Source of the DNA: a virus
Virus record (IMG/VR): IMGVR_UViG_3300046450_000948
Coordinates: 1-30,751 of that record
DNA length: 30,751 nt
Strand: one strand, 5' to 3'
The translations under genes and the position numbers were made by a program. This document shows, piece after piece, positions 1 to 30,751 of the stretch; within the stretch, counting starts at the first letter, position 1, and every line of letters begins with the position of its first letter. Below the pieces are notes generated by a model. The model was not told where the DNA came from and did no database searches. It saw only the letters and a list, made by a program, of their open reading frames with translations.

Positions 1-2
1 CC

Positions 3-260
3 TACTGGAGAGTCTCAGACTTACGCTATAACTATGATAAGCCTCATGGAGTTGAGGTGGACAAAGCGGTCGTGTTCTCTCTGGAAGTCTTGAATTGGGA
101 GACGAGAGAGACGTATCAGGATGTAGATTGGATGTATGAGGAAGGCGTAGGCTCCTATTCAATGCCTGCTGTTCCTGACGGGACTACGGATACGCTGGTA
201 GAGAAAGCGTACACTCACTTAAAAAGTTTAGCCCTTTTCAGTGGGGCTGAAGACTGTTAA
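3..260 (+). CDS. C-terminal end of an unidentified late protein (5' partial)
   Basis: The reading frame is open from the first complete codon at position 3 to a TAA at 258-260, so this is the last 85 residues of a gene that begins before the window. A GTG at 57 could serve as a start, but it has no ribosome binding site and the frame continues upstream, so a truncated larger gene is more likely. The piece is acidic and ends in Cys, with no motif I recognise. It sits just before the holin/terminase cluster, where T7-like phages carry tail fibre or other virion genes, so a virion protein is a reasonable but unproven inference. Confidence 0.6.
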   Translation, partial: YWRVSDLRYNYDKPHGVEVDKAVVFSLEVLNWETRETYQDVDWMYEEGVGSYSMPAVPDGTTDTLVEKAYTHLKSLALFSGAEDC

Positions 261-299
261 CCTACCCACATGGTGGAACAACTCGGAGGGCAGGGTGCT

Positions 300-686
300 A
301 TGGAAGGCATGGCACGTGACCTCATTGGTGAGTTCGGCTGGATCTTTGTGGCCGGTGTAGCTGTCCTGATGTTCCGCGAGTTGGTTCAGAATTTTGCGGC
401 TGGGCTAAAGGTGTACTTCTCCAAACAATGGGCTTTGGACGAGATCGTATTCCTAAACGGGAGGCAAGCTAGGATCGTCCGGATTGGGATGACAGAGACA
501 GTCTTCTACATGTCAGACCGCAAGTCCACAATGAGAATTGAGAACACCAGTTTATCTACTTTGATCTGTGAGAAGATTCTGACTAATCACCAGCCTGATT
601 ACCTACCAAAAGGAAGTGAGTCGTCAGGCCCACTACAAGTCGAGGTCATGCCTCCTAAGAAACCGGTGAGAGCGAAGAGAAAGTAG
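300..686 (+). CDS. Small membrane protein with MscS-like TM3/beta domain
   Basis: 128 residues from ATG 300, chosen because GGAGGG at 285-290 lies 9 nt upstream. An in-frame ATG at 270 has no such site. Residues 13-28 form one hydrophobic helix. They are followed by NFAAGLKVYF (31-40), which resembles the glycine/alanine-rich pore helix TM3 of MscS mechanosensitive channels (NLAAG type). Residues 46-96 then follow the MscS beta-domain pattern: DEIVFLNG, RIVRIGMTETVFY and a RIENTSLSTLI segment in place of the usual IPN motif. The C-terminal 35 residues are Pro/Lys-rich. MscS itself is about 286 residues, so only the pore helix and beta domain are present. The location beside a holin and terminase suggests a membrane role late in infection. 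The channel assignment is from remembered family patterns, not a search. Confidence 0.65.
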   Translation: MEGMARDLIGEFGWIFVAGVAVLMFRELVQNFAAGLKVYFSKQWALDEIVFLNGRQARIVRIGMTETVFYMSDRKSTMRIENTSLSTLICEKILTNHQPDYLPKGSESSGPLQVEVMPPKKPVRAKRK

Positions 687-760
687 TTGCACGTCACATC
701 ATGCCCCCTGTACAACAGGCCTTCCGGTAACCCGGACATCAATAAGAGAACTAACAAAAC

Positions 761-1021
761 ATGGCTAAATCAAAAACAGCACCACAAAACCCAATCACCG
801 TCAGTGAGATCAACGAAGCCATAGAGTGCTTGAATCTCCTCTTCAATTCAGCTAGTGGGAATCTCCCACCCGGCTTAGTCCCTAGCGCACGAGAGGCTCA
901 GATCAAAGGCCTAAAGGACGCAGGGCAGACCGTAGTGACCCTCCTAGATAAGGCTCATAGCCCTGCCGTCTCTGCGCCAGCCGGTACGGTACCTATGACG
1001 CCGAACGGCGTGGACAACTAA
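761..1021 (+). CDS. Small hypothetical protein in the holin/terminase cluster
   Basis: 86 residues, ATG start after an A-rich leader without a strong Shine-Dalgarno. No motif is recognised. The middle (about residues 15-63) is predicted helical, and the ends are Pro/Ala/Thr-rich and probably disordered. There is no signal peptide or membrane segment. It lies 74 bases after the MscS-like gene and 5 bases before the holin-like gene, so it is probably cotranscribed with them late in infection. A function cannot be assigned from the sequence. Confidence 0.6.
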   Translation: MAKSKTAPQNPITVSEINEAIECLNLLFNSASGNLPPGLVPSAREAQIKGLKDAGQTVVTLLDKAHSPAVSAPAGTVPMTPNGVDN

Positions 1022-1026
1022 GTGCC

Positions 1027-1209
1027 ATGCTAGATGTCTTCAAAATCGTTGGTGTCAATGGTACCGTCATCGGTGTCGTGACACTGACTGATTTTGAATT
1101 GATTTTGAAGGTTACCCTCCTTGTGGTGACCATTGTATGGACAATCGGTAAGGCGACTAACGAATGGCAGACATGGCACAGACGACAAAGACAAAGGAAG
1201 AAAAACTAG
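1027..1209 (+). CDS. Holin-like small membrane protein (gp17.5-like position)
   Basis: 60 residues. One hydrophobic helix at about residues 26-41 (LILKVTLLVVTIVWTI) is followed by a strongly basic tail rich in Arg and Lys (WHRRQRQRKKN). That architecture, plus the position immediately before the small terminase gene, matches the T7 gene 17.5 holin slot (established for T7). Holins form lesions in the inner membrane that trigger lysis. The last 46 nt overlap the small terminase gene in another frame. Sequence identity to T7 holin is not obvious, so the call rests on topology and synteny. Confidence 0.6.
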   Translation: MLDVFKIVGVNGTVIGVVTLTDFELILKVTLLVVTIVWTIGKATNEWQTWHRRQRQRKKN

Positions 1210-1430
1210 GAGGCCTCTTTGAGCTTCTCTGTGACGATATCACCTTTCGGATTCAAGAAGGTACAGCCACTTCTACCGATCTGAACGTAGCTCGTCAGTT
1301 TCTGAAGGATAATGGGATCACTGCGGCTCCAGCAGCGGCTAATCCCCTAGAGGGACTCGTGAATGCCCTCCCTTTCCCGACGGCTGAGAGCCTCGTCAGC
1401 GACTCCGCACCCCTAAAGGTGGGTCAGTAG
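1164..1430 (+). CDS. Small terminase subunit (gp18-like)
   Basis: 88 residues; either ATG 1164 or ATG 1176 may be the start. The core EEKLGGLFELLCDDITFRIQ and the following LNVARQFLKDNGI pattern are typical of T7-like DNA maturase A proteins (gp18 family, about 89 residues in T7), and the length agrees. The protein recognises concatemeric phage DNA and recruits the large subunit for packaging. It overlaps the holin-like gene and is followed after 16 bases by a small lipoprotein gene, then the large terminase gene, as in T7 (18, 18.5/18.7, 19). Confidence 0.85.
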   Translation: MADMAQTTKTKEEKLGGLFELLCDDITFRIQEGTATSTDLNVARQFLKDNGITAAPAAANPLEGLVNALPFPTAESLVSDSAPLKVGQ

Positions 1431-1446
1431 ACCCCTCCCAGAGGAA

Positions 1447-1665
1447 ATGACGGTGAAGACCACACCCAGCCCCAAGGCACCACTGCTAGGTCTCCTGACC
1501 CTTCTCCTCATTTGTGGGGGAGGGTGTCAGAACCTCAAGACCGTCGAGGTGGGGTTTGGAGGGCTAGAGGTGGAGTATTTCCCCGGCCCTACGGAGGTAC
1601 TCCCACCGGTGTTTGTCCCCAAGTATGTTCCACGTAAAGTCCTCTTACCACGCACAACTAAGTGA
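1447..1665 (+). CDS. Small proline-rich lipoprotein, candidate outer-membrane spanin
   Basis: 72 residues, ATG preceded by AGAGGA. The N-terminus has a signal sequence with a hydrophobic core (LLGLLTLLLICGGGC) ending in a lipobox-like Cys at residue 27. The mature part is short and rich in Pro and Val. In T7-like phages the two spanin genes 18.5/18.7 (Rz/Rz1) lie between the small and large terminase genes, and Rz1 proteins are small Pro-rich lipoproteins, so an o-spanin role is plausible. I see no Rz-like partner with an N-terminal membrane helix and coiled coil in the same place. The stop overlaps the GTG of the large terminase by 4 nt, suggesting translational coupling. Confidence 0.6.
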   Translation: MTVKTTPSPKAPLLGLLTLLLICGGGCQNLKTVEVGFGGLEVEYFPGPTEVLPPVFVPKYVPRKVLLPRTTK

Positions 1666-3371
1666 AGTGTCCAACGGAATTACTGGACTTTAGGAACTTC
1701 CTCTACCTCACGTGGAAGCATCTAGGGCTCCCTGACCCTACCCCCACCCAGTACGACATAGCTGCGTATGTGGATAATGGGCCCCGACGGTGCTGCATTC
1801 AGGCCTTCCGGGGTGTCGGGAAGAGCTGGATTACGAGTGCCTATGTGTGTCACCAACTCCTCGTCAATCCTTCAGCAAATATCCTCGTGGTTAGTGCTTC
1901 TAAGACCCGAAGTGATGACTTCTCGACGTTTACCCTCCGGCTGATCAATGAGATGCCCGTTCTGAAGCACCTAATTCCCTCAGATGACCAGCGGAGCAGT
2001 AAGATAGCCTTCGATGTACGCCCAGCACCGGCTGCCCACGCCCCGTCCGTTAAGAGCGTAGGGATCACTGGGCAGCTTACTGGCTCGCGGGCTGACTTAA
2101 TCGTGGCTGATGACGTGGAATCCCTAAACAATAGCTTGACCCAGCAGATGAGGGACAAGATTCAGGAGACCATTAAGGAGTTTGACGCTGTCCTCAAGCC
2201 GAGTGGACGGATCGTCTATCTGGGGACACCCCAAACGGAGATGTCCATTTACAATGTCTTACCAGAACGAGGGTACGAAATTAGGGTATGGCCTGCCCGT
2301 ATCCCCACTGAGAAGACCAGAGAAGCCTACGGAGATAGACTCGCTCCCTACATCCTAGCAAAGTGCGAAGAAAAGGCCGAAGGCGCTCCTATTGACCCAG
2401 AAAGGTTCGATGATATTGATCTCAAGGAGAGGGAAGCCTCCTACGGAAAGAGCGGGTTTGCCCTTCAGTACATGCTCGATACCTCCCTATCTGACGTGGG
2501 TAGGTACCCCCTGAAGCTGGCAGACCTGATTGTACACCCCCTCGACTCCGACGTGGCCTCTCCTAAGCTCACTTGGGCCTCCTCCCCAGACCTAATATGC
2601 CAAGACCTTGCCTCTGTCGGCTTAGGGGCTGATCGCTTCTACAGGCCTATGGAGGTCGCTAAGGATCACCAGCCCTATGGGGGAGCCGTCATGGCTATCG
2701 ATCCCGCTGGTATGGGGAAAGACGAAACAGCCTACGCAATCGTTAAGATCCTGAATGGACAACTGTTTCTCACAGCCAGCGGAGGATTCCTAGGGGGATA
2801 CACTCCCCCCATCTTAAAAGCCTTAGGGAGACTTGCAAAAGACAACAAAGTCAATGAGATCATCATAGAGAGCAACTTTGGGGACGGCATGTTCTCTCAG
2901 CTCCTAAAACCAGTCTTAGCAGGGGATATAGGCTATCCAGTGACCATTGAAGAGGTCAAACACTCCACTCAAAAGGAAAGACGAATCATAGACACCCTTG
3001 AGCCCATCCTCAACTCCCATAGGCTCATAGTTGACCCTAAGGTAGTCCTGAATGACCTTGAATGTTGTAGAAGTGATTATGGAAGTGGTCGAACTGACAG
3101 CGAGCTGAGAGCGTCCCTTGTAGGGAGTAGCCAATTGTACCAATTGTTCTACCAACTGTCAAGGCTAACCTTCGATAGGGGTGCCCTTAGGCATGACGAT
3201 AGGCTAGATGCCCTCGCTATAGCCGTCGGTTACTGGGTCGAACACATGGAGAAACACGTAGATCAAGGCGTACAGGACTACTACGAGGACATCCAGAACG
3301 CTGAACTAGAGAAGTTCATGGAGTCCCATAACAAGATGTGGGGGACAGTAGAGAAGACTACGTGGATGTAA
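1662..3371 (+). CDS. Large terminase subunit, packaging ATPase/nuclease (gp19-like)
   Basis: 569 residues (T7 gp19: 586), GTG start overlapping the preceding TGA. Walker A lies at about residues 48-55 (AFRGVGKS). A long stretch nearly identical in pattern to T7 gp19 follows (SVKSVGITGQLTGSRAD, then the Walker B LIVADDVE), then a YLGTPQTEM coupling segment. The C-terminal nuclease domain begins with the acidic strand AIDPAGMGKDE (Asp347) and ends near HDDRLDALAI. The protein cuts concatemers and drives DNA into the prohead through the portal. It is the last gene before the 1.2-kb repeat-rich non-coding stretch, as expected for the right genome end of a T7-like phage. Confidence 0.97.
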   Translation: MKCPTELLDFRNFLYLTWKHLGLPDPTPTQYDIAAYVDNGPRRCCIQAFRGVGKSWITSAYVCHQLLVNPSANILVVSASKTRSDDFSTFTLRLINEMPVLKHLIPSDDQRSSKIAFDVRPAPAAHAPSVKSVGITGQLTGSRADLIVADDVESLNNSLTQQMRDKIQETIKEFDAVLKPSGRIVYLGTPQTEMSIYNVLPERGYEIRVWPARIPTEKTREAYGDRLAPYILAKCEEKAEGAPIDPERFDDIDLKEREASYGKSGFALQYMLDTSLSDVGRYPLKLADLIVHPLDSDVASPKLTWASSPDLICQDLASVGLGADRFYRPMEVAKDHQPYGGAVMAIDPAGMGKDETAYAIVKILNGQLFLTASGGFLGGYTPPILKALGRLAKDNKVNEIIIESNFGDGMFSQLLKPVLAGDIGYPVTIEEVKHSTQKERRIIDTLEPILNSHRLIVDPKVVLNDLECCRSDYGSGRTDSELRASLVGSSQLYQLFYQLSRLTFDRGALRHDDRLDALAIAVGYWVEHMEKHVDQGVQDYYEDIQNAELEKFMESHNKMWGTVEKTTWM

Positions 3372-3684
3372 CCTTTAGTGCAGTTCCCTGTCCGTTACGA
3401 TGTTACTCCCGGTCTCTAATTGGACACCTTTTGGTGCAATAATCCGAGAGGGTACACGTATATTCTATGCGTGATGTTACCCCCCGTGGGGGCTTTATGC
3501 TGGTTCCTCCACTAGTTAACGGCAGTTGAGCTACTGGTTGTTCGTTTGTGTTTGGCTATCTGTCCGGAAGCACCGCATAAATCCCAGTACGCTAACAACA
3601 GCAGGCTAAACCACTGAGCACCTAAGTCTCCATGCCCGGAACACGGCACACAAACAGCGAGCAAGCTCGTAGGGAACGAACGAT

Positions 3685-3760
3685 GCCTCCGGCGGCTCTC
3701 TACGAGGTGCTGAACTAAGCTAGTTCAACCGCAACCTAGCCTCCGGCGGCTCTACGAGGT
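3685..3760 (+). repeat. Direct repeat pair (about 22-24 bp) flanking a hairpin
   Basis: The sequence GCCTCCGGCGGCTCTC followed by TACGAGGT (3685-3708) recurs at 3739-3760 with only one TC dinucleotide missing. Between the copies lies a perfect 7-bp hairpin, TGAACTA-AGC-TAGTTCA (3711-3727). Each copy also sits inside a larger potential stem: CTCGTAG at 3667-3673 pairs with CTACGAG at 3699-3705, and AACCT just before copy 2 pairs with AGGTT at its end. Two copies only, so not a CRISPR. Confidence 0.75.
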
Positions 3761-3920
3761 TACACCGCATGGCGGTGACCAATGCTTCGCAATCAGAGTG
3801 TTCGGTAGGGCCGAAGAGGTTCCTCGGATGCCTCCTCACCAGACGGTCACGGCCCACGCTGGCGCTTGTGGAGCCTACGCAGTCGATGGTGAAGTGGTTC
3901 GCTCGGCTCACAAAGGTAAC

Positions 3921-3927
3921 ACTATCA
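3921..3927 (+). promoter_or_regulatory. ACTATCA motif, candidate phage-RNAP site (non-coding region)
   Basis: Exact ACTATCA preceded by AAC and followed by T. It is one of four copies in the gene-free stretch upstream of the first early gene. The core resembles the CACTATA core of T7-family promoters; promoter function is inferred. Confidence 0.4.
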
Positions 3928-4039
3928 TACACCTCGGATGCACTCGGTATATGGCCACCGAGGAAGCCCTGAGTGCCGCTAAAGCGGAAGGATGACGAGA
4001 GGTTAGCTCACCGCTGGCGCTATTCAATGGGTAATCCAT

Positions 4040-4046
4040 ACTATCA
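4040..4046 (+). promoter_or_regulatory. ACTATCA motif, candidate phage-RNAP site (non-coding region)
   Basis: Exact ACTATCA followed by T, in the gene-free stretch. No clear hairpin follows it. Function inferred from the recurrence of the motif. Confidence 0.35.
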
Positions 4047-4101
4047 TCCTCATTCCATCTATGGTTCACCAACCACGGGCTTCCTCTTCTCCTACAAACG
4101 G

Positions 4102-4108
4102 ACTATCA
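4102..4108 (+). promoter_or_regulatory. ACTATCA motif, candidate phage-RNAP site (non-coding region)
   Basis: Exact ACTATCA running directly into the second copy of the 17-bp direct repeat at 4108-4124. Function inferred. Confidence 0.35.
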
Positions 4109-4265
4109 CCTCGGATGCACTCGGCGCTTTCGTCCTAAGTCGCTACAACCCGGACGCTAACCAAATAGTGAGTCTCTTTAGAGAATAGAGAACGAAGCGG
4201 TTAGCCTCCGAATAACATGGAACCAACCCGAATAGTGATCACGAGCAAGCTCGCTCATAGGTGTT

Positions 4266-4296
4266 ACTATCAAAGAGGACGCAGGCTTACCTCTTT
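4266..4296 (+). promoter_or_regulatory. ACTATCA motif abutting a 7-bp hairpin upstream of the first early gene
   Basis: ACTATCA at 4266-4272 is followed without a gap by a perfect hairpin: AAAGAGG (4272-4278), an 11-nt loop, and CCTCTTT (4290-4296). The same order, motif then hairpin, is seen at 4966, 5771 and 9975. If the motif is a promoter, the hairpin would form at or near the 5' end of the transcript and could protect it. Confidence 0.5.
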
Positions 4297-4570
4297 GGGG
4301 GGTCGCTGCACGACGGCAGATTCTCAGTAGTTACTCTGAGTAAAGAACACGACCGCTTACGCTGTGATGAGATTCGGCCCTGCTTGCGTTTTTCCGGCTC
4401 CTTGAGCCGCCTTCGGCGACCTCGAATAACGTCGCTTACCTCGCATGAGAGCGTAGCAGCTAGCTCGGTCGGAAAAATGACGTTCCATCTTATCTAGGTT
4501 TTTATGTCTTGTGTGGGTAATGGCCGACGTGGCTGTTCACGCAAGTCAAAAAGAAAGATAACAGATACAT

Positions 4571-4933
4571 ATGAAACATAATGACCTAAGCACTGAGTTA
4601 CTGGACGCTGGCGACTTCAACGACATCCCTGAGGTGCACGTAAAGTACTCCTTCGACGTAATCCCAACTGGAGGCCAGTACGCTAAATTCCCAATAGGCT
4701 TACTAACCTGCGATCAGTGTTGGCCTAAGACTTACAGCGACGCGCAGCTCATCGCTAGTGCTGGCGGTAAGCTAATGATATCCCTAATCACCTTAGTGAG
4801 TAACGTCGAGCCCACCTCGGCTGCTTGGAAAGCTCGCGGGTGGACTATCATCTCGGTCACGACCAAAGCCCAACAAGAGACACTTGAGGCAGGCCAGCGG
4901 GTCGTGGCGCGGTGGAAAGCTGATCAATCTTGA
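4571..4933 (+). CDS. Hypothetical early protein, first gene after the genome-end region
   Basis: 120 residues. ATG follows an A-rich leader (AAAGAAAGATAACAGATACAT) with at most a weak ribosome binding site. No known motif. A single Cys pair (CDQC, about residues 47-50), no signal peptide, and a central hydrophobic stretch too short to be a clear membrane helix. An ACTATCA motif lies inside the gene at 4854. The stop (4931-4933) is followed directly by an intrinsic terminator. By position it would be among the first genes to enter the host, where T7-like phages place host-takeover genes, but nothing in the sequence shows such a role. Confidence 0.7.
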   Translation: MKHNDLSTELLDAGDFNDIPEVHVKYSFDVIPTGGQYAKFPIGLLTCDQCWPKTYSDAQLIASAGGKLMISLITLVSNVEPTSAAWKARGWTIISVTTKAQQETLEAGQRVVARWKADQS

Positions 4934-4935
4934 GG

Positions 4936-4956
4936 GATCAACAAGTTGATCTTTTT
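4936..4956 (+). terminator. Rho-independent terminator after the first early gene
   Basis: Perfect 7-bp stem GATCAAC-AA-GTTGATC (4936-4951) followed by TTTTT. It is part of a duplicated terminator-ACTATCA-hairpin cassette (second copy near 5722-5819). Confidence 0.8.
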
Positions 4957-4965
4957 CTAAACTCT

Positions 4966-4999
4966 ACTATCAAATTACATGACACGCAGGAAGTCCTGC
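4966..4999 (+). promoter_or_regulatory. ACTATCA motif plus hairpin upstream of gene at 5032
   Basis: ACTATCA at 4966-4972 with CTCT before it (same as the site at 9975), 10 nt after the terminator T-run. The hairpin GCAGG-AAGT-CCTGC is at 4986-4999. Placement between a terminator and the next gene is what a promoter restarting transcription would show. Inferred phage-RNAP promoter. Confidence 0.5.
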
Positions 5000-5031
5000 A
5001 CACACACAAACACAAACATACATCAATAAAC

Positions 5032-5697
5032 ATGAAGACATCAGACACAGTAACGAACGTCGCCGCACGCGAGCTGAGCAAGGCACACACCAAAGCGTCC
5101 CTTGTTGACCTCCACCTCGACAGCGTACTCCTCAACAGGAGGCTCTCCGAGGAAGTCGCGGCTCTCAGGGCCGCAGCCGAAGGGTCTAACCGCCGGAAGT
5201 TCATCCCATCGGTCGAAGAGAATAGCTTCTTCACGGTCTGCCTACTAAAGAAGGGAATCCCAGTAAAGACCAAGCAGAAGGACGGCACTGCTCGCCACAT
5301 GGGCGAAACCACCTCCCGTTATGTAAATGACGGTCAGAGGACGAAGCACGGGCGATACACGTCCACATGCACCTGTAAATGCGGGGCGGTGAACATCATC
5401 GACCGCACATTCGAGATGCGTGTGCAATTCGGCAAAAACAAGGCCGGAGGGTACTGGGTGAACGGCAAGTTCTTCGTCGAGGACTCTGGGGATACTATCA
5501 CCAACACTAAGACCACGGCGACGGGCACCGACAAGGACTTCTCGACGTCCGAGGATGGCACTCAGACACCCACTGGCGAGATGCCGGAAGTGCGTAACGC
5601 ACAGCAAGAAGAAACGGCCAAGGCTGAAGGGCAGCGCTCACGGATACAGACAGCCGGGGAGCCCAAGACACACCTCCCATACACGATAACGCCGTAG
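5032..5697 (+). CDS. Hypothetical early protein with CxCxC cluster
   Basis: 221 residues from ATG 5032. A longer in-frame extension to a TTG at 4930 would run through the terminator and motif, so it is rejected. The N-terminal half (about residues 8-50) is helical with a possible coiled coil (LDSVLLNRRLSEEVAALRAAAEG). A STCTCKCG segment near residue 122 clusters three Cys residues and might bind metal. The last 70 residues are Thr/Glu/Ser-rich and probably disordered. No family is recognised. The start follows a CACACACAAACACAAACATA leader lacking a Shine-Dalgarno. The gene is bounded on both sides by copies of the same terminator-motif cassette, so it looks like a self-contained transcription unit. 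Confidence 0.75.
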   Translation: MKTSDTVTNVAARELSKAHTKASLVDLHLDSVLLNRRLSEEVAALRAAAEGSNRRKFIPSVEENSFFTVCLLKKGIPVKTKQKDGTARHMGETTSRYVNDGQRTKHGRYTSTCTCKCGAVNIIDRTFEMRVQFGKNKAGGYWVNGKFFVEDSGDTITNTKTTATGTDKDFSTSEDGTQTPTGEMPEVRNAQQEETAKAEGQRSRIQTAGEPKTHLPYTITP

Positions 5698-5736
5698 GCC
5701 CTGCGTCGCTTGCGATCCCCTTGATCAATCTTGAGG

Positions 5737-5755
5737 GATCGCAAGCGATCTTTTT
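5737..5755 (+). terminator. Rho-independent terminator after the gene at 5032
   Basis: Perfect 6-bp stem GATCGC-AA-GCGATC (5737-5750) followed by TTTTT. The stem differs from the copy at 4936 by matched changes on both arms. Confidence 0.8.
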
Positions 5756-5770
5756 CTAAGCTCTTATATA

Positions 5771-5792
5771 ACTATCACGCAGGAAGTCCTGC
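5771..5792 (+). promoter_or_regulatory. ACTATCA motif directly followed by hairpin, upstream of gene at 5822
   Basis: ACTATCA (5771-5777), one base, then the perfect inverted repeat GCAGGAAGTCCTGC (5779-5792). The preceding CTTATATA resembles the CTTATTTC before the site at 8839. Candidate phage-RNAP promoter with a hairpin at the transcript start. Confidence 0.5.
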
Positions 5793-5821
5793 ACATACAT
5801 AAACACAAAAACATCAAACAA

Positions 5822-6028
5822 ATGAACGATACAGAGAAAAGCGAGCTCATCCAGTGGGCTCAAGACCACTATCACAGTCTGTGCGGCGTCTCCGGTGGCA
5901 TCAAAGCCATCTGGCATCCTGTTGTACGTCGCGAAATGCGGCGGCTCCGGGCTTCGCAGATGCGGCGGTTCAAGGAGATTGTCCTCGCCCAAGCCGTCAC
6001 CCCTATTTACCCGAAAGGGGGAAAGTAA
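5822..6028 (+). CDS. Small basic hypothetical protein
   Basis: 68 residues, ATG after an A/C-rich leader. The C-terminal half is Arg-rich (RREMRRLRASQMRRFKE), predicted helical, possibly nucleic-acid binding, but no family is recognised. It contains an internal ACTATCA at 5868 (encoding HYH). The stop overlaps the next start (TAATG at 6026-6030), so it is probably translationally coupled to the RlpA-like gene. Confidence 0.65.
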   Translation: MNDTEKSELIQWAQDHYHSLCGVSGGIKAIWHPVVRREMRRLRASQMRRFKEIVLAQAVTPIYPKGGK

Positions 6029-6387
6029 TGGGGATCTACAGACTTGCGCTGTCGGTAATTCTTGGAGGCTCATGCTTCTTCCTATTTGCCGAATCGAATG
6101 AAACGACAACAGCCTCCTATTACGGTGAGAAATACCGGGGCAAACCAACCGCATCGGGTGAATTATTCAACCCAGATAAGCTGACGGCAGCCATGTGGGA
6201 CGTGCCCTTCGGCTCCCTAATCGAAGTTCACTATCATGACAAGGTAGTGGTGGTCAGGATCAACGACCGAGGCCCTGCCAAAAGGCTCAAGAGAGGCATC
6301 GACCTCTCGAAGGCTGCCTTCAAAGCGCTGGCTCCACTTGAGCTAGGCCTGATAAAAGTCAAACTAATCAAAAGGAAGGGCATATGA
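6028..6387 (+). CDS. Secreted RlpA-like double-psi beta-barrel protein
   Basis: 119 residues. ATG 6028 is preceded by AAAGGGGG and overlaps the previous stop, so a longer in-frame extension upstream (to 5854) is rejected. Residues 1-21 look like a signal peptide. The rest is a nearly complete RlpA-type DPBB domain: ASYYGEKYRGKPTASGE (29-45), LTAAMWDVPFG (52-62), VVVVRINDRGP (73-83), IDLSKAAFKAL. In Pseudomonas RlpA, a lytic transglycosylase acting on denuded glycan strands, conserved Glu, His and Asp are important. Here Glu45 and Asp80 are present but the His position appears to be Met56. It lacks the SPOR domain of cellular RlpA. It probably acts on cell-wall glycan in the periplasm; an early-region wall enzyme is unusual. 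It may be inactive or altered because of the His change. Confidence 0.85.
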   Translation: MGIYRLALSVILGGSCFFLFAESNETTTASYYGEKYRGKPTASGELFNPDKLTAAMWDVPFGSLIEVHYHDKVVVVRINDRGPAKRLKRGIDLSKAAFKALAPLELGLIKVKLIKRKGI

Positions 6388-6731
6388 AAAGTATTATCGG
6401 TGGAGATAATTACGCCGGGGAGTTCCCAGAAGTGCCGAAGGGCGATGGCAAGCCGACCTATGACCGCATCAGTGAAATCATGAGGCGAAAGCTCCTCACA
6501 GGCGAATGGGCCTCAAATGGGGGAGCCGACGATAAGCTGATCCGCGCTTTCCGAGAAAGTGGGTTGTCCGTTGATAAGTTCATCGCGAAGGCTGACAAGC
6601 TCAAGGCAGAAAACACAGTTGCAGGTAAAGCCAAGAAGGCCCACCTAAGGAAGCTACGGACTGCTGCATACAAACGACAGAAAGCACGAAAGCAAAACAT
6701 TTCCCCGGATAAAACGGGACAACACAAGTGA
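6384..6731 (+). CDS. Basic hypothetical early protein
   Basis: 115 residues, ATG overlapping the RlpA-like stop by 4 nt (ATGA). The C-terminal third is very Lys/Arg-rich (KKAHLRKLRTAAYKRQKARK), which suggests nucleic-acid binding. The N-terminus is neutral with no membrane segment. No family recognised. It overlaps a GTG of the next frame by 4 nt, consistent with one polycistronic message 5822-7684. Confidence 0.65.
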   Translation: MKSIIGGDNYAGEFPEVPKGDGKPTYDRISEIMRRKLLTGEWASNGGADDKLIRAFRESGLSVDKFIAKADKLKAENTVAGKAKKAHLRKLRTAAYKRQKARKQNISPDKTGQHK

Positions 6732-6760
6732 ACACAAATAAAACACAAAACGAAACAGAA

Positions 6761-7684
6761 ATGACCACGCATGAGCAAACAGAACTGGGATACGATCCTA
6801 GTAATAGCAGCCCTAGTCTGGATGCTCCTTGTTTACAAGGGGTGCCAGTACTTGCCGACCCACCTCGACCATCCAAGAGGGTGGTATCAGACGAACTCCG
6901 GAAGAAAGTCATCGCTACTGGTAGCGGCCTCCGATTCCTTACCCTCGCAAACCCTAAGATTATCAAGGGGCTTGAGCATGGGTATGCAACAGCAATCCTA
7001 CATCTGGCTCCTGCCAACTACAGCGGGCATACCGTCTGTAAACGGTTCAGTCAATGTAGTACGACATGCCTCTATCATCAAGGTAGGGGAATAATGCCAA
7101 ACGTGCAGAAAGCACGGATTAGAAGAACACGTGAGCTCATGGAAAACCGTGAGGAAGCGATGAGTGAAATCGTGCTGGAATTACGCAAAATCCAGAAGAA
7201 ACTGAACAAGCTCAACTACTCGCTGCCTTTTGCTTATTCCGATGCGCCAGACATCAAGTTAGCATGCAGGCTTAACGGATTGTCCGACCTAACGTGGGAG
7301 ACAATGCTCATACACGATAACGCCGTAGGGAATGATGAAGGGGAGACCATATTCGATATCTTCCCAGACGTTCAGTTCTACGACTATACGAAATACACGT
7401 ATGGTACCCGGCCAGCATGGAAAAACATGCCAGCCAACTATCACCTAACCTTCTCCTTCGATGGGAGAGAACTTGACGTCGATAACGCCAAGGAAGTGTT
7501 AGGCCACGGGCACAACGTAATGGTTGTGCATAACAAAGAGAACTACAAACATGCTTCAATCAGCAACAGTCGTATCTGGGGTTACCCAACACACGACGCT
7601 GAAGAACATGATCTTAGATTCACCGACCCAAGGCCTGTGGTCTTAGTCGGTAGAGAAAAAGGCTACTCTCAAATAGCCATTTAA
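6761..7684 (+). CDS. Gp88-family protein with conserved cysteines
   Basis: 307 residues from ATG 6761, chosen because it follows an A/C-rich leader like other starts here. A GTG at 6728 (318 residues) overlapping the previous stop is the alternative. The diagnostic stretch is HTVCKRFSQCSTTCLYHQGRG, then an NVQKARIRRTRELMENREE helix, matching the phage gene product 88 family seen in mycobacteriophages and marine phages: C-x5-C-x3-C followed by the aRirRT motif. The C-terminal half carries YSDAPDIKLACRLNG, and the FYDYTKYT and NYHLTFSFDGREL segments are typical of the same family. Biochemical function is unknown; the Cys cluster suggests a metal site. It is followed by a DUF932 gene. Confidence 0.75.
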   Translation: MTTHEQTELGYDPSNSSPSLDAPCLQGVPVLADPPRPSKRVVSDELRKKVIATGSGLRFLTLANPKIIKGLEHGYATAILHLAPANYSGHTVCKRFSQCSTTCLYHQGRGIMPNVQKARIRRTRELMENREEAMSEIVLELRKIQKKLNKLNYSLPFAYSDAPDIKLACRLNGLSDLTWETMLIHDNAVGNDEGETIFDIFPDVQFYDYTKYTYGTRPAWKNMPANYHLTFSFDGRELDVDNAKEVLGHGHNVMVVHNKENYKHASISNSRIWGYPTHDAEEHDLRFTDPRPVVLVGREKGYSQIAI

Positions 7685-7708
7685 CCAATAACAGCAATAA
7701 AAAATAAT

Positions 7709-8791
7709 ATGCAAGGATGCAACATACAGAACCTAGAGGGGCAATCGATCTATTCGACGGCCGAAGCAGTAACCGCAGCAGGACTCAACTGGGAAGTTGA
7801 CGATGGCCGTATCAAGCTAGAGACCTACGACCGGGAGACCGGAACGAATCAGTGGGTCGATCTGGACTCTCACAAAGGAGTATTCCGAAAGGATGCGCCC
7901 GGACGGGGATTAGGCCAGTGCGTGGTGGGGCAGGGCTTCGAGCTCGTCCAAAATACCGAGGCATTCCGATGCTTCGACAAGATACTCAGTGCCCAACGAG
8001 CACAGTTTGTCTCAGGAGGTCACTATCATAATGGTGCCTCAGTGTTCCTGCAGTGCCGCCTACCGTACGAAGCCAACATTGGCAACGGGGATACCACCGA
8101 ACGGTATCTGTTAATCGCTCAAGGCCATACCGGCCAGCAGGCGTTAACCATGAAGTTCACACATATCCGACCTGTGTGTAGTAACACGTTGTTCGCAGCG
8201 CTTAGGGACTCGAAGTACACCTTCAGCCTGAAGCACACGAAGAACTATAAGAACAAGCTCGAACAAGCCGTCGAGTACATGAAGGAGGGCCTCGGTCATC
8301 TCGATCATGTGGAAAAGAAGTTCAATCAGATGGCAGTCTTCGGGTTATCCGAGAGAGAGCAGATGAACTACCTGAAGCTCTGCTACGACCGACCCATTGA
8401 TGAAGACCTCAAGGATTGGCGTAAGTGGGGAGCTCTGGAGTTCGTCTATCACAACGCTAAAGGGAAGAACAAGAGCGAGGGTACCATCTGGCACGGCTTC
8501 AATGTCGTAACAGAGTACGAAGACCATCACGCACCTGTTAACAACCCGCGAGGACGTGCAGGTATCTATCAGGAACCCGCGATGGTATCACAAGGTAGGC
8601 AAGTAAGAGCCTTGTTCGGTAACAGCACCGTGTCGCGTAAGACGAAAGCCTTCACACTGGCGGATGACGTCATTATGGGACGGCTCGACCTAAAGACGGG
8701 TAGGAAACCGGGTAAGAAGTTTGCTGGCATCAGCTTAGGAATAGGAGCTGGAGCCGCAGCAGTCGCAGGTCAGCACCTTCTGACGTTCTAA
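7709..8791 (+). CDS. DUF932 (phage/plasmid-like, TIGR03299-type) protein
   Basis: 360 residues, ATG after an A-rich leader. Residues about 45-330 follow the DUF932 pattern: GRGLGQCVVGQGFELVQNTE, ERYLLIAQGHTGQQALTMKFTHIRPVCSNTL, and a late segment with RALFGNSTVSRKTKAF. This family is widespread in phages and plasmids and often lies near replication or recombination genes; its biochemical activity is not established. The last about 30 residues form a Gly/Ala-rich hydrophobic tail (GISLGIGAGAAAVAGQ), an oddity for a soluble protein. A terminator follows directly after the stop. Confidence 0.85.
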   Translation: MQGCNIQNLEGQSIYSTAEAVTAAGLNWEVDDGRIKLETYDRETGTNQWVDLDSHKGVFRKDAPGRGLGQCVVGQGFELVQNTEAFRCFDKILSAQRAQFVSGGHYHNGASVFLQCRLPYEANIGNGDTTERYLLIAQGHTGQQALTMKFTHIRPVCSNTLFAALRDSKYTFSLKHTKNYKNKLEQAVEYMKEGLGHLDHVEKKFNQMAVFGLSEREQMNYLKLCYDRPIDEDLKDWRKWGALEFVYHNAKGKNKSEGTIWHGFNVVTEYEDHHAPVNNPRGRAGIYQEPAMVSQGRQVRALFGNSTVSRKTKAFTLADDVIMGRLDLKTGRKPGKKFAGISLGIGAGAAAVAGQHLLTF

Positions 8792-8796
8792 TCAGT

Positions 8797-8837
8797 AGGG
8801 AGTCATGTTGCTAACGCAGCGTGGCTCCCTCTTATTT
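8797..8837 (+). terminator. Intrinsic terminator after the DUF932 gene
   Basis: AGGGAGTCATG (8797-8807) pairs with CGTGGCTCCCT (8820-8830) as an 11-bp stem with two G-U pairs, followed by CTTATTT. The T-run is interrupted, so strength is uncertain. An ACTATCA motif follows one base after the tail. Confidence 0.6.
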
Positions 8838-8838
8838 C

Positions 8839-8845
8839 ACTATCA
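8839..8845 (+). promoter_or_regulatory. ACTATCA motif immediately before the ATG at 8848
   Basis: CACTATCAT lies between the terminator at 8797 and the start codon at 8848. If transcription starts within or just after the motif, as the T7 promoter core would imply, the message for the 53-residue gene would be leaderless or nearly so. Inferred. Confidence 0.45.
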
Positions 8846-8847
8846 TT

Positions 8848-9009
8848 ATGAGGAACAAGATAATAAAAGAAGAAATAACATCTCTGAACATTTGGAAGTA
8901 TTATCCAAAATCAGACTGGAGCGAAGGGTCTTACAACGACATCTTCAGAAAGGCCGCTGATGCCAAGCGCAAAAAGTACGGCACAACCGCAGCTTACAAC
9001 GGCTATTGA
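8848..9009 (+). CDS. Small hypothetical protein
   Basis: 53 residues from ATG 8848. A longer frame from GTG 8821 would start inside the terminator and is rejected. Lys-rich, with no membrane segment; the YYPKSDWSEGSYNDIF segment is not recognised. It is followed after 2 bases by the glycosylase-like gene, so the two are likely cotranscribed from the ACTATCA site. Confidence 0.55.
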   Translation: MRNKIIKEEITSLNIWKYYPKSDWSEGSYNDIFRKAADAKRKKYGTTAAYNGY

Positions 9010-9011
9010 CC

Positions 9012-9725
9012 ATGAAAAAAGACTATGCAGCCGCAGGGACGAGCCAGATCGATCCAAAAAACATCACCCACTACTACCGATCTAGGGTAGAGCTGGAATT
9101 ATTCTTCATCTTTGCCATCTTCGTCGCCAACAAACCAAGCGACATCACCGCAAAGAAAGTCAACGCAATGTTCCTCCCTAGGACAGACAACCCAATCAAC
9201 ATTGCCGTCTATCAACGAACTACTGACCTACGAGGAGAACCAAGAACAGGCTATCCAGAAGCATTAGTCCGAGACGAAGGGATACACAGCCCCTTCGAGT
9301 TCATTGAAATCCTCGTCCAATTACAGCTAGTCACTGAATGGTTGGAATACTGGAAAGTAGGACAATATAAAAGACTCACTCGCACTATCATCGAGATTGA
9401 CCAAATGTTCAACCGAGATGATCTGGTAGACCTTGACGGGCCTAGCAATCCACGTGCGTTTGAACAGTTGCATGGTGTAGGGCGAAAAACCTCAAGGTTC
9501 TTCCTCATCCACTCCCAACAAGATGCCATGTATGGCGTATTAGACACTCACGTACTGAAGTGGCTCAAGCGAGTATATAGGACAACTGCCATCAGCACTC
9601 CATCAAGTTATAAAGACTACAAGCTGCTAGAAGGTTTGTTCCTTGGAGAATGTATGAAGTGGCAGAAAACATGTGCCGACATGGACAGCATGATCTGGAA
9701 TAGCTATCATAATCTAGAAGCGTGA
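9012..9725 (+). CDS. HhH-GPD DNA glycosylase/AP lyase-like protein (EndoIII superfamily)
   Basis: 237 residues from ATG 9012; a TTG two codons earlier overlaps the previous stop and is not preferred. The helix-hairpin-helix LHGVGRKTSRF carries Lys159 in the place of the catalytic Lys of endonuclease III (LPGVGRKTA). GVLDTHVLKWL gives Asp178, spaced 19 residues on, as in the GPD Asp of the family. There is no C-terminal FeS Cys cluster (the only nearby Cys residues are in ECMKWQKTCADM). The family removes damaged or modified bases and can cleave the abasic site. The N-terminal 130 residues are helical and not recognised. The gene ends just before a very strong terminator. Substrate cannot be predicted; it could protect phage DNA or attack host DNA. 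Confidence 0.75.
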   Translation: MKKDYAAAGTSQIDPKNITHYYRSRVELELFFIFAIFVANKPSDITAKKVNAMFLPRTDNPINIAVYQRTTDLRGEPRTGYPEALVRDEGIHSPFEFIEILVQLQLVTEWLEYWKVGQYKRLTRTIIEIDQMFNRDDLVDLDGPSNPRAFEQLHGVGRKTSRFFLIHSQQDAMYGVLDTHVLKWLKRVYRTTAISTPSSYKDYKLLEGLFLGECMKWQKTCADMDSMIWNSYHNLEA

Positions 9726-9829
9726 CCAATTTAGTGGTGGTCAACTAAAAACAAAACCCGGCGGAACGAAAGGCCGCCTTTAGTCTAATGGTTTTGGGTT
9801 AAGGTTGGGCAAGAGCCACCACTGCAACT

Positions 9830-9878
9830 AGGGGTTCGGAGGGTGTCCTAAAAAGATACTCTCTGAGCCCCTTTTTTT
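9830..9878 (+). terminator. Very strong intrinsic terminator before the RNAP region
   Basis: An 18-base arm (9830-9847, AGGGGTTCGGAGGGTGTC) pairs along its full length with 9855-9872 (GATACTCTCTGAGCCCCT), using four G-U pairs, around a CTAAAAA loop, and is followed by seven T residues (9872-9878). The direction is + only. It would stop the early transcripts before the polymerase genes. Confidence 0.9.
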
Positions 9879-9902
9879 CTGTTCAATCTCTACTAGCGCT
9901 CC

Positions 9903-9949
9903 GCGAGTAGCCCAGGCCCTCCGCAAGCTCCGGAGCTTGGGCGACTCGC
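9903..9949. repeat. Large palindromic structure
   Basis: Outer arms GCGAGT (9903-9908) and ACTCGC (9944-9949) continue inward with GCCCA/TGGGC and enclose a perfect 16-bp palindrome CAAGCTCCGGAGCTTG (9924-9939). No T-run follows, so it is not a terminator. It could be a protein-binding site, a replication element or an RNA-processing site. Confidence 0.7.
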
Positions 9950-9974
9950 TCCATCCAACCCTCAACTAACCTCT

Positions 9975-9994
9975 ACTATCACAGACCTGTCTGT
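9975..9994 (+). promoter_or_regulatory. ACTATCA motif fused to a 6-bp hairpin, upstream of HNH/RNAP genes
   Basis: ACTATCA (9975-9981) overlaps by its last base the perfect hairpin ACAGAC-CT-GTCTGT (9981-9994). The preceding bases AACCTCT closely match the AAACTCT before the site at 4966. If it is a phage promoter, the polymerase gene would be under positive autoregulation. Confidence 0.5.
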
Positions 9995-10000
9995 CGGTAC

Positions 10001-10030
10001 TTGACATTTTCCATCAGCGCTTCCTAATCT
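10001..10030 (+). promoter_or_regulatory. Sigma70-like host promoter for the HNH/RNAP genes
   Basis: A perfect -35 box TTGACA (10001-10006), an 18-base spacer and TAATCT (10025-10030) as -10. A start about 7 bases downstream would fall at or inside the ATG at 10036, so the HNH message would be leaderless, or the real target is the RNAP gene further down. The host polymerase must make the phage polymerase before phage promoters can work, so a host promoter here makes sense. Confidence 0.55.
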
Positions 10031-10035
10031 TTGGA

Positions 10036-10257
10036 ATGCGTGATTACGGAGACGAGTACAAAAGATTCCACGCAAAGAAGAAGCAGATCAAGAGGCGTGC
10101 CGCACGAAACAAAAGCCGCGCCGATATGGTCAAAGCTGGAAGAGTTTCAAAAGGGGACGGCCTAGATGTTGACCACAGAGATCGCAACCCACATAATAGA
10201 TCCAGAAAGAATCTCCGAGTTCAATCTAAAAGCCAGAACCGATCTCGTAATTCTTAA
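10036..10257 (+). CDS. Small HNH-like nuclease-type protein
   Basis: 73 residues, very basic. The C-terminal half DVDHRDRNPHNRSRKNLRVQ plus SKSQNRSRN follows the HNH pattern (D-H first metal/catalytic motif, N in the NPHNR loop, NLR, then a terminal N), a pattern common to phage HNH proteins of T7-like and marine phages. There is no separate DNA-binding domain. It may act as a homing-type or packaging-associated endonuclease, but activity is not shown. It lies directly downstream of the sigma70-like promoter and 96 bases before the RNAP start. Confidence 0.65.
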   Translation: MRDYGDEYKRFHAKKKQIKRRAARNKSRADMVKAGRVSKGDGLDVDHRDRNPHNRSRKNLRVQSKSQNRSRNS

Positions 10258-10291
10258 CTTTGAGCCGTACCGACGTTTCTCGTGGGGTTTT

Positions 10292-10313
10292 GGTGTTGTG
10301 GTCACACCTTTTT
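10292..10313 (+). terminator. Possible attenuator between HNH and RNAP genes
   Basis: GGTGT (10292-10296), a 7-nt loop, ACACC (10304-10308), then TTTTT and a C-run. The stem is only 5 bp, so termination would be partial at most. It lies in the leader of the RNAP gene if GTG 10354 is the start. Confidence 0.4.
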
Positions 10314-10353
10314 CCCCCATCTCTTCACGTGGGTGCGGCTCTTTCTTCCACCA

Positions 10354-12570
10354 GTGAACGGAACCACCGCAATACAAGAGGGTAAACGTAGATACAACGC
10401 CAAGGTTAGGCGCTTATCTGAGAAATCTCAGGAATCTAAAACGGTACATGGGAAATACCTCTACCGCCACCTGTCGAAACAGCTGAATAAAGCGATTGGG
10501 GACTTCCTAGATAAGGCTACTCGCGGCCGCGCAGGTATCTATCATGCGGAGTTCCTCTGTCTTAAAGAGTTGAAGACAGCAGTTATTTCCCACATAAGCA
10601 TGACCAACCTTCTGGACACCTTAACCAAGCCCCAGAAGCGTACCGCTGTCGCCTTTAGGATCGGGCAGGGCCTCCTCGACGAGATCGCCTTCCGGCGGTT
10701 GAAGGTCAACCATAAGATGTGGTGGAAAAGGTTACACTCGAAGATCCTTCGCAGGAGTGCCTACAAGTTCAGACGGGCTCTTGCCATCAGAGCTGCTAAT
10801 CAAGACTTCAAGGATTCGTGGAGGATAGACATTGCTGCTGCTTCTGCTGTCCCTATAGGTATTACCTTAATTGAGCTAATACGTACCTCTACTGGATTGG
10901 TAGGGTATGAGAAGAGGAAGCTAGGTAAGAATAAGACCGCCTACTACCTAGTGCCCACACAGGAGACCATTCGTTGGGTAGGAGAGTTCCATCGAAGAGT
11001 CTCTCGTCTCTCACCTTACTTCTCACCAGTCATGGAGGTGCCTCCTAAGTGGGTCTCGGTGGAGAAGGGAGGATACGACCTTCCTATAGACATAAACTGG
11101 AGCTTTATTAAAAGGAACGTCGGGGTGAACAAAGAGAGGTATCCTACAGAGAGCCTCAAGTTAGCATTCTCCGCAGCAAACTGCCTACAGGAGGTACCTC
11201 ATAGGGTCTCCTCTAAAACCCTGCAGGCTGTCCTTGAGTTACAGAAAAGGGAATTATTAAAGGACGTACACGTTCAGTTGAGCGACGAAAGGGCCCCTAT
11301 AGGTACGGAGGGGTATCGAGCGAGTCAAGCCTTAATGTATTCTCGGAGGAGAAAACTTATCCCGAAGTTGTTAACAATACATAATATTCTAAACAGAGCG
11401 AGGAGCCTCAAGGATCACACCATCTGGTTCCCCACTCAGGCAGACTTCCGGGGTCGCCTCTATTATGTCCCGAAAGTTTATAACCCTCAGGGGCCTGACT
11501 TGGCTAGGGGCCTGATCGAATTTGCTGAGCCTCAATCGGTACGTGGGAGTGAGCATTGGTTTCTGATCGGAGGGGCCAATCGGTACGGCATCAAGGGTAC
11601 CTTCCAAGATCGTCAAGACTGGGTGATGAAGCATGAGAAGGAGATCAAAGCGGTTGCCCGTGACCCCATTGCTCATCGTTCATTCTGGTGTGACTGTGAC
11701 AGCCCCATCGAGTTCCTCCAGTGGTGTATGGAGTTTGTCAATTGGATTGCCAATCGGATTACCTTCAAGACTCATCTCCCGGTGAAGCTCGACCACACCG
11801 CAAGTGGTCTACAGATCGTCGCCCTCGTCCGTCAGGACAAAGAGCTGCAACGTCTAACCAACCTCGCAGGCGGGAGCCAGCCTATCGACATATACCAACT
11901 GGTTCTCGACAGCATGAAGGTGAAGATACTGGCTACCGGAAGTCCGGAGTTGATCACATGGCTGTCGATGGGGCTCGACCGTAAGCTCATCAAATTATTG
12001 ACCGTCATGTACATGTATGGGGGAACCCCTCATGGCCTACAGAAGCTGGTCACCGAGTGGTACATGGAACGAGGGAATGACGTATTCGGGAAGAGCATCT
12101 ACATTGAGATACGGAAGCTCCTCGTGGTGTACCATGAAGCATTGAATGAGCTATCGGAGAGCCCTCATAGCTTCATGAAGGAATGTCGTAAGAAGGTGAA
12201 GAAAGACGAGACACTATCATGGACGTCACCGAGTGGCTTCCCTGTCAGTAATACCTACCTTGGCTCCCGTGTAACTCGCATACGGACTACGATCAATGGG
12301 GAACGGATCAGCTTCCACCTCGCGCAGCCTGACGGCACCCTCTCATACCGGAGAGCCTGCAATGCGGTCGCTGCTAACACTGTCCATTCCCTTGATGCTG
12401 CCCTCCTGCACCACGTCCTCCACGATTTTGACAAACCCGTTCAAGCACTCCATGACTGCTATGGGGTACCACCTGCAGATGTTGAGTATTTGCAGGGAAA
12501 AATAAAAAGTTCATTGGGGTTGATATTTGGGGTTGACACGGCGGCTGACCTTCATTACGTTGTTTCTTGA
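10354..12570 (+). CDS. T7-type single-subunit DNA-directed RNA polymerase
   Basis: 738 residues from GTG 10354. A GTG at 10282 would add an unlikely 24-residue Cys/Phe-rich lead that spans a hairpin with a T-run. Catalytic residues are intact: motif A Asp480 (KLDHTASGLQ), motif B Arg543/Lys547/Tyr555 (RKLIKLLTVMYMYGG, T7 R627/K631/Y639), NTVHSLDAA, and motif C His700-Asp701 (ALHDCYG, T7 H811-D812). T7 RNAP has 883 residues; the missing length is mainly in the N-terminal domain. The loop after SPSGFPV, which in T7 recognises promoter bases, is clearly different from T7, so a different promoter is expected. The enzyme transcribes phage genes. It is expressed after an early block of about 6 kb rather than as the first gene as in T7. 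An ACTATCA lies inside at 12213. Confidence 0.97.
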   Translation: MNGTTAIQEGKRRYNAKVRRLSEKSQESKTVHGKYLYRHLSKQLNKAIGDFLDKATRGRAGIYHAEFLCLKELKTAVISHISMTNLLDTLTKPQKRTAVAFRIGQGLLDEIAFRRLKVNHKMWWKRLHSKILRRSAYKFRRALAIRAANQDFKDSWRIDIAAASAVPIGITLIELIRTSTGLVGYEKRKLGKNKTAYYLVPTQETIRWVGEFHRRVSRLSPYFSPVMEVPPKWVSVEKGGYDLPIDINWSFIKRNVGVNKERYPTESLKLAFSAANCLQEVPHRVSSKTLQAVLELQKRELLKDVHVQLSDERAPIGTEGYRASQALMYSRRRKLIPKLLTIHNILNRARSLKDHTIWFPTQADFRGRLYYVPKVYNPQGPDLARGLIEFAEPQSVRGSEHWFLIGGANRYGIKGTFQDRQDWVMKHEKEIKAVARDPIAHRSFWCDCDSPIEFLQWCMEFVNWIANRITFKTHLPVKLDHTASGLQIVALVRQDKELQRLTNLAGGSQPIDIYQLVLDSMKVKILATGSPELITWLSMGLDRKLIKLLTVMYMYGGTPHGLQKLVTEWYMERGNDVFGKSIYIEIRKLLVVYHEALNELSESPHSFMKECRKKVKKDETLSWTSPSGFPVSNTYLGSRVTRIRTTINGERISFHLAQPDGTLSYRRACNAVAANTVHSLDAALLHHVLHDFDKPVQALHDCYGVPPADVEYLQGKIKSSLGLIFGVDTAADLHYVVS

Positions 12571-12594
12571 CGTGCGGATTACCGCTTAGCGTCA
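12568..12594 (+). other. Hairpin at the RNAP stop codon
   Basis: TGACG-T-GCGG (12568-12577), ATTA, CCGC-TTA-GCGTCA (12582-12594) forms an interrupted stem beginning at the RNAP stop codon. No T-run follows, so it is more likely an RNA-processing or stabilising element than a terminator. Confidence 0.4.
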
Positions 12595-12621
12595 CCTAAA
12601 ACCGAGAGACAGAAACGAGAA

Positions 12622-13269
12622 ATGACAAAAAACAAAAAGGCGCAACATGTCGCCATGACCACACCAGAAGCCACAGCCGTTTACACTCACTTGAGTGAGC
12701 CGGACATTAAGTTCGAGAAACCCGGCTGGTACAAGATCACCTTCTCGCTCCCTGATAAGGACGCGAAGGCATTCGAGAAGACTCTCAATGGAGAGCTTCA
12801 AGCACACCTCAAGGCCCTCAAAGTTAATGGGGATACACCCACTAAGGTGAACCCAGTCGAGGGTAAGAGGATTACAGCACCGGACGGCAAGGAGCAGATT
12901 CTGTTCACTGCCAAGCTACGGCCGTACTTCACGTCCAACAAGGATGACTCCAAGATTTATCAGAGGCCTCAAGTCTTTGATGGCATGGCGAAGCCGATGG
13001 GGGAACTCATTGGTTCTGGGAGTAAGGTGAAAGTGGCTATGCACTTGATTCGATACAACACAGCGATGGCCACTGGGGTCACCTTACGACTCAAGGCTGT
13101 GCAGTGCCTCAATTTGGTTCGTGTTGGAGGGAACGAAGCAGAAGATCACGGATTTGGTGTGATCGAAGGGGGCTTCGAGTCTACTACCAAAGACGAACCA
13201 ATATCCACTACTGTGACCATCAGTAGTACTCCCAACGAAATCGATCCCAGTTCAGCGTCTGACTTCTGA
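12622..13269 (+). CDS. Single-stranded DNA-binding protein (gp2.5-like)
   Basis: 215 residues (T7 gp2.5: 232). The pattern of a GWYKITFSLPDKDAKAF strand, a long loop with LRPYF and an IYQRPQVFDG segment, GELIGSGSKVKVAM, and TLRLKAVQCLNLV is that of T7-like SSBs. The C-terminus is acidic/Ser-rich and ends in Asp-Phe, like the T7 tail that contacts polymerase and helicase. It coats single strands during replication and recombination. Position after RNAP and before endonuclease I matches T7 order. ATG follows an A/G-rich leader. Confidence 0.9.
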   Translation: MTKNKKAQHVAMTTPEATAVYTHLSEPDIKFEKPGWYKITFSLPDKDAKAFEKTLNGELQAHLKALKVNGDTPTKVNPVEGKRITAPDGKEQILFTAKLRPYFTSNKDDSKIYQRPQVFDGMAKPMGELIGSGSKVKVAMHLIRYNTAMATGVTLRLKAVQCLNLVRVGGNEAEDHGFGVIEGGFESTTKDEPISTTVTISSTPNEIDPSSASDF

Positions 13270-13292
13270 AGGTAGTTCCATGAGGTCAGCCG

Positions 13293-13661
13293 ATGGGTTC
13301 TATAGCACACGCGTATAGGAGTAAGCTCGAATGGGGGATGGGGCACCTGCTGGAGACAGAAGGTGTTCCATTCTCCTACGAGCCTACCCGCTTGGATTAT
13401 CTGAAGAAGCACACGTACCTACCAGATTTCTGGCTGGACGAGCAAGGCTACTTCATTGAGACCAAGGGTCGCTTCTTCGCTCAGGATCGCGCTAAGCACC
13501 TGCTTGTGAAGGCGCAGAATCCTAACACGGAAGTCCGGTTCGTCTTCCAGCAGCCCAACAATAGGCTGAGCAAGAAGAGTCGGACAACCTACGCTGAATG
13601 GTGCGAGAAGCACGGCTTCCTGTGGAGCGGTAAGAAGGTGCCCCGGTCATGGTTCTCATAA
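13293..13661 (+). CDS. Endonuclease I, Holliday junction resolvase (gp3-like)
   Basis: 122 residues (T7 gp3: 149). Active-site residues are in order: Glu13 (SKLEWG), Asp45 (YLPDFWL), Glu56 and Lys58 (FIETKGRF), matching T7 E20, D55, E65, K67. The downstream DRAKHLLVKAQNP and VRFVFQ segments are typical. The enzyme resolves branched phage DNA and, in T7, helps degrade host DNA. The T7 N-terminal swap helix is shorter here. ATG 13293 lies 23 bases after the SSB stop. Confidence 0.95.
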   Translation: MGSIAHAYRSKLEWGMGHLLETEGVPFSYEPTRLDYLKKHTYLPDFWLDEQGYFIETKGRFFAQDRAKHLLVKAQNPNTEVRFVFQQPNNRLSKKSRTTYAEWCEKHGFLWSGKKVPRSWFS

Positions 13662-13897
13662 GACCGCACAAGGCAACCCACGCCGCCCTAGAGACCGCCG
13701 AAGGTAAGAAGGCACTCGTCGCTATAGACGACCTTGATACCCTCGAAGGCACAGCAGGATCGCTCACATGGATGAGGGTGACCAAACAGGGACAAGAAGT
13801 TATAAAAACAATAATGTTTGATGGACAAATAGAAAGTTTAGAAAGTGACTACCGAAAACACAAATCCAAATCAAAAAGACGAAAGCCAACTAGTTAG
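13649..13897 (+). CDS. Small hypothetical protein between endonuclease I and primase-helicase
   Basis: 82 residues, overlapping the end of endonuclease I (13 nt) and the start of the primase-helicase (53 nt). N-terminal two thirds look like a small mixed alpha/beta fold; the last 15 residues are Lys/Arg/Ser-rich. T7 has lysozyme (gp3.5) in this place, but nothing here resembles an amidase: it is far too short and lacks the zinc-binding His residues. No family recognised. Confidence 0.55.
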   Translation: MVLIRPHKATHAALETAEGKKALVAIDDLDTLEGTAGSLTWMRVTKQGQEVIKTIMFDGQIESLESDYRKHKSKSKRRKPTS

Positions 13898-15494
13898 ACA
13901 TGGCCCCTGCTCTAGCTGCAACAGTAGTGACGCTGTGGGGGTCTACGACGATGGACATGGGTATTGCTTCAGTTGTGATACCTTCCATAGCGACTACGAT
14001 AAGGTCGCCGAGACGCCCCAGAAGGCGACCGAGGAGTATACCAATCACTCCTCCCTTGCCAACGTAACATACAGCACCCTTCACAAGCGTAAGGTCAGTG
14101 AAGAGACCTGCCGATTCTGGCAGTATGAAGTGGGGGAATACAATGGACGCCCTGTCCAGATTGCCAACTACTTCACCACTGAAGGTGAGCGCATCTCGAA
14201 GATCAGGTTTCCCGACAAGGACTTCCTCGTTCTTGGCAAAGGGAAGCTACCTCTATATGGCTCGCAGCTCTGGCAGAATAGCTATGGGCGGAGTGCCAAA
14301 ATGGTGGTGGTGACTGAAGGTGAGATTGACGCCATGTCGGTGAGCCAACTCATGGAGAATCGCTGGCCTGTCGTCAGCGTTCCCAACGGGGCAGCCGGAG
14401 CCGTCAAGGCCTTCAAGGAGAACCTCGAATGGCTACAGCGCTACGAGTCAGTCATCATCATGTTTGACAACGACAAGGTAGGCCAAGAGGCAGCGGACAA
14501 ATGCTCCCAAGTACTAGCTGTCGGCAAGGCGAAGATCGCTAATCTCCCTCTCAAGGATGCCAATGACATGCTGGTTGCTGGACGTGGAAAGGAGTTAATC
14601 AATGCGGTCTGGAACGCCAAGTCATGGCGACCTGACGGGATCGTCTCCGGTTCTGATCTGTGGGACATCATCAACAAGGATGACTCCTGCATGTCCCACA
14701 TGTACCCGTGGAACGGCCTCAACACGATGACTCATGGTCTACGTGAAGGAGAGATCGTAACGCTCTGTGCAGGCTCAGGAATTGGCAAGAGTGCCATCTG
14801 TAAGGAGTTCGCATATCATCTACTATCATCCAAGCAGACTATCGGCTACATCGCACTGGAGGAGTCTACCAAGCGCACCGCCTTGGGCCTGATGGGACTG
14901 CACATGAACAAGCCCATCTTCCTCAACCCGCAAGACCATGATGAGGCGGAAAAGAAGGCAGCGTTCGACGCAACGGTCGGATCTGGCAACTACTACGCCT
15001 ATGACCATTGGGGCTCCCTCGGTGAAGAGAACCTGCTCTCGAAGATTCGCTATCTGGTGACCAGCGTGGGTTGCAAGATCATCTTTCTTGATCACATATC
15101 CATCGTGGTTAGTGGCATGGAGGGAGGCGACGAGAGGCGCATGATCGACAACACCATGACCAAGCTTCGCTCACTCGTGGAGGAACTCTCCTTCGGGCTG
15201 GTATTAGTATCACACCTGAAGCGACCAGACGGTAAGGGACATGAAGAGGGGGCTCGTACCACTCTCGCGCAGCTTCGGGGATCAGCCTCGATTGCTCAAC
15301 TGTCCGACATCGTAATTGGGTTGGAGAGGGATCAGCAGAACCCTGAAACGTCACACCTCACTACCGTTCGGATTCTCAAGAATCGGTGGTCTGGTCAGAC
15401 GGGGAATGCCACATGGCTGGAGTACAGTGAAGAGACTGGCCGCTTGAACGAAACGGAGCCACCGGAAGATGCTGATGACACTAACGACTTCTGA
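13845..15494 (+). CDS. Primase-helicase (gp4-like)
   Basis: 549 residues (T7 gp4A: 566), GTG start overlapping the previous gene. The N-terminal zinc finger has Cys22, Cys25, Cys41, Cys44 (CSSC ... CFSC). A TOPRIM domain follows (VVVTEGEIDAMS, VIIMFDNDKVGQEAA). The RecA-like helicase domain starts with Walker A GSGIGKS at 310-316, then Walker B KIIFLDHISIVVSG and the H4 segment VLVSHLKRP. The C-terminus is acidic and ends in Asp-Phe, as in T7, where it contacts the polymerase. It unwinds DNA and makes primers at the fork. The zinc finger is present, so primase activity is likely. Internal ACTATCA at 14822. Confidence 0.97.
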   Translation: MTTENTNPNQKDESQLVRHGPCSSCNSSDAVGVYDDGHGYCFSCDTFHSDYDKVAETPQKATEEYTNHSSLANVTYSTLHKRKVSEETCRFWQYEVGEYNGRPVQIANYFTTEGERISKIRFPDKDFLVLGKGKLPLYGSQLWQNSYGRSAKMVVVTEGEIDAMSVSQLMENRWPVVSVPNGAAGAVKAFKENLEWLQRYESVIIMFDNDKVGQEAADKCSQVLAVGKAKIANLPLKDANDMLVAGRGKELINAVWNAKSWRPDGIVSGSDLWDIINKDDSCMSHMYPWNGLNTMTHGLREGEIVTLCAGSGIGKSAICKEFAYHLLSSKQTIGYIALEESTKRTALGLMGLHMNKPIFLNPQDHDEAEKKAAFDATVGSGNYYAYDHWGSLGEENLLSKIRYLVTSVGCKIIFLDHISIVVSGMEGGDERRMIDNTMTKLRSLVEELSFGLVLVSHLKRPDGKGHEEGARTTLAQLRGSASIAQLSDIVIGLERDQQNPETSHLTTVRILKNRWSGQTGNATWLEYSEETGRLNETEPPEDADDTNDF

Positions 15495-17358
15495 CCGGGA
15501 ACCACGGAGGACAATCTTCGACATTGAGACGAACGGTCTCCTGCCGGAGGTTACCTTCCTCTGGTGCATCGTATGTCGCGACGTTGAGACCGAAGAAGTC
15601 CATCGTTTTGGGCCGGAAAATTTAGGGGCCGGTGTAGATTATCTTTTAGCCTCAAATGAGCTGATTGGGCATAACATCATAAACTACGACTTACCCTGTC
15701 TCGTTCAACTGGGGTGGCTCACGTGGGCGAGGCTGGCGGAGAGTAGTGTTGAAAAGTTTACCGACACTCTGGTGCTGTCCCGTCTGATGCACACCACGTT
15801 AGGTGACAAGGATCGTATCAAGATGGCCAATCCCGGTGGTCACCTCTACATGCCTCCGAAGCTGCAAGGATCTCATTCACTGAAGGCGTGGGGGTACCGG
15901 CTAGGGGAGTTGAAGGGCGATCACATTGAACAACACGGCTTCGCGGAGTACTCGGAAGAGATGATGACATATTGTACTCAGGATACACGAGTCACCGCAC
16001 TGTTGTTAGCTAGTCTACTGGCCCTTGAATGGAATGAGAAGTGCATCACCCTTGAGCATGACTTTGCGTGGTGTCTCCAGCGGATGGAGGCGAACGGTTT
16101 CTCCTTCGACCTCGATGCAGCGAGATCATTGTATGTGACGCTATCCACCCGGAAGTTGGACTTACTTGAGCAACTGAAGGTGATGTTTGCTGATGATAAG
16201 ATTCCTATGAAGACTCATCTGGCCCGCGCCGGGGGTAGACTCTTTCCGTCCAAGAAAGCAGCTAAGGAGGCTGGGTTCAGCCCCAAGATGATTGATCAAG
16301 GCCCCTGCAAGCAGAAGATCGTCCCATTCAATCCCGGCAGTAGGGATCACATCGCTGACAGGTTGCAACGCCTCGGATGGAAGCCAACTGAGTTCACCAA
16401 GGAAGGTAAGCCGAAGGTTGACGAGACTGTTCTCTCCACCATTAAATTAACAACAAAGCAGGAATCTGTCGAGTTATTAAACGAATACCTGCTACTGGTC
16501 AAGCGCATGGGGATGCTCGCGGAAGGGCAACAGGCTTGGCTCAAGTTGGAAGTGAACGGACGTATGCATGGACGTGTTAACACCAACGGGGCAGTGACCG
16601 GACGGTGTACACATTCCAACCCTAACATGGCCCAAGTCCCACGTGTAGGTAGCCCCTACGGATTGGAGTGCCGGAGCTTGTTCAAGGCGAGTAAAGGGAT
16701 GGTACTGGTAGGCTGTGATGCGGCTGGCCTAGAGCTACGCTGCCTCGCTCATTACCTAGCGCCATACGATGGTGGTACCTACGCTGAGAACATCCTGAAG
16801 GCAGATATACATACCGTGAATCAGGAAGCAGCAGGGCTCCCGACAAGGGATGCAGCCAAGACGTTCATCTATGCATTCCTCTACGGTGCGGGGGACACCA
16901 AGATCGGTGAAATTATAAGCCAAGGACGAGCAGCAGGTAAGAAGATCAAGCAGAAGTTCCTCCGTAGTCTTCCAGCGTTAGCTAAACTAAAGACTTGTGT
17001 CACCTCTGCCTGTAGTGGTAGGGCTTTTCTCAGAGGGCTCGATGGTAGGCACTTAGCCATACGCAGTGAACATGCTGCGCTGAACACGCTGTTACAAGCA
17101 GCGGGAGCAGTGGTGATGAAACAGGCTACCGTCCTCCTCTACGAACAACTAACACATGATGGGTTGATACATGGTCAGGACTGGAGCTTCGTAGCTCATG
17201 TACATGATGAGTTCCAACTGGAAGTCCTTCCTGAGCATGTTGAGAAAGTAAAACAATATGCAGTTGAATCTATTCGGAACGCAGGAGATGTGCTCAACTT
17301 TAGGTGCCCGCTTGACGGGGAAGCAAAGGCAGGAGCAAATTGGGCTGAAACCCATTAA
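15469..17358 (+). CDS. Family A DNA polymerase with 3'-5' exonuclease (gp5-like)
   Basis: 629 residues (T7 gp5: 704). ATG 15469 or 15475, overlapping the helicase gene by 26 nt. Exonuclease motifs: Asp18/Glu20 (FDIETNG), IGHNIINYDLP and TYCTQDTRVT. Polymerase motifs: GAVTGRCTHSNPNMAQVP, motif A CDAAGLELRCLAHY, motif B PTRDAAKTFIYAFLYGAG and motif C HVHDEF. In T7 the processivity factor thioredoxin binds a roughly 76-residue thumb insertion. The matching stretch here (between LLEQLKVMFADD and PFNPGSRDH) is shorter, about 50 residues and basic, so thioredoxin use is uncertain. Ends GANWAETH like T7. Confidence 0.97.
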   Translation: MLMTLTTSDREPRRTIFDIETNGLLPEVTFLWCIVCRDVETEEVHRFGPENLGAGVDYLLASNELIGHNIINYDLPCLVQLGWLTWARLAESSVEKFTDTLVLSRLMHTTLGDKDRIKMANPGGHLYMPPKLQGSHSLKAWGYRLGELKGDHIEQHGFAEYSEEMMTYCTQDTRVTALLLASLLALEWNEKCITLEHDFAWCLQRMEANGFSFDLDAARSLYVTLSTRKLDLLEQLKVMFADDKIPMKTHLARAGGRLFPSKKAAKEAGFSPKMIDQGPCKQKIVPFNPGSRDHIADRLQRLGWKPTEFTKEGKPKVDETVLSTIKLTTKQESVELLNEYLLLVKRMGMLAEGQQAWLKLEVNGRMHGRVNTNGAVTGRCTHSNPNMAQVPRVGSPYGLECRSLFKASKGMVLVGCDAAGLELRCLAHYLAPYDGGTYAENILKADIHTVNQEAAGLPTRDAAKTFIYAFLYGAGDTKIGEIISQGRAAGKKIKQKFLRSLPALAKLKTCVTSACSGRAFLRGLDGRHLAIRSEHAALNTLLQAAGAVVMKQATVLLYEQLTHDGLIHGQDWSFVAHVHDEFQLEVLPEHVEKVKQYAVESIRNAGDVLNFRCPLDGEAKAGANWAETH

Positions 17359-17734
17359 CACTAGGGCGAGGAACGAAACACGTGGAGTCGCCTGCGAGAT
17401 GATGCTGAAAGCACTACTACTAAACCGAGGCTTTATAATATCTGACCCAGTCTTGTCATGTAGTTATGACTTCATCACGGAGTATGAGGGGATACTTAAC
17501 ACAGTGCAGGTGCGGTCAGCCACTCACAAGAATGGGATGGGTTACTACAGGATTCGAGCGGGAGCTAAGGTCGGCGGCTACTCGGTGCTACTTGTCCACG
17601 TCATCCCCATGAAGGTCACCTACGTCATCCCGTGGAATGACTTGAAAGGCATCTGGGTCTCTATTCATGAGCGACGCCCCAGTAAGTATGAGAAGAATAG
17701 AGAGAACTGGGAACTACTCAAAGCAGTCTACTAA
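17258..17734 (+). CDS. PD-(D/E)XK nuclease-like protein overlapping the polymerase gene
   Basis: 158 residues from ATG 17258, which would overlap the DNA polymerase by 101 nt. The only other ATG before the domain is 17291, with GGAG touching it. The domain proper (about residue 38 on) reads NETRGVACEMMLKALLLNRGF, ISDPVLSCSYDFIT and NTVQVRSATHKNGMGYYRI. This is the alpha-beta pattern of the PDDEXK_5 / group I intron-associated endonuclease family (E in helix 1, D in the YDF strand, QVKT in the next strand). Here the usual catalytic Lys is Arg (QVRSA), which may mean altered or lost cleavage. It sits between DNA polymerase and 5' exonuclease. The family assignment is from motif memory. Confidence 0.65.
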   Translation: MQLNLFGTQEMCSTLGARLTGKQRQEQIGLKPINTRARNETRGVACEMMLKALLLNRGFIISDPVLSCSYDFITEYEGILNTVQVRSATHKNGMGYYRIRAGAKVGGYSVLLVHVIPMKVTYVIPWNDLKGIWVSIHERRPSKYEKNRENWELLKAVY

Positions 17735-17743
17735 TTTTATTAC

Positions 17744-18487
17744 ATGACAACTATTCTATTAGACGGAGACATCTTCGCATATAAACACGCTGCAGGCTCA
17801 GAGGTAGCTACTGACTGGGGTGATGACATCTGGACGCTGTGGACAGACATGCATCAAGCAATCGCTCAACTGGAGGCTGACCTGAGGTTCCTAGTGACCA
17901 CCCTCAAGGCGGATGCCATCGAGGTAGCACTGACAGGGAAAGAGAACTTCCGACGAGAGGTTGACCCCACCTACAAATTCTCCCGCACGCATTCACGCAA
18001 ACCGATGGGCCTACCGCCTCTTCGGAAGCACTTAGTGGAGCACTGGAGCGCCGTCATCCGTGAGCCCTTAGAGGCCGATGACTTGCTGGGAATCTGGGCA
18101 ACCAGAAAGACGTTCCGGGCAGGGACTAGAAAGATAATTGTCTCCACCGATAAAGACATGCTGACTATCCCCTGCCTCCTATATAATCCTAACAAGGCGG
18201 CACTCGGTATCCAACGCATCACGCAAGAGGCTGCTGATCGATACCATCTATATCAGACGCTGATCGGAGACAGTACTGATGGGTACACCGGCTGTCCTAC
18301 GATAGGGCCTACAAGGGCTGAACGAATTTTAACAGCTTCCCCCACATGGGAGGGAGTAGTGGAGACCTACGAGCGCCAGAACCTCACGGAAGCTGACGCG
18401 CTCAAGCAAGCTCGACTCGCAAGGATTCTCCGATCAGATGACTATGATGAAACCGAGAGAAAAGTACATTACTGGAAACCACAATGA
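17744..18487 (+). CDS. 5'-3' exonuclease (gp6-like, FEN/PIN fold)
   Basis: 247 residues (T7 gp6: 300), ATG 9 bases after the preceding stop. Acidic metal-binding motifs: LLDGDIFAYKHAAG at the N-terminus, EADDLLGIW in the middle, IIVSTDKDML, and the helix-three-turn-helix LIGDSTDGYTGCPTIGPTRAERIL. The enzyme removes RNA primers and, with endonuclease I, degrades host DNA in T7. The last 4 nt overlap the kinase gene (ATGA). Confidence 0.93.
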   Translation: MTTILLDGDIFAYKHAAGSEVATDWGDDIWTLWTDMHQAIAQLEADLRFLVTTLKADAIEVALTGKENFRREVDPTYKFSRTHSRKPMGLPPLRKHLVEHWSAVIREPLEADDLLGIWATRKTFRAGTRKIIVSTDKDMLTIPCLLYNPNKAALGIQRITQEAADRYHLYQTLIGDSTDGYTGCPTIGPTRAERILTASPTWEGVVETYERQNLTEADALKQARLARILRSDDYDETERKVHYWKPQ

Positions 18488-19068
18488 AACTAATAGGATT
18501 ATGCGGAAAAAAACTGAGCGGCAAGGACACAGCGTACCTTCAAGCAGCTGACATATTAAGGCGCGACCATCAGATGAAAGTTGGGAGGGTGGCCTTCGCT
18601 GACCCTCTAAAGCAGGAAGTATCAGAGATCACTGGCTTCCGGGTGGAGTTCATTGAGGAACATAAGAAAGAGTTCCGGTCACTCCTACAGGTGTGGGGTA
18701 CCGAGTTCAGACGGCAGTGGAATGGAAGTGATTACTGGACTAACAAGATGGCGAAGATCGTCGCTCTCTCTGAGCCTCGGTTCGATGTCCTCTTCATTAC
18801 CGATGTTCGCTTTAAGAATGAGGCTGACTTCGTCCGGCGTGGTCGAGACAATCATGATGGGCACGAGATGGGACAGCTTGTGAGAGTGGAACGCAGGGCT
18901 GACTCCCGGTTCTACCCGACAGAGATAGATACCCATGTGACCGAGAACGACCTAGACGATTACTCTCAGTTTGATTACGTCCTGAACAACGACAAAACGA
19001 AGGACGAACTGAACACGTCCTTGACAAAGATGTTAGAAACCTTGAAAATTATTCCAGATGCCGCTTGA
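18484..19068 (+). CDS. Deoxynucleoside monophosphate kinase
   Basis: 194 residues. P-loop GKKLSGKDT at residues 8-16 replaces the usual GxxxxGKT/S with GKDT, typical of phage dNMP kinases (T4 gp1, T5 dnk). Further family signs: FADPLKQEV, LLQVWGTEFRR, the LFITDVRFKNEADF strand and the HVTENDL/NNDKTKDEL C-terminus. It phosphorylates dNMPs, so the phage can reuse nucleotides from degraded host DNA, which fits the nuclease genes just upstream. Overlaps neighbours on both sides. Confidence 0.9.
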   Translation: MKLIGLCGKKLSGKDTAYLQAADILRRDHQMKVGRVAFADPLKQEVSEITGFRVEFIEEHKKEFRSLLQVWGTEFRRQWNGSDYWTNKMAKIVALSEPRFDVLFITDVRFKNEADFVRRGRDNHDGHEMGQLVRVERRADSRFYPTEIDTHVTENDLDDYSQFDYVLNNDKTKDELNTSLTKMLETLKIIPDAA

Positions 19069-19252
19069 TTTTCCGGTGAATAGTGTTACAGAGAAGTTGC
19101 CTCCGGTAGAGCAGGCTCTTATCGTGTGGCTCCTAGCGGTATTCCCTGATCGGATGCCTGAAGTGGATGACGACATCAAAACTGTGAGGTATAAGCAGGG
19201 TCAACTGTCTGTAGTCAGAGCCTTAAAGAATATCCAAGAGGAACAAAGTTAA
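19058..19252 (+). CDS. Small hypothetical protein before the tail/portal genes
   Basis: 64 residues, overlapping the kinase by 11 nt and the next gene by one base (TAATG). One hydrophobic helix (QALIVWLLAVF, about 20-30) is too short for a clear membrane span. The rest is charged with an acidic middle. No family recognised; it lies at the boundary between replication and virion genes. Confidence 0.6.
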   Translation: MPLDFPVNSVTEKLPPVEQALIVWLLAVFPDRMPEVDDDIKTVRYKQGQLSVVRALKNIQEEQS

Positions 19253-19482
19253 TGTGTCTGTTTAGCCCAAAAGCCCCTAAAAGGATCAAGCCCCCAACGC
19301 CGGTAGCTGCACCGAAGCCGCCTCAGAAGCCTGCGAAAGTCACACGTGCCCGACCGACACGAGGGGGGAAGAACAAGAGTCGCTTGCGGGGGACAGCGCG
19401 GTCAGATCTAAAAGTTTCTGCCAGCCCATCAGGGGTGAATGCAGCTACAGGTGGGGGAGGAGTCTACACGCCTTATGCATGA
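19252..19482 (+). CDS. Small virion-assembly protein (gp6.7/gp7.3-like position)
   Basis: 76 residues, beginning MCLFSPKAPK with a Pro/Lys-rich N-terminal half, an Arg/Gly segment (RGGKNKSRLRGTAR) and a Gly-rich end GGGGVYTPYA. Small, disordered, basic proteins starting MC and ending near GGG/Y are common just before the portal gene in T7-like phages, where T7 has gp6.7 and gp7.3, virion or tail-assembly proteins. The match is by position and composition; exact orthology is not shown. Confidence 0.6.
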   Translation: MCLFSPKAPKRIKPPTPVAAPKPPQKPAKVTRARPTRGGKNKSRLRGTARSDLKVSASPSGVNAATGGGGVYTPYA

Positions 19483-21067
19483 AGGATCACTTAAATCGCA
19501 CTATGCGGCCTGTGAAGGTGATCGAAATGCCTATCTACGTAGGGCTAGGGATTCTGCTGGTCTCACTATACCTTTCCTTGTCCCTCCTGATTCTAGTAGC
19601 GGAGGCGAGGACTACCCCACACCGTATCAAAGCATTGGTGCGCGGGGGGTGAACAACCTCTCCAGCAAGTTACTACTGGCCCTCCTCCCCCCTAACAGTC
19701 CCTTCTTCAGACTGATCATCGACAAGTTTGAGCTACAGAAAACAGGGGAACAGGATGATCCTGAACTCCAAACGGAGATTGAGAAGGCCCTGTCAGAGGT
19801 CGAGCGGGCGGTTCAGTCCGAAGTGGAGACAAGTGCAGTGAGAGTGGGAGTCTTCGAGGCTCTCAAGCAGCTCATTGTGGCGGGGAACGTCCTACTTTAC
19901 GTCCCAGATAAGGGTGGCTTGCGGGTGTTCAACTTAGATCGCTACGTTTGTAAGCGTGACCCAATGGGGAATATGCAATCTCTCATTATCCGGGAGTCAG
20001 TTGACCCTGACGTACTCCCACTCAGCGTCCGAGAGGCTGTGGAAGCGGCTGGGCAGGAGCTAGGGGAGAGCCTTGGAGCAGGCCTACAGAAATCTGTGGA
20101 GGTGTACACCGCCGTGTACCGACAGGAGAAAAAGTGGGTAGTCAGACAGGAAGTCGCTGACATCAACATCAAATCTGCTCAAGGGGAGTACGCTCTCGAT
20201 AAGAACCCGTGGATGCCGCTCCGCTTTACTCGCATTGAGAATGAGAACTATGGACGTGGTTTCATTGAGGAGTACATGGGAGATCTCAGGTCTCTCGAAG
20301 GTCTGACTCAGGCTATCGTCGAGGCTTCAGCCGCCGCCGCCAAGGTACTCTTCCTCGTCAACCCGAATGGGACGACTCGACCACGGACACTGGCTTCGAG
20401 CCCCAACGGCTCTATCGTGCAAGGCAACGCGCAGGATGTCACCGTCCTGCAATTGGAGAAGTACGCTGACCTCCGAGTCGCTCAGGAAACGGTAGACCAG
20501 ATCAGGGAACGCTTGGGGTTTGCCTTCCTGATGAACTCTTCCGTCCAGAGAAGCGGCGAGAGAGTAACGGCTGAGGAGATACGCTTCATGGCCCAAGAGC
20601 TGGAGGACGTACTCGGTGGGGTGTACAGCATCCTGTCACAAGAATTTCAGATGCCATTGGTCAACCGACTGATGGATCGTATGTCAAAATCTGGCCGGTT
20701 ACCTAAGTTACCCAAGAAGATCATCAAAACGACGATTGTAACAGGGCTTGAGGCACTAGGTAGAGGCCATGACCTTAACAAACTAGACTCCTTCGTTGGA
20801 GGAGTGCAGCAGCTGATCGGCCCCGAAGAGTTCTCGAAGTATGTCAACACCGGGAATTACCTCAAGAGACGAGCGACCGCATTAGGTATTGACGTCGAGG
20901 GACTGGTGCGTACCGATGAGGAGGTGCAAGCGACTGCCGCTGAGCAACAACAGCAACAAATGCAGCAGCAGATTGCCCCTAACATGGCTAATGCAGCCGG
21001 TAAGATGGCTCAGGAGAACCCGGAAGGGGCCGCTCAGATGGCTCAACAGATGGCTCAACAACAATAA
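19475..21067 (+). CDS. Portal / head-tail connector protein (gp8-like)
   Basis: 530 residues from ATG 19475 (T7 gp8: 536). A GTGAATG start at 19439 would overlap the previous gene by 44 nt and add residues absent from T7. The N-terminus EGSLKSHYAACEGDRNAYLRRARDSA, then GARGVNNLSSKLLLALLPP and FEALKQLIVAGNVLLYVP, aligns closely with T7. The C-terminus is Gln/Met-rich (QQQQQQMQQQ, QMAQQMAQQQ). Twelve copies form the ring through which DNA is packaged and ejected, partnered by the terminase and tail tubular protein A. Confidence 0.96.
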   Translation: MHEGSLKSHYAACEGDRNAYLRRARDSAGLTIPFLVPPDSSSGGEDYPTPYQSIGARGVNNLSSKLLLALLPPNSPFFRLIIDKFELQKTGEQDDPELQTEIEKALSEVERAVQSEVETSAVRVGVFEALKQLIVAGNVLLYVPDKGGLRVFNLDRYVCKRDPMGNMQSLIIRESVDPDVLPLSVREAVEAAGQELGESLGAGLQKSVEVYTAVYRQEKKWVVRQEVADINIKSAQGEYALDKNPWMPLRFTRIENENYGRGFIEEYMGDLRSLEGLTQAIVEASAAAAKVLFLVNPNGTTRPRTLASSPNGSIVQGNAQDVTVLQLEKYADLRVAQETVDQIRERLGFAFLMNSSVQRSGERVTAEEIRFMAQELEDVLGGVYSILSQEFQMPLVNRLMDRMSKSGRLPKLPKKIIKTTIVTGLEALGRGHDLNKLDSFVGGVQQLIGPEEFSKYVNTGNYLKRRATALGIDVEGLVRTDEEVQATAAEQQQQQMQQQIAPNMANAAGKMAQENPEGAAQMAQQMAQQQ

Positions 21068-21070
21068 TCT

Positions 21071-21574
21071 ATGCCACGCACAGAAAAACAAAGAGGCCGC
21101 GCCAGAAAGATGCTGATGATTCAGCGGGACGGTGCGAGAGCAGAAGGCAAGGTAGCTGCGGCTTCCATAGCGAGGATCAAGCGAAAGGAGAAGGCTGTCA
21201 AAGCTATCGGCTTAGCTGATCTCGCGATAGGCGTGGCTACAGGGACTGCTGGCGTGAAGACGGCGGCCAAGGCAGTTGCTAAGAAGGCATCAACACTCAT
21301 TGTCAAAAAGGCCTCCAAGTTTGGTAAGCGTACCACAGCCAGTAAGACCAAGCAGGCACGGAAGACGCTAGACGCAAACAAGAAGGCGGCTACTCCTAAG
21401 AAGAAACCCCAACGGAAGAATGCCTCTGAGTATGATGACCCCAACTATCTTCCCGACAGAGAGATGACTCGGCCCTACGGCAAACCCAGTCGAGCGAGAG
21501 TTACTCAATTCAAAAAGCAGGCGAAGAAAGCAGATCGAAAGAAACGTGCGGCCCTGAAGGTCAAGAAGAAATAA
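21071..21574 (+). CDS. Highly basic hypothetical protein 1, possible DNA-binding virion protein
   Basis: 167 residues, more than a quarter Lys/Arg, starting 4 bases after the portal stop. Ala/Lys-rich helical repeats (AAKAVAKKASTLIVKKASK) resemble histone H1/HU-like tails in composition only. A short hydrophobic patch (AIGLADLAIGVATGTAGV, about 44-61) could be a weak membrane segment. The end is KKADRKKRAALKVKKK. No T7 counterpart exists between portal and scaffold. It may bind DNA or RNA in the prohead; this is inference from charge. Confidence 0.65.
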   Translation: MPRTEKQRGRARKMLMIQRDGARAEGKVAAASIARIKRKEKAVKAIGLADLAIGVATGTAGVKTAAKAVAKKASTLIVKKASKFGKRTTASKTKQARKTLDANKKAATPKKKPQRKNASEYDDPNYLPDREMTRPYGKPSRARVTQFKKQAKKADRKKRAALKVKKK

Positions 21575-21578
21575 GGAT

Positions 21579-21830
21579 ATGCCAGCAAAAAAGAAAAAGA
21601 AGTCCTCCTTCGGGAGGAACACACCTTTCGGAGCTAAGTCGGCCCTAACAGTAGCCCAACGGGGGACTGCTAAGTACGAGCCAGCGAAGCAGATGACCCA
21701 GAAGCAGCTTAAAGCCTATGTAGATAAGGCTAATGGTGAGGCGAAGCTGGCGAAAAAAGTAAAGAGACCACCTGTTCCTAAGAAGGGCCCCGGACAGCAG
21801 CCGGGAAAACACAACAAATACTACAAATAA
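21579..21830 (+). CDS. Highly basic hypothetical protein 2
   Basis: 83 residues, 5 bases after the previous gene. Lys-rich from the start (MPAKKKKKSSFGRN) to the end (KKGPGQQPGKHNKYYK), with a helical middle (KQMTQKQLKAYVDKANGEAKLAKKVK). No family recognised. The two basic genes form a pair between portal and scaffold. Confidence 0.65.
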   Translation: MPAKKKKKSSFGRNTPFGAKSALTVAQRGTAKYEPAKQMTQKQLKAYVDKANGEAKLAKKVKRPPVPKKGPGQQPGKHNKYYK

Positions 21831-21837
21831 ACATAAC

Positions 21838-22575
21838 ATGGAGAGAGTAACCTTTGGAGACCACGACACAGGCCCTGACCCCGACGGGATTGCCCCGGCG
21901 GAAGAGGGCGAGCAAATTGAACCACAAGTTGAGGAGGTAGACGACGAGTCATCCTCAGACCGACCTGAATGGCTGCCGGACAAGTTCTCCAATGCGGAAG
22001 CACTTGCCCAAGCCTACTCTTCGCTTGAGCGGAGGATGTCTTCCCAAAGCGCAGACGCTAAGGGCCTGCTTTCGCCTCAAGAGTTTGAGCAGTATGAGGA
22101 GGAGTACCGGGACAAGGGGGAACTAACAGACGACAGCTATGCAGCCCTCGTGAAGAAGGGGCTCGGCCGTGACCTTGTAGATCGGTACATCGAGGGGCAA
22201 CAGCTTGCTGCCACGGCAGAAGAAGGACGAGTGTACGATATGACTGGTGGTCAGGAGGGGTACCAAGCGATGGGCGAGTGGATGGCCGATAGCTTATCCT
22301 CTGATGAAGTAGATAGCTTTAATGAGGCCGTTGACATAGGCGGACAGTTGATGGACGCAGCCGTTAAAGGGATGCATGCACGATTCGTGGCTGCTGGAGG
22401 TGAGGCACCGAGTGAGCCCAACCTCCTTCAAGGCTCAAATGCTCCCAACGTAGGGGGCTATGGTTCCCTGTATGAAATGAAGCAAGACATGTCCAACCCT
22501 CTCTACAAAGCCGGAGACACACGGTTCCACGCAATGGTAGACAAACGACTTTCCTTAACGGGGAACATCACATGA
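21838..22575 (+). CDS. Scaffolding (capsid assembly) protein (gp9-like)
   Basis: 245 residues (T7 gp9: 307), very acidic over the first 45 residues (EEGEQIEPQVEEVDDESSSD). The RPEWLPDKFSNAEALAQAYSSLE segment is a hallmark of T7-like scaffolds. It is followed by long helical stretches and a basic C-terminal helix (YKAGDTRFHAMVDKRLSL), which in this family binds the capsid protein. It directs prohead assembly and is then expelled. Ends with 4-nt overlap (ATGA) to the next gene. Confidence 0.9.
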   Translation: MERVTFGDHDTGPDPDGIAPAEEGEQIEPQVEEVDDESSSDRPEWLPDKFSNAEALAQAYSSLERRMSSQSADAKGLLSPQEFEQYEEEYRDKGELTDDSYAALVKKGLGRDLVDRYIEGQQLAATAEEGRVYDMTGGQEGYQAMGEWMADSLSSDEVDSFNEAVDIGGQLMDAAVKGMHARFVAAGGEAPSEPNLLQGSNAPNVGGYGSLYEMKQDMSNPLYKAGDTRFHAMVDKRLSLTGNIT

Positions 22576-22907
22576 ACAAAAAAATCATCCTAATTGGAGC
22601 CCTCTTGGTGACCACCTTGAGCGCTAACGCTGGAGTATTCGGGGCAAAGCTGAAGCCTGTCCCAAGTATTACCCTCTTCGGTCAGACTCTGAGCTGGGCT
22701 ATCCCCTCTCTGTGTGCTGGCAAAGCTGCTGGAGTCCTACCAGACGCCTCGATCTCTGCGAAGGGCATCACCTTCAAGGTTCCCTATCTGGCCATTGAGC
22801 TTCCCTTCCCCTTGCTCACCCTTGCAATGCAGGGGACAACGGTGGAGTTAAAACTGGGAGAGGTTACCAAACACAAGCAAGAGGAGGCAACAGATGTCAG
22901 CGAATAA
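22572..22907 (+). CDS. Exported hypothetical protein
   Basis: 111 residues. Residues 1-20 form a standard signal peptide (MNKKIILIGALLVTTLSANA, cleavage after ANA). The mature part is mainly beta-prone and hydrophobic, with a single Cys near residue 48 and a charged C-terminus (KHKQEEATDVSE). There is no lysozyme or spanin motif. It overlaps both neighbours and opens a cluster of membrane/envelope proteins (holin-like, lipoprotein) between scaffold and capsid, so a lysis or envelope role is possible. Confidence 0.65.
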   Translation: MNKKIILIGALLVTTLSANAGVFGAKLKPVPSITLFGQTLSWAIPSLCAGKAAGVLPDASISAKGITFKVPYLAIELPFPLLTLAMQGTTVELKLGEVTKHKQEEATDVSE

Positions 22908-23196
22908 GCAAAAACCCCTAGACCTCGCTCCCGTAGCTGTGAAGCTAGAGACCGTAGTGGTTGCAGAGCCAGTGACGAAGAAACCGGGGTACAAATCCAC
23001 CGAGTTCTACATGAGCATGGCTGCTGTAGTCATTGGGGCTATCGCTTCTTCAGGGATATTGGACGGTAGTGACGGGCTGACGAAGATCGTTGGGCTCATC
23101 ATGACCGCCCTCGTAGCCCTCGGTTACACCGGCTCCCGATTGACCATTAAGAAACTAGACGCGAAGGCCAGTGAAGGTAATAGCGATAATACTTAA
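22894..23196 (+). CDS. Holin-like membrane protein (two helices)
   Basis: 100 residues. Two hydrophobic helices at about 40-55 (SMAAVVIGAIASSGIL) and 64-80 (TKIVGLIMTALVALGYT) are separated by a short Asp-containing turn. A charged N-terminus and a short basic C-terminus (TIKKLDAK) follow the layout of phage holins with two spans. The GYTGSR end of the second helix is common in small phage holin families. It precedes a lipoprotein gene, as in lysis cassettes. It is the second holin-like gene of the window besides 1027-1209; one may be an antiholin or membrane protein of another use. Confidence 0.65.
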   Translation: MSANKQKPLDLAPVAVKLETVVVAEPVTKKPGYKSTEFYMSMAAVVIGAIASSGILDGSDGLTKIVGLIMTALVALGYTGSRLTIKKLDAKASEGNSDNT

Positions 23197-23341
23197 AGAA
23201 ATCCTGCGTTTACTCTGGAATGAAAGCGGAAAAGCGGTCACAGCCTCGGTTGCTCCTATCGTTGCTCGCAGTATGCGTGACGCTTGGAAGCAGCGGATGC
23301 TTGACAAGTGGAAAAAGAGTCGTCTTTATCCCAACAAGTGA
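23171..23341 (+). CDS. Possible overlapping small gene nested with the lipoprotein gene
   Basis: A 56-residue frame from GTG 23171 to TGA 23339-23341 overlaps the holin-like gene end and the first 122 nt of the lipoprotein gene in another frame. The product is helical and basic with Trp residues (VKVIAIILKEILRLLWNESG ... DAWKQRMLDKWKKSRLYPNK), not the random composition of most shadow frames. Nested Rz/Rz1 spanin genes have this arrangement, but this frame is short and its N-terminal hydrophobic stretch is weak. No start site signal is clear. Confidence 0.4.
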   Translation: MKVIAIILKEILRLLWNESGKAVTASVAPIVARSMRDAWKQRMLDKWKKSRLYPNK

Positions 23342-23486
23342 CACGCTGGTTCGTTTAGGGCCAAATGTCACAGGCCGAGTCTACTATTGGACAGGCAAAG
23401 AGTGGGAACTCTCTCAAAACAGAGTCACTCTTCCTGAAGGATGGTTAGCTGGGCCGTTAGATTTACCCGAAGGGGAAGCCGAATAG
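23220..23486 (+). CDS. Small lipoprotein, possible o-spanin
   Basis: 88 residues. Signal peptide with basic start (MKAEKRSQPR), hydrophobic core (LLLSLLAVCVTLGSS) and a lipobox-like Cys27 (SSGC). The mature part reads VFIPTSDTLVRLGPNVTGRVYYW, then RVTLPEGWLAGPLDLPEGE. This is a pattern I associate with small phage lipoproteins coded after holins. Its place after a two-helix holin-like gene supports a lysis role at the outer membrane. It is not as Pro-rich as classic Rz1. Confidence 0.65.
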   Translation: MKAEKRSQPRLLLSLLAVCVTLGSSGCLTSGKRVVFIPTSDTLVRLGPNVTGRVYYWTGKEWELSQNRVTLPEGWLAGPLDLPEGEAE

Positions 23487-23597
23487 CCTGTTACGACAGA
23501 CAACTTGAAGGACATCTTGTAAGGGATTGTATAAGATCGGAGTGAGTGCTTCGGTCGCTTAGTTGTTTAGAAATAGTAATAAGGAAATAAAAATCAT
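23487..23597 (+). promoter_or_regulatory. Leader of the capsid gene with a weak sigma70-like element
   Basis: 111 non-coding bases before the capsid ATG. TTGAAG near 23505 and TGTATAAGAT near 23528 could be -35 and -10 boxes, though the spacing (17 or 19) depends on alignment. T7 has its strongest phage promoter (phi10) in this place, but no ACTATCA is present. An AATAAGGAAATAAAAATC leader with AAGGA sits before the ATG. Confidence 0.3.
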
Positions 23598-24809
23598 ATG
23601 GCATTTAACGATAATCTGTTCGGCAGCGCAAATGTTGCAGGACGTATAGGCTCGAACAAGAGCACAGGTGATACAACCGCACTCTTCTTAAAGAAGTTTG
23701 GTGGAGAAGTAATGACGGTCTTTGATGAGAAAAACATCATGAAACCGTTGCACACCATTCGTACTATATCGAAGGGTAAATCAGCACAGTTTCCCATCAT
23801 TGGGACTGCAAATGCGGGGTACTACACTCCGGGTACGGACATCCTAAGTGCCGGTGTGAGTGGTGGTGGCTTGAACCAATTCCAGCAAACGGAAACCCTC
23901 ATCCATATCGATAAGGTGCTCATGAGCTCTACGTTCATAGCCTCTATTGATGAGCTGGTGAGTCACTTCGATGTGAGGTCACAATATTCTCATCAACTTG
24001 GTGAAGCCTTGGCTAACCAGTTCGATAAGAACGTGCTTCGCACTGCTGTGATGACTGGCGCGAAGGACGGAACGGATGGCGATGACGCTAACGGTCTTGT
24101 CCCCTCGGATGCTTGGATATCCACCCAGACGAAGCGCGGTTCTGTGGTCTATTCTGAGAGGTCGAACGATGCCAGCACAACATTCACCTCGACTGCGGAT
24201 GCTGTGAACACAGCCCATGCAACGCCGCTGACGGAAACCTACTCGGCCTCGGCGGAGTACTCTGGGAACCTCCGTGCAACTCCTAGCGCTAACTACATTC
24301 GTAGAGCTCTCTTCGAGTCTGCACGTTTGTTGGACGAGAAGGATGTCCCACAGAGTGATCGGTATGCCATCGTGACTCCTGCGATGTACTACGAGATGGT
24401 TAACAACAGTGCGGGAACGGACATTGTTAGCTCGTCTATGATCAACAAGGACGTTGGCGGTGAAGGTTCACTGGCAGGCGGTACCATTGTTCGTGTGGCA
24501 GGTATCACCCTCCTCACTAGTAACCACCTCCCAAGCAGCAACCTTACTACCACGGATCACAAGTGGTCTGGTGTGGGCGCAACCGGCGGTAACGACTACG
24601 GTATCAACTGTAGCGATCTGGCAGGCATCGTCTTCCAGAAGGGTGGCTTCGCTACGTTGAAGCTGATGGACTTGGCAATGGAGTCGGAGTACATGGTTGC
24701 CCGTCAAGGTAACTTGTTTGTCGCTAAGTACAGCATGGGTCATGGGCCTCTTCGCCCTGAGTCTGTTGTTGTCTGGTCTGACGGTCGTCAAGACGGTATC
24801 GAGTCTTAA
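23598..24809 (+). CDS. Major capsid protein (gp10-like)
   Basis: 403 residues (T7 gp10A: 345). HK97-fold landmarks of T7-like capsids: MTVFDEKNIMKPLHTIRTISKGKSAQFPIIG, the LIHIDKVLMSSTFIASIDELVSHFDVRSQYS segment, the ESARLLDEKDVPQSDRYAIVTPAMYYEM spine, and the C-terminal ESEYMVARQGNLFVAKYSMGHGPLRPE. The extra length lies mainly around residues 155-220 (Thr/Ser/Ala-rich), a likely surface loop. It is followed by a strong terminator, as gene 10 is in T7. There is no obvious slippery site for a gp10B-type frameshift. Confidence 0.97.
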   Translation: MAFNDNLFGSANVAGRIGSNKSTGDTTALFLKKFGGEVMTVFDEKNIMKPLHTIRTISKGKSAQFPIIGTANAGYYTPGTDILSAGVSGGGLNQFQQTETLIHIDKVLMSSTFIASIDELVSHFDVRSQYSHQLGEALANQFDKNVLRTAVMTGAKDGTDGDDANGLVPSDAWISTQTKRGSVVYSERSNDASTTFTSTADAVNTAHATPLTETYSASAEYSGNLRATPSANYIRRALFESARLLDEKDVPQSDRYAIVTPAMYYEMVNNSAGTDIVSSSMINKDVGGEGSLAGGTIVRVAGITLLTSNHLPSSNLTTTDHKWSGVGATGGNDYGINCSDLAGIVFQKGGFATLKLMDLAMESEYMVARQGNLFVAKYSMGHGPLRPESVVVWSDGRQDGIES

Positions 24810-24817
24810 TAGTAACC

Positions 24818-24878
24818 GAGGACGCTCTCCGCAGTATTTAACCCTAACGGGTTTGCGGGGGGTGTCCTCTTTTTTTTT
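24818..24878 (+). terminator. Strong intrinsic terminator after the capsid gene (Tphi-like)
   Basis: GAGGACGCTCTCCGCA (24818-24833) pairs completely with TGCGGGGGGTGTCCTC (24854-24869), with three G-U pairs. An inner AACCC/GGGTT stem extends the hairpin, and nine T residues follow (24870-24878). In T7 the phage terminator Tphi lies in exactly this position, between genes 10 and 11. Confidence 0.93.
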
Positions 24879-24888
24879 AATAAAAATT

Positions 24889-25713
24889 ATGGCAGCTTAC
24901 GGAAGTTTCACCTCAACCCTCTCAGCGGTTAACCAGATGTTGTCCTCTATAGGGCAGTCGAGGATTAGCGAACTAGCTGTCGCCGGAGAAGCTAACGATG
25001 CACAGAAAGTCTTGGAAGAAATTGACAGGGCTGTGCAGTCTGAAGGTTGGCACTTCAATCGATTTTATGGTGTTACATTAGCCCGTGGAACCGGGCAGAT
25101 AGCTGGAACCCTTGCCGGATCAGTAGTCACCACCTCCTCCGCACATTATATTAACGTCGGAGAAACTATGACAGACGTAGTGGCAAGTAGTGACCACATA
25201 GTGACGGCTGTCTCAACCTCAGGATTGACGTTCACCCTTGATGGTTCCCCGAATGGGATACTTTACAGTTATACAAAACGGATACAGACACCGACAAACG
25301 CCTTGAGTCTCGACTTCAATACCTACTCTTATAATCGCAGTGACCCTATAGTTCGTGGGGCTTTCATATTTGATAAGAGCACGAACACTTGGGAGTACTC
25401 AGCTGATATCAAAGCTACTACAATTTCGCAGATACCCTTCGAGCAGCTCACAGTTGGTGAGCCTTCGCTTCCGGAGTATGCCCGACGGTATATCATCACC
25501 AAGGCCGCTCGTGTCTTCGCAGCTAGGTACGTCGGTGACCCTCTGTTAGTGCAGATGCTGGGGCAAGATGAGATGGAAGCAAAGACGAATGCCCTCCAGC
25601 AGGACAGTGACAACGCTGACACGAGTATCTTTGAGTCTCCCCTAGCATTCTATACGATCAACAGAGGGGGGACTGGTAACACAACACCTATATCATCGCT
25701 CTATAAATCCTAA
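24889..25713 (+). CDS. Tail tubular protein A (gp11-like)
   Basis: 274 residues from ATG 24889; T7 gp11 has 196. An in-frame ATG at 24697 lies inside the capsid gene and across the terminator, so it is rejected. The N-terminus LSAVNQMLSSIGQSRISEL, EIDRAVQSEGWHFNR, then DLTVGEPSLPEYARRYI-like C-terminal segment (LTVGEPSLPEYARRYIITKAA) matches this family. The extra residues lie in a central beta-rich insert (about 68-120). It forms the upper tail ring beneath the portal. The stop overlaps the next ATG (TAATG). Confidence 0.93.
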   Translation: MAAYGSFTSTLSAVNQMLSSIGQSRISELAVAGEANDAQKVLEEIDRAVQSEGWHFNRFYGVTLARGTGQIAGTLAGSVVTTSSAHYINVGETMTDVVASSDHIVTAVSTSGLTFTLDGSPNGILYSYTKRIQTPTNALSLDFNTYSYNRSDPIVRGAFIFDKSTNTWEYSADIKATTISQIPFEQLTVGEPSLPEYARRYIITKAARVFAARYVGDPLLVQMLGQDEMEAKTNALQQDSDNADTSIFESPLAFYTINRGGTGNTTPISSLYKS

Positions 25714-28700
25714 TGCCCATCGTCAAAAATGCAGCCACCACCTTAGCACAGGGGGTCAGTCAGCAAGCTGAATCACAACGATATTCCTCGCAGGCTACGG
25801 AGCAGATCAATGGGTTCTCCTCCACCATTAAAGGGCTAACCAAACGGCCTCCCACAAAGTTCATTAACAAGCTGTCGGTAGACACTGGGACATCCTTCGC
25901 CCATACGATTAACCGAGACACCAGTGAGCAGTATGTGGTGGTGGTTAATCCCTACTCGGAGATCACCGTTAACTCATTCTTGGCGTCGGCAGACAGTATC
26001 AATATAGGGACTGCAGTAGTGGTAGGTGACCGCATCCGGTTTGCTTCCTACGCCACTGAATCCACACTACCCGGCGGACTCAGTACAGGGGTTGACTACT
26101 ACGTCCTCACAGTAACCGTCAATGGCGCAACGTGGGACATCACAGTTAGTCGTACATCTGGGGGAGCCATACAGAAATTCGGTAAGGCTTCCATCTCAAA
26201 GATCACCCTTGAATCTGTAAGGGGAGATGATAAGCGGTGGGTCGATGGAGTATACTCCGTTGAGTTTGGTTCTGGCCATCGATTGGTTGCTGGGGACATC
26301 GTCCGAATAGAGGGGGTTAAATCAGGCAGTAACGCTGAGAAGATTTTTGATGCTAGCAGGCACTATGAGCTGCGTGTACCTACTAAGTGGTTCGACTACT
26401 ACGATGGTGTCCGGACATCTAGTAGCACCGCCCAAGGTGCGTCCACAATGGGTGTCTATGCGCTAGAGCAGGCACTAAAGAGTGGACAGGTACTTGACTT
26501 TGGCAATGGGCAGACCTTCACACTAGACGCTGATGCTGCTGTCAATGATGTAACCCTCTCTGGCGATCGCACCGGCAACACCGGCATCCCTAATGACTCG
26601 TGGGGATATGCCCCCTCACCGTGGCCCGCGAATACGTTCCTGTTAGGTGTGCCTGAGGCTTCCGGTGCAGAGGCCTCACTGAGTGATAACTTTGGCTACG
26701 AGGTAGACACGAGGTGGCAGGTTGATGGAGATGATGATGGTTACCTCCTTATAGGTGACAGCTCTAACAGGGTTCACTGGGTGCCCTTCAGGCCGGGAAT
26801 TACCACAATTGGGACGGGGGAGGGGGTTGCCACAACTGGTAAATGTAAGACCCTTCAGTACAACACCGGAGAGACATTCCCTGCGGATCCTTGGTCGGTG
26901 TTGAAATTGGTTGGATCCTTCGTTAGACTAGGAGGAATATCCAAGTTGGATAAAGCTGTACGGGCTCGTGTGGCTTCGGCAAACATCGCCAACAGAACCA
27001 TCACCCTTGATCGGTTCGTAGACTTCGAGGATATCTATTTTGATTCCAGAGATTACGCGCTCGCTGGGTCTACTGGTGGCACGGATGAGGGCACCCCAAT
27101 TACTCATAACCTCAATGCATATCCCTATACCTACGCTAACCCCAAGTGGGTCTATGTAGCTTTCTGGGCTGACACCACAACCACGAGCTACTCACTGGGT
27201 TCTAACCCACGGCAGATCGAGGACATTGAAGTGTCGGCTGCTTACGTAGGCTCTGACTCAGAGTCCGGAACCTTCAAGGTGGAGAAGGGTGGGATGCATG
27301 TCTTCGATGCGGACACTGGGGCGGAGTATCCGTTAGATAATCATCAGGGTTTCGGCTACGTCAACTCTGGTAATAATCCTAAGAAGAATTTAAGGGCAGT
27401 CACTATAGCTGACTACACCTTTCTGGTTAACACGTCAGTCCCTACTAAAGCGAAGGACGATGTCAAGTACGCGAAAAACTATGAGGCCTTCATCACCGCT
27501 CGGACTGCGGACTATGGGAAGACCTATAAGGTCAAAGTTGGTGACAAAGCTAACCCGGTGGACACCATTCCCATCCAGAGCATCACCATCAATGCCACAT
27601 ATGCGAGCGCAGTGACGACGGGCGCGTTCACGGTTCTTCCACTCCCTGCAGCGTTAGCTAGTGGCGGTACCCTTACCTTTCCCCCTGATGATCCAGCGCT
27701 CTCCAACGTAACCATCACTCTCACGGCGTCTGCCCTCAAAGATGCCATTTCAATCACAGGTACCAGCTCCGCCGCTCTTACTACTGGTGCGAAAGGAACG
27801 CCGAATACAGCAGCCCTCTCACAGACAAGTCTGAAGTCCTATGCTGATTTACCGGGGGTGGACTTAAATGGGAAGACAGGTATATGGGCCTGCCGTATCC
27901 AAGCGAAGACTGATGACCCGAAGTTCAATGGAACATCAATCCGGTTAGTCCAGAACTGGAAATGGAGGAAGGACGACTACCCACTCCTTCCTACGAGCGA
28001 GCGAGGGAGCTCCCCTGTGCGAATCGGGGAAGACGCCTATCCTAGCACACTGACAGACTTCCACAAACGATTCCTTGGCGCAGCAGCCGTCGGAGGGTAC
28101 GCCTATTTTAACGATAAGGTTGGGATCTTCTATCGAGATAAGGAGCTCATCGTCTATGTGAACTTCCCGTGGGCAAAGTACAAGAAAAACCACAATACTC
28201 TGGAGGAGCGTCCGACTGATGCGACTACCGTTAAAGACTTAGTAGATGCCTTCGCCAACCTCGGTCTCGTTAAGGATTGGGAAGTAGTGATGCTAGCTCC
28301 TGACAACTTTCAGGATACCACTACCGATGGCGATGGCAACGTGACCAAGGTGGCCCAGCTTCCCTCTACCCTTGCGGCTACTCAGGACGCAGCGCCCTAC
28401 ACTAAGTTTCACCATCTGGTGGTCGGCGCGCAGGGCGATCAGGTTACTGGTACATACACAAAAGCAGGTACCAACGGAAAGCAGATACCTTACAGCTACT
28501 TGGTGGGGCGCAACGAAGATCGGGATATATTGAAGGTGTACTCCTCAGGGAAGCTAGTCGGGAGTGGAATGCTGACTGCAGGCTTACGTAGCCCGAACGC
28601 TGGCGACAACTTCGTCCGAAACTACTACACCTCAAAAGGTGGTAATGTCGAAACAGGGTGGCAGTGGGACAGTAACTCTAGCACCACAGACGCCCGCAGT

Positions 28701-30751
28701 GTCGAGACAGGTGAGTACTGGTACAAGACTCCTAAGTGGACTGGAAAGGAAACCCAGCAGACTATAGGAACTGAGCGTATCGCAGAGCTGCTGGCTAGTG
28801 ATGCTAAGATTGTCAAGGGTTATTGGGGCACCGATATTAACAACCACAAGTCTAACGGACGGCTGATCCAGCACAAGCCGGTCGGGGCCCACCAAGTCGC
28901 AGCAGCATTCGTTGCCTCTGAGGCAGGGCTCGGTAAGGAAAGCTGCTTGGGCATGACGTATAGTCCAACGAATGGTGGACACCTATGGGACGTCAACAGC
29001 TCGTCCATCTTAGGGCTGACTAAGGAAAGGAAGCTACACACCCAGAGCTGGCGGGTGCAGCAACAAGGCTACACGATTGCGCTCTCAGCTCCTGACCGAG
29101 ACTTGTTCAACATCACTGTCGAGGATGATCTTGGTGGGCAAGGCTTGAAGCTCACTTTCTTTGAAGCCTCCGAGACGCAAGACCTCCCTACCGTGTGTCG
29201 GCAAGGACATGTGGTGAAGATCATCGGTGATGCCCGTGAGGAAGCAGATGACTACTACCTCAGGTTTGAAGCAGATGACTCCAACAATGTGGATGGACTT
29301 CAACAGGGGCGCTGGGTGGAATGTGTAGGCTACGAGCAGCGCTATGCCTTCGACAAGAGCACCATGCCTGTCGCACTGATCCGTGACTTTGACGAGAATG
29401 CTTCCCCCTCGTTTCGCCTTGAGCCGGTCGAGTGGGCGGATCGCGCAGCCGGAGATGATCAGTCCAATCCCTTCCCCTCATTTTTAGGGAACCCCATTAA
29501 CGACATCTTCCTCTTTAGGAACAGACTGGGTTTCTTATCAGGAGAGAACGCCATCTTCAGTGAGGCGGGGGAGTACTACAATTTCTTTAGAACAACTACC
29601 GCTGCCCTACTGGACACCTCACCTATCGATGTGCAGGCCAGCACCAATAAGGTCTCCATCCTACGGAGCGCTACCCCTTACCATGAGAAGTTGATCCTCT
29701 TCAGTGATCAGACGCAGTTCATCCTCGACGGTGAACCTTTCCTGTCACCGAGGACAGTCACCCTCTCTCCCGCGAACGAGGTGGTCTCGATTCCCGGCGT
29801 CAATCCTGTGGTGGCTGGAGGGTCGATGTACTTCCCCTTTCTGCGGGCAGGCTTCAGCGGTATTGGAGAGCTCAAGCCGTCCACCACGGAGGCTGATGTA
29901 TTGGAGTCTTCGGACAGCACCGCGCACATCCCGAAGTATATTGCTGGCAACATTACGAAACTGGTGGCAGCAACAAACGAGGATGTTATCTGTGCCATCA
30001 CGGATACCACCACGGAGGCTGTCCTGTATGTCTACAAGTACTTCCAAAACTCTCAGAACCAGAAGATACAATCAGCTTACTCCAAGTACCTCTTTGGCTC
30101 AGCGAACGATTACATTCACGACATCTCTTTCATTGCGAACACCCTGTACCTGATCATCAACCGGGGAGGCACGCACTACATTGAGTCGATCCGCTTTGAG
30201 GACGCGCAGAAGGATGTCTCCACGATTGCTGGGGGTATGATGGATTATCAGGTGCTGCTAGATCATCGAACAGATACCCCCACAGACTCCGACAACATCA
30301 CGGCCAACGCTGTGACACTCCCTGCGAACTACAAGGTGACCTCGACCATGAAGCTGGTGGATGAGGATGGGAACCAGTTTGGCCCGTCAACTACGACAGG
30401 TACCAACGTGTTCACGGTAGGCAACGTCCCTACCACTAAGAAATTTTACATCGGTGAGCCCTACTCCCTTGAGTACACTTTTAGTCAGCCATTCCTCAAA
30501 CGGGAGAAGGCGACGGAGACGGGGAGGTACCAGCTACAGCGAGCTCACCTTGAGTATGCAAACGCTCGTACCTTCACCGTGGACGTGATCCATAACCCTA
30601 AGATGGCTGCCCCGAACAAGCTGACGGTGACTAACAAGTTTGAGCCTTCCGCCCTTCAGAATGAGTTGGTCAGTGGCTCGGCAGATTTGTACGCCGGGTT
30701 CTACACCTTCTCCATTCAGGAACGAAATGATCGATTGCAGCTTAAAGTTAC
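25713..30751 (+). CDS. Tail tubular protein B (gp12-like), very long, 3' partial
   Basis: The frame is open from ATG 25713 to the window end, at least 1679 residues; T7 gp12 has 794. N-terminus GVSQQAESQRYSSQATEQIN and LTKRPPTKF is classic. NPKKNLRAVTIADYTFLVN (about 553-571), VVKIIGDAREEADDYYLRF (about 1168-1186) and NPFPSFLGNPINDIFLFRNR plus LGFLSGEN (about 1251-1278) match T7 blocks in order. Comparing spacing, about 430 extra residues lie between residues 90 and 520 and most of the rest between 610 and 1150. The inserts are beta-rich with Ig-like repeats. The protein forms the nozzle of the tail. By collinearity only a few tens of residues are missing at the C-terminus. Confidence 0.95.
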   Translation, partial: MPIVKNAATTLAQGVSQQAESQRYSSQATEQINGFSSTIKGLTKRPPTKFINKLSVDTGTSFAHTINRDTSEQYVVVVNPYSEITVNSFLASADSINIGTAVVVGDRIRFASYATESTLPGGLSTGVDYYVLTVTVNGATWDITVSRTSGGAIQKFGKASISKITLESVRGDDKRWVDGVYSVEFGSGHRLVAGDIVRIEGVKSGSNAEKIFDASRHYELRVPTKWFDYYDGVRTSSSTAQGASTMGVYALEQALKSGQVLDFGNGQTFTLDADAAVNDVTLSGDRTGNTGIPNDSWGYAPSPWPANTFLLGVPEASGAEASLSDNFGYEVDTRWQVDGDDDGYLLIGDSSNRVHWVPFRPGITTIGTGEGVATTGKCKTLQYNTGETFPADPWSVLKLVGSFVRLGGISKLDKAVRARVASANIANRTITLDRFVDFEDIYFDSRDYALAGSTGGTDEGTPITHNLNAYPYTYANPKWVYVAFWADTTTTSYSLGSNPRQIEDIEVSAAYVGSDSESGTFKVEKGGMHVFDADTGAEYPLDNHQGFGYVNSGNNPKKNLRAVTIADYTFLVNTSVPTKAKDDVKYAKNYEAFITARTADYGKTYKVKVGDKANPVDTIPIQSITINATYASAVTTGAFTVLPLPAALASGGTLTFPPDDPALSNVTITLTASALKDAISITGTSSAALTTGAKGTPNTAALSQTSLKSYADLPGVDLNGKTGIWACRIQAKTDDPKFNGTSIRLVQNWKWRKDDYPLLPTSERGSSPVRIGEDAYPSTLTDFHKRFLGAAAVGGYAYFNDKVGIFYRDKELIVYVNFPWAKYKKNHNTLEERPTDATTVKDLVDAFANLGLVKDWEVVMLAPDNFQDTTTDGDGNVTKVAQLPSTLAATQDAAPYTKFHHLVVGAQGDQVTGTYTKAGTNGKQIPYSYLVGRNEDRDILKVYSSGKLVGSGMLTAGLRSPNAGDNFVRNYYTSKGGNVETGWQWDSNSSTTDARSVETGEYWYKTPKWTGKETQQTIGTERIAELLASDAKIVKGYWGTDINNHKSNGRLIQHKPVGAHQVAAAFVASEAGLGKESCLGMTYSPTNGGHLWDVNSSSILGLTKERKLHTQSWRVQQQGYTIALSAPDRDLFNITVEDDLGGQGLKLTFFEASETQDLPTVCRQGHVVKIIGDAREEADDYYLRFEADDSNNVDGLQQGRWVECVGYEQRYAFDKSTMPVALIRDFDENASPSFRLEPVEWADRAAGDDQSNPFPSFLGNPINDIFLFRNRLGFLSGENAIFSEAGEYYNFFRTTTAALLDTSPIDVQASTNKVSILRSATPYHEKLILFSDQTQFILDGEPFLSPRTVTLSPANEVVSIPGVNPVVAGGSMYFPFLRAGFSGIGELKPSTTEADVLESSDSTAHIPKYIAGNITKLVAATNEDVICAITDTTTEAVLYVYKYFQNSQNQKIQSAYSKYLFGSANDYIHDISFIANTLYLIINRGGTHYIESIRFEDAQKDVSTIAGGMMDYQVLLDHRTDTPTDSDNITANAVTLPANYKVTSTMKLVDEDGNQFGPSTTTGTNVFTVGNVPTTKKFYIGEPYSLEYTFSQPFLKREKATETGRYQLQRAHLEYANARTFTVDVIHNPKMAAPNKLTVTNKFEPSALQNELVSGSADLYAGFYTFSIQERNDRLQLKV

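Follow-up and report, generated by a model that had tools for sequence, protein, structure and literature searches.

A phage family of minimal MscS-like proteins and its small lipoprotein partner

Introduction

What might a phage do with a protein which resembles the pore helix and the beta-domain of MscS and is encoded close to its packaging genes? The question is raised by a gene near the start of an IMG/VR virus record (IMGVR_UViG_3300046450_000948, positions 1 to 30,751), and this whole stretch of 30,751 nucleotides is referred to below as the window. For the TM3 plus beta-domain architecture, the only precedent found was microsporidian MscS2: according to PMC11262690, the protein of Nematocida displodere consists of TMH3 and the beta-domain only, was resolved as a homo-heptamer by cryo-EM, and represents an extreme N-terminal truncation which, to the knowledge of its authors, is unique to microsporidia. 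In the literature on MscS in phages, only three reports were found to be relevant (PMC6163359, PMC9239159 and PMC13288924). One of them describes gp51 of the Paraglaciecola phage PANV1 (MW805361, a 151-kb myovirus), which matches MscS 6RLD in HHpred with a probability of 99.7 and which, compared by its description, shares with the family studied here a single, weakly predicted TM helix; neither a partner nor a function is discussed in the accessible text (PMC9239159).

With a phage family of this kind there would be two natural cases of an MscS reduced to pore helix and beta-ring, this one being the first established in viruses of bacteria, and it would provide a simple way to ask what a minimal MscS pore can do. 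The results below suggest that, together with a small lipoprotein, the protein makes up a two-part phage device of the bacterial envelope which has gone unrecognised; should the two act in lysis or exclusion, they would add a mechanism missed by current annotation.

The gene and its protein

The gene and the parts of its product are located as follows.

270..686, + strand: MscS-like minimal protein, 138 aa, TM3 and beta-domain (ORF, PF00924, relatives, dN/dS)
270..338, + strand: conserved N-terminal acidic segment, residues 1-23, E..GxA..L.GE, predicted to be periplasmic (alignments, charge bias)
339..419, + strand: TM3a/TM3b-like helix, residues 24-50 (HMM alignment, hhalign, MSL1 and YnaI alignments, helix 8-51 of a low-confidence model)
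420..581, + strand: MscS beta-domain, residues 51-104 (PF00924, hhalign, weak VIA-align matches)
582..686, + strand: short basic C-terminal tail in place of the MscS vestibule, stop codon included (sequence and alignments)

The original prediction had placed the gene at 300-686. The ORF is real, but this start is probably 30 bases too late: a Shine-Dalgarno-like GGAGG precedes the alternative start at 300, and 270 is to be preferred because the 10 residues encoded by 270-299 are kept in the alignments of relatives. As had been proposed, a TM3-like segment (NFAAGLKVYF) is joined to the beta-domain within this ORF, an arrangement borne out by PF00924, by hhalign and by a cellular HMM (see below). 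The sole hydrophobic segment comprises residues 24-35 and continues into an amphipathic segment (36-50), the two being aligned with MscS TM3a/TM3b. At the TM3 kink there is a charged pair, R36-E37 in the window protein and K-D in most relatives, and K-D or R-D is also found in the alignments at the kink of YnaI/MSL1-type MscS; similarly, the phage family has E/D where E. coli MscS has its hinge Gly, as in the YnaI/MSL1 types. The MscS PN motif reads EN in the window protein and VPN in most relatives, while the N-x-x-x-G of TM3b and the hydrophobic pattern of the pore helix are retained in the HMM alignment.

The lack of TM1, TM2 and the large C-terminal domain had also been proposed, and TM1, TM2 and the vestibule are absent from all the members read. 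With one hydrophobic segment only, the TM1-TM2 tension-sensing paddle is missing, and the protein ends about 35 aa past the beta-domain, with no alpha/beta and beta-barrel vestibule. Two defining parts of the canonical MscS channel, paddle and vestibule, were thus tested for and are absent, and the protein is not a canonical MscS channel. As regards orientation, the net charge is lower before the TM segment than after it in all 40 non-redundant members (means of -2.8 and +1.3), and from this bias the N-terminus is predicted to lie outside and the beta-domain in the cytoplasm, as for MscS TM3. An AlphaFold model built with 7 close sequences was of low confidence (pLDDT 47, pTM 0.22) and gave only a pattern of a helix (residues 8-51) followed by strands; in this low-confidence model, residues 55-107, in the beta part, weakly match FLYC1 and MSL10 in VIA-align.

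Homology with MscS

Taken alone, the window protein scores below the cut-off of PF00924 (17.4 against 20.2 bits, E=0.005). The lack of a profile match to the MscS beta-domain had been named beforehand as the result which would count against the assignment, and the check, made in the relatives, did not refute it: PF00924 is matched by 39 of 40 non-redundant members, drawn from the best 80 of at least 147 stretches, with a best value of 1.7e-7, while any other family is matched by two of the 40 at most. Moreover, 5 of 12 close-relative contigs exceeded the PF00924 cut-off in a six-frame search, and two relatives reached 28.5 (L175) and 26.3 bits (L177), both carrying the MscS VPN motif. Compared by hhalign with 30 cellular MscS sequences, the family gave P 95.95 and E 5e-9, the E-value falling from 1.9e-6 to 1.4e-8 and then to 5e-9 as the phage alignment was deepened (all single-comparison values). 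An HMM of cellular MscS scored phage members at 15.2-24.7 bits and shuffled sequences which kept the N-terminal/TM/C-terminal layout at 7.9 bits at most (n=4,500). In both the HMM and the hhalign alignments, the match runs continuously from TM3b into the beta-domain.

Searches against the PDB gave weak results. The best 17 chains for L177 all belong to the MscS family and all match over TM3 and the beta-domain, each match being individually weak. With hmmsearch, family profile A1 found nothing, profile A7 ranked ORC1 and SufE chains above MscS (E>0.07), and profile A8, of 40 sequences, ranked MscS/YnaI first (E 0.16-1). On these sequence-profile comparisons, the resemblance to MscS is beyond chance and, by domain homology, the phage family belongs to the MscS superfamily; that the protein works like an MscS pore is something we infer.

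In relation to canonical members of PF00924 (MscS, YnaI, MscK, MSL1), TM3b and the beta-domain of the phage proteins are collinear and the predicted orientation is the same, whereas the TM1/TM2 paddle and the alpha/beta and barrel vestibule are missing; the N-terminal E..GxA..L.GE segment, a C-terminal Y-L-P-K-G tail and the lipoprotein partner described below are, in turn, specific to the phages. Microsporidian MscS2 has the same TM3 plus beta-domain architecture, a likeness in architecture only, but is eukaryotic, acquired from bacteria, and has no lipoprotein partner reported in the accessible text of PMC11262690. Judged from its sequences, the phage family is a second occurrence of that MscS truncation.

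Distribution and selection

At least 147 IMG/VR stretches encode relatives, as found with a profile built from close and distant members, and the best 80 of these 147 were examined. The close relatives came from scans of viral contigs and the distant ones were exposed by a scan with the partner lipoprotein; since near-identical loci are common among the best 80, counts refer to a set reduced at 90% identity. Most members have about 139-170 aa, the longest ones reflecting upstream alternative starts. Between relatives, dN/dS is 0.045-0.08, with dS near saturation, which shows that the protein is functional and not debris. The term fragment used in the original prediction has to be abandoned: under strong purifying selection, stable in length and with N- and C-terminal parts that are conserved and its own, this is a complete gene family.

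The pair of MscS-like and lipoprotein genes occurs with at least four terminase types, mutually unrelated or barely related (that of the window; that of G001, G004 and L003; that of G005; that of G010 and G011), and also in contigs of 144-170 kb, where its neighbours are phoH and sigma-factor-like genes. Among 50,697 deposited phage records, nothing related convincingly by sequence was found; by tblastn against deposited phages, the window protein gave chance-level matches only and L020, L177 and L226 gave none. Most of the other MscS matches there fall in assemblies of bacteria or in small 'phage' records with no annotation, which may be host DNA, and were set aside. In PHROGs, no significant match was obtained for the window protein or its relatives L175, L177, L179 and L182, and a scan of GTDB genomes did not find a cellular relative of the phage family.

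The lipoprotein partner

The window belongs to a T7-like podovirus, with a T7-type RNA polymerase, endonuclease I, T7 helicase-primase, family A DNA polymerase, head-tail connector, gp10A-like capsid and T7-type terminases. Downstream of the MscS-like gene it carries the following genes.

761..1021, + strand: 86-aa module gene, positional equivalent of 68-117-aa genes in relatives (no significant family match)
1027..1209, + strand: 60-aa single-TM protein, holin candidate by position, in the T7 gp17.5 slot (no significant family match)
1164..1430, + strand: terminase small subunit, TerS (PF11123 5e-16, phrog_891)
1447..1665, + strand: partner lipoprotein, 72 aa, Cys27, slightly atypical lipobox GGGC, motif VEVGFGGLEVEYFP (alignment A6; its relatives adjoin the MscS-like gene elsewhere)
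1662..3371, + strand: terminase large subunit, TerL, T7 type (75-80% identical to L191 and L186)

The terminase neighbours bear out the proposed location in a lysis/packaging cluster, here that of a T7-like phage. Of the holin and terminase neighbours originally named, the terminases stand, through PF11123 and TerL, while the holin rests on its position, with no significant family match. For the MscS-like protein itself, the single TM and the location would suit a holin, and no PHROG or Pfam holin match was obtained.

What that account had missed was the co-inherited lipoprotein, the most informative feature of the locus. In 27 of 39 non-redundant loci (from the best 80 of 147), a lipoprotein gene lies directly downstream of the MscS-like gene, overlapping it by 4 bases in 24 of them, which is the layout of overlapped spanins, with adjoining or overlapping genes for an inner-membrane protein and a lipoprotein; as background, only 6 of 185 other genes of the same loci are directly followed by a lipoprotein. 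One further locus with a downstream lipoprotein is L227, five loci have a similar lipoprotein just upstream of the MscS-like gene, and in L254, L267 and L268 none was found near it. The lipoproteins, presumably lipid-anchored judging from their sequences, have in common a core of the kind NIKSLEVDFGGLDVEYFP or VDLSITGLEMEFY and, in many cases, an LM.M..K tail. In the window, the lipoprotein gene stands three genes away from the MscS-like gene, between TerS and TerL, an interval with no other + strand ORF of at least 60 aa; in T7, this is the position of the spanin genes. In L003 the module is longer, with the MscS-like gene, the lipoprotein, two small genes, a 52-aa TM protein, a signal-peptide protein, a 58-aa TM protein and a 126-aa product, followed by a terminase gene on the opposite strand.

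The same lipoprotein is also found with another neighbour. In the T7-like L186 and L191, whose terminases are 80% and 75% identical to that of the window, and in L185, a TM plus coiled-coil protein of 94-100 aa (phrog_18771) is encoded beside it. The MscS-like gene was not found in these three contigs, which are incomplete, in a search with no positive control; conversely, the coiled-coil gene was not found in 17 contigs with the MscS-like gene, also incomplete, in a single-protein search with no positive control. From these sequences, it looks like one membrane partner of the lipoprotein has been replaced by another. In L191, a gene resembling DXD glycosyltransferases (3076-3723; PF04488, 8e-6) is inserted immediately ahead of the coiled-coil/lipoprotein pair.

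Possible function

The reading we prefer, with a probability of roughly 0.4, is that an MscS-like ring and the lipoprotein make up a two-part envelope device, acting most likely late in infection, at lysis. The two proteins would be made together; the TM3 pore helix and beta-domain protein would form an oligomeric ring in the inner membrane, heptameric by analogy, with its N-terminus in the periplasm and its beta-ring in the cytoplasm, and would either permeabilise or depolarise this membrane or gate or position the lytic machinery, while the lipoprotein would act at the outer membrane. A ring is plausible because heptamers are formed by microsporidian MscS2, which consists of these two parts as well. 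The late packaging genes, the small TM proteins and the T7 spanin position of the lipoprotein speak for a late step at the envelope, for instance lysis. Against a lysis device, the likely holin slot is already filled by another small TM protein, in L226 and L264 (144-170 kb) the pair lies outside any recognisable lysis block, and L254, L267 and L268 show no lipoprotein close to the MscS-like gene. Also, E. coli MscS deprived of both vestibule domains fails to insert into membranes, as cited in PMC11262690. More tentatively, a wider proposal may be advanced: a two-component lysis/envelope system in which a minimal MscS heptamer would replace the coiled-coil protein as the inner-membrane partner of the lipoprotein, spread across unrelated phages, and would stand as a prokaryotic counterpart, independent in origin, of the most compact MscS channels known.

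The main rival, which we consider less likely, is superinfection exclusion. The lipoprotein would shield the phage receptor or injection site at the outer membrane, and the MscS-like ring in the inner membrane would block DNA entry or restore the ion gradient following a second injection; in T5, Llp is a known phage lipoprotein mediating superinfection exclusion (PMC9586334). The pair does follow the tail-fibre region directly in most podovirus-type loci, a likeness to Llp-type systems that is suggestive only, and in L226 and L264 the MscS-like gene stands next to phoH, with a divergent promoter region of its own. Nevertheless, the window and its T7-like relatives carry the genes in the late packaging/lysis interval, and the core and tail motifs of the lipoprotein are common to unrelated phages, whereas receptor blockers would be expected to vary with the receptor.

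An unusual two-component spanin, with MscS-like inner-membrane and lipoprotein outer-membrane subunits disrupting the outer membrane, is quite improbable. The window lipoprotein occupies the T7 spanin position, and a TM plus coiled-coil protein fills the same slot in L185, L186 and L191. As in Rz/Rz1 and T7 gp18.5/18.7, genes for an inner-membrane protein and a small lipoprotein overlap in the lysis/packaging interval, the layout of overlapped spanins (PMC6139136). However, a canonical spanin is disfavoured by the predicted topology: in lambda-type i-spanins, a TM at the N-terminus is joined to a mostly helical periplasmic domain (PMC6139136), whereas the charge bias (40 of 40 N-out/C-in) and the MscS beta-domain predict the opposite orientation, with the main domain in the cytoplasm. 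Moreover, the two periplasmic parts seem not long enough to bridge the periplasm.

Little probability is likewise given to an ion or osmotic valve or a modulator of host channels, a protein which would form a small ion pore adjusting turgor or proton-motive force, or which would mix its TM3/beta interface into host MscS heptamers and alter them. What the protein has kept of MscS is the pore helix, with its hydrophobic pattern and the N-x-x-x-G of TM3b, and the inter-subunit ring, but MscS-type tension gating is unlikely in a protein with no TM1-TM2 tension sensor, and the linkage with the lipoprotein would be left unexplained. Finally, a membrane-anchored beta protein resembling MscS by chance, as the sub-threshold Pfam score of the window protein alone and the A7 ranking might suggest, is largely refuted and very improbable in view of the collinear TM3 plus beta match, the VPN of relatives, the 39 of 40 members matching PF00924 and the far lower scores of shuffled sequences. 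A role as a virion or ejection protein was also considered, the gene preceding internal-protein-like genes in some contigs, and was judged less likely, this not being so in the window.

Other features of the loci

Several further features were recorded. In the window, about 1.2 kb between the terminase and the next clear gene (3372-4570) holds only short overlapping ORFs and is probably a genome-end/early-promoter region. The best endolysin candidate of the window is a secreted RlpA-like DPBB protein (6025-6384; PF03330, 1.3e-17). Ahead of the capsid gene (22572-23486), a signal-peptide protein, a 2-TM holin-like protein and a second small lipoprotein are encoded, and in L003 and L044 look-alikes of this signal-peptide protein adjoin the MscS-like module.

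In several phages (L011:7673-7897, L044:10390-10614, L177:3308-3541), the gene immediately upstream of the MscS-like one encodes a protein of 74-77 aa with a prepilin-like N-terminal motif, HT[IL][LI]E[LV]L[LI]VI (N_methyl E 0.026, phrog pilin E 0.034). The T4 late promoter TATAAATA was found upstream of the MscS-like gene in 0 of 61 relatives. In those relatives where the gene is divergent from phoH, the start of the MscS-like gene is preceded, at a distance of about 20-35 bases, by a palindrome, TTACAC(N7-8)GTGTAA (L264:5900-5918, L230:5894, L259:5891, L226:5877 and others); it is usually the sole copy in a locus of 11-12 kb and, from its sequence, is likely an operator.

Follow-up and report, generated by a model that had tools for sequence, protein, structure and literature searches.

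Genes and features of the locus

The window, by which we mean the whole stretch of DNA analysed (30.75 kb), is part of a T7-like phage genome with its main genes all on the + strand. Besides the features listed below, it carries early genes and genes for SSB, endonuclease I, primase/helicase, DNA polymerase, exonuclease and portal. Among the large proteins searched, the nearest annotated relatives share less than 60% identity, and the phage group is therefore essentially uncultured. Relatives were gathered through terminase, helicase, RNA polymerase and GP88 matches. Rfam and tRNA searches returned no matches.

1662-3371, + strand: terminase
4921-5028, + strand: cassette copy 1, with head, terminator-like stem (4936-4951), T-run (4952-4956), ACTATCA (4966-4972), hairpin (4986-4999) and ACACAAA-rich leader
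5032-5697, + strand: gene between the cassettes
5722-5819, + strand: cassette copy 2, with head, stem (5737-5750), T-run (5751-5755), ACTATCA (5771-5777), hairpin (5779-5792) and leader
10036-10257, + strand: 73-aa HNH endonuclease (PF13392), candidate nickase
10282-12570, + strand: T7-like single-subunit RNA polymerase (RNAP)

The terminase is followed by 1.2 kb that is nearly gene-free (window 3372-4570) and contains four copies of ACTATCA together with short repeats, among them CCTCCGGCGGCTC and CACCTCGGATGCACTCGG. A sigma-70 promoter of good quality was not found in this interval. At the other end of the window, 5' of the capsid gene (23487-23597), a UACG-loop hairpin covaries among relatives (CTGT-TACG-ACAG, CTGA-TACG-TCAG and CCGA-TACG-TCGG) and is followed by a second, varying hairpin in two of three relatives. 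Judged by its sequence, the UACG-loop hairpin looks like a conserved RNA element. A search for a late promoter upstream of the capsid gene found no repeated word.

A duplicated cassette with an identical hairpin

The preliminary description had proposed that the stretches at 4921-5028 and 5722-5819 are two copies of one cassette, and the duplication proved to be real, with the parts in order. The head TGATCAATCTTGAGGGATC is 100% identical at 4921-4939 and 5722-5740, and is followed in both copies by the stem and T-run, GATC..TTTTTCTAA(A/G)CTCT. The hairpin/leader block beginning CACGCAGGAAGTCCTGCACA is 94% identical between 4983-5016 and 5776-5809, and the blocks in common range from 87 to 100% identity. 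The 14-nt hairpin GCAGGAAGTCCTGC is the same in both copies, as had been claimed; it matches exactly at these two places only in the window and folds into 5 bp with a 4-nt loop.

Compensating changes in the terminator-like stems were confirmed in part. The two stems, GATC-AA-CAAG-TT-GATC and GATC-G-CAAG-C-GATC, can both pair, but one G-C pair stands in place of two A-T pairs and the exchange is not one for one. A generic terminator scan flagged neither stem, as its rule calls for more G-C pairs than either contains. In copy 2, a 13-bp inverted repeat (CGCTTGCGATCCC / GGGATCGCAAGCG, window 5706-5748) can form a longer hairpin that would compete with the terminator stem. ACTATCA has been kept up independently of its spacing to the hairpin, in agreement with the suggestion that the motif was retained at a shifted place; the differing distance would be accounted for by selection on ACTATCA as an element in its own right. 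The repeat CACCTCGGATGCACTCGG behaves likewise, lying 3' of ACTATCA at 3921 and 4102 at unequal distances. A search with 18-mers of the cassette yielded, apart from the cassettes, matches to unrelated coding sequence.

ACTATCA marks one strand of the early and middle region

ACTATCA is not specific to the cassettes, yet it is their important part. The window contains 17 copies on the + strand and none on the - strand, all within 3921-14822, against an expectation of about 2-3 (3.5 when both strands are counted). Seventeen copies were reached in none of 100 shuffles of the window, and ACTATCA is its strongest over-represented 7-mer (z 9.6). The sites, all on the + strand, are as follows.

3921-3927, +: nearly gene-free left region
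4040-4046, +: nearly gene-free left region
4102-4108, +: nearly gene-free left region
4266-4272, +: nearly gene-free left region
4844-4850, +: within an early gene, frame 0
4966-4972, +: cassette copy 1; predicted + strand nick between 4968 and 4969 (ACT^ATCA)
5494-5500, +: within the gene between the cassettes
5771-5777, +: cassette copy 2; predicted + strand nick between 5773 and 5774
5868-5874, +: within an early gene
6230-6236, +: within an early gene (DPBB domain)
7437-7443, +: GP88-like gene, NYHL codons; also in six of seven distinct relatives
8022-8028, +: DUF932 gene
8839-8845, +: directly 3' of a hairpin at 8797-8830
9384-9390, +: within an early gene
9975-9981, +: upstream of the HNH gene and RNAP; contig L094 starts exactly at the orthologous position
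12213-12219, +: RNAP gene; relatives at 42-68% identity retain CTATCATGG
14822-14828, +: primase/helicase gene; CTACTATCA codons kept in contigs G001 and L096

The early regions of the clade (125 kb) hold 131 copies on the + strand, where 15.6 are expected, and none on the - strand; the late regions (90 kb) hold none on either (7.4 expected on +, 4.6 on -). ACTATCA is also the most over-represented 7-mer in the relatives' early regions. The long contigs G001, G002 and G011 carry it on one strand only and in the early part, with the terminase as landmark, and two further long contigs carry 11 and 6 sites, again on one strand only. A logo of 114 distinct sites reads (T)ACTATCA(Y), sharply bounded and with flanks that hold no information, while one-base variants lie at background in the clade.

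Codon-preserving shuffles separated the word from the protein sequences that contain it. Early and middle coding sequence holds 16 copies against 3.9 expected, and late coding sequence holds none against 9.6 expected on the + strand and 5.0 on the - strand (the latter P 0.005). Coding sites occur in all three reading frames. Moreover, the RNAP word CTATCATGG and the helicase word CTACTATCA are kept between distant relatives, at places where outgroups encode other residues. Because the word is in excess over codon shuffles, free of reading frame and conserved base by base in the RNAP and helicase genes, we conclude that selection acts on an exact nucleotide word in a fixed orientation.

In the Pelagiphage-like L084, in HTVC025P (L355) and in P-RSP2 (L357), ACTATCA favours the strand that does not carry the majority of genes (9 vs 0, 7 vs 0 and 8 vs 2, respectively). 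From the sequences, this skew possibly reflects nicks on the template strand.

Some contig ends lie at or just past ACT^ATCA

By our count, some 21 clade contigs have their left end in the early/middle region. Three of them (L094, L098 and L205) start exactly with ATCA, and their homologues (window position 9975, L097 and L203) have ACT directly before it. Right ends fall 6-36 nt past ACT^ in 9 of the 29 clade contigs running beyond the terminase; random positions give 1.5, and 9 was reached in none of 20,000 trials, a statistic that is partly post hoc since the pattern was first spotted by inspecting the initial contigs. The same end pattern is present in contigs added afterwards (L205, L212, L256 and L286), and ACTATCA is the 7-mer most frequent near contig ends. 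Contigs of the window's own species end at places other than ACTATCA sites.

These ends, which are few, lend indirect physical support, read from assembled sequence, to a break at ACT^ATCA. Given standard library chemistry, exact left ends and overshooting right ends would fit a + strand nick that was sheared and then end-repaired. End repair would make the right-hand fragment begin precisely where the nicked strand has its 5' end, and the left-hand fragment would end at a chance shear point of the opposite strand.

ACTATCA as a predicted single-strand nick site

ACTATCA, in its fuller form TACTATCAY, is very probably the site that a sequence-specific single-strand nickase, encoded by the phage, recognizes and cuts. 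The + strand, non-template for all main genes, would be cut as ACT^ATCA at many early and middle-third places, giving localized single-strand interruptions in virion DNA as in tf/LUZ24, phiKMV and T5. We infer that most virions carry the break as a nick and that a phage enzyme is responsible for it. The nicks might have a part in how the first-entering early end is handled, be it in entry, in relief of torsion or in a repair- and recombination-linked start of replication. This is our guess at the likeliest role, because the early end of a T7-like phage enters first and the template strands would stay intact. Each cassette then combines a duplicated terminator-like stem, a predicted nick site and a hairpin leader, its nick site being one among many.

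The cassettes had originally been read as apparent transcription boundaries that would stop one unit and restart the next, with a 5' hairpin that may protect the mRNA. The duplication and the upkeep of ACTATCA find support. ACTATCA is also often preceded by a hairpin or T-run and located at a gene start (ACTATCATG), in relatives as in the window, and several clade genes start within ACT^ATCATG. The restart role of ACTATCA is not supported. Under that reading, the word would be a short promoter at which the T7-like RNAP begins anew past each terminator, with ACTAT at -6 to -2 and the start at A. Its likeness to the ACTAT of T7-type promoters and its location 3' of hairpins or T-runs and 5' of ATG speak for such a promoter, as does a specificity loop (R[TS]T[IV]N.E) that is fairly conserved in the clade. 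However, a T7-like promoter would be expected to show an extended motif, about 13-20 bp long, that recurs in middle and late genes, whereas the 114 sites hold no information beyond 9 nt, lack weaker variants and are absent from all late genes. The word also recurs within conserved RNAP and helicase codons and in every frame, and is common to phages whose RNAPs are 42-67%, or even 26%, identical. LUZ100 and RHEph01 have different words of 8 nt or longer that run through the late region. A promoter would moreover leave the contig ends at ACT^ATCA unexplained, and we consider it very unlikely.

Could the word instead act in RNA? As a tag of early and middle mRNAs, it would be where an endoribonuclease or RNA-binding regulator acts to shut down early expression. 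Its restriction to the sense strand of early and middle regions, in any frame and in coding and non-coding sequence alike, is what such a tag would produce, as is its avoidance in late genes on the + strand. Late genes, however, avoid the word on the - strand as well, it is DNA contigs that break at the site, and single-strand nicks in DNA have been documented in other phages at a word almost identical to this one. The chance that this reading is correct appears slim.

The sites might also be recombination or mosaic junctions, with contigs ending there since strains differ downstream; cassette and repeat modules do abut ACTATCA at varying distance, and contig ends lie near it. Yet the word is conserved in place within codons of the RNAP and helicase genes, and three contigs starting exactly at ATCA would not arise from a branching assembly graph, so that only the faintest likelihood is left to junctions. 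Several further candidates were rejected: a sigma-70 -10 element (no -35 partner, position 8 free), TTACCTGTC as a phage promoter (merely a companion of some ACTATCA sites), and Chi-like, stoperator, sRNA-seed and RegB/MazF ideas, none of which explains the contig ends at ACT^ATCA.

If the nick-site reading is true, a large uncultured T7-like clade carries dense, strongly selected and region-limited nick sites, which would show that the feature matters in nature. It would also provide many genomes for comparing the places that keep nicks with those that avoid them, and would show that metagenomic contig ends can reveal nicks.

A candidate nickase upstream of the RNA polymerase

The HNH gene lies directly upstream of RNAP in the main-group clade contigs that span that place; it was not found in the motif-bearing contigs L097 and L098. 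In phage tf (L356), an unannotated HNH-like ORF at 16126-16413, overlapping tf_29, matches the window's HNH protein (E about 1e-5 to 1e-6). The tf ORF is kept in LUZ24-like phages (80-90%, including Rembedalsseter and Bjorn) and at about 60% in Kuraviruses. As predicted from its HNH homologue, Bjorn carries TACTRTGMC 18 times on one strand and never on the other. Kuravirus NJ01 and Aeromonas phage LAh_8 have homologues 61-63% identical to the tf protein, yet they are without such a motif.

The HNH protein may be the enzyme that makes the nicks, although the link is weak and we rate it well below even odds. On the same doubtful footing, it would nick in both groups, the word having shifted from TACTRTGMC to TACTATCAY, with sites confined to the first-entering early/middle third since nicks there would act in genome entry or in starting replication. 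Candidate targets for the HNH protein or the tf ORF would be TACTATCAT or TACTGTGAC, with the predicted cut after TACT.

Comparison with known nick systems

T5 has been known for decades to carry programmed nicks in its virion DNA, and a few Pseudomonas phages were later added to it; there is no agreement on what the nicks do. T5 (R/GCGCRGG; genes sciA and sciB) resembles the phages described here in having site-specific nicks in one virion DNA strand; it differs in its word, tolerates minor sites, carries its word also in the un-nicked strand and is an unrelated phage. The phiKMV-like nicks also occur in T7-like phages, site-specifically and on one strand, but at an unrelated word that is longer than ACTATCA (CGACxxxxxCCTA/CTCCGG; as quoted in PMC3517423). 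The promoters of LUZ100 and RHEph01 (the latter called a promoter by analogy) are likewise repeated words on one strand; they are longer and genome-wide, including late genes, and ACTATCA is neither.

The closest likeness is to tf/LUZ24-type interruptions. Mapping in phage tf placed 14 nicks, all on a single strand, within TACT^RTGMC; 11 of the 14 lie in the left half, and three other sites with a single mismatch were intact (PMC3517423). Rembedalsseter shows 13 strand-specific coverage breaks at WACTRTGAC (PMC11780129), and sequencing reads of the LUZ24-like phage P1-14Or01 end inside GTACTATGAC (PMC3634792). The exact 14-mer of the cassette hairpin, GCAGGAAGTCCTGC, is present in tf (L356, around 12525-12553), 7 nt upstream of the verified nick site sci8, which is probably a coincidence.

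A literature search for the word ACTATCA found nothing, and the sites described here would represent a tf-type nick site with a new word in a T7-like clade that is uncultured; as far as we found, no earlier report describes such interruptions for this marine-type group. Both systems have an exact short word starting with TACT, with sites on one strand, mostly in the left part, and some at start codons; annotated tf CDSs start right at the nick, as several clade genes start within ACT^ATCATG. The break follows TACT in tf and is predicted to do so here from the three contigs that start at ^ATCA, and other one-mismatch sites go unused in tf much as variants lie at background here. In contrast to the words of tf and LUZ24 (TACT^RTGMC / WACTRTGAC), the word here is TACT^ATCAY, with C instead of G at position 7, and TACTRTGMC occurs once on the + strand and never on the - strand of the window. 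Unlike tf and LUZ24, the phages here are T7-like with their own RNA polymerase, and, unlike in tf, their sites end after the helicase gene and leave the late half wholly empty.
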